Positions 1-64,000 of a DNA stretch of 64,000 bases are shown piece by piece. Both the position numbers and the translations under genes were made by a program. Under the pieces are notes generated by a model. That model had not been told where the DNA came from and did not search any database. It worked only from the letters and a program-made list of their open reading frames with translations. Source of the stretch: Mycolicibacterium neworleansense (GTDB lineage Bacteria > Actinomycetota > Actinomycetes > Mycobacteriales > Mycobacteriaceae); contig NZ_CWKH01000001.1 of the NCBI RefSeq assembly GCF_001245615.1, positions 2,108,001 to 2,172,000 of the forward strand, in the 5' to 3' direction. Every line of letters begins with the position of its first letter. The stretch's first letter is position 1.

Positions 1-122
1 CGAACCATGCCGCCGTAGAAGAAGGCCAGACCCGGCGTCATCAACAGCACAAGTGCGGCGCTGGCCAGCATCCATGCTGTGTCACCGGTGTCCGGCGCAC
101 CCAATATCGGGAATTGCTCCAC
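1..122 (-). CDS. amt: Ammonium transporter Amt, N-terminal fragment (continues outside window)
   Basis: Only the first 40 codons are in the window. The start is a GTG at 120-122 with a strong ribosome site, GGAGGAAA (129-136 on the complement), six bases upstream. The peptide runs through a short N-terminal segment into a hydrophobic helix ending in [11 protein letters not shown], a hallmark of the first membrane segment of Amt/MEP/Rh ammonium channels. Amt conducts ammonia/ammonium across the plasma membrane. In mycobacteria amt precedes glnB and glnD and lies next to ftsY, as here. Two GlnR-box-like sites upstream fit nitrogen-limitation control. Identity is confident; the rest of the gene is not visible. 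Confidence 0.9.
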
Positions 123-223
123 TCGCAGTTTCCTCCTTCACCACGCCACGGCCGCAAGGATTTACGACCATTGACCTGGTCCAGAACAATGCTGAGTGGA
201 TGTTTCAGCCACGGCGCCGTTGC

Positions 224-271
224 GTTTCGCTCGTGTGAACGGATAGGCAGGCTGCGTTTCGCCGGTGTTAC
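224..271 (-). promoter_or_regulatory. Paired GlnR-box-like sites upstream of amt
   Basis: Read on the minus strand, two copies of an AC-n6-GAAAC type element are present: GTAAC-n6-GAAAC at 256-271 and TTCAC-n6-GAAAC at 224-239. They are separated by 16 bases, so the two are offset by about three helical turns. The GlnR consensus of mycobacteria and streptomycetes is built of gTnAC-n6-GaAAC half sites, and amt is a classical GlnR target. The match is seen in the sequence; binding is inferred. Confidence 0.6.
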
Positions 272-297
272 ACCGCGCTTTTCCCTGGGTTTTCTGG

Positions 298-1644
298 TCA
301 GCCCAGCAGGGCGTCGACGAATGCCGCCGGCTCGAACGGCGCGAGATCGTCGGGGCCTTCGCCGAGCCCGACGAGCTTCACCGGGACACCAAGCTCCTGC
401 TGCACCCGGAACACGATTCCGCCCTTGGCGGTGCCGTCGAGCTTGGTCAGCACCACCCCGGTGATATCGACGACCTCGGCGAACACCTTGGCCTGCGGCA
501 GGCTGTTCTGCCCGATCGTGGCGTCGAGCACGAGCAGCACCTCGTCGACCGCCGCACGCTTCTCCACCACCCGCTTGACCTTGCCGAGTTCGTCCATCAG
601 ACCGGTCTTGGTGTGCAGGCGGCCCGCGGTGTCGATCACAACCACATCGGCCCCGGCCTTGACGCCCTCGTCGACGGCGTCGAACGCCACCGACGCGGGG
701 TCGGCGCCTTCTGCCCCGCGCACCACCTCTGCACCGACACGCGCGGCCCAGGTCTGCAGCTGGTCGGCGGCCGCAGCACGAAACGTGTCGGCCGCGCCGA
801 GCACGACGCGGCGGCCATCGGCCACCAACACGCGTGCCAGCTTGCCGACCGTGGTGGTCTTGCCGGTGCCGTTCACGCCGACCACGAGCAACACCGACGG
901 CTTGTCAGCATGCGGCAGTGCCTTGATCGAACGGTCCAGCTCGGGACGCAGCTCCGACATCAGCACCTCACGCAGCACCGCCCGCGCATCGGCTTCACTG
1001 CGCACGTTCTTGCTGGCCATCCGCTCACGCAAGGCTCCGACGACCGATTCGGTGACCACCGGACCGAGGTCGGCGATCAGCAGGGTGTCCTCGACGGCCT
1101 CCCATGAGTCCTCGTCGAGATCGCCTCCGCCGAGCAGCCCGAGCATGCTGCGACCCAACGCGTTCTGAGACTTGGCGAGGCGGCCGCGCAGCCGGTCCAT
1201 CCGCCCTTCGGCGGGTGCGATGTCCTCGACGGCGGCGGCGACGGCGTCGGGCGCCTCCTCCGGTTCGACGACCGCTTCCGGCTCGACCGGTTCGGCAGGT
1301 TTCTCCGGCGCGACCGGCGCCACCGGTTCGACGGGTGGTTCTGGCAGCTGGACGTCGGAGATGGTGCGTTTTGGTGCGTCCCGCGGAATGGTCGCGTCAT
1401 CGCCGACCGCCGGCAATCCACTGGTGTCGATGCGCTCGACCGTCGGGGTGCCCGACTGGCTGAACGTGATGCCGGAGGAAGCCGTATAGCCGCCGGAGCG
1501 GTCGATCGGTTTCGTGGCGTCGCGTTCGGACAGGCTGATCCGCCGCCGCCGGTAGCGCACCAATCCCACCGTGATCGCGACGACAACGAGCACGGCGACG
1601 ACCGCGATAGCGATCCACAGACCCAACAACGCACCTTCTGTCAC
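298..1644 (-). CDS. ftsY: Signal recognition particle receptor FtsY
   Basis: 448 aa, GTG start at 1644. It is the SRP receptor GTPase, docking ribosome-SRP complexes at the membrane for co-translational insertion. Residues 5-30 form one hydrophobic helix, an N-terminal anchor found in actinobacterial FtsY. Residues 95-145 are an acidic, Pro/Glu/Val-rich A-domain linker. The NG domain follows: G1 P-loop GVNGTGKTTT at 256-265, DTAGR at 338-342 and TKLDGTAKGG at 400-409. In M. tuberculosis the gene directly follows smc; here a PE-PPE gene on the opposite strand separates them, so ftsY must use its own promoter in 1645-2048 or a read-through transcript. Confidence 0.97.
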   Translation of the reverse strand: MTEGALLGLWIAIAVVAVLVVVAITVGLVRYRRRRISLSERDATKPIDRSGGYTASSGITFSQSGTPTVERIDTSGLPAVGDDATIPRDAPKRTISDVQLPEPPVEPVAPVAPEKPAEPVEPEAVVEPEEAPDAVAAAVEDIAPAEGRMDRLRGRLAKSQNALGRSMLGLLGGGDLDEDSWEAVEDTLLIADLGPVVTESVVGALRERMASKNVRSEADARAVLREVLMSELRPELDRSIKALPHADKPSVLLVVGVNGTGKTTTVGKLARVLVADGRRVVLGAADTFRAAAADQLQTWAARVGAEVVRGAEGADPASVAFDAVDEGVKAGADVVVIDTAGRLHTKTGLMDELGKVKRVVEKRAAVDEVLLVLDATIGQNSLPQAKVFAEVVDITGVVLTKLDGTAKGGIVFRVQQELGVPVKLVGLGEGPDDLAPFEPAAFVDALLG

Positions 1645-1767
1645 GCCGCCATTGTCTCAGGGCGGCCACCCGGGACAGACCGGCCCCGTTTCGCGCCCCG
1701 TCCCACTTGACCATCGAGGCGGTCGACTCCAGCCGGAACATCGGCGTACCAGATTGCTCAAAATCGC

Positions 1768-1783
1768 GGTACATACACGTACC
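1768..1783. promoter_or_regulatory. GGTAC-n6-GTACC dyad, possible operator
   Basis: Perfect 5-bp inverted repeat with a 6-base spacer in the divergent ftsY/PE-PPE region. A further CGTACC lies at 1745-1750. Such a dyad is the size of a dimeric repressor site, but nothing in the window says which regulator would bind. Confidence 0.3.
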
Positions 1784-1833
1784 AAAGCGGTATCTTCTAC
1801 GCACTGCCCAAGCGTTCCGGCATGTCCAGCGCG

Positions 1834-1856
1834 AGCCGTAGATTTCATCTACGGCT
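1834..1856. repeat. Perfect 10-bp hairpin with TTC loop
   Basis: AGCCGTAGAT (1834-1843) and ATCTACGGCT (1847-1856) are exact inverted copies around a 3-base loop. No T-run follows on either strand. It could be a terminator stem without a U-tract, an RNA element in the leader of either flanking gene, or a cruciform protein site. Position between divergent genes argues against a simple terminator. Confidence 0.5.
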
Positions 1857-2048
1857 TAACTGCATTGTTCGGCCATTCGACGTAAAACTGATATCTACCT
1901 CGATAAATCAATTTCTTAACGATATTTTTTCAATTCGCTGACAACCGACTTTGGAGTGGTCCACGATCCCCAATGGGTCGGGAAAGGCTTCAGCGTGGTC
2001 GGCATGTGGTCCTTCCCTTGGGATTTCTTTGCGAAAGGGAGGACAAAG

Positions 2049-3545
2049 ATGCACATACGCGTGCTTCGGGGGCTGGCGCTGACGCTGGTCGCCCTGGTGG
2101 GCACCGTCGGACTCGCCGTGGTGACGAGCATGACGACGTTGGTTCAACTGGCAGCAACCACCGCTCTCATCATGGGCGGCACCGGGATGAAAGCACTGGG
2201 AGACCCACACCAGTGGGGAGCGGGAACCTACGTGGAGCAGGTGAACAACACCTACCTGTCCGGCTGGCACCTCGATGAGGACGACCTGCGATGGGTGTCC
2301 ACGCCGGAGCAATTCTGGCCCGCGACCAGTCTGACCGACATCACCTTCGACACCTCGGTCGCCCGTGGCCTCCTGAGCCTGAACAACGCCGTATTGAGCA
2401 CATCCGGAGAGAAGGTCGTCGTCGGCTACTCGCAGAGCGCCAACATCGCCACCCGGGAGAAGCGCAATCTGGCCGACCTCCGCGCACAGGGCGCCACCGT
2501 CCCGTCCGCCGATGAGTTGTCATTCGTACTCGTCGCCAACCCAAACCGCCCCAACGGCGGCATCCTGGCCCGGTTCGAAGGCCTCTACATCCCTATCCTC
2601 GGGATCAGCTTCGACGGCGCCACACCGGACGACGAATACCGGACCATCGACGTGGCCCGCGAGTACGACCTGATCGCCGACTTCCCGAAATATCCGCTCA
2701 ACCTGCTGGCCGACCTCAACGCCCTGCTCGGCTACTTCTATCTCCATCCGAACTACGGGTCATCGGTGATCGACCTCGACGATCCAAGCACCTACCAGTC
2801 CTACACATCCGGCAACACCACCTACTATCTGGTCTACACCGAGCACCTTCCCCTCCTACAACCGTTGCGCGACATGGGAATTCCGGAGCCACTGCTCGAC
2901 CTCGCCGAACCGACGCTGCGGGTTCTCATCGACCTCGCTTATGACCGCACACCGGAGAACATGGGAGTTCCGACCCGTGCCGGGCTGTTTCCCCACATCG
3001 ACCTCGACAAACTGGCGTCGGATCTGAGGGCCGCGGCCCAGGAGGGGGTGCGCGACGCGCTCGCGCACCTGGGCATCAAGTCCGGCGACTCCGACACGAC
3101 CGAAACCCTTTCCATCTCAACGAATTCCGCGCCGGAAAAGCCTGTACTCAGCACCTCGGCGCCGGACAGAACCATGCCGGAGCCGACCCGTCCGGATCTC
3201 AGTGGCGCTCAGCCCGCAGCCGAGGCCGGCACCGTCACCCCTGACACCGACACCCCCGAGCCCGAGAGCGACGCCACGAAGCCGACACCGACGCAGCAGC
3301 CGATATCGAAGTCCGAGCGGGTCCGACAACTACGGCAGGCGATCATGCCCAAGAAACCATCCGACGCCGTGGCCGTCGCAACGGCAGACCCGTCACAAGA
3401 TGGTGCGCGTGCGCCCCGCGTGGTCCGTCATCCTGCCGAACCCGGTTCCAACCAGCTGAAATCTGGCAGCAAGCGAACGAAAACGAATGCCGCACAAGAA
3501 AACCGGCGTCCCCATCACCGTTCCGGAGACTCCGACGCGGCATAG
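2049..3545 (+). CDS. Secreted PE-PPE domain serine hydrolase
   Basis: 498 aa from the ATG at 2049, preceded by GGGAGGA (2037-2043); an upstream in-frame ATG lacks such a site and would bury the signal. Residues 1-45 form a hydrophobic N-terminal signal or anchor. Residues 50-310 match the PE-PPE (PF08237) alpha/beta hydrolase fold: nucleophile Ser128 in GYSQS, probable Asp207 in EYDLIADFP, His266 in TEHLPLL. Unlike classical PE or PPE proteins it has no PE/PPE domain. Residues 360-498 are Pro/Thr/Ser-rich and end basic, probably disordered. The family includes esterases, but the substrate here is unknown. The gene interrupts the smc-ftsY neighbourhood on the opposite strand. Confidence 0.85.
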   Translation: MHIRVLRGLALTLVALVGTVGLAVVTSMTTLVQLAATTALIMGGTGMKALGDPHQWGAGTYVEQVNNTYLSGWHLDEDDLRWVSTPEQFWPATSLTDITFDTSVARGLLSLNNAVLSTSGEKVVVGYSQSANIATREKRNLADLRAQGATVPSADELSFVLVANPNRPNGGILARFEGLYIPILGISFDGATPDDEYRTIDVAREYDLIADFPKYPLNLLADLNALLGYFYLHPNYGSSVIDLDDPSTYQSYTSGNTTYYLVYTEHLPLLQPLRDMGIPEPLLDLAEPTLRVLIDLAYDRTPENMGVPTRAGLFPHIDLDKLASDLRAAAQEGVRDALAHLGIKSGDSDTTETLSISTNSAPEKPVLSTSAPDRTMPEPTRPDLSGAQPAAEAGTVTPDTDTPEPESDATKPTPTQQPISKSERVRQLRQAIMPKKPSDAVAVATADPSQDGARAPRVVRHPAEPGSNQLKSGSKRTKTNAAQENRRPHHRSGDSDAA

Positions 3546-3556
3546 GCGCGTATCCG
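3536..3556. terminator. Imperfect hairpin at the PE-PPE/smc convergent ends
   Basis: GCGG-c-ATA pairs with TAT-CCGC around a GGCGCG loop, with one bulged base. The PE-PPE stop codon (3543-3545) lies at the end of the left arm and the loop start. It sits between two convergent genes, so it may end both transcripts. Short stem and no U-tract keep confidence low. Confidence 0.3.
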
Positions 3557-3562
3557 CCCGAG

Positions 3563-6500
3563 TCAGCCCGAGCTGGCCGCGAGCTCCTGTCCGCGCATCC
3601 GCTGCGAGATCACCGTGGTGATGCCGTCGCCACGCATGGTCACGCCGTACAGCGCGTCGGCGACCTCCATGGTGGGCTTCTGGTGGGTGATCACGATCAG
3701 CTGCGACTTTTCCCGCAGCTGCTCGAACAGGCTGATCAACCGGCGCAGATTCACGTCGTCCAGCGCGGCCTCGACCTCGTCCATCACGTAGAACGGGGAC
3801 GGGCGGGCCCGGAAGATCGCCACCAGCATGGCCACCGCGGTCAGTGACTTCTCGCCGCCGGACAGCAGCGACAGGCGCTTGATCTTCTTGCCCGGAGGCC
3901 TGGCCTCGACCTCGATGCCGGTGGTCAGCATGTCGGCTGGATTGGTCAGCAACAGCCGGCCCTCGCCGCCGGGGAACAGCGTGGAGAACACCTGCTCGAA
4001 TTCGCGCTCCACGTCGACATAAGCCTCGGTGAACACCTGCAGGATCCGGGTGTCCACGTCGGCGATGACATCCAACAGATCGGTGCGCGCGGCCTTGACG
4101 TCCTCAAGCTGCGTGGACAGGAAGTTGTAACGCTCCTCCAGCGCCGCAAACTCTTCCAGGGCAAGCGGATTGACCCGGCCCAGCTCGGAGAGTTCACGTT
4201 CTGCCTTCTTGGCCCGACGCTCCTGGGTCGCCCGGTCGAACGGCATCGGCGCGGGCGCGGTGACCTGCTCTCCGCGTTCGCGCGCCTGCTCGTACTCGGC
4301 CATCTCCAGCTCACTGGGCGGCAGCGCGACCTGCGGGCCGTATTCGGCGATCAGGTCCGCCGCGGGCATCCCGAACTGCTCCAGCACCTGGGCCTCGAGC
4401 TGTTCGATACGAAGTGCCGCTTGCGCTTTGGCCATCTCATCGCGGTGCAGCGAGTCGGTCAGCGCGGTGATCCTCGCGTTCAGTTCGGTCACCGTCTCGC
4501 GCACCTGCGACAGAGCCGTGCCTCGCAACTGACGCTCGGTGGCCAGCTCGTCACGCATCCGCGACGCCACCGACACCACGGCGCTCAAACGCTGGGCCAC
4601 AATGCGTCCGGACTCCGACACCGCGGCCGCCACCCGCGCAGCGTGCCCGTTGCGCGCGCACCCGAGCCTCGCGCTCGGCCGCAGCGGCCCGTCGCAGTGA
4701 ATCAGCGCGCCCGCGAACTGCATTGGCCCGTTCCTCGGCCGTTCGTACCGACAGTCGTGCCTCCACCTCGACCGAACGCGCTGCCTCGGCGGCGGCCATC
4801 GAGGCCTGCCGGTCCACGGGCTCGGCCTCGAACATCGGCAACTGCTCGGCGTTGTGCAGCCGTGATTCGAGTTCGGTGAGTTCCTCCACCGTCTTGGTGC
4901 GCCCGGCTTCGAGTTCGTCGCGTTGGCGGATCAGCCGCTGGTACTCGTCATCGGCACCGCGGGCGTCCTGCCCCAGGCGACCGAGTTGCTCGTAGATGGC
5001 AGAGATCGCCGCGTCGGATTCGTTGAGCGCGGCCATCGCCTCTTCGGCCGACTCCTGCCGGGCCGCTTGCTCGGCCAACGCACCGGACAATGCCGCCGCC
5101 AGCTCACCGGTCTGCCGCTCGGCGACCTCCAGTTCGTTGCGGGCCTTGTCGATCTCCGCACTGATCTCGAGGGTGGAGGGTTTGCGGTCGGAACCACCGC
5201 TGATCCAACCGGCACCGACCAGGTCACCGTCAGCGGTCACCGCGCGCAGGTCCGGCCGCGTCGATACCAGCTGCACCCCGGCTGCCAGATCGGTCACCAC
5301 GGCCACTCCGGCGAGCATCGCGGTGATCGCCGGACGCAACCGGTCCGGAACGCTGACCACGTCGTTGGCCCAGATGGCCCCGCCGGGGAGCACTCCTGAC
5401 GGGGACGAGCCGTTGCCCTTCCAGTCCCCCAGCAGCAGAGCCGCCCGGCCACCGTCGGATTCCTTGAGTGCGGCGACAGCGGCCGCTGCCACACCGAAAT
5501 CCTCGGCGGCCAACGCGTCGGCGGCCGCACCCAGAACGGTGGCCACCGCTACCTCATGGCCCGGTTGAACCTTCAGGTACTCGCCGATGCTGCCGAAAAG
5601 ACCTGCGCCACTGTGGTTCTTCTGCAGCCAAGCGGCACCGTCGCGCCGGTCCAGGCTGACCGAGAGCGCCTCGATGCGGGCGCGCAGTGAGGCGACCTGC
5701 CGTTCGGCGGCACGTTCGGCGGCCTGCAGCTCGGCTACCCGTTCATCGGCGAGTCGCAGCGCCGCCACCGAGCGGTCGTGCTGCTCATCCAGGCCCACTT
5801 CCCCGGCGTCGAGCTCGCCCACACGGTTCTGCACGGTCTCGAATTCAGCTTTCGCCTGTTGGGCTTTGGCGGCGGCTTCCTCGATGCTGACCGACAGGCG
5901 CATGACCCCCTCGTCGATCGACTCGACCCGGGTGCGCATCGTGTCGACCTGACCGGCCAGCCGGGCCAGCCCTTCCCGCCGGTCAGCCTCGGCCCGTGCC
6001 GCGGCCAGATGCGCCCGCTCGGCCTCGGCGGCGGTCTGTTCACGTTCGGCCAGCTCGGCGCGGGCGGTCTCCAAGACGATGCGTGACTCTTCGAGCTCAC
6101 CCAGTAGCTCCATCTCCAGCTCGGCCACCTCGTCGGCCTCGGCTTCCAGCGCTTCGGGGTCCTGCCCGGTGGACACCTCGGCCTCGGCCTCGAAAAACTG
6201 GGCCCGGTCGGTCGCGATACGCACGGTGGCACTCACCCGTTCGGCCAGCGCCGAGGCCCGGAACCAGGTCTGCTGGGCCGCTTCGGCGCGGCGGGTCAGT
6301 TCCGCGACGGCGGCCTCGTGGGCCTGCAGCTCGACGGTCGAGGCTTCCAGCCGGACGGTCGCCTCGTCATGCTCGCGGCGCAGCGTGGTCTCGGCCTGGT
6401 TGGTGTTGTGGAATTCGACCTGGCGTCTCACCAGGTCGTCGGCGGCCAGCCGCAGGCGGGCGTCGCGCAGGTCTGCCTGGATGGTGGCCGCGCGCCGGGC

Positions 6501-7133
6501 CATCTCGGCTTGACGGCCCAGCGGCTTGAGCTGACGGCGCAGTTCGGTGGTCAAGTCGGTGAGACGGGCCAGGTTCGCCGCCATCGACTCGAGCTTGCGG
6601 ACCGCTTTTTCCTTGCGCTTGCGGTGCTTGAGAACGCCGGCGGCCTCCTCGATGAACGCGCGGCGATCCTCGGGACGCGACTCCAGGATCTCGGCGAGCT
6701 TGCCCTGGCCGACGATGACATGCATCTCGCGGCCGATGCCGGAGTCGCTGAGCAGTTCCTGGACATCCATCAGCCGGCAGCTGCTGCCGTTGATCTCGTA
6801 TTCGCCTGCGCCGTCGCGAAATACGCGGCGGGTGATCGACACCTCAGAGTATTCGATCGGCAACGCGTTGTCGGAGTTGTCGATGGTGAGCGTCACCTCG
6901 GCGCGGCCCAGCGGCGCCCGCGACGACGTGCCGGCGAAGATGACGTCTTCCATCTTGCCGCCGCGCAGCGTCTTGGCGCCCTGCTCGCCCATCACCCAGG
7001 TCAGGGCGTCCACCACGTTGGACTTGCCCGATCCGTTGGGGCCGACGACGCAGGTGATGCCGGGTTCGAAACGCAGAGTCGTCGGCGAAGCGAAGGACTT
7101 GAAGCCCTTCAGCGTCAGACTCTTGAGGTGCAC
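3563..7133 (-). pseudogene. smc: Chromosome segregation ATPase SMC, frameshifted
   Basis: SMC forms the coiled-coil ATPase of the condensin complex. The gene begins at 7133 with an intact N-terminal ATPase half (Walker [10 protein letters not shown] at residues 31-39), coiled coil and hinge. Near 4640-4648 the frame breaks: the upstream frame runs ...RVRAQRAR then into a nonsense tail, while the conserved sequence resumes as [12 protein letters not shown] in another frame and continues to [11 protein letters not shown] and Walker [13 protein letters not shown], ending at 3563. Total span is 3571 bases; adding two bases gives 1190 codons, the expected SMC size, so two bases (GC in a CACGC-TGCGC context) appear to be missing. 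Either a real null allele or a GC-rich sequencing error. Both halves otherwise look intact. Confidence 0.9.
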
Positions 7134-7159
7134 GGCGATTTACCCTACCGCCGACTCGG

Positions 7160-7468
7160 CTACCGTTCGATGAACCCCGCCATCGGGGCGTCGGCATCCG
7201 TCCAATCTGCGACGACGTTGTCCACCGACCCCGGGGTCCGACCGCTCTGCAGCAGCTCAAGCAATCGCTGACATTTCTCCCGCGGCCCCTGGGCGACGAC
7301 GTGCACCCGGCCGTCGGGCCGATTGGAGGCAAACCCGGTCAGACCGAGTTCCAGCGCACGCGACCGGGTCCACCACCGGAACCCCACGCCCTGCACGTGA
7401 CCGTGCACCCAGGCGCTCAGGCGCACCTCGGAGCCGGCCCCGGCGGCGGGGAGGTCCGGACCGGTCAT
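7160..7468 (-). CDS. acyP: Acylphosphatase
   Basis: 102 aa, the usual length for this family of small enzymes that hydrolyse acyl phosphates such as acetyl phosphate. The phosphate-binding loop HGHVQGVGFRWW is at residues 22-33 with the catalytic Arg at 31, and the second motif FASNRPDGRV supplies catalytic Asn49. The start ATG at 7468 overlaps the osmC stop by four bases (ATGA), which supports both the start and translational coupling. It is followed 26 bases later by smc, the same order as in M. tuberculosis (Rv2922A-smc). Confidence 0.95.
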   Translation of the reverse strand: MTGPDLPAAGAGSEVRLSAWVHGHVQGVGFRWWTRSRALELGLTGFASNRPDGRVHVVAQGPREKCQRLLELLQSGRTPGSVDNVVADWTDADAPMAGFIER

Positions 7469-7872
7469 CGAGTGGCGACCTCGAACTTCACCTCGGTGCC
7501 GGATTTGAGGGTGCGGCCGACAGTGCAGACCTGGTCGATGGCGCGCTCGACCACGGTCAACAGCCTGGCGACCTCGGATTCAGAGAGGCCGGACACGTCG
7601 ATTTCGAGTTTCTCCTCCAGCAGCGGGTAGCGCTCCTGCTCGCGGTCCGCGGGTCCGGACACCCGGATCGTCGCCGGGTAGTCGTCACCCAGACGCCGGC
7701 GCAGCGGCTGATCACTGGACATACCGCTACACGCGGCCAGCGCGATCTTCATCAGTTCCCCCGGGGTGAACACGCCCTCGACGTCCTCACTGCCAACGAG
7801 TACCTCGGCACCGCGTGAACTGCGCCCGACATAGCGGCGCACGCCGGTGCGGTCAACCCAAAGTTCGGTCAT
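7465..7872 (-). CDS. OsmC family hydroperoxide-reductase-like protein
   Basis: 135 aa. OsmC/Ohr proteins reduce organic hydroperoxides with a pair of cysteines. Both are present: Cys48 in AACSGMSSD and Cys116 in QVCTVGRTL. The N-terminal part has the short OsmC beta-strands and the helix holding TPGELMKIALAACSG is typical. It corresponds to M. tuberculosis Rv2923c, next to acyP. First gene of an osmC-acyP-smc run on the minus strand; its promoter must lie in 7873-8010, shared with a divergent gene. Whether it prefers organic peroxides or is a general osmotic-stress OsmC cannot be told here. Confidence 0.9.
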   Translation of the reverse strand: MTELWVDRTGVRRYVGRSSRGAEVLVGSEDVEGVFTPGELMKIALAACSGMSSDQPLRRRLGDDYPATIRVSGPADREQERYPLLEEKLEIDVSGLSESEVARLLTVVERAIDQVCTVGRTLKSGTEVKFEVATR

Positions 7873-8010
7873 GCGGTATTTCTACACGTCGCGACACCCG
7901 GATATTCCAGCGGTGATGGCTGCGGACACACCTGGGTACCTCAGCCTCGCCCCGGCGGTGAACCCGGTAGCGACGATAGACTCGGCAGACCGACTTCGCC
8001 GAGGAGCACC

Positions 8011-8835
8011 GTGACCTATCCGCCGAGCAATCCGCCCACCCCGCCTTCGGGTTCTCCCGGGCCGTGGCAGCAGCCATACCAGCAAGGCGGGCCGCAGGGA
8101 TATCCGAACACGTCCGGTAACCCTGAGCAGCCCTATGGCTCGCCCTACGGAGCACCTCAGCAGCCGCAACAGCCTCAGCAGCCGTACGGGTCGCCGTATG
8201 GAGCGCCATACGGCGCACCCCAGCAGCCCCAGGATCCGTACGGCACTCAGTACGGAGGCCCCCAGCAGCCATATGGAGCTCCCTACGGCGCGCAGGGACC
8301 GTACGGGGCCCAGCAGCCGTACGGCGCGCCGCAACAGCCCTACGGCTACCCCACCCCCAAGCCACCCAGCGGCGGCAACGGCAAATTGTTCGCCATCATC
8401 GGGGCCGTGGTGGCCGTACTGGTGCTGATCGGCGGCATCGCCTTCTTCGCGTTGAGCGGCGATTCGGATTCGAACAAGGGCCGCACGAGCGCGGGCTCGT
8501 CGCAGTCCGCCGGCGAGAGCGATGCCGAGCAGGAGGTCCGGGACTTCCTCGATGAGGTGATGGCGAGCAGCAGCGACCTCAGCGAAGCGCTGCCGTATTT
8601 CTGCCAGGCGGATCAGGACCTGTTCGAAAAGATCGGCGGGATCGATGCGATCGACATCCCGAAGACCACCGACTCCAGCGGCTCCGCGGAGATCACCAAG
8701 ATCACCGTGGACGGCAACAAGGCCGTCGTCGACATCTCCAGCAGCGCGGGCCCGGGCAAGTTGTACCTGCGCAAGGAAAGCGGATCGTGGACGATCTGCA
8801 TGTCCGACATGCCCGGTATGCCCAGCATGCCGTGA
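8011..8835 (+). CDS. Pro/Gln/Tyr-rich single-pass membrane protein with extracytoplasmic C-domain
   Basis: 274 aa from a GTG at 8011 with GAGGAGC a few bases upstream. Residues 1-120 are a low-complexity cytoplasmic region of repeated PYGAPQQ / QQPYGSPYG units. Residues about 125-148 are a single membrane helix. The C-terminal 110 residues carry a Ser/Gly linker, then a domain with EQEVRDFLDEVMASSSD and a repeated GMPSMP-type end, resembling DUF4878/lumazine-binding-like domains found in many mycobacterial membrane proteins. Two Cys residues flank the C-domain and may pair. Function unknown. It is divergent from osmC and convergent with fpg. Confidence 0.8.
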   Translation: MTYPPSNPPTPPSGSPGPWQQPYQQGGPQGYPNTSGNPEQPYGSPYGAPQQPQQPQQPYGSPYGAPYGAPQQPQDPYGTQYGGPQQPYGAPYGAQGPYGAQQPYGAPQQPYGYPTPKPPSGGNGKLFAIIGAVVAVLVLIGGIAFFALSGDSDSNKGRTSAGSSQSAGESDAEQEVRDFLDEVMASSSDLSEALPYFCQADQDLFEKIGGIDAIDIPKTTDSSGSAEITKITVDGNKAVVDISSSAGPGKLYLRKESGSWTICMSDMPGMPSMP

Positions 8836-8845
8836 TCATGACCGG

Positions 8846-8869
8846 GTCAGCCCCGGGGACGGGGCTGAC
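8846..8869. terminator. 9-bp perfect hairpin at the end of fpg
   Basis: GTCAGCCCC (8846-8854) and GGGGCTGAC (8861-8869) pair perfectly around a GGGGAC loop. The stem contains the fpg stop codon and lies just beyond the end of the convergent membrane-protein gene (8835). A terminator without U-tract, usable from both sides, is the simplest reading. Confidence 0.45.
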
Positions 8870-9719
8870 ATTTCGGGCAATAGAACGATGACCGGTTCAT
8901 GAACTTGTCGCGGCGCATCACCGCGCCGCACCGCCGGCACGGTTCCCCTTCCCGGCCGTAGGCGTCCAAAGACCGTTCGAAGTAACCGGATTCGCCATTG
9001 ACGTTCACATACAGCGAATCGAATGACGTCCCGCCCTGGCTCAGCGCATCGGTCATCACCTCGGCGGCGGCGTCGAGCACCTCGGCCAGCCGGCGGCGGG
9101 GCAGCGACGCGGCCGTTCTGGCGCCGTTGATCTTGGTCCGCCACAACGCCTCGTCGGCGTAGATGTTGCCGATGCCCGACACCACGGTCTGGTCCAGTAG
9201 CTGGCGTTTGATCTCAGAGTGCTTGCGCCGCAGCACCGTGACCACGTGGTCGCGATCGAACAGTGGGTCCAGCGGGTCGCGGGCGACGTGGGCCACCGGT
9301 TGCGGGACGGCGGTGCCGTCCACCGTCACGAGCTCGGCCAGCTGCCAACCTCCGAACGTCCGTTGGTCGACGAAACTCAGCGCCGTGCCGTCATCGAGCA
9401 CCGCGGCGATCCGCAGATGCCGGTCGTCGCGGATCGGACCCAGAAGCATCTGGCCGCTCATCCCCAGATGCACCACCAACGCCTCGGTCTCGTCCGCGCC
9501 GCCGTCTTGACCGTGCGCCAGCGTCAACCAGAGGTACTTGCCGCGACGGCCGGTTCCGGTGATGCGGGCATCCAGGAGCCGGGCGGTCAGATCGCCGGGG
9601 CCGGCCTCGTGACGGCGTACGGCGCGCGGATGATGCACCCGCACGGCCGAAATCGATTTACCCGCAACGTGTTCGTGCAAGCCGCGGCGGACTACCTCTA
9701 CCTCGGGCAGTTCGGGCAT
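8847..9719 (-). CDS. fpg: Formamidopyrimidine-DNA glycosylase (MutM/Fpg)
   Basis: 290 aa. Excises 8-oxoguanine and ring-opened purines and nicks the abasic site. The protein begins [14 protein letters not shown], where Pro2 is the catalytic N-terminal amine and Glu3 the proton donor. LVVHLGMSG with the conserved Lys region, and the C-terminal zinc finger CRRC...CPKC with the conserved Arg of the DNA-intercalating end, are complete. Six bases separate its start from the rnc stop, so it is the last gene of the sepIVA-DUF177-rnc-fpg run (Rv2924c equivalent). In an oxidative-stress pathogen or soil organism it works with MutT1, also in this window. Confidence 0.97.
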
Positions 9720-9725
9720 CGGTGC

Positions 9726-10418
9726 TCACGCATTGTCGAGTGCGGTCCAGGCCGCGGCCGCCGCCTTGAGCTCGGCCTCTTTCTTGTTGCGCCCCACGCC
9801 CTTGCCGTATTCGACATCGGCCACCACCACGATGGCCGAGAATTCCTTGTCGTGATCGGGCCCGGTGGAGGTCACCACGTAGCTGGGGGCACCCAGCCCG
9901 CGGGAGGCGGTCAGCTCCTGCAAGCTGCTCTTCCAGTCCAGGCCGGCACCCAACGTCGGTGCGGTATCGAGCAACTCACCGAAGAGCCGCAGGATCACCT
10001 CACGTGAAGTGATCAGGCCGTGCTGTAGATAGATTGCGCCGAGCAGGGATTCGACGCCGTCGGCGAGAATGCTGGACTTGTCGGCACCGCCGGAGTTCTC
10101 CTCCCCTTTGCCCAGCAGCAGGTGGCTACCGAGGCCGCCGTCGGTGAGCCCACGGCCCACATCGGCCAGCGCCTGGGTATTGACGATGCTGGCCCGAAGC
10201 TTGGCCAGATCCCCCTCCGAGCGTTCGGGATGACGGTGGTAGAGCTCCTCGGTGATCGTCAACCCCAGGACCGCGTCCCCGAGAAACTCCAACCGCTCGT
10301 TGGTGGGTACGCCACCGTTCTCATAGGAGTAGCTGCGATGTGTCAGCGCGATGGTGAGCAGTTCGGCGGGAAGCTCGACGCCGAGCGCCGCCAGCAGCGC
10401 CTCGTGCGAATCGGTCAC
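9726..10418 (-). CDS. rnc: Ribonuclease III
   Basis: 230 aa from the GTG at 10418, which overlaps the upstream DUF177 stop by four bases (GTGA). RNase III cleaves double-stranded RNA in rRNA precursors and structured mRNAs. The nuclease signature [11 protein letters not shown] is at 40-50 and the second metal-binding pair Asp120/Glu123 in [10 protein letters not shown]; the last 70 residues form a double-stranded RNA-binding domain ending in [14 protein letters not shown]. The frame is open far upstream of the GTG but those codons lie inside DUF177, so the overlap start is preferred. Rv2925c equivalent. Confidence 0.96.
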
Positions 10419-11032
10419 TCGTCGCCCCTGGGGCGCTCGCCGTCGGGCAGCATGGCAGACAGCTTGGCCCAGCGTGGATCGATCTTGTCGTGGTGGTGCC
10501 CAGGTTCCGCGGTGGCCAGCGCAACTCCGCAATCGGGGCACAGGCCCGGGCAGTCCGGACGGCACAGCGGAGAGAACGGCAACGCCAACCCGACCGCATC
10601 GATGATCGGCTGTTCCAGGTCGACCGTGTCGGCCTGGCCGGACGCGCCCACCCGACCCATCTCGTCGGCCTCGGTGGTCTCGTCGGTGGTGCTGTCCGGG
10701 TAGGCATACAGCTCGGTGATGTCGATCTCCACATCGCCGGTGATCGCGGTCAGGCAGCGCGCGCATTCACCGGCCGTGGGGGCCGACACGGTCCCGGTGA
10801 CCAGCACGCCCTCCGACACCGACTGCAGCTGAAGGTCGAGGTCGAGCGGTGCGCCCTTCTCGATCGCGACCAGCTCCGCTCCGATCCGAACCGGACTGGG
10901 CACGGTCTCCTGATAGGACAGGAACGACCCCGGCCGTCGACCCAGCCGGGAGACATCGATCACCAGCGGCGACCGGGAATTACTACGCCTCTCAGGCCCT
11001 TCCCGCCCAGCCGAACTCGCATGCGTCGCCAT
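10415..11032 (-). CDS. DUF177 (YceD-like) zinc-motif protein
   Basis: 205 aa. Members of DUF177/YceD are encoded next to rpmF or rnc and are linked to 23S rRNA or large-subunit maturation, though the biochemical role is not settled. The visible hallmarks are the central ECARCLTAI segment and the C-terminal cluster [13 protein letters not shown], a probable zinc site. It overlaps rnc by four bases, supporting a shared role in ribosomal RNA processing. Equivalent to Rv2926c. No rpmF follows here, in contrast to many other bacteria. Confidence 0.85.
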
Positions 11033-11097
11033 GCATCGATCCTACGGCGGCGCCGGATCACACCACGACAGAGTGCGGCCGATGCCACGCACGGTCG

Positions 11098-11835
11098 TCA
11101 GCGGGTGGCGTAGTCGTGCGTGCCTGCGGTCGTACGCAGCTGGTGGCGTCCACGGCCGACGGAGCGCAGGGTGCCGTTGAGGAAGTCCTCGAACTCAGCC
11201 AGTTTGCTGTCGACGTAGATGTCGCATTCACCGCGCAACCGGTCGGCTTCGGCGTGCGCCGCGTCGACGAGCCGCGTGGCCTCGGCGGTCGCCGTCGAGA
11301 CGATCTCGGTCTGCGACACCAGGCGTTGCTGCTCCTTGATGCCCTCTTGGACGGCCTTCTCGTACTGCAGGTTGCCGTTCTCGATCAGGCGATCGGCTTC
11401 GGCCTTGGCCCGGCCGGTGCTCGCGTCGTACTCGCGCTTGGCCGATGCCGCCAGCCGCGCAGCCTCCTCGCGCGCCTCCCCGACCATGCGCTCGCTGTGC
11501 TGACGGGCCTCGGCGACCATCCGGTCCGCCTGCGCCTTCGCGTCGGCGAGCAGTCGATCGGCCTCACTCCTGGCGTGGTTGAGCATGCCGTCGGCATCGG
11601 CGTTGGACTTCGACATCACCGACTCGCAGTGCTCCTTGGCTTCGCGCAGCAGCGAATCACGCGCGTCGAGGACATCCTGCGCATCGTCGAGCTCGCCGGG
11701 GATCGCGTCCTTGATGTCATCGATCAGTTCGAGCACATCACCGCGCGGCACCACGCAACCTGCCGTCATCGGCACACCACGTGCTTCTTCGACGATCGCG
11801 CCGAGCTCGTCGAGCGCTTCAAAAACTCGGTACAC
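11098..11835 (-). CDS. sepIVA: SepIVA, DivIVA-like coiled-coil septation factor
   Basis: 245 aa from a GTG at 11835 with GGAGGG upstream; a longer frame exists but lacks a ribosome site and the family begins at VYRVFEALDELG. The N-terminal 45 residues hold the DivIVA-like YRVFEALDEL segment; residues 60-220 are almost continuous Ala/Glu/Arg heptads (ADRLLADAKAQADRM), a long coiled coil. The end GRGRHQLRT is conserved with Rv2927c. Its M. smegmatis homolog MSMEG_2416 was named SepIVA, a factor for septation and polar growth. In M. tuberculosis the PDIM locus begins beyond this gene; here it is missing. Confidence 0.88.
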   Translation of the reverse strand: MYRVFEALDELGAIVEEARGVPMTAGCVVPRGDVLELIDDIKDAIPGELDDAQDVLDARDSLLREAKEHCESVMSKSNADADGMLNHARSEADRLLADAKAQADRMVAEARQHSERMVGEAREEAARLAASAKREYDASTGRAKAEADRLIENGNLQYEKAVQEGIKEQQRLVSQTEIVSTATAEATRLVDAAHAEADRLRGECDIYVDSKLAEFEDFLNGTLRSVGRGRHQLRTTAGTHDYATR

Positions 11836-11950
11836 GGCAAAACCCTCCAGGTCGTCGTTGTTAGTGACTAGTGTGCCTGGTGTTACGCCTGTGACTTGGG
11901 AGCACAATCGGTGTGTCGCCCCGGCCATCGTCACCGTGGTCGCGGCAAAG

Positions 11951-12517
11951 TCACCGCATCGCCGCAGCGATCAGGTCGCGCGCGCGGTCGAGCATCGATG
12001 CGAACGGCCCGACGGCGAAATTGAGCCCGGCCGACTCCACCCCGGGGTGCGGCCGGGTGGGTGCGATCGCCTCGGCCGCCTGCACGGCCTTGACCATCCG
12101 CTCGAGCTCGTCGGCGTCGAGCTTGCGGTGCAGCTTGTCGAATTCCTCGTGCTCCTCGTGTTCGGCGTGGTCGATCACCGCCTCGCGAAACTTCGTCAGC
12201 TCGGTGAGGAAGGCGTCCGAGTCGACGTCCATGTCCTCCAATTTGGACAGTTGGACCTTGGCCGCATGTTCCTCGTGCAGGCGCGCGTCGACGATCTCGT
12301 CGCCGTCGGTCACCTCGCGGCGCACGCGTGGATGCACCACCATTTCCTCGGCGGTCTCGTGCACCGCCAGCAATTGCCGCAATTCGACGAAGGCTTTTTC
12401 GCGGGCTTCCGCGGTGGAGGCGGAGAACACCTCCTCGAACAAGTCCTTGATCAGGTTGTGCTGATCTTTGAGGAACTTCACGACATCGTCGGTGGATTGA
12501 ACGAATGTTTTGGTCAC
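11951..12517 (-). CDS. Hemerythrin-like HHE domain protein
   Basis: 188 aa. Hemerythrin-like proteins bind a di-iron centre in a four-helix bundle and handle oxygen, peroxide or nitric oxide. The ligands are visible in order: DQHNLIKDLFEEV (residue ~19), AVHETAEEMVVHPRV, HEEHAAKV and VIDHAEHEEHEEF. It belongs to the mycobacterial peroxide-linked HHE group that includes MSMEG_2415, which occupies the same place beside SepIVA in M. smegmatis. It has its own short upstream region. Iron binding is inferred from the His/Glu pattern. Confidence 0.88.
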   Translation of the reverse strand: MTKTFVQSTDDVVKFLKDQHNLIKDLFEEVFSASTAEAREKAFVELRQLLAVHETAEEMVVHPRVRREVTDGDEIVDARLHEEHAAKVQLSKLEDMDVDSDAFLTELTKFREAVIDHAEHEEHEEFDKLHRKLDADELERMVKAVQAAEAIAPTRPHPGVESAGLNFAVGPFASMLDRARDLIAAAMR

Positions 12518-12601
12518 GGCGGAACCTCCGCGTATCGGGTTGTCGAGTCACGGCGCGTGGGCTGAGCGCCGTTTCAACCAGATACCCGCCGGCGGGGCGG
12601 G

Positions 12602-13078
12602 CTAACCGCCGAGCTTGCCCTGCAGCCTGCGGTTCACCGGCTCCGGCAGCAGCGCCGAGACGTCACCGCCCAGGGACGCGACCTCTTTGGCCAACGACGA
12701 CGACACGAACGAATACTTCGGCGTGGTGGCCACGAAGAAGGTGTCGACGCCGGCCACGTGCTTGTTCATCTGCGCCATCTGCAGCTCGTACTCGAAGTCG
12801 GTGCCGGTGCGCAGGCCCTTGACGATCGCGGTCAGCCCGCGGTCCTTGACGAAGTCGACCACCAGGCCCTGACCGGACTCGACCCGCAGATTCGGCAGGT
12901 GCGTGGTCGACTCGACGATCATCGCGATCCGCTCGTCGAGGTCGAACATCCCCTTCTTGTTGGGATTGACCAGAACCGCCACCACGACCTCGTCGAACTG
13001 CGCTGCCGCACGCTCGAAAATGTCGACATGGCCAAGGGTCACCGGGTCGAAGGAGCCGGGGCATACCGCGCCACTCAT
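12602..13078 (-). CDS. coaD: Pantetheine-phosphate adenylyltransferase
   Basis: 158 aa from ATG 13078, the normal size. Transfers AMP from ATP to 4'-phosphopantetheine, the penultimate step of coenzyme A synthesis. [20 protein letters not shown] carries the nucleotidyltransferase TxGH motif at about residues 14-17, and SSSLAKEVA is the second ATP-contact segment. A longer open frame upstream is non-conserved. It follows rsmD by 38 bases, the standard rsmD-coaD pairing. Rv2965c equivalent. Confidence 0.96.
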
Positions 13079-13116
13079 GGGTGACGACGCTACAGGCCGC
13101 CGCGCCGACGGATCCG

Positions 13117-13671
13117 CTAGCCCACTTCGGCGAGTTCCACGCGGGTATCGCCGTAACGCCGGCTGCTGAGCTCCTCCCAGCCTTCCGGCCAGCTCACCGG
13201 ACCGCTCGACGCACGCCGTTCCACCAGGACGACGCTGCCGGCGGTCACCCACCCCGCGCCGGCAAGCACCGTGAGCATCCGGTCGACCGCGGCATCGTCG
13301 AGGTCATACGGCGGATCCGCGAACACCAGATCCACCGGCCGCGTGGTGCCGCCGGCCAGCACCGTGTCGACGCTGCCACGGCGCACCGTGGCGGCCCGGA
13401 CACCGAGGGAGGCGATGTTCTCGGCGATCACGGCGGCCGCACGCGCATCGGACTCGACAAAGGTCGCCGAGACCGCGCCACGCGAAAGCGCTTCCAGGCC
13501 AAGCGCTCCCGAACCTGCATACAGATCGAGCACAGACAGCCCGGCAAAGTCCAGCCGCGCCGTCAACGCGTTGAACACTGCCTCCCTGACCCGATCGGAG
13601 GTGGGCCGGGTTCCACTGCGGGGCACCGCGATCCGGCGGCCACCGAGCGCGCCGGCGATGATCCGGGTCAG
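13117..13671 (-). CDS. rsmD: 16S rRNA (guanine966-N2)-methyltransferase RsmD, apparent CTG start
   Basis: 184 aa if started at the CTG 13669-13671. RsmD methylates G966 of 16S rRNA. The conserved N-terminus [22 protein letters not shown] is only reached from this CTG, where the M. tuberculosis homolog has GTG. The next in-frame starts are a GTG inside this block and an ATG near 13626, both of which would cut conserved residues. The CTG overlaps the pca stop by four bases (CTGA), copying the usual ATGA/GTGA coupling. SAM motif [19 protein letters not shown] and catalytic ADPPYDL are intact. Confidence 0.85.
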
Positions 13672-16600
13672 ATTGATTCCCCGGTCGCTTCGCTCCTGCC
13701 CGCCGAACCGACCACCACGAGGAGATCACCACCCTCGACCTGCGCGGTGGCGGCCACCGCGACGCGTTGCACGGTGCCGGCCTTGGGGGCGGTGATGGCG
13801 GCTTCCATCTTCATCGCCTCGATGGTGGCGATGGTCGCGCCGGCTTCGACGGTATCCCCGGCGGCGACACCGACGGTGACCACACCGGCGAACGGGGCCG
13901 CGACATGATCGGGGTTGTTGCGGTCGGCCTTCTCGGCGGCGGGAACCTCGCTGGCGATGCTGCGGTCACGCACCGTGATCGGACGCAGCTGCCCGTTGAG
14001 AATGCACATCACCGTGCGCATCCCGCGCTCGTCGGCGTCGGAGATCGCCTCCAGGCCGATCAGCAGCTGCACGCCGCGCTCGAGCTCGACGCGGTGCTCC
14101 TCGCCGTAACGCAGCCCGTAGAAGAACTGGTTGGCGCTGAGGCTGGACGTGTCGCCGTAGGTTTCGCGGTGCGCCTCGAACTCCTTGGTCGGCCCCGGGA
14201 ACAGCAACCGGTTCAGCGTGGCCTGCCGCTTGGGTCCCGGCGCGGCCAGCAACGCCTCGTCCTCAGCCGAGAGTTCCTGGATCGGCTTGGCCGGTCCTCT
14301 GCCCTCAAGTGCCTTGGTGCGCAACGGCTCCGGCCAACCACCCGGCGGGTCACCGAGCTCGCCGCGCAGGAACCCGATCACGCTGTCGGGAATGTCGTAT
14401 TTGGCGGGATCCGCCGCGAACTCCTGCGCACTGACCCCGGCCCCCACCAACGCCAACGCCAGGTCCCCCACCACCTTGCTCGACGGGGTCACCTTCACCA
14501 ACCGGCCCAGCACCCGATCGGCGGCGGCATAGGCGGTCTCGATCTCCTCGAACCGATCCCCCAACCCCAGCGCGATCGCCTGCTGGCGCAGATTGCTCAG
14601 CTGCCCGCCAGGGATCTCGTGGGTGTAGACCCGTCCCGTCGGCGCCGGCAACCCCGACTCGAAGGGGGCATAGACCTTGCGCAGCGCCTCCCAGTAGGGC
14701 TCGAGATCGCAGACAGCGCTCAGCGACAGACCGGTGTCGTACTCGGTGTGGGCGGCCGCGGCCACGATCGAAGACAACGCCGGCTGGCTGGTGGTGCCGG
14801 CCAACGGCGCCGCGGCACCATCGACCGCGCTCGCGCCAGCCTGCCAGGCCGCCAGATATGTCGCCAACTGCCCACCCGGGGTGTCATGGGTGTGCACATG
14901 CACCGGCAGATCGAAACGCGAGCGCAAAGCCGAGACCAGCGTGTGCGCCGAGGCCGGGCGCAACAGACCGGCCATGTCCTTGATCGCCAGCACGTGAGCG
15001 CCGGCGTCGACGATCTGCTCGGCCAGCTTCAGGTAGTAATCCAGCGTGTACAGGTTCTCGCCCGGGTCAGACAGATCCCCGGTGTAGGACATCGCCACTT
15101 CGGCGATCGCCGTGCCGGTCTGACGCACCGCATCGATCGCCGGACGCATCGACTCGACGTTGTTGAGCGCATCGAAGATGCGGAAGATGTCGATACCGGT
15201 GCGGGTGGCCTCATCGACGAACGCCGACGTCACCAGTTCCGGATACGGGGTGTATCCCACGGTGTTTCGGCCCCGCAGCAGCATCTGCAGACAGATGTTG
15301 GGCACCGCCTCACGCAGGGCGGCCAGCCGCTCCCACGGATCTTCCTTCAAGAACCGAAGCGCCACATCGTAAGTCGCCCCGCCCCAACATTCGATGGACA
15401 GCAACTGCGGCATCGTCCGCGCCACATACGGCGCCACTTTGAGCAGCCCGGTCGAGCGCAACCGGGTGGCCAGCAACGACTGATGGGCATCGCGGAACGT
15501 CGTATCGGTGACCCCGAGCGCCGAGCTGTCACGCATCCAACGCGCGAATCCTTCCGGACCCAACTCGAGCAGACGCTGCTTGGAACCCGACGGCGGCACC
15601 GACGACAGATCCAGCGCCGGCAGTTTGTCTTGCGGATACACCGCCGACGGACGCTCGCCGTTCGGCTTGTTCACCGTGACATCGGCCAGGTAGTTCAAGA
15701 TCTTGGTGCCGCGGTCGGCCGGAGTGTGCGCGGTCAGAAGCTGCGGACGGTCGTCGATGAACGAGGTGTTGACCCGACCGGCCCGGAAGTCGGGATCCTC
15801 GATCACCGCTTGCAGGAACGGGATGTTCGTCGACACACCGCGGATGCGGAACTCTGCCAGCGCCCGGCGCGCCCGCGCCACCGCCGTGGAGAAATCCCGT
15901 CCACGACAGGTCAGCTTGACCAGCATCGAGTCGAAATGCGCCAGCACCTCGGCCCCGACATTGGTGCCGCCGTCCAGGCGGACACCCGCACCCCCGGGCG
16001 ACCGGTAGGCGGTGATCCGGCCGGTGTCCGGACGGAATCCGTTGGCCGGATCCTCGGTGGTGATCCGGCACTGCATCGCCGCCCCGCGAATGACCAGCGA
16101 GTCCTGACTCAGACCCAGATCGGCCAGCGTCTCCCCGGCCGCGATGCGCAGCTGCGAACCGACCAGGTCCACATCGGTGATCTCCTCGGTCACCGTGTGC
16201 TCCACCTGAATTCGTGGATTGCACTCGATGAACACGTGATGCCCACGCTCGTCGAGCAGGAACTCGATGGTGCCCGCACAGCTGTAGCCGATCTGGCGGG
16301 CCAGCGCCACTGCATCCGCGCAGATCCGCTCGCGCAACCCAGGTTCCAGGTTCGGCGCCGGCGCCAGCTCGATCACCTTCTGATGGCGCCGCTGCACGCT
16401 GCAATCCCGCTCGAACAGGTGCATCACGTTGCCCTGCGTATCGGCGAGGATCTGCACCTCGATGTGGCGCGGGTTGATGACGGCCTGTTCCAGGTACACC
16501 GCCGGGTCGCCGAACGCAGACTCCGCCTCACGCGAAGCCGCCTCCACCGCCTCGGCCAGTGCCTCGGGATCGGTCACCCGGCGCATACCGCGCCCACCGC

Positions 16601-17087
16601 CACCGGACACGGCCTTGACGAACAACGGGAACTCCATATCCCGTGCCGCAGCAACCAATTCATCCACCGACGACGACGGCGCAGAGGACGCCAGCACCGG
16701 CAGGCCCGCTGCCCGCGCCGCGTCGATCGCCCGCGACTTGTTACCGGTCAACTCCAGAACCTGCGCCGAGGGGCCCACGAAGGTGATCCCCGCCTCCGCA
16801 CACGCCGAAGCCAATTCCGGATTCTCCGACAAGAACCCGTAACCCGGGTACACCGCATCCGCACCCGAATGCTTGGCGACCCTGATGATCTCCTCAACAG
16901 ACAGGTACGCCCGAACCGGATGACCGACCTCACCGATCTGATACGACTCGTCAGCCTTCAACCGATGCAACGAATTGCGATCCTCATACGGATACACCGC
17001 CACCGTCGCGATGCCCATCTCATAAGCAGCACGAAACGCACGGATCGCGATCTCGCCACGATTGGCGACTAACAGCTTGGAAATCAC
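13668..17087 (-). CDS. pca: Pyruvate carboxylase
   Basis: 1139 aa, single chain. Carboxylates pyruvate to oxaloacetate with ATP and bicarbonate, the main anaplerotic step on sugars. Domains in order: biotin carboxylase ([15 protein letters not shown] start; ATP-grasp [11 protein letters not shown] near 160), carboxyltransferase TIM barrel ([16 protein letters not shown], and IKDMAGLL metal/Lys region), and a C-terminal biotinyl domain with the lysine in EAMKMEA. All are complete. 34 bases follow the VKOR gene and rsmD overlaps its end. Rv2967c equivalent. Confidence 0.97.
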
Positions 17088-17121
17088 GGGTAGACCTAAC
17101 CGACAAGTTATTTCGGAAGTG

Positions 17122-17745
17122 TTACAGCAGCGTTGACCAGTATTCCCAGAAACGCACCAAGATCAACAGCAAAAGTGAGGTGAACCAGAGCGCCACCAGC
17201 GACCACCGCCACTGGTAGACCGCCCGGGCGACCGCGTTGGTGTGCAGCGGTCGAAGCGCGATGGAACTCGTGACAACCAACAGCGGGATGGTCACCGCCC
17301 ACACCACCATGCAGTACGGGCACAGGGCGCCGATCCGATACAGGCTTTGGAAGATCAGCCAGTGCACCATGACGGCACCCAGCAAGGTCCCGGTCGCGAG
17401 GCCGGCCCAGTACCAGCGGGGCATGCGCACACCGGCGACAGCCAGAACGCCGGTGACCACGGTGACCGTGAAGGCGATGATCCCGAGCAGCGAATTGGGG
17501 AATCCGAAGACCGATGCCTGCGGGGTGGTCATCACCGAACCGCAGGAGATCACCGGGTTGATGCTGCAGGTCGGCACGTACGACGGGTCGATCAGCAGCT
17601 CGATCTTCTCGACCGTCAGTGCCAGAGCCGCCGCCAGCCCGAGGACGCCGGCGATGAGCACCCAGACGGCGCTGGCCTTGCTGACGGCTACCCCTGGGGA
17701 CTCATCGGTCCCCAGTTCCTCGAGCTCGGCGGCGGTGTCGCTCAT
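17122..17745 (-). CDS. Vitamin K epoxide reductase (VKOR) family membrane oxidoreductase
   Basis: 207 aa with four to five membrane helices. Bacterial VKOR reoxidises DsbA and passes electrons to menaquinone, the DsbB role in actinobacteria. The loop cysteines CSINPVISC (about residues 60-68) and the membrane CPYC near the quinone site are present, with the conserved Ser/Thr region between. The DsbA-like gene lies directly upstream on the same strand and probably overlaps its start codon (see that entry). Equivalent to Rv2968c. Confidence 0.93.
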   Translation of the reverse strand: MSDTAAELEELGTDESPGVAVSKASAVWVLIAGVLGLAAALALTVEKIELLIDPSYVPTCSINPVISCGSVMTTPQASVFGFPNSLLGIIAFTVTVVTGVLAVAGVRMPRWYWAGLATGTLLGAVMVHWLIFQSLYRIGALCPYCMVVWAVTIPLLVVTSSIALRPLHTNAVARAVYQWRWSLVALWFTSLLLLILVRFWEYWSTLL

Positions 17746-17811
17746 GGGTTGGCCGGCGCCGGAGCGGCAGGTGCGGCCGGGGCCGCGGGAGCTGCGGGTG
17801 CAGGCGCTGCC

Positions 17812-18597
17812 TCAGCCGCCGGGGCTTCTTCGACGAGGGGCAGGCGCGGCGGGGCCGGGGGCCGGACCCTTCAGGGCCGGCAGGTCGCCGACGATCTCTT
17901 TAACCTTCGCGATCAGCGCGTCAGGAGTCGTCGGGTTGTATTCCTCGCCGTTGAACTTCACGGTCGGGGTGGAGTTGATCCCGGTGGCCGCGGCCATCCC
18001 CTGCACCATCTCCACGTAGCGGCCGTTGGTGATGCAGTCGGGCACGTCACCGGCGGCACCGGCCTGGCGCGCGAGTTCGATGATCCGGGCGTTGTCCGGA
18101 TAGACGCCGCTACCCTCCTCCGGCTGGATTCCGGGGGTGTACAGCGCCGAGTGGAACCGGCGGAACGCGTCGACGGACTCGTCGGCGACGCAGTACGCGG
18201 CGCCACCGGCCCGCGACGAGTAGCCGTTGCCGATCTTGTCCAGAATTCCCACCATGTGGTAGTCGACGGCGATGGCGCCGGCGTCGATCAGCTTGTTGAT
18301 GGTCGGGCCGAACTGCTGTTCCAGATGACCGCACGCGGGGCACAGGAAATCCTCGTAGAGGCTCAGTGTCACCTTGGGCTCAGAGGTGCCCTCTTTGGTG
18401 ATCACGCTGGGCGCGGCCACGTGTACGGCCCTGGCCTCCCCGGACGCGGGGCGCTTGTGGCCGGTCGTCACGATGTAGAGCACCAGACCGACGGCGAACA
18501 GCACCACCACGGCTGTCAGCCCGATCTGAACCCACAGGTTGCGCTTGCGGTCAGCCGCCTTGAGGTCGTACTTCGCGGTCTTCTTCGGTTTGGCCAC
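17812..18597 (-). CDS. DsbA-like membrane-anchored thiol oxidase (tail probably frameshifted)
   Basis: 261 aa as read. Residues 1-20 are basic, 22-45 a membrane helix, then a thioredoxin-fold domain with active site CPAC in LYEDFLCPACGHLEQQ and the cis-Pro in INSTPTVKFNG. A further Cys pair (AAYC, DCIT) lies in the helical insert. It introduces disulfides into exported proteins and is recycled by the VKOR next door. After LPALKGPAPGPAAPA the frame ends in a basic RRRSPGG. In the +1 frame the sequence continues as a Pro/Ala tail starting LPLVEEAPAAEAAP and stops at 17742 in an ATGA overlap with the VKOR start, so one base may be wrong or lost. Rv2969c equivalent. Confidence 0.88.
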   Translation of the reverse strand: MAKPKKTAKYDLKAADRKRNLWVQIGLTAVVVLFAVGLVLYIVTTGHKRPASGEARAVHVAAPSVITKEGTSEPKVTLSLYEDFLCPACGHLEQQFGPTINKLIDAGAIAVDYHMVGILDKIGNGYSSRAGGAAYCVADESVDAFRRFHSALYTPGIQPEEGSGVYPDNARIIELARQAGAAGDVPDCITNGRYVEMVQGMAAATGINSTPTVKFNGEEYNPTTPDALIAKVKEIVGDLPALKGPAPGPAAPAPRRRSPGG

Positions 18598-18624
18598 GTC
18601 GACAAGCGTACCGGCGTCGACAGG

Positions 18625-19761
18625 TCAACTTTCGGCGTGGCTGAGATGTGCGCGCAGCGCAGAGATCATCGCGCTCGTCGCGGTGGCGCTACCGCCTCCC
18701 AGCGGGAAGAAGTTGGCGAACGCGTGGATCAGCGATCGTTCCTCGCGGAGGTCCACCACCACCCCGGCGTCCTGCATCGCCTTGGCGTATCTGTTGCCCT
18801 CGTCTCGCAGCGGGTCGAACCCGCCGGTGACCACCAGGGCCGGCGGTAGGCCGGACAGATCCTCGTTCAGCAGCGGCGAGATCACCGGATCCTCGGCGGT
18901 CACCTCGGCACCGTCGAGGTAGTGGGCGCCGAACCAGTCCATGTCACGTTTCTCCAGGAAAAAGCCGTCGGCGAACAGCGTCTTGGATCGCGTCTCACTC
19001 GACCAGTCGGTGACCGGATAGAGTAACAACTGCAGCGCAGGCAGTGGCAACTCAGAGTCGCGCGCCTGCTGGGCCACCACCGCGGCCAGGTTGCCGCCGG
19101 CGCTGTCTCCCCCGACCACGATCCGGGTGGCGCCCAGGCCGGCCGCGTGATCGAGCGCCCATCGGTACGCGGCATAGGCGTCGTCGACGGCGGCGGGCGC
19201 CTTGTGTTCGGGCGCGAGCCGGTAGTCGACGGAGATCACCTGAATGCCGCCGTCCCGGCAGATCATCCGGCACAGGCCGTCATGGGTGTCGAGGCCACCG
19301 AGCACGAAGCCGCCGCCGTGGAAGTACAGCAACAGCGCCGAGATCGCCGGGGATCCCGTGCCGTCGGGAACGTACCGTCGCGCCGGGATGGGCCCGGCCG
19401 GTCCGGGAATCGAAATCTCTGTCACGTCCGCGTCGATCCGGACCTTCATCATCGCTGCGGTGGCCTGCAGCGCGGCCCGTGAGACCGCGACACCGGACTC
19501 CGGGCTGTGATCGGCGACCAGGCCCCCGACCCCGGCTGCATGTTCGGCCGCGAGGGTGAATTGCAGCGTGGTGTCCAGGGTGTTGCCGTCGATCTTCACC
19601 GAACGCCCGGCCAGCAGCAGGCGCTTGACCGGATCGGGGATCCGCGGGATCGCGGACAGGGTGAGCTTGGTGGCCCGCTCCAGGACGGCCTGTTTGACCG
19701 TGTCCCGCCGGGAGCCGTCAGGTCCGCCTCGAGCCGCTCCGCCTGGCAGACTTTCAGTCAT
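18625..19761 (-). CDS. lipN: LipN-like alpha/beta hydrolase (HSL-type esterase)
   Basis: 378 aa from ATG 19761 with GAGGGA six bases before it; a longer frame starts with TTG and is less likely. Hormone-sensitive-lipase family esterase: oxyanion motif HGGGFVLGG near 145, nucleophile GDSAGGN near 220, catalytic Asp in GFDPLRDEG and His in LIHAFANF. No signal peptide is seen, so probably cytoplasmic. The start codon overlaps the start of the divergent aldo-keto reductase. First gene of the run lipN-dsbA-VKOR-pca-rsmD-coaD. Rv2970c equivalent; natural substrate unknown. Confidence 0.9.
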   Translation of the reverse strand: MTESLPGGAARGGPDGSRRDTVKQAVLERATKLTLSAIPRIPDPVKRLLLAGRSVKIDGNTLDTTLQFTLAAEHAAGVGGLVADHSPESGVAVSRAALQATAAMMKVRIDADVTEISIPGPAGPIPARRYVPDGTGSPAISALLLYFHGGGFVLGGLDTHDGLCRMICRDGGIQVISVDYRLAPEHKAPAAVDDAYAAYRWALDHAAGLGATRIVVGGDSAGGNLAAVVAQQARDSELPLPALQLLLYPVTDWSSETRSKTLFADGFFLEKRDMDWFGAHYLDGAEVTAEDPVISPLLNEDLSGLPPALVVTGGFDPLRDEGNRYAKAMQDAGVVVDLREERSLIHAFANFFPLGGGSATATSAMISALRAHLSHAES

Positions 19762-20602
19762 GGCTGCTCCCTCTGTGAGTCCTCGTGTCACGCTCAACGA
19801 CGGTAATTCGATACCGCAAGTCGGGTTGGGAGTTTGGCAGACCCCTGCCGAGGAGACCGAGCGGGCGGTGACCGCGGCACTGCAGGCCGGCTACCGGCAC
19901 ATCGACACCGCCGCCGCGTACCGCAACGAGCCCGAGACCGGCCGCGGCCTGGTCAACTCCGGGATCCCCCGCGAAGACGTGTTCCTGGTGACCAAGCTGT
20001 GGAACAGCGACCAGGGGTATGACGCGACGCTGGCCGCGTTCGACGCCAGCGTCGGGCGGCTCGGTGTCGACTACCTCGACCTCTATCTCATCCACTGGCC
20101 GGTGCCGGCCAACAATGCCTACGTCGACACGTTCAGGGCCTTCGCCCATCTGCACGATCAGGGCCGGGTGCGGTCCATCGGCGTGAGCAACTTCGCACCC
20201 GAGCATCTCGACGTTCTCATCGACTCCACCGGCATCGTGCCCGCGGTCAACCAGATCGAACTGCATCCCCTGCTGCCGCAACACGAGCTTCGTGAGGTGC
20301 ACGCCCGATTGGGTATCGCCACCGAGGCCTGGAGCCCGCTGGGACAAGGGTCGCTGCTCGCCGATCCGGTGATCGCCGGCATTGCCGAAAGGCACGGTAA
20401 AACGCCCGCACAGGTACTGATTAGGTGGCATATACATCTGGGTAATATCGTCATCCCCAAATCGGTGAACCCCGAGCGGATTGTCAGTAATTTCGACGTG
20501 TTCGATTTCGACCTGGACGAAGCGGACATGGCGGCCATCGCCTCGTTGGAGACGGACACCCGCCTGGGACCCGATCCGCGAACCTTCAACTTCACAGGCT
20601 AG
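19760..20602 (+). CDS. Aldo-keto reductase (AKR5 type), first of tandem pair
   Basis: 280 aa from ATG 19760. NADPH-dependent reductase of aldehydes or ketones. The catalytic tetrad is visible: Asp and Tyr in [10 protein letters not shown], Lys in LVTKLWN and His in DLYLIHWP. The cofactor end [12 protein letters not shown] is conserved. The start overlaps the lipN start codon on the other strand and no clear ribosome site precedes it; a GTG at 19775 is an alternative but also lacks one. The second copy follows after five bases. M. tuberculosis has one gene here (Rv2971); M. smegmatis has two (MSMEG_2407/2408). Confidence 0.92.
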
Positions 20603-20607
20603 GTGAC

Positions 20608-21450
20608 ATGACCTCCTCGGACGGGAATGCGATTCCCACCGTCACACTCAACGACGACCGTACGATGCCCGTCGTCGGATTCGGCGTCGGTGGCCTCTCG
20701 GATTCCGAGGCAGAGCGCGTGGTGTCGGCGGCCCTGGAGGCCGGCCACCGGTTGATCGACACGGCCGCCGCCTACGGCAACGAGGCGGGCGTCGGCCGCG
20801 CCATCGCGGCATCGGGCATTCCGCGTGAGCAGATCTCGGTGACCACCAAACTGGCTGTCACCGACCACGGTTTCCAGTCGTCGCAGAACGCCGGACGGGC
20901 CAGCCTGGAGCGGCTCGGCCTGGACTATGTGGACCTGTACCTGATCCATTGGCCCGGCACCGACACCGGCAAGTATGTCGACAGCTGGGGCGGACTGATG
21001 GCGCTCAAGCAGGAAGGGCTGGCGCGCTCCACCGGTGTGTCCAACTTCAGCCCGGACAACCTCTCGACGATCGTCGAACTGACCTTCACGACGCCTGCGG
21101 TCAACCAGATCGAGCTGCATCCGTTGCTCAACCAGAGCGCCTGGCGCGCAGCCAATGCCAGGTACAACGTCGCAACCGAGGCCTACAGCCCGCTGGGTGT
21201 CGGCAATCTGCTCGACAACCCGGCCGTCACGGCCATCGCCGAGGCACACGGCCGCACCCCGGCGCAGGTGTTGATCCGCTGGAGCATCCAGCTGGGCAAC
21301 ATCGTGATCTCCCGGTCGACCAACCCGGAGCGGATCGCGTCCAACCTGGAAGTGTTCGGCTTCGAGCTGACCGATGAGCAGATGGACAGCCTGAACGACC
21401 TCGACGACGGCACCCGGTTCCGGCCGGACCCGGCAAACTTCGCCGGGTAG
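20608..21450 (+). CDS. Aldo-keto reductase, second of tandem pair
   Basis: 280 aa, same length as its neighbour and clearly a paralog (shared VTLND, PQVGxG/PVVGFG, DTAAAYx[19 protein letters not shown]). Catalytic Asp/Tyr in DTAAAYGNE, Lys in VTTKLAV, His in YLIHWPG. It is probably co-transcribed with the first gene. The two differ in the substrate loops ([16 protein letters not shown] versus [15 protein letters not shown]), so they probably handle different carbonyls; methylglyoxal or lipid aldehydes are possible but not shown. Confidence 0.92.
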
Positions 21451-21471
21451 TAACGCCACGAGCCGGCCTAC

Positions 21472-23019
21472 TCAGCGGGTCGGGCTTGTCCAGAACGGTT
21501 CCCGCAGTTCGCGCTTCAGTATCTTGCCGGGGCCGGATTGCGGGAGCGGTGTGTCGCGGAACTCGACCGAACGCGGACACTTGTAGCCGGCGATCCGCCC
21601 GCCGCAGTGCTCGATGACCGCCTCGGCAGTGAGCCCGGCCCCTGGACGCGGTACCACGACGGCATGCACAGTCTCGCCCCACCGCGGGTCGGGAATTCCG
21701 ATCACCGCGACTTCGGCAACGCCCGGCATCAACGAGATCGCGTTCTCGACCTCGGCCGAGTACACGTTCTCGCCACCGGAAATGATCATGTCCTTGAGCC
21801 GGTCGACGATGAAGAGGAATCCCTCGTCGTCCAGATAGCCGGCATCGCCGGTGTAGAACCAACCAGCTTCTAGCACCGCCGCGGTTTGTTCGGGCATGTT
21901 CCAGTAGCCCAGCATGATCATCGGCCCCCGCACCGCGACTTCACCGATTACCAGGCGAGGCAATATCTTTCGCTCCTCGTCGACGATCTTCAACTCCGTC
22001 GTGAGTTGCGCCTGCCCACACGACTTGAGGCGACCGGCATACGGCCCATCGAGGGTGGCGTAACGCGGCGGTAGCAGGGTGACTCCCGGCGAAGCCTCGG
22101 TCATGCCATAGGCGTGGATGAAGCTGCAGTTCGGGAAAGACTCGAGTGCCTTGCGTAGCAGCCCTTCCGGCATCGGCGACGCGCCGTAGGTGATGTAGTC
22201 GAGCCTCGACAGATCGACGTCACCCACCGCCGGGTTGTTGACCAGCATGTTGATCATGGTGGGTACCAGCGCGGCGTGCGTGACCCGTTCGCTTTCCATG
22301 GTTCGCAGGCATTCGGTGGCATCGAAGCGCGGCACGAACACGTGACGGCCCCCGCAGACGGTGACACCGAAGGTCGCACCACCGTCGGCGAGATGGAACA
22401 TCGGGCCGGAATGGATGTAGGTCATGTCCTGGTCGTAGTACATCCCGGCGATGACGTTCATCGCGTTCCACACCAGGTTGTTGTGGCTGAGCATCACTCC
22501 CTTGGACTTTCCGGTGGTACCGCCGGTGTAGAAGATGCCGGCAAGGGTGTCACCACCGGCACCTGCGTCCGCGAGAGCGGGTCCCGCCGCCAGCTCCTCG
22601 TAGTGCCGCACACCCGCGGGCGCCGCGTCGTCATCGAGGTAGAACGTCGTCTCAAGCGTCGGTGTCTGCCCGGCCAAATCCGCGGCATGCGCCTGCATCG
22701 CGCCGTCCGCGAACAGCACGCGGACCCCCGAATCTTCGAGGATGTACCGGATCTCCGGCGTTGCGAGCCGGGTGTTCACCGGCACCATGACGGCGCCCAG
22801 CCATGGGATGGCGTACAGAAGCTCGAAATAGCGATCGCTGTTGAGTGCCAGGATCGCGACACGGTCGCCGGGCCGGACACCAATTTCCTTGAGACCACCG
22901 GCAATCCGCGCGACGCGGTCCGCGGTCTCCGACCAGATGCGCCGCCGCTGCCCGAACACCGTGGATTCTTCCCGCGGCCGGATCTGCGCCGCGCGCCGTA
23001 ACCCCTGCGTCAGATACAT
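21472..23019 (-). CDS. Fatty acyl-CoA synthetase / AMP-dependent ligase (FadD family)
   Basis: 515 aa. Activates a carboxylic acid as acyl-AMP then acyl-CoA. AMP-binding P-loop YTGGTTGKSKGVMLSH near residue 165, the YGMTEASPG adenine motif near 300, TGDAGYLDDEG and DRLKDMIISGGENVY hinge, and the C-terminal catalytic Lys in GPGKILKRELR. The size and motifs fit medium/long-chain or aromatic-acid ligases; substrate unknown. It is convergent with the aldo-keto reductase pair and is absent from this place in M. tuberculosis, so it is an accessory insertion between the Rv2971- and Rv2972c-like genes. Confidence 0.88.
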   Translation of the reverse strand: MYLTQGLRRAAQIRPREESTVFGQRRRIWSETADRVARIAGGLKEIGVRPGDRVAILALNSDRYFELLYAIPWLGAVMVPVNTRLATPEIRYILEDSGVRVLFADGAMQAHAADLAGQTPTLETTFYLDDDAAPAGVRHYEELAAGPALADAGAGGDTLAGIFYTGGTTGKSKGVMLSHNNLVWNAMNVIAGMYYDQDMTYIHSGPMFHLADGGATFGVTVCGGRHVFVPRFDATECLRTMESERVTHAALVPTMINMLVNNPAVGDVDLSRLDYITYGASPMPEGLLRKALESFPNCSFIHAYGMTEASPGVTLLPPRYATLDGPYAGRLKSCGQAQLTTELKIVDEERKILPRLVIGEVAVRGPMIMLGYWNMPEQTAAVLEAGWFYTGDAGYLDDEGFLFIVDRLKDMIISGGENVYSAEVENAISLMPGVAEVAVIGIPDPRWGETVHAVVVPRPGAGLTAEAVIEHCGGRIAGYKCPRSVEFRDTPLPQSGPGKILKRELREPFWTSPTR

Positions 23020-23099
23020 CGCACACCTCTATGCCTCCCCAGAGGCTAACCGGTCAGCGCAGGCGTCGGTACGTTTTGGTCACGCCCTGGCGAATCAGC

Positions 23100-23807
23100 T
23101 CAGCCGGTCGGACAACTGCCCGCGGCCTCGCGCAGGACCCCGGCCGACGCCGCGTCCACCGGCAGCGCGTAGCCGCGCAACACCTCGACGAACTGCACCG
23201 CGTACTGGCACCAGAACGACCGGTTGGGCGGCATCCAGTGGGCGGGCTCCTGATCGCCCTTGTCCTGGTTGGGCTTACCGGCGACCGCCAGCAGATTGGC
23301 CGGGTCGTTGGCGAACCGCAACCGCAGATCGTCGGGCCAGTCCCGCGCCCCCAGGTCCCAGGCCAACGCCAGCGGCACGATGTGGTCGATCTGCACCGAG
23401 GCACCGGTCTGGTTGCCGCGGACGAACGACACCAGCACATTCGTATACGGATCGTGCAGCGTTCCGGTCGCCACGGCGGCCGGACACCGCTTGATCGCGA
23501 CGAACGTCTTGTCGACGAGGTCACGGTTGAGGATGTCGTTGCGGGTGTCGCAGCCGTTGTGGCCACCGGGCGCGCTGTTGTCGTCGTCCCAGGATTCACC
23601 GAACGCCGCGCGGCGATAGTCGTTGCCGCGCACCCGCACCGGAATCTGCGGCACTCCGGCCAACAGGTCGACACCGGCGGCGACGGTGGGCGGTTGCGCC
23701 TGCGCGGCGAACCGCACGCCGTCCTGCGTCGAGGTGCTCACCTGGACGGCGACCACCACCGCGAGTGCGACGACCGCGGCCAACCACCACAGCCGGCGAC
23801 GGGTCAT
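23100..23807 (-). CDS. Secreted HNH-type (GmrSD C-terminal-like, DUF1524) nuclease-family protein
   Basis: 235 aa. An N-terminal signal or anchor (MTRRRLWWLAAVVALAVVVAVQV) precedes an exported domain with the His-Asn-His-like motif IDHIVPLALAWDLG and N...NLLAVAGKPNQDKG, typical of DUF1524/HNH proteins common in actinobacteria. Two Cys pairs (CDTR, RCPA, WCQY, SCPT) suggest disulfides outside the cell. The start ATG overlaps the recG stop by four bases. M. tuberculosis Rv2972c is the positional homolog. Nuclease activity is inferred; extracellular DNA scavenging or wall-associated roles are both possible. Confidence 0.85.
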   Translation of the reverse strand: MTRRRLWWLAAVVALAVVVAVQVSTSTQDGVRFAAQAQPPTVAAGVDLLAGVPQIPVRVRGNDYRRAAFGESWDDDNSAPGGHNGCDTRNDILNRDLVDKTFVAIKRCPAAVATGTLHDPYTNVLVSFVRGNQTGASVQIDHIVPLALAWDLGARDWPDDLRLRFANDPANLLAVAGKPNQDKGDQEPAHWMPPNRSFWCQYAVQFVEVLRGYALPVDAASAGVLREAAGSCPTG

Positions 23808-26053
23808 GCCTTGTCCAGGTACTCGACGCGGTCGGTGTTCACGAATTGCGCTGCCAGGAGGTCCATCCCGGGATCATGCGGGTTGTGCGCGTACCGCTGC
23901 TCGCAGAACGCCCGGGCCTCCTGGATCACCTCGAGATGATCATGCAGGGACAAAAAGCGCAGGTTGATGGTGCGCCCGGACTGGTTGAGGCCCAGCACAT
24001 CCCCCTCACGACGCTCGTCGAGATCGAGATCGGCCAGGGCGAAGCCGTCCAGCGTCCCGGCGACGGCGGTGATCCGCTCACCGGCCTTGGAGGTTTCGGG
24101 GAGCCGGGTGGCCAGCAGGCACAGGCTGGGATGCTGCCCGCGACCGATCCGGCCCCGCAGCTGATGCAGCTGACTGATGCCGAACCGGTCGGCGTCCATC
24201 ACCACCATCATGGTCGCGTTGGGCACGTCGACACCGACCTCGATGACGGTGGTGCACACCAGCACATCGATCTCGCCCGCCCGGAACGCGCCCATCACCG
24301 CGTCCTTCTCGTCGCCCGAGAGCCGGCCGTGCATCAGCCCTAGCCGCAACCCGGACAGTGGGCCCGCACTCAACCGGTCGAACAGGTCGACCACCGTGAT
24401 CGGCGGCGGGCCGCCGCGGCCGTCGTCCTTGCCGTTGGGCTTGTCGGACTCGTCGATACGTGAGGCGACCACGTAGGCCTGCCGCCCGGCGCCCACCTCC
24501 TCGCGGATCCGGGCCCAGGCCCGGTCCAGCCAGGCCGGCTTCTGCGAGACGAAAATGGTGTTGGTGGTGATGGGCTGGCGGCCACGCGGAAGCTCACGCA
24601 GCGTCGAGGTCTCCAGATCCCCGTACACCGTGAGCGCGACGGTGCGCGGGATCGGCGTGGCCGTCATCACCAGTAGATGCGGCGTCAGCCCGTCACGGGC
24701 CTTGGCGCGCAACGCATCCCGCTGCTCGACCCCGAACCGGTGCTGTTCGTCGACGACCACCATGCCCAGGTTGTGGAACTCCACCGCGTCCTGCAGCAGC
24801 GCATGCGTGCCGACCACGATGCCGGCCTGCCCGGACGCCACCTGATCACGCACGGCCCGCTTCTGTGGTGCCGTCATCGACCCGGTGAGCAGCGCGACAC
24901 CGGTTGCCGTCTCGGTGCCGCCGAGTTGACCCGCCATCGCCAGCGGCCCCAGCACGTCCCGGATCGAGCGCGCATGTTGGGCCGCAAGCACTTCGGTGGG
25001 GGCCAACAGGGCACACTGATAACCCGCATCGACCATCTGCAACATCGCCAGCACCGACACGATGGTCTTGCCCGAGCCCACCTCGCCCTGCAACATCCGG
25101 TTCATCGGCCGCGTCGAAGCCAACTCACCCGAGATCACTTCCAGCACTTCGGATTGCCCCGCGGTCAGCTCGAACGGCATCCGACCGCGCATCGCCGCGG
25201 CCAGCCGGTCGTCGACAGGCGGTGCGGCAGGACCTGACTCGCTCAGTTCGCTGTAACGCCGGCCCACCAGCCCCCACTGCAGCCCGATGGCCTCATCGAA
25301 AGTCAGCCGTTCACGCGCCAGCTCACGCTGGGTCGAGTTCTCGGCCAGGTGGATGGCGCGCAGCGCCTCATCCTCGGATACCAGGTTGTGTTGGCGGACA
25401 AAGTCTTCCGGGAGGGGGTCGGGAATCGGGTCGAGCATGTCGAGGGTCTGGCGCACGCAGGCGTAGATGTCCCAGCTCTGCACCTTGGCCGACGCCGGGT
25501 AGATCGGGAAGAAGTCCCGCTCGAACTCGGCCAGCATGTCCTCGCCGCTGGCTCCCGACGCCGACGCGATGGTGGTCATCGACTTGGTACCGATCTGCTT
25601 ACCGGGCGGCGGATTGAGCACCAGAAACGCCGGGTGGTTCAGCTGAAGGGTGTTGCGGAAGTACTTGACCTCGCCGGAGAGCATCAGGCGGGTGCCCGTC
25701 TCCACCTTGTCCACCATCCAGCCGGCGTTGAAGAACGTGGCCGTCACCGCGGGCCGGTGCTCCCCCAGGGTCACCCGCAGATACTTGGCCCTCCGGGTAC
25801 CCCCGGATTTGGTCCGCACGCTCGACTTCATCTCACCGACGTCGGCTTTGGTCACCACGTCGATGAAGGTGACGTGTTCGCCCTCTTCCAGATCGAGAGC
25901 CTCCCCCTCACCACGGACCGTCATGCCGTCGCTGTACTTGCGCGGGTAGTGCCGCAGCAGGTCGTTGACCGTGCGAAGGCCGAAGTTCGCGTTCAGCTTG
26001 TCCGCGTTCTTCTTCCCGATCACGAATTCGAGCCGGTCGCCGAGGCTGACCAT
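23804..26053 (-). CDS. recG: ATP-dependent DNA helicase RecG
   Basis: 749 aa from ATG 26053; a GTG at 26056 just ahead is an alternative, the ribosome site GGGGTGGA fits the ATG better. RecG reverses stalled forks and branch-migrates recombination intermediates. An OB-type wedge domain (residues 60-180) is followed by helicase motor I GEVGSGKT, Ia, II VDEQHRFG, III TATPIPRT, and motifs IV-VI including QLRGRIGRG. It overlaps the upstream DAK gene by one base and the downstream HNH gene by four, forming a tight operon. Rv2973c equivalent. Confidence 0.96.
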   Translation of the reverse strand: MVSLGDRLEFVIGKKNADKLNANFGLRTVNDLLRHYPRKYSDGMTVRGEGEALDLEEGEHVTFIDVVTKADVGEMKSSVRTKSGGTRRAKYLRVTLGEHRPAVTATFFNAGWMVDKVETGTRLMLSGEVKYFRNTLQLNHPAFLVLNPPPGKQIGTKSMTTIASASGASGEDMLAEFERDFFPIYPASAKVQSWDIYACVRQTLDMLDPIPDPLPEDFVRQHNLVSEDEALRAIHLAENSTQRELARERLTFDEAIGLQWGLVGRRYSELSESGPAAPPVDDRLAAAMRGRMPFELTAGQSEVLEVISGELASTRPMNRMLQGEVGSGKTIVSVLAMLQMVDAGYQCALLAPTEVLAAQHARSIRDVLGPLAMAGQLGGTETATGVALLTGSMTAPQKRAVRDQVASGQAGIVVGTHALLQDAVEFHNLGMVVVDEQHRFGVEQRDALRAKARDGLTPHLLVMTATPIPRTVALTVYGDLETSTLRELPRGRQPITTNTIFVSQKPAWLDRAWARIREEVGAGRQAYVVASRIDESDKPNGKDDGRGGPPPITVVDLFDRLSAGPLSGLRLGLMHGRLSGDEKDAVMGAFRAGEIDVLVCTTVIEVGVDVPNATMMVVMDADRFGISQLHQLRGRIGRGQHPSLCLLATRLPETSKAGERITAVAGTLDGFALADLDLDERREGDVLGLNQSGRTINLRFLSLHDHLEVIQEARAFCEQRYAHNPHDPGMDLLAAQFVNTDRVEYLDKA

Positions 26054-27678
26054 CACTCCACCCCGATCAACAGGGCGTCACCGCGGTGGCCGGTGTGATA
26101 CGTCACCAGTTCGGCGCCGAGGTGCTCGCGGTGCACGTGAGCCTGCAACGCCTCACCCACAGCGGCATCCACGCCGTCGCCGGTCAGCACGGTGATCAGC
26201 TCCCCGCCTGCCACCATCAGCAGATCGATCAACCCCGCCCCGGCCGCGGTGAGGTCGGGCCCGACGATCAGCACCTCGTCGCCGGCGATGCCCAGCCCGT
26301 CACCCGGCTTGCAGGCACCGGCCCATGTCAACGCGTCTTCGGTGGCGATCCGCACCGTGCCGTGGCGAGCGCCCGCGGCCGCGGCCGCCATGGTGTACCC
26401 GTCATCGACGGCCTGCCTGCCCTCGTCGTGCACGGCCAGCGCCGCCAGCCCCTGCACCATCGAACCGGCCGGCACCGGGACCACGTCGATACCCCAGCCG
26501 ATCGCCGCCGTGCAGCCGGCCACCAGCTCCTCGGCGGCGACATAACCATTGGGCAGCACCATGACCTGGGCAGCGCCCACGTCGACCAGGGCACGCAACA
26601 ACTGCTGCGCGCTGATCGGCTGCCCCTCCTCGGGCCGCAACACGTGCGCGCCCTCGCCGGCGAACAGCTCGACGGCACCGTCGCCGTCGACCACCGCCAG
26701 CACCGCCCGCTCTCGGGCCCAGCCTCCGGCCGACCTGACACCCGGGGCGCCGGTGAGCGCGGTGATCTGGATGCGGGTCAGCGACCCCACGGCGAGCCCG
26801 GCCTCGACCGCGGCCCCCGCGTCGTCGACATGGACGTGGACCGAATACTGGTCACTGCCCGAGGCAGCGATCGCCACCGACTCGCCCATCTGCTCGAGCG
26901 CGGCCCGCAAGCCGTCGACCGCGGGCGCGCCACAGCCGCTCAGCAGGTACATCACCTCGAACTGTGGCGGCGCCTCCGTGGCCACCAGCGCCGCAGCCGC
27001 CACGGCTGGGGCGTAGACCGGCCGGCGCGGTGCCTGCCCGGCCAGGGTCGCCGTCATCGCGTCGAGCAGCACCAGCAGGCCACGACCGCCGGAATCGACC
27101 ACGCCGGCCTTGGCCAGCACGTCGAGCTGCTCCGGCGTTCGATCCAGGGCCGCCGAAGCGGCGTCGCCGGCGGCAGCGGCGGCCTCAGCGACATCACCGC
27201 CCGCGGCCGCACAGCGTTCGGCGGCCTCGGCGGCGGCCTGCAGGACCGACACGATCGTGCCGGGCACCGGCTCACCCATCGAGGTGACAGCCAGGGCGGC
27301 GGCATGGCGCAGCGCCACGCCGAACAGGACGCCGTCCACGGCGGACAGGTCGCCGTCGCGTTGGGCCGCTGCGGCGGTGATGACCTCGGCCAGGCCGAGC
27401 AGGATCTGCGACAGGATCACCCCGGAGTTGCCTCGCGCTCCCTGCAAGGCACCGGCCGCCAGGGCGCTGGCCACCGCCGGGATGTCGCCGCCGACCGGTT
27501 CGGCGTCGACGTGCGCCCACGCCGAACGCATCGTGAACAGCATGTTTGTCCCGGTATCGGCATCGGCCACCGGGAACACGTTGAGCCGGTTGATCTCGTC
27601 GGTATGGGTGATCAGGTCATCGACGGCAGCGTGGGCCCAAGCCCGCAAAGCGGGGGCATCCAGCCGCCGAGCCGACAT
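26053..27678 (-). CDS. DAK/DegV-partner fatty acid kinase-like protein (FakA family)
   Basis: 541 aa from ATG 27678, preceded by GGGAGGT. The N-terminal 200 residues are a DhaL/DAK2 kinase domain with NRLNVFPVADADTGTNM, whose Asp residues bind the Mg-ATP pair. The C-terminal half is the FakA central and C-terminal (DAK1_2) domain. FakA phosphorylates fatty acids held by DegV-type FakB proteins. In M. tuberculosis the equivalent is split into Rv2974c and Rv2975c; here it is one intact gene. It sits directly before recG, a common arrangement. Confidence 0.9.
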   Translation of the reverse strand: MSARRLDAPALRAWAHAAVDDLITHTDEINRLNVFPVADADTGTNMLFTMRSAWAHVDAEPVGGDIPAVASALAAGALQGARGNSGVILSQILLGLAEVITAAAAQRDGDLSAVDGVLFGVALRHAAALAVTSMGEPVPGTIVSVLQAAAEAAERCAAAGGDVAEAAAAAGDAASAALDRTPEQLDVLAKAGVVDSGGRGLLVLLDAMTATLAGQAPRRPVYAPAVAAAALVATEAPPQFEVMYLLSGCGAPAVDGLRAALEQMGESVAIAASGSDQYSVHVHVDDAGAAVEAGLAVGSLTRIQITALTGAPGVRSAGGWARERAVLAVVDGDGAVELFAGEGAHVLRPEEGQPISAQQLLRALVDVGAAQVMVLPNGYVAAEELVAGCTAAIGWGIDVVPVPAGSMVQGLAALAVHDEGRQAVDDGYTMAAAAAGARHGTVRIATEDALTWAGACKPGDGLGIAGDEVLIVGPDLTAAGAGLIDLLMVAGGELITVLTGDGVDAAVGEALQAHVHREHLGAELVTYHTGHRGDALLIGVE

Positions 27679-27827
27679 CGGACCTCCCAATCCCCATCAG
27701 ATCCCACAGAAATCCGCGGCCATCCCCCGCGGTCACCACCGTGGGCGCCAGCCTATCGACTGGCGGCGACAATCTTGATCAGAGCACCGCCGGCTGTGCA
27801 CAACCTGGGACGTGTTCACGGGCCGTT

Positions 27828-27856
27828 TTGGCGATCCTCTGGCCTCCCGGTATTCT
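27828..27856 (+). promoter_or_regulatory. Probable sigma-A promoter for rpmB
   Basis: TTGGCG (27828-27833), a 17-base spacer and TATTCT (27851-27856) match the housekeeping -35/-10 consensus well. It lies 83 bases before the rpmB start, pointing away from the DAK gene, and gives a leader of about 75 bases. Confidence 0.5.
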
Positions 27857-27938
27857 GATCAGGTTGTCGGGCTGAGCCCCGCCGTTTGCGGCGAGCGGGC
27901 CCAGACCCCCCAAGGACTGATTTCGAGGAGTTGTTGAT

Positions 27939-28133
27939 ATGGCTGCCGTGTGCGATATCTGCGGAAAGGCCCCGGGCTTCGGCAAGTCGGTGTCGCACTC
28001 GCATCGGCGGACCAGCCGGCGCTGGGATCCGAACATCCAGTCGGTGCGTGCCGTGGCGCGCCCGGGTGGCAACAAGCAGCGCGTGAACGCCTGCACCTCC
28101 TGCATCAAGGCCGGCAAGGTCTCGCGCGGCTGA
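27939..28133 (+). CDS. rpmB: 50S ribosomal protein L28, zinc-binding form
   Basis: 64 aa, preceded by GAGGAG. It has CDIC at residues 5-8 and CTSC at 52-55, so it is the zinc-binding (C+) version; mycobacteria also carry a C-minus paralog for zinc limitation elsewhere in the genome. [16 protein letters not shown] is the typical basic rRNA-binding core. Rv2975A equivalent. Confidence 0.96.
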
Positions 28134-28202
28134 CGTCGCGCGCCTGATCGGTGCGCGACGGTCCTGTTTACCTGAGGGTATGGCGGGGTATCTCCTGCCG
28201 TC

Positions 28203-28541
28203 ATGACCCCATGTCGTGCATCACATAAACCGCTCTACGCGTTTGCTGCCGCACTCGCGGTCGGCTCGATGCTGACCGCGTGTGGTGGCGACACTTCCGA
28301 TAGCGATACCACCACCTCGGAGACGCCGACGACGACCGAGGCTCCGGTGACATCGGAAGGTCCGGCGACCGAAACCGAGACCACCGTCATCGAAACCCCG
28401 GTATCGCCTGCACCTACCTCGCCCGCCGAGATGCCCACGTCGCCGACCGATGGCGACGGTGACGTGACGATCGAGATTCCGTCACCGGGAATCCCGGCAC
28501 CGCCTGCGATCCCGCAGCCGCCGGCCGTCCCGATGCCGTGA
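28203..28541 (+). CDS. Small Thr/Pro-rich lipoprotein
   Basis: 112 aa. Residues 8-25 are a hydrophobic signal ending in a lipobox (LTAC, Cys at about 26), so the mature protein would be lipid-anchored outside the membrane. The rest is almost entirely Thr/Glu/Ser then Pro-rich (ETPTTTEAPVT, PAPPAIPQPPAVP), probably disordered and possibly glycosylated. No catalytic domain. No strong ribosome site was seen. It is convergent with ung and has no assigned function. Confidence 0.7.
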   Translation: MTPCRASHKPLYAFAAALAVGSMLTACGGDTSDSDTTTSETPTTTEAPVTSEGPATETETTVIETPVSPAPTSPAEMPTSPTDGDGDVTIEIPSPGIPAPPAIPQPPAVPMP

Positions 28542-28554
28542 GCGCCTCACGGCA
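28534..28554. terminator. Perfect 9-bp hairpin joining the ends of the lipoprotein gene and ung
   Basis: TGCCGTGAG (28534-28542) and CTCACGGCA (28546-28554) pair around a CGC loop. The lipoprotein stop TGA (28539-28541) lies in one arm and the ung stop in the other. With only five bases between the two genes, this one stem can end both transcripts. Confidence 0.5.
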
Positions 28555-29281
28555 GCCGCCAGTCGATCGGCTCAGCACCCTTCTGCTGCAACAGTTCATT
28601 GGCCCGGCTGAACGGGCGTGAACCGAAGAATCCCCTCGACGCCGACAACGGCGACGGATGCGGCGATTCGATCGTGGCGCAGTCCCCCTCGGCCAGAAGC
28701 GGTTTGAGCGTCGACGCGTCACGCCCCCACAGCACCGCCACCATGGGCTGCTCGCGGGCCACCAGGGCCCGGATCGCGCATTCCGTCACCGCCTCCCAGC
28801 CCTTGCCGCGGTGCGAGGCCGGAGTGCCCGGCGACACCGTGAGCACCCTGTTGAGCAGCATCACGCCCTGCTGGGCCCACGGGGTCAGATCGCCGTTGGC
28901 CGGCTGCGGGTAGCCCAGATCCGCGGTGTACTCGGTGAAGATGTTCGACAGACTGCGCGGCAGCGGACGCACGTCGGCGCCCACCGAGAAACTGAGGCCC
29001 ACAGCGTGCCCCGGCGTCGGATACGGGTCCTGACCGACGATCAACACGCGCACCCGATCGAACGGGAACGTGAAGGCGCGCAGCACATTCTGACCGGCAG
29101 GCAGATAGCGCCTGCCGGCGTTGAGTTCATCGCGCAGGAACTGCCCCATCTGCGCGACGTGCGCGCCCACCGGCTCAAGCGCGCGGGCCCAGCCGTCCTC
29201 GACAAGTTCGTTCAGGGGACGCGCACCCGTCTCGCTCCTCGCGTCCGCCCCTACCGTCTCGCTCCTCGCGTCCGCAGTCAC
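28547..29281 (-). CDS. ung: Uracil-DNA glycosylase
   Basis: 244 aa from the GTG at 29281 (MTA...), matching the M. tuberculosis start MTARPLSEL; a GTG at 29305 just after the thiL stop is an alternative. Removes uracil from [12 protein letters not shown] holds the water-activating Asp, and [17 protein letters not shown] the active-site His and leucine loop. The N-terminus carries two copies of a nine-residue insert ([18 protein letters not shown]) between MTA and RPL. No ribosome site is clear at either start. Rv2976c equivalent, next to thiL. Confidence 0.94.
29227..29275 (-). repeat. In-frame 27-bp tandem duplication in the 5' end of ung
   Basis: A 22-base segment rich in GAGGAGCGAGACG is present at 29227-29248 and again at 29254-29275, a period of 27 bases or nine codons. 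It resembles short GGAGCGA-type repeats scattered through mycobacterial genomes, one of which also sits at the end of pca near 13680. Confidence 0.75.
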
Positions 29282-29305
29282 GGAAAGCCAACTTAGCGTG
29301 ACCAC

Positions 29306-30298
29306 TCAGTCGAACGACTGCCATCCCGCGTTTCCACCCCACGCGCCGCCGTCCACAACCACCTTCGCCGGTCCGTCGAGCACCCGCCCGATGGCCCGCC
29401 AGCCGGGCGGGAGCGCACCGGGGAAGGTCGCGGCCAGCGCGTGGTCCTCACCACCGCCCAGCACCCATTCCCACGGATCGGCGCCCACGGCCGCGGCGGC
29501 CTCGGCGACCGCCCTCCGGTCGTCGTCGAGCAGGCTGGTGTCCACGTCGATACCTACCCCGGAGGCCGTCGCGATGTGGCCCAGATCGGCGAGCAGACCG
29601 TCGGAGACATCCGTCATCGCCCTCGCCCCGGCGTCGGATGCCCGAACGCCCTGACCGTAGGGCGGCTGCGGGGTGAAGTGCCGCTGCCGCAGTTCGGAGA
29701 ACCCGGCCTGCCCTTCTATGCCGAGGTGCAGGAGCGCGAAACCGGCGGCCGAGCGGCCGAGGTCGCCCGCCACCGCCACGGTGTCGCCGGGTCGGGCGCC
29801 GCTGCGGCGCACCGGTTCCCGCCCACCGAGGTCACCTAGCGCGGTGACCGAGATCACCCACACCGGGGCGCGAACCAGGTCTCCGCCGGCGATGCTGGCG
29901 TCCAGCCGGCCCGCCTCGTCCCACAATCCGTCCGACACTGCCGTCGCCGCGGCGACCGACGTGTCCGACGGGGCTCCGAACGCCACCACGAAGGCGGTGG
30001 CCCGTGCCCCCATCGCTTCGATGTCGGCGGCATTCTGGGCGATGGCCTTGCGGCCGATGTCGTGCGGCGTCGACCAGTCCAGCCGGAAATGGCGGTCCTG
30101 CACGAGCATGTCGGTGGACACCACGGTGAAGCCGTCGGTCGCCGTCACCACCGCCGCATCGTCACCGGGGCCCAGCGTTACCGCATCGGCTTGTGTACGC
30201 CCGGCCACCAGCCGGTCGATGACGACGAATTCCCCCGCCCGGGCCAAGGTGTCGTCGTTGTCGTCACCGGGATCGGTGCCCGGGATCTCGCCGGTCAT
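29306..30298 (-). CDS. thiL: Thiamine-monophosphate kinase
   Basis: 330 aa. Phosphorylates thiamine monophosphate to the active pyrophosphate. LGPGDDAAVV near residue 42 holds the metal-binding Asp pair, NAADIEAMGA and AGGDLVRAP follow, and DVSDGLLADLGH is the PurM-like ATP site. The C-terminal GGGEDHALAATF is conserved. The stop is directly followed by the alternative ung start. Rv2977c equivalent. Confidence 0.95.
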   Translation of the reverse strand: MTGEIPGTDPGDDNDDTLARAGEFVVIDRLVAGRTQADAVTLGPGDDAAVVTATDGFTVVSTDMLVQDRHFRLDWSTPHDIGRKAIAQNAADIEAMGARATAFVVAFGAPSDTSVAAATAVSDGLWDEAGRLDASIAGGDLVRAPVWVISVTALGDLGGREPVRRSGARPGDTVAVAGDLGRSAAGFALLHLGIEGQAGFSELRQRHFTPQPPYGQGVRASDAGARAMTDVSDGLLADLGHIATASGVGIDVDTSLLDDDRRAVAEAAAAVGADPWEWVLGGGEDHALAATFPGALPPGWRAIGRVLDGPAKVVVDGGAWGGNAGWQSFD

Positions 30299-30327
30299 GT
30301 GGCCTCCTGCCGGTCGGCTGCCGTGTC

Positions 30328-30356
30328 CTGAACCCGAACCCGACCTGCGGTACGTT
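30328..30356 (+). promoter_or_regulatory. Possible promoter for the AsnC-like/DUF3515 pair
   Basis: CTGAAC (30328-30333), 17 bases, TACGTT (30351-30356), about 50 bases before the start of the ligand-binding protein gene. The -10 fits the mycobacterial TANNNT rule; the -35 is weak. Confidence 0.35.
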
Positions 30357-30404
30357 TGGTGCCTGCGGCCAGCAGTTTATGCACAGAGATGGAGGAGACA
30401 GCCG

Positions 30405-30647
30405 GTGGTGGAGGCTTACGTGCTGATCCAGACCGAGGTGGGCCGCGCCGAGGTCGTCGCCAAACAACTCGCCGCCCTTCCCGGCGTGGTGTCCGCCGAA
30501 TACGTGACGGGGCCCTACGACGTGGTCCTGCGCATCGCTGCCGACACCCTGGCGGCGCTGCAGTCCGATGTGGTGCCCGCCGTACAGCAGGTGCCCGGAA
30601 TCACCCGGACCTTGACCTGCCCGATCGCCAACGCCGGCCAGCCATAG
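30405..30647 (+). CDS. Stand-alone Lrp/AsnC ligand-binding (RAM) domain protein
   Basis: About 80 aa, GTG start at 30405 or 30408 with GGAGGAG at 30391-30397. The sequence (VEAYVLIQTEVGRAEVVAKQ, then GPYDVVLRIAADT) is the RAM effector domain of Lrp/AsnC regulators, with no helix-turn-helix. Such small proteins form ring oligomers and may sense amino acids or modulate full-length Lrp proteins. It is divergent from thiL and ten bases upstream of the DUF3515 gene. Partner unknown. Confidence 0.85.
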   Translation: MVEAYVLIQTEVGRAEVVAKQLAALPGVVSAEYVTGPYDVVLRIAADTLAALQSDVVPAVQQVPGITRTLTCPIANAGQP

Positions 30648-30657
30648 AGTTGGTGGT

Positions 30658-31227
30658 GTGACCGACTCCCCCGCCGTTGACGGACCACCCCGCGCCCTGC
30701 TGATCGCGGCGGTCGTCGTCGCGATCTCGGCGTTGATCACCGTCCTCGGCATCGCGGCGTCACGACAGCAGTCCCCCGAACAACAGCCCGTCGCCATCCC
30801 GGCGATACCCGCGCCGCAGGCCGACAGCCAGCAGTGCCGCGACCTGCTCAATGCGCTGCCCCAGCAGCTCGGTGATTTCCGGCGCGCCCCGACCGTCGAT
30901 CCGACGCCGCCGGGCACCGCGGCCTGGCGCGCCGAGCCGAACACCGAGCCGGTCGTTCTGCGCTGCGGGCTGGAACGCCCCACCGATTTCGTCGTGGGCA
31001 CGCCGCTGCAGGTGGTCGACGAGATCCAGTGGTTCCGGGTGGGAGAAGCCGGCCCGGCGAACCAGACCGACGACCAGGGCCGCAGCACCTGGTACGCGGT
31101 CGATCGGGCGGTATATGTCGCGTTGACCCTGCCGGCCGGCTCGGGGCCGACACCCATTCAGCAGATCTCCGGTCAGATCGCCCGGACGATGCCCGCCCAG
31201 GAACCGGCACCTGCCCCGGCGCGCTGA
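30658..31227 (+). CDS. DUF3515 membrane-anchored protein
   Basis: 189 aa from GTG 30658. One N-terminal membrane helix (residues 13-33), then an extracytoplasmic domain with two cysteines (QQCRDLL, LRCGLERP) that likely pair, and WFRVGEAG...TWYAVDRAVYVALTLP, the DUF3515 pattern found only in actinobacteria. Equivalent to Rv2980. Function unknown; the tail is Pro/Ala-rich. It is convergent with ddl. Confidence 0.85.
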   Translation: MTDSPAVDGPPRALLIAAVVVAISALITVLGIAASRQQSPEQQPVAIPAIPAPQADSQQCRDLLNALPQQLGDFRRAPTVDPTPPGTAAWRAEPNTEPVVLRCGLERPTDFVVGTPLQVVDEIQWFRVGEAGPANQTDDQGRSTWYAVDRAVYVALTLPAGSGPTPIQQISGQIARTMPAQEPAPAPAR

Positions 31228-31254
31228 CGCGTGATCCCTCGCGTGGTTCAGCGC
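31221..31254. terminator. Inverted repeat holding both stop codons of the DUF3515 gene and ddl
   Basis: GCGCTGA (31221-31227) pairs with TCAGCGC (31248-31254). The TGA of the DUF3515 gene ends the left arm and the ddl stop begins the right arm; the 20-base loop has further pairing GCG/CGC. A shared bidirectional end signal is likely. Confidence 0.4.
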
Positions 31255-32369
31255 AGGCCGGTGCCGCGCGCCAGCGCGGTCTCGACCATCGCGGTCAGCA
31301 ACGTCGGGTAGTCCACACCGCTGGCCGCCCACATCCGCGGGAACATCGAGATGGTGGTGAACCCAGGCATGGTGTTGATCTCGTTGATCACCGGTCCGTC
31401 GTCGGTGAGGAAGAAGTCGACGCGGGCCAGCCCCTGGCAGTCGATCGCGGTGAAGGCACGCACGGCCAGCCGGCGAACCTCCTCGGAGATGTCGTCGTCG
31501 ACCTTGGCGGGTACATCCAACTCGGCGGCGTCGACAAGGTATTTGGTGGCGAAGTCGTAGAACCCGTCCTCGCGCCCGCGCACACCGGCCACCCGGATCT
31601 CGCCCACCGTGCTGGCTTCGATCCTGCCGTCGGGGAACTCCAGCACACCGCATTCCAGTTCGCGGCCCGGTACCGCGGCCTCGACGATGACCTTCGGGTC
31701 GTGGCGGCGCGCGAGTTCGATCGCCGCGGGCAGTTCATCCCACGCCGCGACCCGGCTGACCCCGATCGAGGAGCCGCCCCGGGCGGGCTTGACGAACACC
31801 GGCAGGCCCAGCCGCTCGCGATGCTCGAAGTCCAGCGTGGCGTCGTTGGCGCGCAGCACCACGAAGTCGCCGATCGGCAGGCCCTCGGCGACGAGCAGCT
31901 TCTTGGTGAACTCCTTGTCCATCCCGGCGGCGCTGGACAGCACACCGGAGCCCACATAAGGAATCCCGGCCAGCTCCAGCAGGCCCTGGATGGTGCCGTC
32001 CTCGCCGTACGGGCCGTGCAGCACGGGGAACACCACGTCGACGGCGGCCAGCAGCTCACCGGGGCCGTTGCTCAGCGCCAGCAGCTGACCGCTGCGGTTG
32101 GGCGCCGCAGGCAACGCCAGTTCGGTACCGGATGTCTCGGTGACCTCGGGCAGCTGACCATCGGTGATCGCGAGGGTCTCGGGACGTCCGTCGGTCAGCA
32201 TCCACGAGCCGTCGGGGGTGATCCCGACGGCGACCACCTCGAACCTCTCGGGGTCGAGGTTGCGCAGGATGCTGCCTGCCGATACGCAGGAGATCGCGTG
32301 CTCCGAGCTACGTCCGCCGTAGACGACGGCGACGCGGGTCCGGGATGCGCTCTGATTGCGGGCGGTCAC
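31248..32369 (-). CDS. ddlA: D-alanine--D-alanine ligase
   Basis: 373 aa. ATP-grasp ligase making the D-Ala-D-Ala dipeptide of peptidoglycan precursors; target of D-cycloserine. [15 protein letters not shown] at the N-terminus, [17 protein letters not shown], the [12 protein letters not shown] glycine loop and the metal ligands in [21 protein letters not shown] are complete. Rv2981c equivalent, upstream of which an extra PLP enzyme gene lies before gpsA. Confidence 0.96.
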
Positions 32370-32430
32370 AACCTAGAGAGGCTACCGTCCCGGTCAGCCC
32401 CTGCACTTCGGCACACCCTGACCTGGCCTT

Positions 32431-33537
32431 TCAGCCGTCAAGCGCCTGTTCGAAGTCGGCGATCAGGTCTTCGGTGTCCTCGATCCCGGCCGAGATGCGG
32501 GCGAATCCGGCAGGTACGGGATCACCCCAGCGGGCCCTGCGGTCGACCGAGGTGTGAATCCCACCGAAGCTGGTCGAGGCGATGAGCAGCGCGCTGCGCT
32601 CCACCAGGGCATGGACGGCGTCGGCGTCGGCCAGCTCGATCGACACCAGCCCGCCGTACCGCTTCATCTGGGTGGCCGCCAGCTCGTGCGCCGGATCCTC
32701 GGGCAACCCGGGATAGCGCACCGATTGCACCGCCGGATGGCTGCGCAGCATCACCGCCAGGGCCGCGGCATTCTGGCACTGCCGTTCGAAGCGCAGCCCG
32801 GCGCTACCCAGGCTGCGCAACACGAGCCAGGCCTCGAACGCGCCCAGGACCGGTCCGGCCAGTAGCCGGTCGGATTCCACCGCGGCCATCAGCTCGGGCT
32901 GGCTGCCCGCGACGTAACCGGCCACCAGATCGCTGTGCCCCGACAGGGATTTGGTGGCGCTGGCCACCACGAGGTCGGCGCCGAGCGAAAGCGGCTGCTG
33001 CCCCAGCGGTGTGGCGGTGGTGTTGTCGACGACAAGGGTGGCGCCGTGACCGCGGCAGGTCATCGCCAGCCGGTGCAGATCGACGACGTCCAGGCCGGGG
33101 TTGGCCGGGGTCTCGGCGAGCACCACATCGGCACGAGCGGCGGCCTCACAGATGTCGGCCACATTCGCCTCGATCACTGTGATCCCTTGCGGTGCAAGAT
33201 ATTCGGCGGCATACCTGCGCACCTGGTAGTAACCGTCGGCCGGGACCACCAGCGTGGTTCCCGGTTTGGTGAGCACCCTCAGGGTCGAGGTGATGGCGGC
33301 CATGCCGGACCCGAACGTGAGAGCGGCGGCCGCCCCTTCCAGTTCGGCGAGCGCCGATTCCAGTTGTCGCCATGACGGATTGGAGCTGCGTCCGTAGCTG
33401 TCCAGCGGCTCGGCCTCGTCGGGCGAAAGATGGAATGTCGACGCCGGTACCGGCATCGGCGCCACCGGCTGCCCGGGAATCGATTCCAGACCAACAGCTT
33501 TGACGCTCCGGGTGGAATCCCCGTACCTGCCGTCCAT
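32431..33537 (-). CDS. PLP-dependent Cys/Met metabolism enzyme (cystathionine gamma-lyase/synthase family)
   Basis: 368 aa from ATG 33537, with AGGAGGA nine bases upstream; a longer frame lacks support. Trans-sulfuration family fold: the PLP lysine is in [12 protein letters not shown] near residue 190, the cofactor ring stacking region SGMAAI near 85 and the Asp in VVDNTTATP are present, as is the C-terminal [19 protein letters not shown]. It could be a cystathionine lyase, a synthase or a methionine gamma-lyase. It has no counterpart between ddlA and gpdA2 in M. tuberculosis, so it is an accessory gene. Confidence 0.85.
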
Positions 33538-33566
33538 AGCTGTGCATCCTCCTCGCCCGGGCGCCC

Positions 33567-35297
<1,731 letters not shown>

Positions 35298-35319
35298 CCG
35301 CGAACCCGCGCGATAGGGA

Positions 35320-37527
35320 ATGATCGGACACATGAGCGAAGCCACCGAAGCCGAGCCACGGACCCGGTCGGACAACTCCCAACGGGACACCACCTCAACC
35401 GCATCGGGGCAGTCCATCGAGTCGGCGACACCTGAGGCGCCGCCGGCGGCCACCTCACCGGCAGTGGACAACGCGCTGCCCGAGGATCGCTACCTCAACC
35501 GCGAACTGAGCTGGCTGGACTTCAACGCCCGGGTCCTGGCCCTGGCCGCCGACACATCGCTGCCGTTGCTCGAGCGGGCGAAGTTCCTGGCGATCTTCGC
35601 GTCCAACCTCGACGAGTTCTACATGGTCCGGGTGGCCGGGCTCAAACGCCGCGACGAGATGGGGCTGTCGGTGCGCTCGGCCGACGGTCTGTCCCCGCGC
35701 GAACAGCTGCGCCGTATCAACGAACGCACCCAGCAGATCGCCAACCGGCACGCCAACGTGTTCCTCAACTCGGTCCGCCCGGCGCTGGCCGAAGAGGGCA
35801 TCCTCATCGTCAACTGGGCCCAGCTCGACGAGGCCGAACGCGCAAAGCTGTCCACCTACTTCCACGAGCAGGTGTTCCCGGTCCTCACCCCGCTCGCAGT
35901 CGACCCGGCCCACCCGTTCCCCTTCGTGAGCGGGCTGAGTCTGAACCTGGCGATCACCGTCAAGCATCCCGAGGACGGCGGACAACACTTCGCCAGGATC
36001 AAGGTGCCCGACAACGTCGGCCGTTTCGTGGAACTCAGCGCCCCCGCCGACGGATCGACGGCGGTGCGGTTCCTGCCGATGGAGGAACTCATCGCGGCGT
36101 TCCTGCCCGTGTTGTTCCCCGGCCTGGAGATCGTGGAGCACCACGCATTCCGGATCACCCGCAACGCCGACTTCGAGGTCGAAGAGGACCGCGATGAGGA
36201 TCTGCTGCAGGCGCTCGAGCGCGAACTGGCGCGCCGGCGGTTCGGCTCGCCGGTGCGGTTGGAAGTGTCCGATGACATGACCGAGAGCATGCTCGAACTC
36301 CTGTTGCGGGAGCTGGACGTCGCCCCCGGCGATGTCATCGAGGTGCCGGGGCTGCTGGATCTGTCGGCACTGTGGCAGATCTATGACGTGGACCGGCCCG
36401 CACTCAAGGACCGGCCGTTCGTGCCCGCCACCCCACCGGCTTTCGGCGAACGCGAGACACCCAAGAGCATTTTCTCGACGCTGCGCGACGGCGACGTGCT
36501 GGTGCACCACCCATACGACTCGTTCTCCACGACCGTGCAGCGCTTCATCGAACAGGCCGCCGCCGATCCCAACGTGCTGGCGATCAAGCAGACGCTGTAC
36601 CGCACCTCGGGCGACTCCCCCATCGTCAACGCGCTGATCGACGCGGCCGAGGCCGGCAAGCAGGTGGTCGCACTCGTCGAGATCAAGGCGCGCTTCGACG
36701 AACAGGCCAACATCAAGTGGGCCAGAGCCCTTGAGCAGGCCGGGGTGCACGTGGTCTACGGGCTGATCGGCCTGAAGACGCACTGCAAGACCTGCCTTGT
36801 GGTGCGTCGCGAGGGGTCGACGATCCGCCGGTACTGCCACATCGGCACCGGCAACTACAACCCTAAAACCGCTCGGCTGTATGAAGACGTGGGGTTGCTC
36901 ACCGCTGACCCCGACATCGGCGCCGACCTCACCGATCTGTTCAATTCGCTGACCGGGTATTCGCGCAAGGACTCCTACCGCAATCTGCTGGTGGCTCCGC
37001 GCGGTGTGCGCAAGGGCATCATCGAGCGCATCGACCGGGAGATCGCCGCACAGCGTGAGGGCGCCACGACCGGAATCCGGCTCAAGGCCAACGCCCTGGT
37101 CGACGAGCAGGTGATCGACGCGCTGTACCGGGCGTCGCAGGCCGGCATCCCCGTCGACATCGTGGTGCGCGGCATCTGCGCGCTACGGCCCGGTGTGCCC
37201 GGGTACTCCGACAACATCAGGGTGCGTTCGATCCTCGGGCGTTTCCTTGAGCACTCGCGGATTATTCATTTCCGCGCCATCAACGAGTTCTGGATCGGCA
37301 GTGCCGACATGATGCATCGTAATCTCGACCGCCGTGTCGAAGTGATGGCTCAGGTCAAGGATCCGAGGCTGACCGCGCAACTCAACGAGGTGTTCGAGTC
37401 CGCGATGGATCCGGCCACCCGGTGCTGGGAACTGCGACACGATGGTCACTGGACGGCGCTGCCCCAGGAGGGACAGACAGTCCGCGACCACCAGGTGTCG
37501 CTGATGGAACGTCACCGACACCCCTGA
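35320..37527 (+). CDS. ppk: Polyphosphate kinase 1
   Basis: 735 aa from ATG 35320; an ATG at 35332 is an equally possible start, since the first 45 residues are disordered and variable. Reversibly polymerises the terminal phosphate of ATP to polyphosphate. [19 protein letters not shown] opens the conserved N domain; the phosphohistidine region is [15 protein letters not shown], with [19 protein letters not shown] and the ring [20 protein letters not shown] that follow. Polyphosphate links to stress survival through sigma-E signalling in mycobacteria. Rv2984 equivalent, followed by mutT1. Confidence 0.96.
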
Positions 37528-37583
37528 TCCCCGCCGGGCCCCGGGCTGGTAGCCCAGACCGGTGAATGACTGCAGGAGTTGAC

Positions 37584-38522
37584 GTGTCCAACGACAGCGC
37601 GACAGCGGCCAAGCCGGGCACCAAGGTAGTGCCCGCGGCGGGCGCCGTGTTGTGGCGTGGCGGCGAGGACGCCTCCGGCGTAGCCGTCACCGAGGTGGCC
37701 GTCATCCACCGTCCGCGATATGACGATTGGAGCCTGCCCAAGGGCAAGGTGGACCTCGGGGAAACCGATCCGGTGGCCGCGGTACGCGAGGTTCATGAGG
37801 AGACGGGCTACACCGCGCAACTCGGGCGCCGGCTCGGCTCGATCTCGTATGACATACCCCAGGGAACCAAACGGGTCTGGTACTGGGCTGCCCGCGCGAC
37901 TGGAGGTGACTTCACCCCCAACGATGAGGTGGACAAGCTCATCTGGCTTCCGGTGGATTCGGCGATGGATCAGCTGGTCTACCCCCATGATCGAAAAGTG
38001 TTGCGCCGCTTTGCAAAACAGCCGCCAGATACCAAGACGGTGCTCATCGTCCGGCACGGTACGGCCGGGCGGCGATCCCGTTTCAAGGGCGATGACCGCA
38101 AGCGTCCGCTCGACAAGAAGGGCCGGGCGCAGGCCGAGGCCCTGGTCGCCCAACTACTGGCATTCGGTGCCACAACGCTTTACGCGGCCGATCGGCTGCG
38201 CTGCCATCAGACCCTTGAGCCCCTGGCTCAGGAGCTCGGGGTGGAAATCCACAATGAGCCGGCACTGACGGAAGAGGCGTACAACTCCGACCACAAGGCC
38301 GGCCGCAGCCGGGTGCTCGATCTCGCGGTCCGGGCGGGGACGCCGGTGATCTGCACCCAGGGCAAGGTGATTCCCGATCTCATCTCGTGGTGGTGTTCGC
38401 GCTCCGGGGTGCGCCCGCAGACCACCGGAAATCGCAAAGGCAGCACGTGGGTGCTGTCGATGGCCGACGACCACCTGATAGCTGCCGACCACCTCGGCAG
38501 TCCCCTGCCCGCCGGCGGTTAG
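37584..38522 (+). CDS. mutT1: MutT1, Nudix hydrolase fused to histidine phosphatase
   Basis: 312 aa from the GTG 37584 with CAGGAG five bases upstream, matching the M. tuberculosis N-terminus better than the ATG at 37566. The Nudix box ([23 protein letters not shown]) lies near residues 50-72. The C-terminal half is a histidine phosphatase domain with RHGTAG near 160. Mycobacterial MutT1 hydrolyses 8-oxo-(d)GTP to the diphosphate and on to the monophosphate with the second domain, and splits diadenosine polyphosphates. It acts with fpg to limit oxidised guanine. Rv2985 equivalent. Confidence 0.94.
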
Positions 38523-38534
38523 ACCAACACGAGG

Positions 38535-38577
38535 AAAGGCACGTCGTGAGCTGACCTATGGCTCACGACGTGCCTTT
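38535..38577. terminator. 17-bp perfect hairpin between convergent mutT1 and hupB
   Basis: AAAGGCACGTCGTGAGC (38535-38551) and its exact complement (38561-38577) flank a nine-base loop. Each strand ends in TTT. It fills the gap between the two convergent genes and is the strongest terminator-like stem in the window. Confidence 0.7.
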
Positions 38578-38584
38578 ACCGTAA

Positions 38585-39232
38585 TTACTTGCGGCCCTTC
38601 TTGGCCGGTGCCTTCTTGGCGGCGGCCTTCTTGGCGGGTGCCTTGGTCGCGGCCTTCTTGGCGGGTGCCTTGGTCGCGGCCTTCTTGGCGGGTGCCTTGG
38701 TCGCGGCCTTCTTGGCGGGTGCCTTGGTCGCGGCCTTCTTGGCAGGAGCCTTGGTCGCGGCCTTCTTGGCAGGAGCCTTGGTCGCGGCCTTCTTGGCAGG
38801 AGCCTTGGTCGCGGCCTTCTTGGCGGCCGGGGCCTTCTTGGCAGCCACCTTCTTGGCCGGCGCCTTCTTGGCGACGGTCTTCTTGGCAGCGGCGCGCTTG
38901 GCCGGGCCTGCGGTCACGCCACGCTTGACGGCCGGACCGTCAGACGGGAGACGCTGCGCCCCAGAAACAACCGCCTTGAACTGTGCGCCCGGACGGAAAG
39001 CCGGCACCGAGGTGGGCTTGACCTTCACCGTCTCGCCGGTGCGCGGGTTACGCGCCACACGGGCAGCGCGGCGGCGCTGCTCGAAGACACCGAAGCCGGT
39101 GATTGTGACGCTGTCGCCCTTGTGCACCGCACGGACGATGGTGTCGACAACGTTCTCCACCGCGGCGGTAGCCTGCCGACGATCGGTGCCCAGTTTGGTT
39201 GTGAGTACGTCGATGAGCTCCGCTTTGTTCAT
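38585..39232 (-). CDS. hupB: Mycobacterial HU-family nucleoid protein HupB with basic repeat tail
   Basis: 215 aa from ATG 39232, preceded by GGAGGTTTTGG. Residues 1-90 are the HU fold ([36 protein letters not shown], the DNA-binding arm). The rest is a histone H1-like Lys/Ala/Pro tail with KAPAKK and, from about residue 137, seven copies of AATKAPAKK. HupB compacts DNA, and also binds iron and mycobactin-related processes have been described for it. The tail arises from a 27-base tandem array. Rv2986c equivalent. Confidence 0.96.
38633..38821 (-). repeat. 27-bp in-frame tandem array of seven units in hupB
   Basis: Seven contiguous 27-base units encode AATKAPAKK repeats. The four units nearest the gene end (38633-38740) are identical to each other and carry GGCGGGTGCC on the plus strand; the other three (38741-38821) are identical to each other and carry GGCAGGAGCC. 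The block structure suggests recent expansion of each type. Not a CRISPR: there are no spacers. Confidence 0.9.
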
Positions 39233-39248
39233 CCAAAACCTCCGAAAC

Positions 39249-39308
39249 CAGTGGTCCTCCTTGGACCGACTAGAGGACACGGTAAACCCTGTGACCACTG
39301 ATTTCCAA
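39249..39308 (-). promoter_or_regulatory. hupB promoter region with flanking dyad
   Basis: On the minus strand TTGGAA (39303-39308), an 18-base spacer and TACCGT (39279-39284) form a plausible sigma-A promoter for hupB, with a leader of about 40 bases. An 8-bp inverted repeat, CAGTGGTC at 39249-39256 and GACCACTG at 39293-39300, spans the -10 and could be a looped regulatory site. Confidence 0.4.
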
Positions 39309-39447
39309 GAGCCACGCGCAATTTCAGGCGTAGCTAGCGAACAATCCGGCAATCCGCTTGCCCCACTTGGACTCCGCCCGGCCGGGTCCAGAACCGGTTT
39401 GGCAGGCGGCGAATTCGGGCGCCGAAGCGCCCGTGAGAGGCCTCCGA

Positions 39448-40041
39448 TCAGGCCGGCAGAGTGCGCGGCTTCCAGGTCGGCCGGCGCTTCTCGTAATCCT
39501 CGATTGAGGAGAGTTTCCGCAGCGTAAGGCCTATATCGTCGAGTCCCTCGAGCAGCCGCCAGGCCGTGTAGTCGTCAATTCTGAACGGCACCACAACCGT
39601 TCCGGCGACGATATTTCGATCTTGAAGATTCACAGTGATTTCCAGCCCAGGATTCTGCTCGATGAGCTTCCATAAGAGCTCGACATCGTCTTGGGCGACT
39701 TCGGCCGCCAATAGCCCGGCCTTGCCGGCGTTGCCGCGGAAAATGTCGGCGAAACGGGACGAGATAACCACCCGGAAGCCATAGTCCATGAGCGCCCAGA
39801 CGGCGTGTTCGCGTGAAGATCCGGTGCCGAAATCGGGCCCGGCGACCAACACGGAGCCTTTGTCGAATGGCGGGAGATTCAGAATGAACGACGGATCAGA
39901 GCGCCAGGCGGCGAACAATCCGTCCTCGAAACCCGTTCGGGTTACCCGCTTCAAATAGACCGCGGGGATGATCTGGTCGGTGTCGACATTGGACCGCCGC
40001 AGGGGGACGCCGATGCCGGTGTGGGTGCTGAAAGCCTCCAT
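39448..40041 (-). CDS. leuD: 3-isopropylmalate dehydratase small subunit
   Basis: 197 aa from ATG 40041. Partner of LeuC in leucine synthesis, isomerising 2- to 3-isopropylmalate. [16 protein letters not shown] near 18-33 and [17 protein letters not shown] carry the swivel-domain substrate contacts. Open frame upstream overlaps leuC and is not conserved. 23 bases separate it from leuC. Rv2987c equivalent. Confidence 0.96.
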
Positions 40042-40064
40042 CACGCTTCTCCTTTTCGGTTTGC

Positions 40065-41519
40065 TTAGCGGGCCGCGACGGGCAGATCGGCGGGGGACGC
40101 CAGTTTTCCGCGCACGGCGGTGGCTGCCGCGACGGCCGGCGAGACCAGGTGGGTGCGGCCTCCCTTGCCCTGTCGGCCTTCGAAATTCCGGTTGGACGTC
40201 GAGGCGCAGCGCTGTCCCGGGGACAGCTGATCGGGGTTCATTCCCAGACACATCGAGCAGCCGGCCTGCCGCCATTCGGCGCCCGCGGCGGTGAATATCC
40301 GGTCGAGACCTTCCGATTCGGCCTGCGCCCGGACCCGCATCGAGCCGGGCACGACCAGCATCCGCACCCCGTCGGCGACCTTGCGATCGCGCAGCACGTC
40401 GGCGACGACCCGCAGGTCTTCGATCCGGCCGTTGGTGCAGGATCCGACGAACACGGTGTCCACGGCGATGTCACGCATGGCCATCCCGGGGCGAAGATCC
40501 ATGTAGGCCAAAGCCTTCTCCGCCGCCTGCCGGTCTGCGTCGTCGCCCATCAACTCCGGATCTGGGACCGCCGCGGACAGCGGGACGCCCTGACCCGGGT
40601 TGGTGCCCCACGTCACGAACGGACTCAATGTTGCCGCATCCAGGTAGACCTCGGTGTCGAATTCGGCGCCCTCGTCAGTACGCAACTGGCTCCACGCGGC
40701 AACAGCGGCGTCCCAGTCGGCACCCTCGGGAGCGTGCGGGCGGCCCTTGAGGAATTCGAAGGTGGTCTCGTCGGGCGCGACCATGCCGGCCCGCGCTCCG
40801 GCCTCGATGCTCATGTTGCAGATCGTCATCCGGCCCTCCATGGACAGCGCCTCGATGGCACTGCCCCGGTATTCGATGACGTGCCCCTGGCCGCCGCCGG
40901 TACCGATCTTGGCAATGACGGCCAGGATGATGTCCTTGGCGCTCACACCGGCGGGCAGGACGCCGTCGACGTTGACCGCCATGGTCTTGAACGGCTTGAG
41001 CGGCAGTGTCTGCGTGGCCATCACGTGTTCGACCTCGGAGGTGCCGATACCCATGGCGATGGCGCCGAACGCACCGTGGGTCGAAGTGTGGCTGTCCCCA
41101 CACACGACCGTCATACCCGGCTGAGTCAGTCCGAGCTGCGGTCCGATGATGTGCACGATGCCCTGTTCGGCATCACCCATCGGGTGCAGCCGGATGCCGA
41201 ATTCCTCACAGTTGCGCCGCAACGTCTCGACCTGAGTGCGCGAAACCGGGTCCGCGATCGGCTTGTCGATGTCGACCGTGGGCACGTTGTGGTCCTCGGT
41301 GGCGATCGTCAGGTCGGGCCGTCGCACGGGCCGGCCCGCCAGTCGCAGACCGTCGAACGCCTGCGGGCTGGTGACCTCGTGCACGAGATGCAGGTCGATG
41401 TAGATCAGGTCGGGCTCTCTGGCCGCGCCCTCTCCCTCACCGCGCGCCACGACGTGGTCGTCCCAAACCTTTTCGGCCAGGGTGCGCGGCTTCACGGATG
41501 TCTGTGTCGATTGGTCCAT
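40065..41519 (-). CDS. leuC: 3-isopropylmalate dehydratase large subunit
   Basis: 484 aa. Aconitase-family subunit carrying a 4Fe-4S cluster: ligands in [13 protein letters not shown] and CSMCLGMN, with [16 protein letters not shown] and [12 protein letters not shown] near the N-terminus. First gene of leuC-leuD. Its promoter lies in the 118 bases shared with the divergent IclR gene, where a quasi-palindrome sits (41608-41622). Rv2988c equivalent. Confidence 0.96.
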
Positions 41520-41607
41520 CGCTACTTCTCGATTCGATTAACGGCAATGCTGGGCTGCATCAAGGGTCCGCCAGGGCTGGGAGTTACTGTCGTCATCTTA
41601 TCTGTCA

Positions 41608-41622
41608 TCTCACAATGCGAGA
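41608..41622. promoter_or_regulatory. Candidate IclR-type operator between leuC and the regulator gene
   Basis: TCTCACAATGCGAGA is a 15-bp quasi-palindrome, 12 of 14 arm positions matching. Two GTCATCT direct repeats (41592-41598, 41604-41610) lie beside it. Adjacent IclR regulators (NdgR in Streptomyces, LtbR in Corynebacterium) control leuCD from this same interval, so autoregulation and leuCD repression are inferred. Confidence 0.45.
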
Positions 41623-41637
41623 CGTTAGTATCTCTCT

Positions 41638-42339
41638 GTGAGAAATGATAGCGGCATCGGCGTCCTCGACAAAGCTGTGGGTGTGCTGCACACCGTGGCC
41701 GAGTCACCTTGCGGGCTGGCCGAACTCTGCGAGCGGACCGGGCTGCCCCGGGCCACCGCCCACCGGCTGGCCGCCGGGCTCGAAACGCACCGGCTGCTGG
41801 CCCGCGACGGCGACGGCCGCTGGCGCCTGGGCCCGGCATTGACCGAATTGGCCTCCCACGTCAACGATCCGCTCCTGGCGGCCGGGGCCGCGGTGCTGCC
41901 CCGTCTGCGCGAGATCACCGGCGAGAGCGTGCAGCTGTACCGCCGTGAGGGCCAATCACGGGTCTGCGTGGTGGCCCTGGAGCCGCCGGCCGGGCTGCGC
42001 GACACCGTGCCGGTCGGCACCCACCTCCCGATGACCGCCGGATCGGGAGCCAAAGTGCTACTGGCCTATGCCGACCCGGCCACCCAGCAGGCCGTGCTGC
42101 CGGCCGCCAAGTTCACCGACCGCACCCTGGCCGAGGTCCGCAAGCGCGGCTGGGCGCAGAGCGCCGCCGAGCGTGAGCCGGGCGTGGCCAGTGTCTCGGC
42201 ACCGGTGCGCGACGGCCGCGGCGCGGTGATCGCCGCGGTGTCGGTGTCCGGCCCCATCGATCGCATGGGTCGGCGGCCAGGCGCTCGCTGGGCCGCCGAT
42301 CTACTTGCCGCCGCCGACGCGCTCACCCGTCGACTGTGA
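41638..42339 (+). CDS. IclR-family transcriptional regulator divergent to leuCD
   Basis: 233 aa from GTG 41638. N-terminal winged helix (GLAELCERTGLPRATAHRLAAGLETHRLL) and C-terminal ligand domain (GESVQLYRREGQSRVCV, LPMTAGSGAKVLLAY, PVRDGRGAVIAAVSVSGP). It is the Rv2989c/NdgR/LtbR-type regulator known to sit opposite leuCD in actinobacteria and to affect leucine and other amino acid genes. Effector not visible. Confidence 0.9.
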   Translation: MRNDSGIGVLDKAVGVLHTVAESPCGLAELCERTGLPRATAHRLAAGLETHRLLARDGDGRWRLGPALTELASHVNDPLLAAGAAVLPRLREITGESVQLYRREGQSRVCVVALEPPAGLRDTVPVGTHLPMTAGSGAKVLLAYADPATQQAVLPAAKFTDRTLAEVRKRGWAQSAAEREPGVASVSAPVRDGRGAVIAAVSVSGPIDRMGRRPGARWAADLLAAADALTRRL

Positions 42340-42492
42340 GGCGAATCTCAGTAGCCCGCGCCACCAAATCTCACCGAGCGTCACGCCAGGGTGACCTTCG
42401 ACACCCAGAGCCACTCTGGCGTGACAAAGCCGACGGGAAGAGCGCAAGACGGGAGAGCGACGCAAACCGGGCGGACGAATCCCACACAACGC

Positions 42493-42526
42493 AAAAGCGC
42501 CCAGTTCGTGAGAACTGGGCGCTTTT
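42493..42526. terminator. 14-bp perfect hairpin with A/T flanks, downstream of tRNA-Glu
   Basis: AAAAGCGCCCAGTT (42493-42506) and AACTGGGCGCTTTT (42513-42526) pair around CGTGAG. The stem ends in a T-run on both strands, so this is a classical bidirectional Rho-independent terminator, closing the tRNA transcript on the minus strand just past the tRNA-Glu end at 42534. Confidence 0.8.
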
Positions 42527-42533
42527 ACTTCTG

Positions 42534-42606
42534 TACCCCCGATGGGATTCGAACCCACGCTACCGCCGTGAGAGGGCGGCGTCCTAGGCCGCTAGACGAC
42601 GGGGGC
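42534..42606 (-). tRNA. gluT: tRNA-Glu, anticodon CTC
   Basis: 73 bases. Acceptor GCCCCCG pairs with CGGGGGT; the anticodon stem CCGCC/GGCGG closes a loop with CTC; T-arm GGTTCGAATCC present. Discriminator A. CCA is not encoded. It lies downstream of tRNA-Gln and gltX. Confidence 0.96.
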
Positions 42607-42677
42607 TAGAACTTCCGGATGGTCAGCATAGCTCAGGCGGTCGTACTCACCTAATCCGGCTGATCCGCTCCGGATGG

Positions 42678-42749
42678 CTGGGGTACCAGGACTCGAACCT
42701 AGAATGGCTGAACCAGAATCAGCTGTGTTGCCAATTACACCATACCCCA
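42678..42749 (-). tRNA. glnU: tRNA-Gln, anticodon CTG
   Basis: 72 bases plus an encoded CCA (42675-42677). Acceptor TGGGGTA/TACCCCA; anticodon stem GCTGA/TCAGC around TTCTGGT gives CTG (reads CAG); T-arm AGGTTCGAGTCCT. Discriminator G. Adjacent to tRNA-Glu and glutamyl-tRNA synthetase, as in M. tuberculosis. Confidence 0.95.
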
Positions 42750-42892
42750 TTAATTGCCCATCACCGCAGGTCACGGGCAATTTTCGATCCGATCGGCTCG
42801 GCGGGGGCTTCCCCGCTTCGCTTTCCGGGCCGACGAGCAGACTACCAAAGATTTTGAGTGCTCTTTACCAAGCCCCCGTCACGCCCGGGCGT

Positions 42893-44353
42893 TCACAGGG
42901 CGGCCCGGGCGGCCCGCAGTCGCGACAGGCTGCGGTCGGCCCCCAGTAGTTCCATCGACTCGAACAGCGGCGGACTGATCGTCGCGCCGGTGACCGCGAC
43001 CCGGATCGGCCCGAACGCCTTACGGGGCTTGAGCTCAAGGCCGTCCAGAAGCGCCTCTTTGAGCGCCGCTTCGAGGTTGGCGGTGTTCCACTCCCCGACG
43101 CCCTCCAAGGCGCTCAGCGCGGCGTCCAGGACCGGTGCGGCCTCCTCGCGCAGCTCCTTGGCAGCGGCCTTCTCGTCGATCTCGTAGGAGCCGTCGTCGA
43201 AGAACTTCAGCAGCCCCCACGCATCGCCGAGCACGACGATGCGGGTCTGGATCAGCGCGGCGGCTTCGGCGAATGCGGCGTCGTCCAAACCGGTGTCGTG
43301 GCCGTGGGCATCGAGATAGGTCCGCAGCCGGGCGGTGAAATCCTCCGGCGTCAACTGCCGGATGTGCTCGGCGTTGATCGCGTCGGCCTTCTTCTGGTCG
43401 AACCGCGCCGGGTTGGAGTTGACGTCGGCCACGTCGAATGCCGCGACCATCTCGTCGAGGCTGAACACATCGTGATCGTCGGCGATGCCCCAGCCCAGCA
43501 GCGCCAGGTAGTTCAGCAGACCTTCCGGCAGGAAGCCACGATCGCGGTGCAGGAACAGATTCGACTGCGGATCACGCTTGGACAGCTTCTTGTTGCCCTC
43601 ACCGAGAACGCTTGGAAGGTGCGCGAATTCGGGCACCCGCTCGGCCACGCCGATGCGCATCAGTGCCCGGTACAAAGCGATCTGCCGCGGTGTCGAGGGC
43701 ATGATGTCCTCGCCCCGCAGCACGTGGGTGATCTTCATCATCGCGTCGTCGACGGGGTTGACCAAGGTGTACAACGGATCACCGTTGGCACGCGTGATCG
43801 CGAAATCGGGCACCGAGCCCGCCGGGAAGCTCACCGGACCGCGCACCAGGTCGGTCCAGCCGAGGTCTTCGTCGGGCATACGCAAGCGCAGCACGGGCTT
43901 ACGCCCCTCGGCCGCGAAAGCCGCGCGCTGCTCATCGGTGAGCGTGCGATCGAAATTGTCGTATCCCAGCTTGGGGTTCCGGCCTGCTGCGTGGTGGCGT
44001 GCCTCGACCTCTTCTGGCGTCGAATATGCCTCGTACACCTCGCCGGCCTCGAGCAGGCGGGCGATCACGTCCCGGTAGATCTCGCTGCGCTGCGACTGCC
44101 GGTACGGCTCGTAGGGACCGCCGACCTCGGGGCCCTCGTCCCAGTCCAGCCCCAACCACCGCAGGGCGTCGAGAATCGCGGCGTAGCTCTCGTCGCTGTC
44201 ACGCGCGGCGTCGGTGTCCTCGATCCGGAAGACGAAAGTTCCGCCCGTGTGCCGGGCATACGCCCAGTTGAACAGCGCAGTGCGCACCAGCCCGACGTGC
44301 GGCGTGCCGGTCGGCGACGGACAGAACCGCACCCTGACATTTGAACTCGTCAT
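42893..44353 (-). CDS. gltX: Glutamyl-tRNA synthetase
   Basis: 486 aa. Class I synthetase charging tRNA-Glu, and in mycobacteria also tRNA-Gln for later amidation by GatCAB. HIGH-type motif [18 protein letters not shown] at 12-29; [10 protein letters not shown] holds the second ATP motif near 255. Start overlaps the FAH stop by one base. The tRNA genes it serves lie immediately downstream. Rv2992c equivalent. Confidence 0.96.
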
Positions 44354-45129
44354 TACTTTCCTTTACGCACAACGGGATTGGTAAGGGTGCCGATGCCCTC
44401 GACGGTGACGCTGACGGTGTCCCCGTCTTCGATGGGTCCGACACCCTCGGGTGTTCCGGTGAGGATCAGGTCTCCGGGCAGCAGCGTCATCACCGCCGAG
44501 ACCCACTCGACGATCGCGCCGATGTCATGGATCATCAACGAGGTCCGGCTGCGCTGACGCAACTCTCCGTTCACCTCGGTGCGGATCTCCAGGTCCGAGG
44601 GGTCGAGATCGTTGACGATCCACGGGCCCACCGGGCAGAAGGTGTCATGGCCCTTCGCCCGCATCCACTGGCCGTCCTTGGCCTGCTGGTCGCGCGCCGA
44701 GACGTCGTTGGCGATGGTGTAACCCAGGATGTTCTCGGCAGCGCGGGCGGCCGGCACGTCCTTACAGGGCCGCCCGATGACGATCGCCAGCTCGCCCTCG
44801 TGGTGAACCGGATGGGCGTCGGCCGGCAGCTGGATCGGGACGTTGGGCCCGATGATCGCGGTGTTGGGCTTGAGGAAGATCACCGGATCCTCGGGGGCCA
44901 CCCCACCCATCTCCTCGGCGTGGGCGGCGTAGTTCTTGCCCATGCAGATCACCTTGCTGGCCAGGATCGGTGCCAGCAGCCGGACATCGGCCAGCGGCCA
45001 GCTCCGTCCGGTGAAGTTGGGATTGCCGAACGGATGCTCGGCGATCTCTTTGCAGACGGCATCGGCACCGTCGCCTTCGACACTGACGAAAGCGACGCCG
45101 TCGGGACTGGCGATTCGACCTAAGCGCAT
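44353..45129 (-). CDS. Fumarylacetoacetate hydrolase family enzyme
   Basis: 258 aa. FAH fold hydrolase/isomerase: N-terminal cap, then [25 protein letters not shown], metal ligands in [11 protein letters not shown] (E-x-E) and the Asp in [10 protein letters not shown], with [13 protein letters not shown]. Members cleave or isomerise beta-diketo acids in aromatic breakdown, or decarboxylate oxaloacetate. Rv2993c equivalent, always before gltX in mycobacteria; substrate not proven. Confidence 0.9.
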
Positions 45130-45188
45130 TTTGACCAGGGTAGTGCGCAGCGTCTGACGACCAGCGCCGACGCCTCTTGTCGGTTCCC

Positions 45189-46376
45189 TCAGTCGCCTTC
45201 GAACACCGCGGCCAGGAACGGCGTGGAGTCCGGGATGGAGGCCAGCACCGTGCCCGAGTGATCCTCGTCGGGATAGATCTTGAGCGTGACGTCCTGGCCG
45301 TTGGCCCGTAGCTGATCGCCCAGTTGCTGCGACATGCTCGGCGGGACATCCCGGTCCAGCAGACCGACGCCCAGGAAGATGGGCCGGTCGTAGCCACTGG
45401 TCGGCGTGCCCAGATATGCGTCCAGAGCGTCAGCTGCGCCGGGCAGGGTGGCCAGGGGCGCGCGGAAGAACCCGGTCGGCGTCATGCCCGTGAGCGCCTC
45501 GTCGAGTTGTGGCTTGCACAGTGTCTCCGCTTTGTTGACGGCATCCAGCCCAGCCGGGGTCAGCACGCTGTCGATGTTCAGATCGGGCCGAGCCTCGCGC
45601 ACTCCGGCCAGGATGTAGCCGGTGTAGCTGTTGGCCGCCGGCCCGAGGTTCGGCGGCAGCGCCATGTCGGGGCCGGATTGTTTGACGATGCTCTCGACAT
45701 TGAAGGGTGTCCCGGTGGCCACCACCCCGCGGTAGTCCAGGCCGGTCCCCCGGCTGAATTCAGTGGCCCAACGTGCACTGTTGACCGCGGCCCCGCCGCC
45801 CTGCGACTGCCCCACCAGGGCCCATTTCGGTGACAAGGGCAGGTCCATGTGGTGCATCGCGATCACCGAGTCGACCACGCTGTGGGCGGTGGCCACGCTG
45901 TTGAGATAGCTCATCAGGCCGGGGGTACCCAGCCCGGCGTAGTCGGAGCCGACGACGGCGTAACCCTGGTCGAGCCAGTGCGTCAGGTATTCGCTATCCC
46001 GTGCGCTGCGCGGCTGCGCCGACGGTGCGCAGTCGTCACCGAGCCCGACCGTGCCGTGCGCCCACGCGATCGTCGGCCAGCCGCCCTCGGGCACCTCACC
46101 GTGCGGGATGAACACCGCCGCGGTACTCAGCGCCGGCGAATCATGTTGATCAACAGTCGAATACAGGATGCGGTAGGAACTCGCCGCGCCCGGCACCGTC
46201 AGTGCCCGATCCAGCGGAACCGCCTCGATCAGGGTGCCGGCCGCGGGAATCGGCGCGTCGTAAAGACGGGCGTCCAGGCCCGACCAGTTCGGCGCGGCGG
46301 CCGCCGCGGGCGGTGCTGTCACGAGTCCGCACGTCAGCAGAACGGTTGCCGTCAACCACCTCAACTTCACCGCCAC
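45189..46376 (-). CDS. Secreted lipase (LIP-type alpha/beta hydrolase)
   Basis: 395 aa. A signal peptide of about 27 residues ends in PPAAAAAP. Domain matches secretory lipases (PF03583): GWPTIAWAHGTVGLGDDCAPS, nucleophile elbow VGQSQGGGAA near 195, Asp in GLLDRDVPP and His in YPDEDHSGT. Two Cys may pair (DDCAPS, TLCKPQ). Probably degrades host or environmental acylglycerols outside the cell. Not present between Rv2993c and Rv2994 in M. tuberculosis, so an extra gene here. Confidence 0.85.
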   Translation of the reverse strand: MAVKLRWLTATVLLTCGLVTAPPAAAAAPNWSGLDARLYDAPIPAAGTLIEAVPLDRALTVPGAASSYRILYSTVDQHDSPALSTAAVFIPHGEVPEGGWPTIAWAHGTVGLGDDCAPSAQPRSARDSEYLTHWLDQGYAVVGSDYAGLGTPGLMSYLNSVATAHSVVDSVIAMHHMDLPLSPKWALVGQSQGGGAAVNSARWATEFSRGTGLDYRGVVATGTPFNVESIVKQSGPDMALPPNLGPAANSYTGYILAGVREARPDLNIDSVLTPAGLDAVNKAETLCKPQLDEALTGMTPTGFFRAPLATLPGAADALDAYLGTPTSGYDRPIFLGVGLLDRDVPPSMSQQLGDQLRANGQDVTLKIYPDEDHSGTVLASIPDSTPFLAAVFEGD

Positions 46377-46403
46377 AGCCTAGGGGAGCCGAACTGCGTC
46401 TCA

Positions 46404-46431
46404 TATACTGGAATCACAGTTCAATATATTG
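46404..46431 (+). promoter_or_regulatory. AT-rich region with -10-like TATACT and CAATATATTG palindrome
   Basis: The 79-base gap between the divergent lipase and MFS genes is AT-rich. It has TATACT (46404-46409) and a perfect 10-bp palindrome CAATATATTG (46422-46431), about 25 bases before the MFS start. A promoter with an operator is likely; the -35 is not clear. Confidence 0.35.
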
Positions 46432-46455
46432 GGACATCCGTGAAACGATGCACCC

Positions 46456-47658
46456 ATGCCCGTTTCGTCCATCAGCACGTTTCGCCGTTGGTCGATGTTG
46501 GCGATCGCACTGACTGCGACCACATGCGCCAACGTGTTCATCAACGGCGCGGCATTCCTCATCCCCACCCTGCACGCCGAGCGGGGCCTGGATCTGGCCA
46601 AGGCCGGCCTGCTGTCGTCGATGCCGAGCTTCGGACTTGTGCTCACCCTGATCGCGTGGGGCTACATCGTCGATCGGGTCGGCGAACGGATCGTGCTCAC
46701 GGTGGGCTCGGCGCTGACCGCCGCGGCGGCGTTCGCGGCGGCCGCCGCGGATTCCCTGGTGGCGGTCGGAATCTTCCTGCTGCTGGGCGGAATGGCCGCA
46801 GCCAGCAGCAATTCGGCAAGTGGGCGGGTCGTGGTCGGTTGGTTCCCACCCGAACAGCGCGGCCTGGCGATGGGAATCCGGCAGACCGCAACACCTTTGG
46901 GTGTCGGTTTGGGCGCGTTGGTGATTCCGCGTCTCGCCGAGACTCACGGCACCGCGACAGCGCTACTGTTCCCGGCGGTGGTGTGTGTGCTGTCGGCGGT
47001 GATCTGCGCTGTGGGAGTGCTGGATCCGCCGCGGCCGCCCCGCCATGAGGCGCCGGCCGAACACCTGGCCAACCCCTACCGCGGCTCGAACGTGTTGTGG
47101 CGCATCCACGCGGTGTCGGTACTGCTGGTCGTCCCCCAGGGTCTGGTCTGGACGTTCACCCTGGTGTGGCTGATGAGTGACCGGGGCTGGTCGGCGGCAT
47201 CGGCCGGGACGCTGGTGACCATCGCTCAATTGCTGGGCGCGGCAGGCCGGATCGCCGCGGGCCGGTGGTCCGATGTCCTCGGAGAACGGCTGCGCCCCAT
47301 CCGGACCATCGCGCTGGCGGCAGCGGCGACGATGGGGCTGCTGGCGCTCACCGATTGGCTGGGCTCACCGCTCAGCGTTGCGCTGATCGTGATCGCCTCG
47401 GTGATCACGGTGTCCGACAACGGCTTGGCGTTCACCGCGATCGCCGAGATCGCCGGCCCGTTCTGGAGCGGGCGCGCCCTGGGCATGCAGAACACCAGCC
47501 AGCATCTGGCAACTGCCAGCTCGGCACCGCTGTTCGGCGCGCTGATCGGGGTGGCGGGCTACCCGGCGGCCTTCGCGGTGTGCGCCCTGTTGCCGTTGCT
47601 GGCGGTGCCACTGGTTCCCCAGGATGCGCGCGTGTGCGAAGAGCATCAGGACACGTGA
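46456..47658 (+). CDS. Major facilitator superfamily transporter
   Basis: 400 aa, about 12 membrane helices. Motif A-like loop GYIVDRVGERIVL between helices 2 and 3 near residue 75, GMGIRQTATPLGVG-like LAMGIRQTATPLGVGLG at helix 4/5. Related to Rv2994, in the same place; substrate unknown, drug or metabolite export both possible. Its stop is five bases from the stop of the convergent RibD-domain gene. Confidence 0.88.
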   Translation: MPVSSISTFRRWSMLAIALTATTCANVFINGAAFLIPTLHAERGLDLAKAGLLSSMPSFGLVLTLIAWGYIVDRVGERIVLTVGSALTAAAAFAAAAADSLVAVGIFLLLGGMAAASSNSASGRVVVGWFPPEQRGLAMGIRQTATPLGVGLGALVIPRLAETHGTATALLFPAVVCVLSAVICAVGVLDPPRPPRHEAPAEHLANPYRGSNVLWRIHAVSVLLVVPQGLVWTFTLVWLMSDRGWSAASAGTLVTIAQLLGAAGRIAAGRWSDVLGERLRPIRTIALAAAATMGLLALTDWLGSPLSVALIVIASVITVSDNGLAFTAIAEIAGPFWSGRALGMQNTSQHLATASSAPLFGALIGVAGYPAAFAVCALLPLLAVPLVPQDARVCEEHQDT

Positions 47659-47678
47659 GCGCTCACGCGCTCATGTCC
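47649..47678. terminator. Bulged hairpin spanning both stop codons of the MFS and RibD-domain genes
   Basis: GGACA-TGAGCGC (47649-47653, 47656-47662) pairs with GCGCTCA-TGTCC (47667-47678) around a TCAC loop, with a two-base bulge. The MFS stop lies in the left arm and the other gene's stop begins in the loop. A shared terminator in the four-base gap. Confidence 0.45.
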
Positions 47679-48268
47679 CCTGTTCCAGGCACACCGTCGG
47701 CGAGCCCGTACCGCAGGAACACGATGCCGTTCGGGCTGGCCACCGGCGGTTGCAGCAGTGTCACATTGGTGGGCACCGAGCCCCCGTCGAACACCTTCTT
47801 CCCCGCTCCCAGCATGATCGGGTGCACCCACAGATCCAGACGGTCGAAGAGCTTCTCGCGCAGCAGCGTCTGAACCAGGTTCAGGCTTCCGACGACCTTC
47901 ACATGCTCGTGCCTGTCCCGGATCTCGCGCACCGCGGCGCCCAGATCCGGGCCGACCTGTGTAGAACCGGCCCATGACAGATCAGGCGTGCCGCGGGAGG
48001 CGACGTATTTCGGGATGCCGTTGAACAGCGTGCCGAATTCGTCCGTCTGGTGCGGCCAGTAGGCGGCGAAGATGTCGTACGTGCGGCGTCCGAGCAGCAG
48101 CGCGTCGGTGCCCTCGTAGGCAGACCCGACCTGCGCGCCGGAAACCTCGTCGATCAGCGGCGCCTGCCAGCCGCCGAACGAAAAGCCCTCGGGGTCCTCG
48201 TCCGGGCCGCCGGGCGCCTGCGCGACGAGGTCCAGGGTGGCGAACAGTTCGATGGCGATGACGCCCAT
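47663..48268 (-). CDS. RibD C-terminal domain (dihydrofolate reductase-like) protein
   Basis: 201 aa. Reductase domain of the RibD/DHFR fold: IAIELFATLDLVAQAPGG, DALLLGRRTYDIFAAYWP, VKVVGSLNLVQTLL and HPIMLGAGKKVFDG. Stand-alone family members bind NADPH; some act on pyrimidine intermediates or antifolates. No deaminase domain. It is absent between Rv2994 and leuB in M. tuberculosis and marks the left edge of the inserted region. Confidence 0.85.
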   Translation of the reverse strand: MGVIAIELFATLDLVAQAPGGPDEDPEGFSFGGWQAPLIDEVSGAQVGSAYEGTDALLLGRRTYDIFAAYWPHQTDEFGTLFNGIPKYVASRGTPDLSWAGSTQVGPDLGAAVREIRDRHEHVKVVGSLNLVQTLLREKLFDRLDLWVHPIMLGAGKKVFDGGSVPTNVTLLQPPVASPNGIVFLRYGLADGVPGTGDMSA

Positions 48269-48355
48269 GGCGCTACTCCCTGCTGAGTTGATGGTCTCGG
48301 TAGAGAGATAGACCCGCGAGCCTCGACAAAGTCATCGGCTCGATCGACCGGAGCC

Positions 48356-48396
48356 GGCACCGCCCTGGCCGTGAACGGCTCACCCCGGGCGGTGCC
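48356..48396. terminator. 10-bp hairpin downstream of the BtpA-like gene
   Basis: GGCACCGCCC (48356-48365) and GGGCGGTGCC (48387-48396) are exact inverted copies; the 21-base loop has an inner GCCGT-GAAC-GGC stem. It lies 14 bases beyond the end of the minus-strand sugar operon and probably terminates it. Confidence 0.5.
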
Positions 48397-48409
48397 GAAT
48401 GTCGGGCGA

Positions 48410-49219
48410 TCAGCTCTGACGGAAGTTCTTCACCACCGCCATCAGCTTCTCGACCCGCTCACTGTCGGCGCGGTTCTCGAACACCCCGTCCTTCTTGAAT
48501 GCGGTGCCGACCACGGCCCCGTCGGCGATGCTCAGCTGCGCCTCGGCGGTCTCCACGCGCATTCCGGTGTTGACAAACACCGGGACATCGCCGGCATTGT
48601 TCTTGACGGTGGACAGAGCAGACGTGTCGGTGGGCGCACCGGCGGTCAGCCCCGAGACGACCAGGGCGTCGGGCTTGGCGTTGAACACCGTGGAACGGGT
48701 GATGTCAGCGAGATCCCGGTCACCGAGATATGCCGTCGCCTCGGGGACCACGTTGAACAACAGACGGACATTGTCCGCATGGACGCGCCGCCGGTGCCGC
48801 GCCGCCTGACCGACGTTGGTGTTCCACAACCCGAAATCGCTGCCGTAGGCGCCGGTGAAGATCTCCCGCACGAACTTCGCGCCGGTCGCGGCAGCGAGGT
48901 CGATCGATGCCACCCCGTCCCACAGCACGTTGACGCCGAACGGCACTCGGACTTCGTCGAGGAGCTCGCCGATGACGCGGGCCATCGCGGTCGCGGTGAT
49001 CGGCTCGGTCTTGGTCAGATACGGCAGGCTGAACTCGTTGGAGAACATCACCGCGTCAACGCCTCCGGACTGAAGTGCATCGAGGTCGCGCCGTGCGTTG
49101 TCGACCACCGCACGCATACCGGCCGCCGTGTCAAAGGACGGATCGCCCGGCAGGGCATCGAGGTGCAGCATGGCGATCACCGGTTTCTGCACACCAAAGA
49201 CGTCGTCAAGCCATTGCAT
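48410..49219 (-). CDS. BtpA/SgcQ family TIM-barrel protein
   Basis: 269 aa from ATG 49219, with AAGAGGAGA upstream. BtpA/SgcQ proteins are small TIM-barrel-like proteins of unsettled function; SgcQ is part of a cryptic sugar operon in E. coli and BtpA was linked to photosystem I in cyanobacteria. Family landmarks: VIAMLHLDALPGDPSF, VDAVMFSNEFSLPY, FVREIFTGAYGSDFG, PDALVVSGLTAGAPTD and VFVNTGMRVETAEAQL. Last gene of the four-gene minus operon. In this setting an aldolase-like, epimerase or scaffold role in sugar breakdown is possible but unproven. Confidence 0.85.
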   Translation of the reverse strand: MQWLDDVFGVQKPVIAMLHLDALPGDPSFDTAAGMRAVVDNARRDLDALQSGGVDAVMFSNEFSLPYLTKTEPITATAMARVIGELLDEVRVPFGVNVLWDGVASIDLAAATGAKFVREIFTGAYGSDFGLWNTNVGQAARHRRRVHADNVRLLFNVVPEATAYLGDRDLADITRSTVFNAKPDALVVSGLTAGAPTDTSALSTVKNNAGDVPVFVNTGMRVETAEAQLSIADGAVVGTAFKKDGVFENRADSERVEKLMAVVKNFRQS

Positions 49220-49250
49220 GTATATCTATCTCCTCTTGTTCTCTTGTCCC

Positions 49251-49973
49251 TCAGGCCAAGCGCTGAATCGTGACTGTCTGGGTGTCGAGGTGGACGCGTC
49301 CCTCCTCGATGTCGCGGGCAAGGTCGTGGTCGAAAATGTGGTACAGGGTGAGCTGTTCGGGAGTCGTCCCGAGTGACGCCACCTTCATGGCCTGGCGCGC
49401 GGCTTTCTCGATGACCGTCGCCGTGAACATCGCATCAGCCAGATCGGGCCCCAGGGCCACCGCACCGTGTCGGGCCATCAGGGCCGCCTTGCTGCCGCCG
49501 GCCAATACCTCGACCATGTTGTCGCCCAGTTCTTTCGATGCGACGACGCCGAATTTTCCACATCGGATCGGACCGAATCCGGCACGGGTGTACGAGTCGA
49601 TGGTGGCGGTGGGAATATCTCGCTCCGCGGCCGCGAAAACCTGCGAATCCTCGGCATGGGTGTGCACGATGGCGTTGGCATCAGGCCGGGCCGCATAGAT
49701 CGCGAGATGCATCGGCAGTTCCACCGTCGGGTCGGTGAGGGACTCCGGCAGGGTGTTGCCATCGGGGTCGACGACTGCGACATCTTCCGGGCGGACGTCT
49801 TTCCAGCTCCGGATCGGCAGCCGATCCGATGGCGCCGGCAGCGCGTAGATGACGTCGTTTTCCCGGTCGAACACGGTGATGTCACCCGAATCCAGACCTG
49901 TGGTGAGGCCGAGATCGACCATTCGCCAACCGCCGTCGGCCACCGCCACCTTGTAGTCGTGCCGGATCTTCAT
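49251..49973 (-). CDS. Class II aldolase/adducin family enzyme (ketose-phosphate aldolase or epimerase)
   Basis: 240 aa from ATG 49973, which overlaps the kinase stop (ATGA) and has GGAGG five bases upstream. FucA/AraD fold: the catalytic Glu in VELPMHLAIY, zinc ligands HTH in AIVHTHAEDS and His in ARHGAVALG. Family members split L-fuculose or L-rhamnulose 1-phosphate into dihydroxyacetone phosphate and lactaldehyde, or epimerise pentulose 5-phosphates. Coupled translation with the FGGY kinase suggests it acts on that kinase's product. An aldolase is favoured over an epimerase only by context. Confidence 0.88.
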   Translation of the reverse strand: MKIRHDYKVAVADGGWRMVDLGLTTGLDSGDITVFDRENDVIYALPAPSDRLPIRSWKDVRPEDVAVVDPDGNTLPESLTDPTVELPMHLAIYAARPDANAIVHTHAEDSQVFAAAERDIPTATIDSYTRAGFGPIRCGKFGVVASKELGDNMVEVLAGGSKAALMARHGAVALGPDLADAMFTATVIEKAARQAMKVASLGTTPEQLTLYHIFDHDLARDIEEGRVHLDTQTVTIQRLA

Positions 49974-51451
49974 CGCGACCTCCGGGTCAACCCGTGCGAA
50001 ATGGGCACCAGCGCATCGCCGGCCTGCCGCCACAGCTGATATGCCTCTTCATAGATCGCCGACCGCTCACGGTCGGGCACCACCGGCGCATCGAACTGCA
50101 GGAATCGCTCGGCATCGTCGAGGCCGAGCACACCGGCGCCCACACCCGCCAGGATGGCGGCGCCCAGCGAGGCTCCGGGATGGTCACGCACCGGCGCCAA
50201 CTCGGTGCCGAGCACATCTGCGTGGATCTGCTTCCACAGGGTGGACTTGCTGCCACCGTTCGTCACCCTGGCCCGCGACAGCGTGATTCCGGCCGATCGC
50301 ATGACTTCGGCGTTGTGCCGGAACCCGAAGGCGATCGCCTCGAGCACCGAGCGATACATGTCCGCCCCGGTGTGGGCCAGCTCGAGGCCGATGAACGCGC
50401 CGCGCAACTGCGGATCGTGGATCGGCGACTTCTCACCGAGGAAGTAGGGCAGGCACAACACCGCGGCGGGTCGGCGCCCGGCGGCCTCGGCGTCCAGATC
50501 GGTCAACGGCGTTCCGCCGATGAGGGTCTGGAACCACCGGATGAGACTGCCGCTGGTGGCCATACAGCCGTTGGGCAGCCAGGTTCCCTGCCGGGGATGC
50601 GCATCGAGGTACAGGCGCGCGTCGACGATGGGATCGGCACAGGCAGTGAGAATGTCGCCGGCACCGCCCAACTTGATCAACCAGTCACCGGCGGTGTCGA
50701 CGCCGGCCGCGTAGGCCGACAACACATGGTCGGCGCCGCCCACCACCAACGCGACATCAGCCGGCAGACCGGTGGTTTCGGCCATCGATGCACTGATCGT
50801 GCCGATCCGGGTGCCGGGCCGGTACACCTCGCACAGCGACGAGGAAGACAGGTCGACGGCCTCGAGCGCCGGCTCGAAGTGTTTTCCGTCGAGGGTGTAG
50901 AGACCGGACTCCAGTGCCCAGTTCTGCTCGACGTGTGGCGGCGCCCCCAACGCGATCAACACATAGTCGTATGACCCGACCAGATAGCGCGTGGCCGACC
51001 AGCATTCGGGCTCGTTGCGCTGCAACCATCGCACCGTCGGCGCCACGGACTGCTGGGTCAGCGCGGATCCGGTGCGGGACAACATGTCCGCGCCGTCGAT
51101 CACCGCCGACAGCTCGTCGATCTCCCGGGTTGCCCTGGCATCGTTCTGCAGGATGGGCCGGCGCACCGGCTTGAGGTCGGCGTCGAGGCAGATCACGGCG
51201 GGAACCATGCCGGTCGCCGAGACCGCAGCCACCATCGCCGGGTCGATCTCCGATTCGGCAAGAACCTGCCGAATTCCCTCTACCGCGTTGGTAACCCAAG
51301 CCGAGGCGTCCGCCTCGGCATATGCCGGCCCGTCCGAGAAGATCGGCGAGCTCAACGTCGCCTGCGCCACGATCCCGGCAGTTTCGTGCAGCAGAACAGT
51401 TTTGGTTCCGGTGGTGCCGATATCGACGCCGATCAGATAGGTGCCCCGCAA
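49970..51451 (-). CDS. FGGY-family carbohydrate kinase
   Basis: 493 aa from the TTG at 51451 (LRGTYLIGVDIGTTGTK), with AGGAGA upstream; a longer frame exists but residues before this point are not conserved. Two-domain actin-fold sugar kinase: phosphate loop DIGTTGTKTV at 10-20, catalytic Asp in GGADHVLSAYAAG near 240, adenosine motif NGGSKSTLWKQIHADVLG near 405. The family covers xylulokinase, glycerol, ribulose, rhamnulose and erythritol kinases; substrate cannot be read from sequence. It overlaps the aldolase by four bases. Moved as part of the minus operon. Confidence 0.9.
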   Translation of the reverse strand: MRGTYLIGVDIGTTGTKTVLLHETAGIVAQATLSSPIFSDGPAYAEADASAWVTNAVEGIRQVLAESEIDPAMVAAVSATGMVPAVICLDADLKPVRRPILQNDARATREIDELSAVIDGADMLSRTGSALTQQSVAPTVRWLQRNEPECWSATRYLVGSYDYVLIALGAPPHVEQNWALESGLYTLDGKHFEPALEAVDLSSSSLCEVYRPGTRIGTISASMAETTGLPADVALVVGGADHVLSAYAAGVDTAGDWLIKLGGAGDILTACADPIVDARLYLDAHPRQGTWLPNGCMATSGSLIRWFQTLIGGTPLTDLDAEAAGRRPAAVLCLPYFLGEKSPIHDPQLRGAFIGLELAHTGADMYRSVLEAIAFGFRHNAEVMRSAGITLSRARVTNGGSKSTLWKQIHADVLGTELAPVRDHPGASLGAAILAGVGAGVLGLDDAERFLQFDAPVVPDRERSAIYEEAYQLWRQAGDALVPISHGLTRRSR

Positions 51452-51500
51452 AGAACTGTCTCCTGTCCAGAGTTCCCGATGCCAGCGCAACGTGTCGCTG

Positions 51501-51531
51501 ACACTAGCCGACAGTGTGAAGAACTATCAAC
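51501..51531. promoter_or_regulatory. Inverted repeat and DeoR-like motif upstream of the kinase
   Basis: The 86-base gap between the phosphatase stop and kinase start has ACACT-n7-AGTGT (51501-51517) and GTGAA-G-AACTATCAAC (51516-51531). A near copy, GTGAA-AACTGTCAAC, lies upstream of deoR (52415-52429). The shared motif suggests a common repressor acts at both places. Confidence 0.4.
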
Positions 51532-51537
51532 CTTCTG

Positions 51538-52338
51538 TTAACAATTCACGTCATTCGCGTTCGGAGCGGTGACCCGAAGCTCGTCGGCCGGCGACGCCGG
51601 TCGCCGCACCCTCAACCCGGCCTCCTCGGCCACCAGCGCCGCAGCCGCCCAGTCGTACTCGCCGAGATGGCTCTCGACATAGCCGTCCAGCGCGCCTTCG
51701 GCAACGGCACAGATCGCAAGCGCGGCCGATCCGAGGGCCCGGGCGTCGGTGTATCCGGCCATCATCTCGGCGGTCAAGCCACATTGCGCCTGCCGGACCT
51801 CGGCCGAGTAGGCATAGCCCATCCCGAGCAGGCGCGCGGCACCGTCGACCCCGGCGGCCGGCCCGGTCAACCGGTACACGCCCGCGCCGTCGGCCAGCCA
51901 CGCCCCGCCACCCCGGTACGCGTAGTAGGTCTTGCCGAGCACCGGCGCGTCGACCGCACCCGCGAGCCACTGTCCGGTGCGGATACAGACCGCACCCACC
52001 GACGTGGCGTAATACGGGATCCCCCTGGTGAAGTTCGTCGTGCCGTCCAGCGGATCGATGGACCACCGGACACGCGCTCCGTCCGGAGCCGTACCCGGCA
52101 GTTCCTCGCCCGTGACGTGGTCGTTCGGCCTGCGATTGCCCAAGACGGCACGCACCGCGCGCTCGGCGGCGACATCCACGTCGGTGACGAGATCGCCCCG
52201 CTCACCCTTGACCGTCACGCTGGCGCTCCCCCGCGGGCGTGAACGCAGAACCGCCGCGCCCGCGCGCGCCGCCTCCAGGGCCACGTCAGCGAGTTCTGCG
52301 GGTTGCTCAGCCGCGCTGCCGTACTGCTCAGAATCCAT
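51538..52338 (-). CDS. Inositol monophosphatase-family phosphatase
   Basis: 266 aa from ATG 52338 with GAAGAGGT upstream; a longer frame is not supported. Mg-dependent phosphatase fold with all ligands: GEEL near 80, IDPLDGTTNF near 98 and the third Asp in EYDWAAAALVAEEAG near 230. Substrates in the family include inositol phosphates, histidinol phosphate, nucleotide phosphates and fructose bisphosphate. First gene of the minus operon, divergent from deoR. It may remove phosphate from a dead-end or product of the sugar pathway. Confidence 0.88.
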   Translation of the reverse strand: MDSEQYGSAAEQPAELADVALEAARAGAAVLRSRPRGSASVTVKGERGDLVTDVDVAAERAVRAVLGNRRPNDHVTGEELPGTAPDGARVRWSIDPLDGTTNFTRGIPYYATSVGAVCIRTGQWLAGAVDAPVLGKTYYAYRGGGAWLADGAGVYRLTGPAAGVDGAARLLGMGYAYSAEVRQAQCGLTAEMMAGYTDARALGSAALAICAVAEGALDGYVESHLGEYDWAAAALVAEEAGLRVRRPASPADELRVTAPNANDVNC

Positions 52339-52374
52339 TTCTGTTACCTCTTCCCATCTCACACCCGGCTATGT

Positions 52375-52387
52375 TAAACATTAACGA
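52375..52387. promoter_or_regulatory. GTTAA-n3-TTAAC palindrome between phosphatase and DeoR gene
   Basis: A 13-bp palindrome in the 120-base divergent region. On the minus strand it overlaps a TAACAT -10-like element for the phosphatase operon. AT-rich palindromes are typical DeoR-type operators. A weak TTGAAA (52402-52407) could be the deoR -35. Binding is inferred. Confidence 0.4.
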
Positions 52388-52414
52388 CATTCGTCCTTGA
52401 GTTGAAACATCACA

Positions 52415-52429
52415 GTGAAAACTGTCAAC
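52415..52429. promoter_or_regulatory. Second copy of GTGAA-AACTGTCAAC motif upstream of deoR
   Basis: Near-identical to the element before the kinase gene (51516-51531), at about 30 bases before the deoR start. Two copies in the same locus, both in non-coding gaps, support an operator of the local DeoR repressor. Confidence 0.4.
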
Positions 52430-52458
52430 TATTCACACATTGTCACAGGGGGTTGCCG

Positions 52459-53229
52459 ATGTCAGTCGAAGAGCGAAGAGCCCTGATCGAAGAGCGGCTG
52501 CGGACTGACGGCGAAGTGGACTTCGCCTCGTTGGCCGAGATGTTCGAGGTCTCGGAGATGACGATTCGGCGCGACATCGATGTTCTCGAAGCCCAAGGTG
52601 CGGTTCGCCGGGTGCGCGGCGGTGCGATTGCCTACTCGCACAAGTCCGAGGAGCCCGCATTCGGGACCCGCGTGGAGTCGGCCACCGCCGAGAAGGCGCA
52701 TATCGCAGCCGCCGCCGTCGAGTTGCTGGAACCACACGAGACCGTCATCATCGACAGCGGCAGCACCGCACTGGCCGTGGCGCACCAGATCCGTGGCCGC
52801 GGACTCGGTTTGACCGTGATCACGCCGAGCGTGCTTGCCGCACTCGAACTCGTCGACGAACCCAACACCACCGTCTTCCTCACCGGCGGCCGAATGAGAC
52901 CGGGCGAGCTCAGCCTCATCGGTTCCGACGCCCAGGCGACCTACCGGCGCTACAACTGCGACACCTATGTCATGGGTGTAGCCGGTGTCGATGCCAAGCG
53001 CGGACTCACCGATTACCACAGCGAGGAAAGCGACGTTAAACGTGCGGCCATGGAGTCCGCCGACCGCGTCATCCTCGCTGTCGACTCCAGCAAGCTCGGA
53101 CGCGTACAGCTGGTCAATATCGCGCCACTGAGCGCGGTGAACACGATCGTGACGGACGGTCCGCACGACGGCCCGGTACTGGAGGCCGCCCGACAGCAAG
53201 GCATCGACGTGCGTGTCGCGCACGAGTGA
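52459..53229 (+). CDS. DeoR-family transcriptional repressor
   Basis: 256 aa from ATG 52459 with CAGGGGG upstream. N-terminal DeoR helix-turn-helix (VDFASLAEMFEVSEMTIRRDIDVLEAQGAVRRVRGG) and C-terminal phosphosugar-sensing DeoRC domain (VIIDSGSTALAVAHQI, GAAGVDAKRGLTDYHSEESDVKRA). DeoR regulators usually sense phosphorylated sugar intermediates. It opens the plus operon and faces the minus operon, so it most likely represses both. Confidence 0.92.
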   Translation: MSVEERRALIEERLRTDGEVDFASLAEMFEVSEMTIRRDIDVLEAQGAVRRVRGGAIAYSHKSEEPAFGTRVESATAEKAHIAAAAVELLEPHETVIIDSGSTALAVAHQIRGRGLGLTVITPSVLAALELVDEPNTTVFLTGGRMRPGELSLIGSDAQATYRRYNCDTYVMGVAGVDAKRGLTDYHSEESDVKRAAMESADRVILAVDSSKLGRVQLVNIAPLSAVNTIVTDGPHDGPVLEAARQQGIDVRVAHE

Positions 53230-53270
53230 CCTCGTCGGCCCCATCGATCACAGTGAGAGAAGGAAGAGCA

Positions 53271-54044
53271 TTGGCGAAGACAGTCGTAGTGACGGGCGCG
53301 GGATCCGGCATCGGTAAGGCCATGGTGACCGAATTGGCGCGCCGGGGGTGGCAGGTCGTCGTGACCGACGTCGACGAGCAGGCGGCCAAAGCCTGTGCCG
53401 AACAACTCGATACCGCGGCCGGCCAGCACCACGAACACCTGCAGCTCGACGTGACCGACCCGGCCGGTGCGGCCAGGGTGGCCGATGACGTCGCCGACCG
53501 CCTCGGGCTGGACGCCTGGGTGAGCAACGCCGGCATCTCGTTCATGGAGCGCTTCCTGGACATGCCGCTGGACCGGGTCGAGAAGACCTTCGACATCAAC
53601 CTCAAGGGCGTGTTCATCTGTGGTCAGGCCGCAGCCCGGGCAATGGTCCGCACCAAGAGCAAGGGCACCATCGTCAACACCGCCTCGATGGGTGGCAAGC
53701 AGGGCCGGGTTCCGTTCCTCAGTGACTACATCGCATCCAAATTCGGCGTCATCGGACTGACCCAGTCGATGGCCTATGAGCTGGCCGAGCACGGCATCAC
53801 CGTCAACAGCATCTGCCCCGGGTATGTCGCCACGCCGATGCAGGAACGCGAACTCGAGTGGGAGGCCTCGTTGCGGGGCACGACCGCCGAAGCGGTGAAA
53901 CAGATGTGGATCGATGACACCCCGCTCGGACGTGTCGAGCAGCCCGAGGACATCGCCAAGGCGCTGACCTTCCTGCTTTCCGAGGACGCCCGGTTCATCA
54001 CCGGCGAGGCACTTGCCGTCAACGGCGGCGCCTTCATGGATTGA
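53271..54044 (+). CDS. Short-chain dehydrogenase/reductase (polyol or acetoin dehydrogenase-like), first
   Basis: 257 aa from the TTG at 53271 with GGAAGAG upstream; a GTG at 53226 overlapping the deoR stop is an alternative. Classical SDR: cofactor TGAGSGIG near 10, NAG near 90, catalytic Ser in TASMGG and YIASK near 150. The acidic VTDVDE after strand 2 indicates NAD. Closest by eye to butanediol/sorbitol/threitol dehydrogenases. It presumably oxidises the imported polyol to a ketose. Confidence 0.88.
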   Translation: MAKTVVVTGAGSGIGKAMVTELARRGWQVVVTDVDEQAAKACAEQLDTAAGQHHEHLQLDVTDPAGAARVADDVADRLGLDAWVSNAGISFMERFLDMPLDRVEKTFDINLKGVFICGQAAARAMVRTKSKGTIVNTASMGGKQGRVPFLSDYIASKFGVIGLTQSMAYELAEHGITVNSICPGYVATPMQERELEWEASLRGTTAEAVKQMWIDDTPLGRVEQPEDIAKALTFLLSEDARFITGEALAVNGGAFMD

Positions 54045-54076
54045 TCACCCACCGAATCAACAGGATTGGAAGGGAT

Positions 54077-55375
54077 ATGGCAGGAACAAGAAAGTGGTTG
54101 TCCTCCGTCGCCGCGCTGTTAGGGGCGACCACATTGGCGCTCGCGGGCTGTTCGAGTTCCGGCCCGGCAAGCGAAAGCGGAAGCGGCGCAGGTGACATTC
54201 CCGCTGACCATGCCGGCACCGTGAAGATCCTCATGGAGGACGAACACGACACCGAAGCGGTCGAATCGCTGCTCGACGGCTTCAAGACGGCGTATCCGAA
54301 CATCAACGTCGAAATCGAGAAGCTTGCCTACGACTCGATGCGCGACAAGCTGGTGGCGTCGTTCCAAGCTCCGCAGGGCACGTACGACCTGATCATGATC
54401 GACAACCCGTGGACCGACGACTTCGTCAACGCCGGATTCCTGGCGCCACTGGACAGCCGGATCGAGACGGCCGGCAAGCTCGACTACGCCGACTTCTACC
54501 CGTCTCTGCGCGGGGTCAACGAGATCGACGGATCCACCTACGGCATCCCGATGTACAACTACGCGCAGGGCTACATCTACCGCGACGACCTGCTGCAGCA
54601 GGCCGGCCTGTCAGTGCCGACCAACCTCGACGAGCTGGTGACGACCGTCAACAAGCTGACGACACCGCAACACGCCGGCATCGCTCATAGCCCGCAGCGC
54701 GGCTACAAGATCCTGGAGGAATGGTCGAGCTGGTATGCCGCGGCCGGTGGGTCGATGTTCGACAAGGACGGCAATCCGACGATCGACACCCCGGAAGCCC
54801 ACAAGGCGCTTCAGGTCTACATCGACACCTTGAAGTCGGCCTCTCCGCCCAACAGCGTCAACTGGGCACAGGACGAGACCATCCGGTCGTTGTCCTCCGG
54901 CGGATCGGCGTCCATCGTCGGATACAACTGGCTGACGTCGAGCCTCAACTCGCCCGAATCCGGTGAGCTGGCCGGCAAGTTCAAGCTGGCACCGATGCCG
55001 GGCGGCCGTGGCGCATTGGGCGTCTGGTCCTGGGCTATCCCGGCCAACTCCAAGGACTCCGACTCCGCCTGGGCGTTCATCTCCTGGATCACCGACAAGG
55101 ACACCGACAAGCAGCGAGTGATGCACGGCGGTGCGCCCACCCGGATCTCGACGGTCGCAGACCCAGAGGTCCGCAAGTCGGGCAACGGTGAAAGCTACTT
55201 CGCCGCGGTGGACGAAATTCTCAAGAACACCGTCCCGTTCGCGCAGGGGCCCAACGCCGAACAGATGGTGCAGGAGGTCGGCACCCAGCTCAACGAAGCG
55301 GTGATCGGCGCCAAGTCCATCGATCAGGCACTGACCGACGCGCAGGCCGCGGCCAACCAGATCACGGGACGCTGA
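54077..55375 (+). CDS. ABC transporter sugar-binding lipoprotein (family 1)
   Basis: 432 aa from ATG 54077 with GGAAGGG upstream. Signal and lipobox LALAGC (Cys about 24) mean it is lipid-anchored outside the membrane. MalE-type fold: AYPNINVEIEKLAYDSM, DNPWTDDFVNAGFLAPLD, YGIPMYNYAQGYIYRDDLL and WAIPANSKDSDSAWAFISWI. It captures the substrate for the following permeases. Substrate unknown; aromatic residues (Trp, Tyr) in the pocket region fit a carbohydrate. Confidence 0.93.
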   Translation: MAGTRKWLSSVAALLGATTLALAGCSSSGPASESGSGAGDIPADHAGTVKILMEDEHDTEAVESLLDGFKTAYPNINVEIEKLAYDSMRDKLVASFQAPQGTYDLIMIDNPWTDDFVNAGFLAPLDSRIETAGKLDYADFYPSLRGVNEIDGSTYGIPMYNYAQGYIYRDDLLQQAGLSVPTNLDELVTTVNKLTTPQHAGIAHSPQRGYKILEEWSSWYAAAGGSMFDKDGNPTIDTPEAHKALQVYIDTLKSASPPNSVNWAQDETIRSLSSGGSASIVGYNWLTSSLNSPESGELAGKFKLAPMPGGRGALGVWSWAIPANSKDSDSAWAFISWITDKDTDKQRVMHGGAPTRISTVADPEVRKSGNGESYFAAVDEILKNTVPFAQGPNAEQMVQEVGTQLNEAVIGAKSIDQALTDAQAAANQITGR

Positions 55376-55436
55376 CCCGGTTTCCGCGGAGCGCTCCCCC
55401 TCCAGCGCTCCGCGGAAACCGCCGAGAGAGAGCACA

Positions 55437-56285
55437 ATGAGAAGGTTTCGCTACGGCATGATGGCGCCGTTCGCAACGGTATTCGCCGTTGCCATCGGTT
55501 TCCCGTTGGTGTACGCCGTGTATCTGAGCTTTGTCGACAAGAAGCTGACCTCGCAGCGACCGGCGCAATTCGTCGGAATCGACAACTACACCAAGGCTTT
55601 TCAGGGAAAATTCATCGGCTCGCTGGGCGTGACGGCGACCTATGTGGTGATCGCGGTTGTTGCCGAACTGGTGCTCGCACTGCTCATCGCACTGGCGCTG
55701 CAGCGGCAGCGCTGGATGAAAGACCTGACCCGCTCGGTCCTGCTGATCCCGATGTTCATCACCCCGATCGCCGTCGCACTGGTATTCCGGTTCCTGCTCA
55801 ACAGCCAACTCGGCGTGATACCCAGCGCATTGCACAAGGTCGGTATCGACCACGATTTCTTCGGCTCCGGCTCGGCGCTGTTCACGCTCATCGCCATCGA
55901 TGTGTGGCAATGGACCCCGTTTCTGGTGCTGCTGTTGGTGGCCGGTCTGGAGTCGATGCCCAAGCAACCGCTCGAAGCCGCCAAGGTCGACGGGGCCAGC
56001 GGTCTGTACACCCTGTTCCGGGTCACCTTGCCGTTGCTGTCACCGGTGCTGACCGTCGCGGTCATGCTGCGTGCGCTCGATGCGCTGAAAGTATTCGAAT
56101 ACGTCTATGCCACCACGCGAGGCGGCCCCGGCACCGAAACGGAGACCATCCAGTACCTGATGTACCAGACCGGGATTCAGTTCTTCCGGCTCGGCGAGGC
56201 GAGCGCCATGGCATGCCTCGTGCTGGCGTTCGTGCTGGCTGTCATCGTCGTCGTCTACCGCCGAATGGAGAAGTCCGCAGCATGA
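55437..56285 (+). CDS. ABC sugar transporter permease 1 (MalF-like)
   Basis: 282 aa, about six membrane helices. The EAA loop that docks on the ATPase is EAAKVDGASGLYTLFRVTLPLLSP. GFPLVYAVYLSFVDKK opens the protein. The stop overlaps the start of the second permease (ATGA). Confidence 0.94.
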   Translation: MRRFRYGMMAPFATVFAVAIGFPLVYAVYLSFVDKKLTSQRPAQFVGIDNYTKAFQGKFIGSLGVTATYVVIAVVAELVLALLIALALQRQRWMKDLTRSVLLIPMFITPIAVALVFRFLLNSQLGVIPSALHKVGIDHDFFGSGSALFTLIAIDVWQWTPFLVLLLVAGLESMPKQPLEAAKVDGASGLYTLFRVTLPLLSPVLTVAVMLRALDALKVFEYVYATTRGGPGTETETIQYLMYQTGIQFFRLGEASAMACLVLAFVLAVIVVVYRRMEKSAA

Positions 56286-57103
56286 GTGACTTTCGGCGCA
56301 AGTCCTTCGGCGCGCTGCGCATCGGGTTCCTCCTCGCCGGCGTCGCCATCGTCGTCCTGCCGTTGGCGTGGATCGCGCTCGCCAGCTTCAAGACGCCGGG
56401 ACAACTCAACGATCCGTGGCTCATCGCGTTCACACCGTCGATGGACAACTGGAATCAGGTGCTCGACAGCACGATCGTCAGCGCCGTCATCCGGAGTGCC
56501 ATCGTCGCGTTCGTGACGGTGGGTGTCAGCATCACGGTGGGCAGCATGGCCGCCTACTCCATCAGCCGCTACAAGACCGGTGGTTCGGCAACGAGATTCG
56601 GCATGCTCGCCGCGCAGGTACTACCGCCGGCGGTCCTGGTGTTCCCCTTCCTCACCGCCGGGTACGCGATGAATCTCAGCGGAACGCTGATCCCGGTCAT
56701 CTTCGCCCACATCAGTTTCGTGCTGCCGTTCGTCACCTGGTTCCTGATCGGGCTGTGGGAAGCGGTTCCCCGGTCCCTGGAGGAGCAGGCCCTCGTCGAC
56801 GGACTCACCCGGTTCGCCGCCTTCCGCAAGGTGATGATTCCCCAGGTCTATCCGGGCATCGGCGCCTCCGCGATCTTCGGCTTCATCCTGTCCTGGAATG
56901 ACATGTTCTACGGGCTCATCCTGGCTCCGAACAACAACCAGCTGCTGCCGGTGGCCATCTCGTCGTTCAATACGTTCCGCGGCGTCGACCTCGGCTCGAT
57001 GAGCGCCGCCATCATCATCTCGATCGTTCCGGTCATCATCGCGGCATTCTTCGTGCAGCGACGCCTGATCCAAGGCATGGGCGGCGGAGCCGTCAAGTTC
57101 TAG
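56282..57103 (+). CDS. ABC sugar transporter permease 2 (MalG-like)
   Basis: 273 aa, ATG at 56282. Six membrane helices and the EAA motif EEQALVDGLTRFAAFRKVMIPQVYPGI. Forms the channel with the preceding permease. FKTPGQLNDPWLIAF is the usual periplasmic segment after helix 1. Confidence 0.94.
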   Translation: MSDFRRKSFGALRIGFLLAGVAIVVLPLAWIALASFKTPGQLNDPWLIAFTPSMDNWNQVLDSTIVSAVIRSAIVAFVTVGVSITVGSMAAYSISRYKTGGSATRFGMLAAQVLPPAVLVFPFLTAGYAMNLSGTLIPVIFAHISFVLPFVTWFLIGLWEAVPRSLEEQALVDGLTRFAAFRKVMIPQVYPGIGASAIFGFILSWNDMFYGLILAPNNNQLLPVAISSFNTFRGVDLGSMSAAIIISIVPVIIAAFFVQRRLIQGMGGGAVKF

Positions 57104-57128
57104 CCGCTTCGGCAATTTTGGAGATCAC

Positions 57129-58181
57129 ATGGCAACAATCACCTTCCGCGATGTGTGCAAGGACTACGGTCACCTGCGCATCGTCGACAACCTCAACCTC
57201 GACCTGCCCGACGGTTCGATGACCGTCCTGGTGGGTCCGTCAGGGTGTGGGAAGTCGACGTCCCTGCGCATGCTGGCCGGACTGGAACCGATCAGTTCCG
57301 GCGACATCTTCATCGGCGAGCGCAATGTCACCCACGTCGACACCAGAGACCGCGACATCGCGATGGTGTTCCAGAACTACGCGCTCTACCCACATCTGAA
57401 TGTGCTGGGCAACATCGCCTTCCCGTTGCGCGCCAAGAAGGTCAAGAAGGCCGAGGCTCACCGACGCGCCCGCGAGGTTGCCGAGTCGATCGGACTCGGC
57501 AGCCTGCTCGATCGGCGGCCCAAGGACCTCAGCGGTGGTCAGCAGCAGCGGGTCGCGATCGCCCGCGCCATCGTCCGGGAGCCGTCGGTGTTCTTGTTCG
57601 ACGAACCGTTGAGCAATCTCGACGCCAAACTGCGGGTGGAAACCCGCACCGAGCTATTGCACATCCAGCGTCGGCTGGGTATCACCTCGTTCTACGTCAC
57701 GCATGACCAGGAAGAGGCGATGACGCTGTCGGATCGTATGGTCGTGATGAGGGAAGGCAGCGTGGCGCAGGCCGGCACCCCCCTGGAGGTGTATTCGAAG
57801 CCGGCGGACACCTTTGTCGCCGCTTTCGTCGGGTCTCCGAAGATGAACTTGATCCCCGGATCCAACGAAACCGGTGGATTCCGAACCGAATCCGGTCTGC
57901 ACCTTGACCTGACCGCCCCGAGCAGCGGTCCCGTGGTACTCGGCGTGCGGCCGGACGACCTGCTGCTCACCCCTGCAGCGGAAGCCACCGCCACCGTGAC
58001 TCTGGTTGAACTGCTTGGACCGCGTGCCATCGTCACCGTCGCGACCGGCGATGTAGAGCTGACGGCGGTGGCCGAGGTCTCACGCCTCAGCGGTGTCACC
58101 CCCGGTGCTGCCGTCAGCTTGCAAGTGCGGCCCGACAGCGCACACTACTTCGATCATTCGACCGGAAAGCGAATCAACTGA
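57129..58181 (+). CDS. ABC sugar transporter ATPase (MsmK/UgpC type)
   Basis: 350 aa. Walker A GPSGCGKST near 38-46, Q-loop VFQNYALYPHL, signature LSGGQQQRVAIARAI, Walker B FLFDEPLSNLD, switch His in VTHDQEEAM. The C-terminal 110 residues are a TOBE/OB regulatory domain (GVRPDDLLL). Complete transporter: this genome cluster does not rely on a shared ATPase. Confidence 0.95.
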   Translation: MATITFRDVCKDYGHLRIVDNLNLDLPDGSMTVLVGPSGCGKSTSLRMLAGLEPISSGDIFIGERNVTHVDTRDRDIAMVFQNYALYPHLNVLGNIAFPLRAKKVKKAEAHRRAREVAESIGLGSLLDRRPKDLSGGQQQRVAIARAIVREPSVFLFDEPLSNLDAKLRVETRTELLHIQRRLGITSFYVTHDQEEAMTLSDRMVVMREGSVAQAGTPLEVYSKPADTFVAAFVGSPKMNLIPGSNETGGFRTESGLHLDLTAPSSGPVVLGVRPDDLLLTPAAEATATVTLVELLGPRAIVTVATGDVELTAVAEVSRLSGVTPGAAVSLQVRPDSAHYFDHSTGKRIN

Positions 58182-58182
58182 G

Positions 58183-59121
58183 ATGGCAACCACATCCAGC
58201 GACGGACCCAACTTGATACTGGGAATCAACACCTGTTTCGCGGTCAAGCGGTGGCCGCAACCCGAGGCGTGGGCCCGCATCGTCACCGAGGAACTGGGGC
58301 TCGACACCGTCCAGCTCAGCTTGGACCTGGTGCCGTTCGGCCTGAACAGGGACGCGATCCGGCGCTACGCCGAACGGGTCCGCACCGCGGCCGACGATTT
58401 CGGTATCAGCATCCACAGTGTGTTCACCGGCCTGGCCGCCTACTCCTCCCCCCTGCTGCTCTCCGAGGACCCGTTCGACCGGGCCGCGGCGTTCGAGTGG
58501 TATCAGGAGATGATCGCCTTCACCGCGGCGGTCGGGGCGACCGGACTCGGCGGGCACATCGGTGCGTTGTCGGTATCGGCGGCTGCCGACCCCACCTTGT
58601 CGAAGACCCTCATCGCCACCGAACTGGACCAGATGCGACGGCTCGCCGAGACCGCCGCCGACGCCGGCCTCGACCACATGCAGTTCGAAAACCTGGCTGT
58701 CACAAGGGAGTACGGACACAGCATCGACGAGGCCCACGCCTTGGAGACCGAACTTGCCGGTACCGCGGTGCCGTGGCGGCTATGCCTGGATCTGGGTCAC
58801 CCGTCATCGCTGACACCCGGGACGCCCAGCGCCGACCCGCTGAGCTGGTTGACCGAGCAGTGGATCAACACCCCGGTAGTTCAGCTTCAGCAGTCTCCCG
58901 TCGGTGCGGATCATCACGGCCCCTTCACCGCGGCGGCCAATGCCTCCGGCACCGTCGACCGCGATGCGGTGCTGGGACGGTTGGCCGGCTGGACGGGTGA
59001 TGTCCATCTGTTCTTCGAGATCATCCATTCGAACGAGTACCCCGACGGCACGGTCCTGGACGAGTTGCGCGAAAGCGTGCAGTTCTGGCGTGCCCGCCTC
59101 GACCGCCTGACCACCGTCTGA
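58183..59121 (+). CDS. Sugar phosphate isomerase/epimerase-like TIM-barrel enzyme
   Basis: 312 aa from ATG 58183, one base after the ATPase stop. Xylose isomerase-like (AP endonuclease 2) fold: metal ligands are likely Glu in MQFENLAVT, Asp/His in CLDLGHPSS and Glu in LFFEIIHSN. VQLSLDLVPFGLNRDAI near the N-terminus is typical of this group, which includes erythrulose-phosphate, tagatose and psicose isomerases and epimerases. It would interconvert the ketose or its phosphate in the pathway. Confidence 0.85.
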   Translation: MATTSSDGPNLILGINTCFAVKRWPQPEAWARIVTEELGLDTVQLSLDLVPFGLNRDAIRRYAERVRTAADDFGISIHSVFTGLAAYSSPLLLSEDPFDRAAAFEWYQEMIAFTAAVGATGLGGHIGALSVSAAADPTLSKTLIATELDQMRRLAETAADAGLDHMQFENLAVTREYGHSIDEAHALETELAGTAVPWRLCLDLGHPSSLTPGTPSADPLSWLTEQWINTPVVQLQQSPVGADHHGPFTAAANASGTVDRDAVLGRLAGWTGDVHLFFEIIHSNEYPDGTVLDELRESVQFWRARLDRLTTV

Positions 59122-59132
59122 ACGGAGCTCAC

Positions 59133-59897
59133 ATGGAAACGGGCCTGCGCGACTCAGTAGCCTTCGTCACCGGGGGCGGCACGGGGATCGGACGGTCTAC
59201 GGCGCTGGCGCTGGCTGCCGAAGGAGCGGCCGTCGCCGTCGCCGATATCCACATCGAATCCGCCCGGGCCACCGCGGCGGAACTCATCGTGCAGGGCGCC
59301 GAAGCCATTGCCGTACAGGCAGATGTGAGCGACGAGGAGTCGGTGGCCGAGGCAGTGGCCACCACCGTCCACGAACTCGGCAGCCTCGACTCATTGGTGT
59401 TGTGCGCCGGTATCTCCGGGCTGTACGGCCGATCGATCGACGAGATCAGCACCGGCGAGTGGGACCGCATGTTCGACATCAACGTGAAAGGCCAGTGGCT
59501 GCCGGTCAAACATGCACTCCCGTTCCTGCGCCTCAGTTCCACGGCCTCGGTCACGATCGTCGCCTCCGATTCCGCGCTTGTCGCCTCACCGCTGCACGTG
59601 CCGTACTGCGCGTCCAAGGGCGCGCTGATCATGATGGTCAATGCCATGGCTGTCGATCTGCGGGCCGACGGCATCCGGGTGAATTGCGTGTGCCCGAGCG
59701 TGGTGAACACCCGAATGCCCAAGAACGACGTCGGTTTGTCCGACGACGCCGATCTCGGCGACAGTTACCCGATCCACGAGCCCGAGGACATCGCCCGTTA
59801 CCTGACGTTCCTCGCCTCGCCTGCCGCGGCCACCATCAGCGGACACGCTCTCGTCGCCGATTTCGGATTCGTCGGACAGTCCTCGTTCCCGATGTGA
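59133..59897 (+). CDS. Short-chain dehydrogenase/reductase, second
   Basis: 254 aa. TGGGTGIG near 14, CAG (in place of NAG) in VLCAGISGLYG, catalytic Ser in VASDSALV and YCASK near 155; acidic ADIHIE after strand 2 indicates NAD. Only moderately similar to the first SDR of the operon, so it probably handles another intermediate or stereoisomer. Last gene of the plus operon. Confidence 0.9.
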   Translation: METGLRDSVAFVTGGGTGIGRSTALALAAEGAAVAVADIHIESARATAAELIVQGAEAIAVQADVSDEESVAEAVATTVHELGSLDSLVLCAGISGLYGRSIDEISTGEWDRMFDINVKGQWLPVKHALPFLRLSSTASVTIVASDSALVASPLHVPYCASKGALIMMVNAMAVDLRADGIRVNCVCPSVVNTRMPKNDVGLSDDADLGDSYPIHEPEDIARYLTFLASPAAATISGHALVADFGFVGQSSFPM

Positions 59898-59912
59898 CGC
59901 ACGAGCTGTCAT

Positions 59913-59970
59913 CGACTCTGCGATGAGAGCGGAGAAGTGCGAGAGACCAACGCCCTCACCGCAGAGTCGA
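59913..59970. terminator. Long inverted repeat between SDR2 and convergent leuB
   Basis: TCGACTCTGCG (59913-59923) is exactly complementary to CGCAGAGTCGA (59960-59970), with TGAG/CTCA pairing continuing inside after one mismatch. It lies in the 90-base gap between convergent genes; a terminator is the best reading despite the long loop. Confidence 0.4.
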
Positions 59971-59987
59971 CCTCAAAAGCCAACGTC

Positions 59988-60998
59988 TTACAGCAGCGAC
60001 AGGATCCGCTCGCCGACCTCGCTGGTCGAGAGGTTCGCGTCCCCGCGGGTGGCCAGGTGCTCGGAGACCGCCTTGTCGACACGCGCGGCGGCGTCGGTCT
60101 CACCGATGTGGGCGAGCAGCAGCGCCACGCTCATCACGGCGGCGGTCGGATCGGCGATCCCCTGCCCCGCGATGTCGGGTGCGCTGCCGTGCACCGGCTC
60201 GAACATCGACGGATTGGTCCGTGTCGCATCGATATTGCCGCTCGCGGCCAGCCCGATGCCACCGCACACCGCCGCCGACAGGTCGGTGATGATGTCGCCG
60301 AACAGGTTGTCGGTGACGATCACGTCGAACCGGCCCGGATCGGTGACCATGTGGATGGTCGCCGCGTCGATGTGCTGGTAAGCCACCTCGACCTCGGGAT
60401 ATTCGTTACCGACCTCGGCCACCACACGGGCCCACAGACTGCCGGCGAAGGTCAGCACATTGGTCTTGTGCACCAGGGTCAGGTGCTTGCGCCGCGATTG
60501 TGCGCGGGCGAAGGCGTCCCGCACCACGCGCTCGACGCCGAACGCGGTGTTGACGCTGACCTCGGTGGCCACCTCGTGCGGCGTGCCGACGCGCAGTGCG
60601 CCGCCGTTGCCGGTGTAGGGGCCCTCGGTGCCTTCACGCACCACGACGAAGTCGATCTCCGACACGCCTGAAAGTGGGCTGCTGACACCGGGATACAACC
60701 GGCCGGGCCTCAGGTTGACGTGGTGATCGAGCGCGAACCGCAGCTTGAGCAGCAGGCCGCGCTCCAGGACACCGCTGGGCACCGACGGATCACCGATGGC
60801 GCCGAGCAGGATCGCGTCGTAGCCGCGCAGTTCCTCGATCGTCTCGGAGGTGAGCAGTTCCCCGGTCGCGTGGTAGCGCCGCGCTCCCAGGTCGTACTCG
60901 GTCCGGTCCACGCCGGGCAGCACCGCATCCAGCACCTTGAGCGCCTCGGCGATGACCTCCGGACCGATGCCGTCACCGGCGATTACAGCGAGTTTCAT
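59988..60998 (-). CDS. leuB: 3-isopropylmalate dehydrogenase
   Basis: 336 aa. Oxidative decarboxylation of 3-isopropylmalate, the third leucine step. [15 protein letters not shown] at the start, [27 protein letters not shown] and [18 protein letters not shown] are the family sites. Start overlaps the serA stop by four bases. Rv2995c equivalent; works with LeuCD encoded 18 kb away. Confidence 0.96.
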
Positions 60999-62581
60999 GA
61001 CAGGTCGACCACTTCCAGCGTCGTCGCGTCAACCGCCGCGGCCAGCGCGGAACGCACATCCTCGGGCACATCGGTATCCAGACGCAGCATCACGATGGCG
61101 CTGTCGCCGTCGACATCCTGGCTCAGCTGTGCGGCCAGGATGTTGACGTTGGCCCCGCCGAGCAGGGTGCCGATCTTGCCGAGCGCGCCCGGCTGATCGT
61201 TGTAGTGGACGATGAGGTTGTAGCCCTCGGCCCGCAGATCGAAGTTGCGCCCGTTGATCTGGACGATCTTCTCGACCAGCTGCGGCCCGGACAGGGTGCC
61301 CGCGACATTCAGCGTGCTGCCGTCGGCGTGCACGACGCGAACATCCACCACGCTGCGGTGGTTCGGGCTCTCGGTAGCGGTGCTGATCTCGGCGGCCACG
61401 CCACGGTCGGCTGCCAGTGTCGGGGCGTTGACGAACGTCACCTGCTCGTCGACCACCGCGGAGAACAGCCCCCGCAGCGCCGACAGCTTCAGGATCTCAA
61501 CGTCTTCGCTGGCCAGCTCGCCACGCGCCTGCACCGACAGCGACACCGGAGCCGCATCGGACAGGGCACCGGCCAGCAGACCGAGCTTGCGCACCAGGTC
61601 CAGCCAGGGCGCAACCTCTTCGCCGACGGCCCCGCCGCCGACGTTGACGGCGTCCGGCACGAATTCGCCGGCCAGCGCCAGCTTCACGCTGGCGGCCACA
61701 TCGGTACCGGCGCGGTCCTGCGCCTCGGCGGTCGAGGCACCCAGGTGCGGGGTCACGACGACCTGGGGCAGCTCGAACAGCGGGCTGTCGGTGCACGGTT
61801 CGGTCGAGAAGACGTCCAGACCTGCGGCACGCACATGGCCGCTGGTGATGGCGTCGGCCAGGGCCTGCTCGTCGATCAGCCCGCCGCGGGCGGCGTTGAC
61901 GATGATGACGCCCGGCTTGGTCTTGGCCAGGTTCTCCTTGCCGAGCAGACCGGCGGTTTCCTTGGTCTTGGGCAGGTGCACCGAGATGAAGTCGGCGCGG
62001 CCGAGCAGCTCGTCCAGCGGCAGCAATTCGATACCGAGCTGGGCTGCGCGGGCCTGCGAGACGTAGGGGTCGTACGCCACGATGTGCGCGCCGAAGGCGG
62101 CCAGTCGCTGGGCGACCAGCTGTCCGATGCGGCCCAGGCCGACGACACCGACGGTCTTGTCGAAGATCTCGACGCCCGAGAACGACGACCGCTTCCAGGT
62201 GTGATCGCGCAGCGTCGCATCGGCGGCGGGGATCTGCCGGGCGGTGGCCAGCAGGAGAGCCAGGGCGTGCTCGGCGGCGCTGTGGATGTTGGAGGTCGGC
62301 GCATTGACCACGAGCACCCCGCGGGCGGTGGCGGCATCGACGTCGACGTTGTCCAGGCCGACGCCCGCGCGCGCGACGATCTTGAGTTTGGGGGCCGCGG
62401 CGATGACCTCGGCGTCCACCGTGGTGGCGGAACGGACGAGAAGCGCGTCGGCTTCGGGCACGGCGGCGAGCAGCTTCTCGCGGTCCGGACCGTCGACCCA
62501 CCTGACCTCTACCTGGTCACCGAGGGCGGCGACGGTCGATTCCGCGAGCTTGTCGGCAATCAAAACAACGGGAAGACTCAC
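60995..62581 (-). CDS. serA: D-3-phosphoglycerate dehydrogenase
   Basis: 528 aa, the long (type I) form. Commits 3-phosphoglycerate to serine. NAD motif [13 protein letters not shown] near 150, catalytic [10 protein letters not shown], then the intervening allosteric substrate-binding domain ([16 protein letters not shown]) and a C-terminal ACT domain ([23 protein letters not shown]) for serine inhibition. Rv2996c (serA1) equivalent. Confidence 0.96.
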
Positions 62582-62635
62582 GCGGACAGCCTAGTGTGTG
62601 GCTCCTACCACAGCCGAACCGCGTGCGGTGTACTG

Positions 62636-64000
62636 ATGGGCGTGGACGTCACAATCGTCGGCAGTGGGCCCAACGGCCTGTCCGCCGCGGTCATCTGCGC
62701 AAGGGCTGGACTGTCGGTACGCGTCATCGAAGCACAGCCCACACCGGGCGGCGGCGCGCGCACCCTGCCCGACCCGGAGTTTCCCGGCGTCAGCCACGAC
62801 ATCTGTTCGGCGGTACACCCGCTGGCGCTGGCCTCGCCGTTCTTCGCCGCCTACGACCTGCCGGCCCGCGGCGTGCAGCTGGCCGTCCCCGAGATCTCCT
62901 ATGCCAGCCCGCTGATCGACCGTCCCGCCGCCGTCGGCTACCGCGACATCGAGCGCACCTGCGCCGAGCTGGATTCGGGAGATTCCTGGCGACGGCTGCT
63001 CGGCCCGTTGGCCGCCGATTGCGATGGCGTGGTGGGCCTCATCCTCGGTGACAAACGGTCGATACCCCCATCGCTGGGCGCGGCGGTACGGGTCGCGCCT
63101 CGGCTCCTGGCCCAGGGCACTCCGTTGTGGCGCTCCCTGGCCGGCGAGGACGCCCGTGCGTTGTTCAGTGGCGTTGCCGCACACACGATTTCAACGATGC
63201 CGTCGCTGGTTTCAGGAGGCGCGGGGTTGATGCTGGCGACGCTGGGGCATGCCGTGGGGTGGCCGATCCCGATCGGTGGATCCCAGGCGATCCCCGACGC
63301 GCTGCTCGCCGATCTCAACGCCCACGGCGGCGAACTGGTCCTCGGGCACGAAGTCACCGAACCACCGTCGGGCGTGGTGATCTATGACACCGCGCCGACT
63401 GCCCTCCTTTCGATCTACGGCAAGGCCCTGCCACCTCGTTACGCCCGGGCGTTGAGCCGCTACGCCTACGGGCCGGGCGTCGCGAAGGTCGACTTCGTGC
63501 TGAGCGGCGAGATCGGCTGGCGTGACCCGCGCCTGAGCCAGGCGCCGACACTGCACCTGGGCGGCAGCCGGGCGCAGATGGCATTGGCCGAGTCCGAGAT
63601 CGCCGCGGGACGCCACGCCGAGTGGCCCATGGTGCTGGCCGCGCTCCCCCATATCGCGGACCCATCGCGCGTCGATGACGCCGGCCGGCGCCCGTTGTGG
63701 ACCTATGTCCACGTCCCCAACAACTCGACGCTGGACCTCGCCGACACCGTGACCGGGATCTTCGAACGGTTCGCCCCGGGCTTTCGCGATCTGGTGGTCG
63801 CGGTGCGCAGCGTGCCGGCGTCCCGGATGGACGAACACAACGCGAACCTCGTCGGCGGCGACATCGGCGTCGGGGGCAACAACATGACCAGCGCGCTGCT
63901 GGGACCCACGCCGCGGTTCGACCCGTGGACCACACCGATTCCCAAGGCATATCTGTGCTCGTCGGCCACGCCACCGGGCGGCGGAGTGCACGGAATGGCC
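62636..64000 (+). CDS. FAD-dependent phytoene dehydrogenase-like oxidoreductase (cut by window end)
   Basis: 455 codons visible from ATG 62636 (or GTG 62642) and still open at the end; Rv2997 at this place is of similar size, so only a short tail is missing. N-terminal Rossmann FAD motif VTIVGSGPNGLSAAVICARAG, then GGGARTLPDPEFPGVSHDICSAVHPLA and a C-terminal GVGGNNMTSALLGPTPRFDPW...PGGGVHGMA. Crt-type dehydrogenase/isomerase family; substrate unknown. Confidence 0.9.
   Translation, partial: MGVDVTIVGSGPNGLSAAVICARAGLSVRVIEAQPTPGGGARTLPDPEFPGVSHDICSAVHPLALASPFFAAYDLPARGVQLAVPEISYASPLIDRPAAVGYRDIERTCAELDSGDSWRRLLGPLAADCDGVVGLILGDKRSIPPSLGAAVRVAPRLLAQGTPLWRSLAGEDARALFSGVAAHTISTMPSLVSGGAGLMLATLGHAVGWPIPIGGSQAIPDALLADLNAHGGELVLGHEVTEPPSGVVIYDTAPTALLSIYGKALPPRYARALSRYAYGPGVAKVDFVLSGEIGWRDPRLSQAPTLHLGGSRAQMALAESEIAAGRHAEWPMVLAALPHIADPSRVDDAGRRPLWTYVHVPNNSTLDLADTVTGIFERFAPGFRDLVVAVRSVPASRMDEHNANLVGGDIGVGGNNMTSALLGPTPRFDPWTTPIPKAYLCSSATPPGGGVHGMA

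Follow-up and report, generated by a model that had tools for sequence, protein, structure and literature searches.

All twelve genes listed in the first-pass annotation were confirmed at positions 48410-59897 of the window, the 64 kb stretch of Mycolicibacterium neworleansense DNA analyzed here, where they form two divergent operons, with four genes on the minus strand and eight on the plus strand, that diverge from 52339-52458 (Table 1). Every family named there was recovered by Pfam above curated cut-offs, and both the gene inventory and the operon layout stand. Chance or decayed genes were ruled out for the window, as all twelve genes are open and their motifs intact.

Table 1. Genes and candidate operator-like sites of the inserted block (positions in the window).
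Feature	Position	Strand	Evidence and remarks
RibD_C-domain reductase-like gene	47663..48268	-	Pfam RibD_C 54.5 bits
BtpA/SgcQ family protein, predicted phosphate-binding TIM barrel	48410..49219	-	Pfam BtpA 284 bits
Class II aldolase family protein, metal/Glu site intact, phosphate pocket altered	49251..49973	-	Pfam Aldolase_II 112 bits
FGGY carbohydrate kinase, XylB-like	49970..51451	-	Pfam FGGY_N/FGGY_C 120/102 bits; start codon uncertain
Third candidate operator-like site	51536..51550	+	Ahead of FGGY gene, overlaps 3' end of IMPase gene
Inositol-monophosphatase-family (IMPase) phosphatase	51538..52338	-	Pfam Inositol_P 149.5 bits; DPLDGTTN motif intact
Candidate operator-like site TGTTAAACATTAACGACA	52372..52389	+	Divergent promoter region; core invariant in 5/5 aligned loci
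Second candidate operator-like site	52423..52437	+	Divergent region; degenerate pattern
DeoR-family regulator	52459..53229	+	Pfam DeoRC 161.8, HTH_DeoR 54.9 bits
SDR1, putative polyol-oxidising dehydrogenase	53226..54044	+	Pfam adh_short_C2 194 bits; YIASK; start codon uncertain
Solute-binding lipoprotein	54077..55375	+	Pfam SBP_bac_1 137 bits (ORF from 54041); nearest solved chain 5iai
Importer permease 1, MalF-type	55437..56285	+	Pfam BPD_transp_1
Importer permease 2, MalG-type	56282..57103	+	Pfam BPD_transp_1 (ORF from 55904); homology starts about here
Importer ATPase, UgpC/MalK-type with TOBE domain	57129..58181	+	ABC_tran 116, TOBE_2 38 bits, OB_MalK; NF008653 UgpC
Xylose-isomerase-like TIM barrel, EryC-related, putative ketose(-phosphate) 3-epimerase	58183..59121	+	AP_endonuc_2 46.5 bits
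SDR2, second short-chain dehydrogenase	59133..59897	+	adh_short_C2 172.5 bits

The inserted block, whose boundaries were set by blastn against relatives, spans 47619-59988 (~12.3 kb) between an MFS gene and leuB, and also holds the RibD_C gene, which was absent from the earlier gene list. The proposed insertion at this site was borne out by the leuB neighbourhoods fetched from other members of the genus (16 of the 17 found; the L114 stretch is only 3.8 kb), all 16 of which lack both the cluster and the RibD_C gene, with an MFS-leuB spacing below 700 bp in 13 and of at most 3.3 kb in the other three. One genome, G020, is 86-88% identical in the flanks and carries, in place of the block, one LysR-family and one Cons_hypoth698 gene. 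The class II aldolase is present in seven of 396 genus genomes; six of these, including that of the window, carry the full twelve genes at the same site, and the seventh (G977) carries eleven, without SDR2, at another location. Between genomes having the cluster at this site the proteins are 86-100% identical.

The locus had been described as an unassigned twelve-gene system, and while the twelve genes are real, nine of them belong to a core that is widespread in mycobacteria, Thermus and alphaproteobacteria, namely DeoR, an SDR, the FGGY kinase, BtpA, the four importer genes and IMPase. The locus is thus an enlarged version of this core, with three genes added. A synteny search for the same twelve genes, as the first-pass annotation suggested, found all of them in the six genus genomes and elsewhere mostly the core without the aldolase and the TIM barrel: neither gene was found in any of the 13 sister loci examined (L045-L057, drawn from 49 other genus genomes having BtpA), all of which hold the core, nine of them with IMPase, and the core likewise stands without either gene in seven of the 12 plasmid regions fetched, these seven being from Thermus and alphaproteobacteria. 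Examples outside the genus come from Thermus (L058), Salipiger (L059), Shinella (L060), Rhizobium (L067, L125 and L126) and Labrenzia (L068). The phosphatase of L059, L060, L068 and L126 is annotated as HAD rather than IMPase-type, and a phosphatase gene was not found in L058, L067 or L125; the Thermus locus has a TIM-barrel gene of its own, with no detectable similarity to that of the window, and L125 and L126 carry extra amide- and ring-degrading genes. A search of 396 genomes of the phylum with the aldolase (E 1e-50) returned the window alone, and a TIM-barrel profile search of 394 genomes of the class returned the window and one distant match (G451, 35%), with no other cluster genes in the 20 kb stretch around it. 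Among the matches listed, seven cases in which TIM and FGGY matches apparently share a contig, Beutenbergiaceae and Microbacterium included, suggest that similar loci may exist in these two groups. Experimental work on the DeoR-SDR-FGGY-BtpA-importer core was not found among the open-licence papers listed.

The importer has the composition of the CUT1 class, i.e., a binding protein, two permeases (BPD_transp_1, 56 and 55 bits) and a MalK/UgpC-type ATPase with a TOBE domain, in agreement with the earlier claim of a polyol-type importer with its own ATPase; the nearest solved binding protein is 5IAI. The ATPase scored 432.8 bits against NF008653 UgpC (cut-off 432) and reads GVRPDD, which fits five of the six positions of the CUT1 ATPase motif G[IV]RPE[DH] (PMC11519228), an Asp replacing the Glu. 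5IAI was solved with ribitol, and its close relatives are present in the rhizobial core loci; the similarity of the window's binding protein to it is low, and this protein is the least conserved part of the importer (51-55% identical in the sister loci), and so the ligands may differ. Our best guess is a pentitol-like substrate.

Upstream of both operons, the site TGTTAAACATTAACGACA has a single match at up to three mismatches in the 64 kb, with none expected, though the site was chosen post hoc; a degenerate operator pattern matches the window three times, always within the cluster, against 0.25 expected, and since it too was drawn up post hoc it serves as a lead only. In M. houstonense (L006/L078), the DeoR match is split over two frames.

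The FGGY kinase, whose GGADH motif is intact, clearly belongs to its family, but its best NCBIfam match, TIGR01312 XylB (274.6 bits), falls under the cut-off of 380.25 for xylulokinases; its nearest solved chain is 3ifr. Both SDRs retain the YxxxK motif, and among the best 25 matches of each (of 228 and 223 matching NCBIfam families, for SDR1 and SDR2, respectively) none exceeded its cut-off. SDR1, whose nearest solved chain is the quinuclidinone reductase 3ak4, is 65-73% identical in all 13 sister loci. SDR2, with a mixed list of nearest solved chains, is not universal in such loci, being missing in G977, with only general SDR matches of 27-31% in L115. The nearest solved chains of the TIM barrel are 4k3z (97.5 bits), deposited as 'D-erythrulose 4-phosphate dehydrogenase', and 3qxb; several homologues at 49-53% were named D-erythrulose 1-phosphate 3-epimerase by JGI, and E169, D203, H206 and E279 are invariant across the 28 rows of the alignment. 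The TIM-barrel match in another genome (G128) crosses one TGA.

The BtpA/SgcQ protein scored 301.5 bits against TIGR00259 (cut-off 153.4), which places it in the family, and only 149.4 bits against the model of BtpA proper of photosystem I biogenesis (NF045918, cut-off 400). Its AlphaFold2 model (pLDDT 87.3) matched phosphosugar-binding barrels, which tie among themselves and point to no single reaction. The first-pass annotation listed this gene correctly but gave it no role, even though core loci lack the aldolase and the predicted fold is that of a phosphosugar-binding barrel. The BtpA/SgcQ protein of the sgc operon of E. coli and Salmonella (L066) is 62-63% identical to that of the window; this operon has BtpA without FGGY or SDR, and so do two loci of alphaproteobacteria in which Gfo/Idh, deacetylase and hydrolase genes occur, which indicates that the family is not tied to FGGY products. 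A reaction assigned to BtpA/SgcQ was not found among the open-licence papers listed.

Among the matches listed, no NCBIfam model exceeded its cut-off for the class II aldolase, the top match being PRK06557, 'L-ribulose-5-phosphate 4-epimerase' (86.9 bits, cut-off 251), with fuculose-phosphate and ribulose-1-phosphate aldolase models among the best matches, far below cut-off. We set five window-type proteins against nine comparators selected to be diverse. The 506 matching plasmid records supplied six of these and the 15 matching phage-collection records two, and the ninth (L124), outside the 13-row alignment, was read separately. The histidines H104, H106 and H169, which we take to be the metal triad of FucA/RhaD-type aldolases, are conserved in all 13 rows, and E85, presumably their catalytic Glu, in every row except that of the UlaF epimerase (L123), which has an Asp at this position, presumably the mark of AraD/UlaF L-ribulose-5-phosphate 4-epimerases; the window-type proteins have Glu in 5/5, and the FucA-type tyrosine Y128 is also kept. 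The presumed phosphate-binding residues of FucA/RhaD-type aldolases (Gly-Asn, a Ser/Thr loop and Ser-Ser) differ in all five window-type proteins, which have GD where 9/9 comparators have GN, a PAPS or PSPS loop after it with a 6-residue insert, and Thr-Val (PTV) at the Ser-Ser position, where the comparators have the first Ser in 8/9 and never Val second. As L124 keeps GN and the TPT loop but has PTKE in place of PSSE, this last position varies among class II aldolases and its change alone deserves little weight. The window-type proteins thus carry the triad and Glu of FucA/RhaD enzymes but not their phosphate-binding residues, nor the Asp of the 4-epimerases. An AlphaFold2 model of the aldolase, built from four near-identical sequences, was set aside (pLDDT 33.4). 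In a weak look at the phage collection, several of the 15 distant aldolase matches proved to be bacterial contigs.

These motifs bear directly on the product proposed by the first-pass annotation, dihydroxyacetone phosphate (DHAP) plus an aldehyde, a route in which FGGY would make a ketose 1-phosphate, a FucA-/RhaD-like aldolase would cleave it and SDR2 would oxidise or reduce the aldehyde. The retained metal ligands, Glu and Tyr fit such a reaction, as do the Glu that sets the protein apart from UlaF, the distant matches to the two aldolase models, the 4-base overlap of the FGGY and aldolase genes, and L124 as an example that Ser-Ser is not universal; moreover, a Dak1-type dihydroxyacetone kinase was not found in the genome, which speaks against cleavage freeing dihydroxyacetone and makes DHAP the tidier product. 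However, the route depends on a class II aldolase able to bind a 1-phosphate, and it is weakened by the three pocket differences and by the kinase being nearest XylB, which makes 5-phosphates (PMC3245297, table); we regard it as rather unlikely.

Less probable still is a conversion of a pentitol to pentose phosphate, by which SDR1 and FGGY would give a ketopentose 5-phosphate that the TIM barrel, as a 3-epimerase, and the aldolase homologue, as an AraD/UlaF-like 4-epimerase, would turn into D-xylulose 5-phosphate: the PRK06557 match, the XylB-like kinase and the ribitol held by the nearest solved binding protein are consistent with it, but at the catalytic acid position the homologue has the Glu of the aldolase comparators rather than the Asp of the UlaF comparator, and the GN and PSS motifs that UlaF retains are both changed in the window. 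A tetritol route akin to the erythritol and threitol pathways, with the EryC-like barrel epimerising an FGGY-made tetrulose phosphate, is very improbable, since despite the 4k3z name and the JGI labels the similarity to 4k3z is modest, the block has no EryB-, TpiB- or RpiB-type gene, and the class II aldolase would have no place.

Several known systems resemble the locus in part. The threitol/erythritol pathway of M. smegmatis is said to use DAK-type kinases, and to our knowledge FGGY, BtpA and class II aldolases are all absent from it. The difference that the first-pass annotation saw between this mycobacterial polyol pathway and the window was upheld. Erythrulose and erythrulose 4-phosphate are intermediates of the pathway, which enters central metabolism as erythrose 4-phosphate (PMC12780249). 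The sgc operon shares the DeoR regulator and BtpA/SgcQ with the window, but imports by a PTS and has a ribulose-phosphate-3-epimerase-like gene and an M42 peptidase, with no SDR or FGGY annotated alongside. We know of no substrate assigned to it. In Sinorhizobium meliloti, the sorbitol dehydrogenase SmoS is of the SDR class, and the sugar kinase of the erythritol locus is of the FGGY class, the importer there being of another type than that of the window. The smo (sorbitol/mannitol) locus shares with the window a DeoR-type regulator, four importer genes and a sorbitol dehydrogenase, for which the window has DeoR, its four importer genes and a putative polyol dehydrogenase of the SDR family, and a putative phosphatase hydrolase and a putative carbohydrate kinase, both with counterparts in the window, may belong to it; the excerpted account does not mention BtpA, an aldolase or an EryC-like barrel and, unlike the window, smo has a mannitol dehydrogenase and known substrates (PMC10433430). 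The erythritol/adonitol/L-arabitol locus (eryABC, lalA, rbtABC, fucA1) likewise combines a polyol importer, dehydrogenases, a sugar kinase, EryC and a fucA gene, but has EryB, TpiB and RpiB enzymes, and BtpA goes unmentioned in the excerpt (PMC3599248). As reported in the same excerpt, fucA is dispensable for all three polyols, and so an aldolase like that of the window may be a passenger (PMC3599248).

To summarize, we propose that the locus serves polyol utilisation under the control of DeoR and consists of the nine-gene core and three further genes, a six-part scheme to which, as a whole, we give about an even chance. The binding protein, two permeases and UgpC-type ATPase would take up a polyol, a pentitol or a similar compound being the most likely, SDR1 would oxidise it to a ketose, and FGGY would phosphorylate this ketose, probably at the far end, as XylB does, rather than at C1. 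In core systems BtpA, as a predicted phosphate-binding TIM barrel, would act on the phosphorylated ketose. In the window variant the EryC-like barrel may act as an epimerase on the ketose, phosphorylated or not, and the class II aldolase may perform a metal-dependent retro-aldol (or related) cleavage with the substrate phosphate held outside the usual FucA pocket. SDR2 would act on a product or on a second substrate, and misphosphorylated by-products would be removed by the IMPase-type phosphatase. By way of the sites in their common promoter region, DeoR would keep both operons repressed until it binds a phosphate ester of the pathway. The gene content, synteny, catalytic motifs, operator-like sites and pocket motifs underlying the scheme were observed; from them we infer every reaction, the order of steps and the substrate.

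Within this polyol utilisation scheme, we tentatively suggest, as a possibility well short of even, that BtpA/SgcQ, as a phosphosugar barrel resembling an aldolase or an epimerase, is the enzyme that connects the ketose phosphate made by FGGY with central metabolism, such that the SDR-FGGY-BtpA cores from Thermus to mycobacteria would constitute one uncharacterised polyol pathway, which the window's aldolase, with its rebuilt phosphate pocket, and EryC-like barrel would extend to a further substrate.

Sugar-alcohol loci are common, and as such this one is not startling. The aldolase with altered phosphate-pocket motifs may be of use in aldol chemistry on unusual substrates. Across distant phyla, loci that encode BtpA/SgcQ repeatedly also encode a dehydrogenase and an FGGY kinase, and the binding protein of one core locus has a close relative already solved with ribitol; this recurring partnership turns the old question of what BtpA/SgcQ does into a few concrete assays, and the locus may help to answer it.

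The twelve genes that the first-pass annotation had read as a polyol or rare-sugar uptake and catabolism system were borne out as two divergent operons (see table), every gene scoring above the Pfam cut-off for its family, in the 6.29 Mb genome (9 contigs) of a mycobacterium near M. houstonense and M. peregrinum. All genes but the two permeases, ten in total, were scanned against NCBIfam; among the matches listed, BtpA reached the cut-off for the BtpA/SgcQ family and the ATPase, by 0.8 bits, that for the UgpC subfamily, and no other gene reached one. G+C over 52-58 kb was 62.6-64.5%, compared to about 67% in the window.

Features of the locus and of the compared regions
Feature	Region	Position	Content
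Inserted block	window	~47619-59988	RibD_C gene and the twelve genes
RibD_C gene	window	47663-48268	
Twelve-gene cluster	window	48410-59897	two divergent operons
Minus-strand operon	window		reading outward from the centre: IMPase-family phosphatase, FGGY kinase, class II aldolase, BtpA
Plus-strand operon	window		in order: DeoR, SDR1, solute-binding protein, two permeases, UgpC-type ATPase, xylose-isomerase-like TIM barrel, SDR2
SDR1	window	53226-54044	
Candidate DeoR operator	window	52372-52389	TGTTAAACATTAACGACA, divergent promoter
Related candidate operators	window	52423; 51536	
G020 cargo	L104	6512-8634	LysR-family gene, Cons_hypoth698 gene
G172 remnant	L043	10625-13186	permease piece, ATPase, TIM barrel only
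BtpA neighbourhoods	L064; L065	5013-9822; 5205-9822	sugar isomerase, PIG-L deacetylase, Gfo/Idh oxidoreductase, hydrolase
Core with hydrolases	L125 (R. leguminosarum pRLN4); L126; L059	7904-25766; 1342-22637; 10106-13606	isochorismatase-type hydrolases, allophanate hydrolase

The placement of the cluster as an insertion between an MFS gene and leuB also held. In all 16 leuB neighbourhoods fetched, out of 17 found in other members of the genus, the MFS gene lay on the same side of leuB (<700 bp away in 13, up to 3.3 kb in three) and the cluster was absent. Nucleotide alignment delimited the inserted block, adding a RibD_C gene missing from the earlier inventory; identity of the window to genomes G021 and G1024 was 89-91% over the block and 88-89% over its flanks. 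The closely related genome G020 holds two other genes at the same spot, between flanks 86-88% identical, and the site therefore accepts varied cargo. Judged by this cargo, it is a small integration hot spot; the closest tRNA in the window lies some 5 kb off.

The aldolase was present in seven of 396 genus genomes and the TIM barrel in four of 198, the window's genome being counted in both. All twelve genes occupy the MFS-leuB site in six genomes (the window's, G021, G128, G958, G1022 and G1024), and G977 carries all but SDR2, eleven in total; the stretches examined in G977 gave no match to MFS, leuB or serA. What G172 retains is a remnant left by decay or rearrangement of such a locus.

The isolation of the cluster had been overstated, as its core recurs elsewhere. 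At E 1e-20, BtpA turned up in 52 of the 198 genus genomes searched, three of them of the aldolase-bearing, window type; the window, G021 and G128 had a single BtpA match each. From 13 of the remaining 49 we fetched 19.9 kb sister loci. Each contained DeoR, FGGY kinase, SDR1 and BtpA together with the four importer genes, and nine also the IMPase; aldolase and TIM barrel were found in none of these 19.9 kb stretches. Genes were packed in the three sister loci measured (gaps of 11-208 bp). Across the sister loci, identity to the window was 69-74% (BtpA), 65-73% (SDR1), 61-63% (FGGY), 51-55% (binding protein) and 46-50% (IMPase). The core was further seen in seven of 12 plasmid regions fetched for matches to the binding protein, TIM barrel, BtpA or solved chain 5iai (Thermus, Salipiger, Shinella, Labrenzia and three Rhizobium). 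Shinella region L061 lacks BtpA and FGGY and holds an importer, an isomerase gene and two SDRs. Phyllobacterium region L062 has parts of an importer, fragments of FGGY and a relative of the TIM barrel at 35%, with no BtpA or SDR1 match. BtpA of L064, L065 and the sgc operon of E. coli/Salmonella (L066) is 63-66% identical to the window's, with FGGY and SDR absent. In L064 and L065 (64-66%) there is no kinase, and the neighbourhood looks like a different BtpA pathway.

When 44 kinases were placed in a FastTree tree, a clade with 20 members (support 0.86; inner 16 at 1.0) held those of the window and G977, Beutenbergiaceae and Microbacterium members, and all seven whose contigs appear to carry a listed TIM match as well, the window kinase's placement among its nearest kin being unsupported (0.11). 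All four mycobacterial sister kinases included fell outside. Because the kinases group apart in this way, it is probable that the few mycobacterial hosts gained the extended system by acquisition, not by enlargement of a sister locus.

The divergent-promoter site was kept in all window-type loci examined, with two substitutions in G977, and a relative with 4-5 mismatches lay 80-100 bp ahead of the DeoR match in at least seven of 13 sister loci, considering the best three matches per locus. These and the two related window sites may be DeoR operators; the pattern used was drawn up post hoc.

Window-type aldolases retain E85 and three His. We aligned five of them with eight comparators, a deliberately varied selection out of 506 plasmid records and 15 records of the phage collection, and found differences at positions that, from the FucA literature, we take to be phosphate-binding: the motif that reads GN in 8/8 comparators has Asp in place of its Asn, the loop reads PAPS or PSPS with six additional residues, and Thr-Val stands where Ser-Ser is expected (comparators: Ser 8/8 at the first position; six Ser, one Asn and one Thr at the second). 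Two solved aldolase stretches match the comparators here. A ninth comparator outside the alignment (S. medicae L124) keeps GN and has PTK for Ser-Ser, and so the Ser-Ser change alone carries less weight; GD, insert and Val are still peculiar to the window type. The proposed cleavage to dihydroxyacetone phosphate is thus doubtful, and since Dak1 had no match in the genome, release of free dihydroxyacetone would fit poorly. A polyol system nevertheless remains the best reading.

As for the other enzymes, the FGGY kinase is closest to XylB in NCBIfam, under its cut-off, and its nearest solved chain, 3ifr, stands under xylulose kinase in an FGGY survey (PMC3245297). The TIM barrel is related to 4k3z and 3qxb, with E169, D203, H206 and E279 invariant in all 28 rows of an alignment of the window protein and 27 of 120 listed homologues. 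Among solved chains, SDR1 comes closest to quinuclidinone reductase 3ak4, at 198.8 bits against 151.5 for the runner-up, and 3ak4 may for that reason be a polyol dehydrogenase by nature.

For the window's binding protein the closest solved chain is 5iai (135 bits), used as a ribitol crystal structure in a paper analysing ribitol structures (PMC8468352). Since relatives of 5iai at 93% and 77% identity sit in rhizobial core loci, a core-type importer probably binds ribitol. These rhizobial loci also carry isochorismatase-type hydrolases, allophanate hydrolase and amidohydrolases, and so their true substrate may be a larger ribityl compound. The gene sets of L125, L126 and L059, the former two with additional amidohydrolases and oxidases, look like a route that degrades a ribityl N-heterocycle, either flavin-like or ribitylaminouracil, and feeds a ribitol core. 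Given this ribityl idea, the RibD_C gene adjoining the polyol genes, which had no match at the 16 cluster-free leuB sites, may be no chance.

To summarize, the window locus is a further variant of a putative polyol locus whose core is already widespread, and it raises two questions, namely the role of BtpA and what the altered aldolase cleaves.
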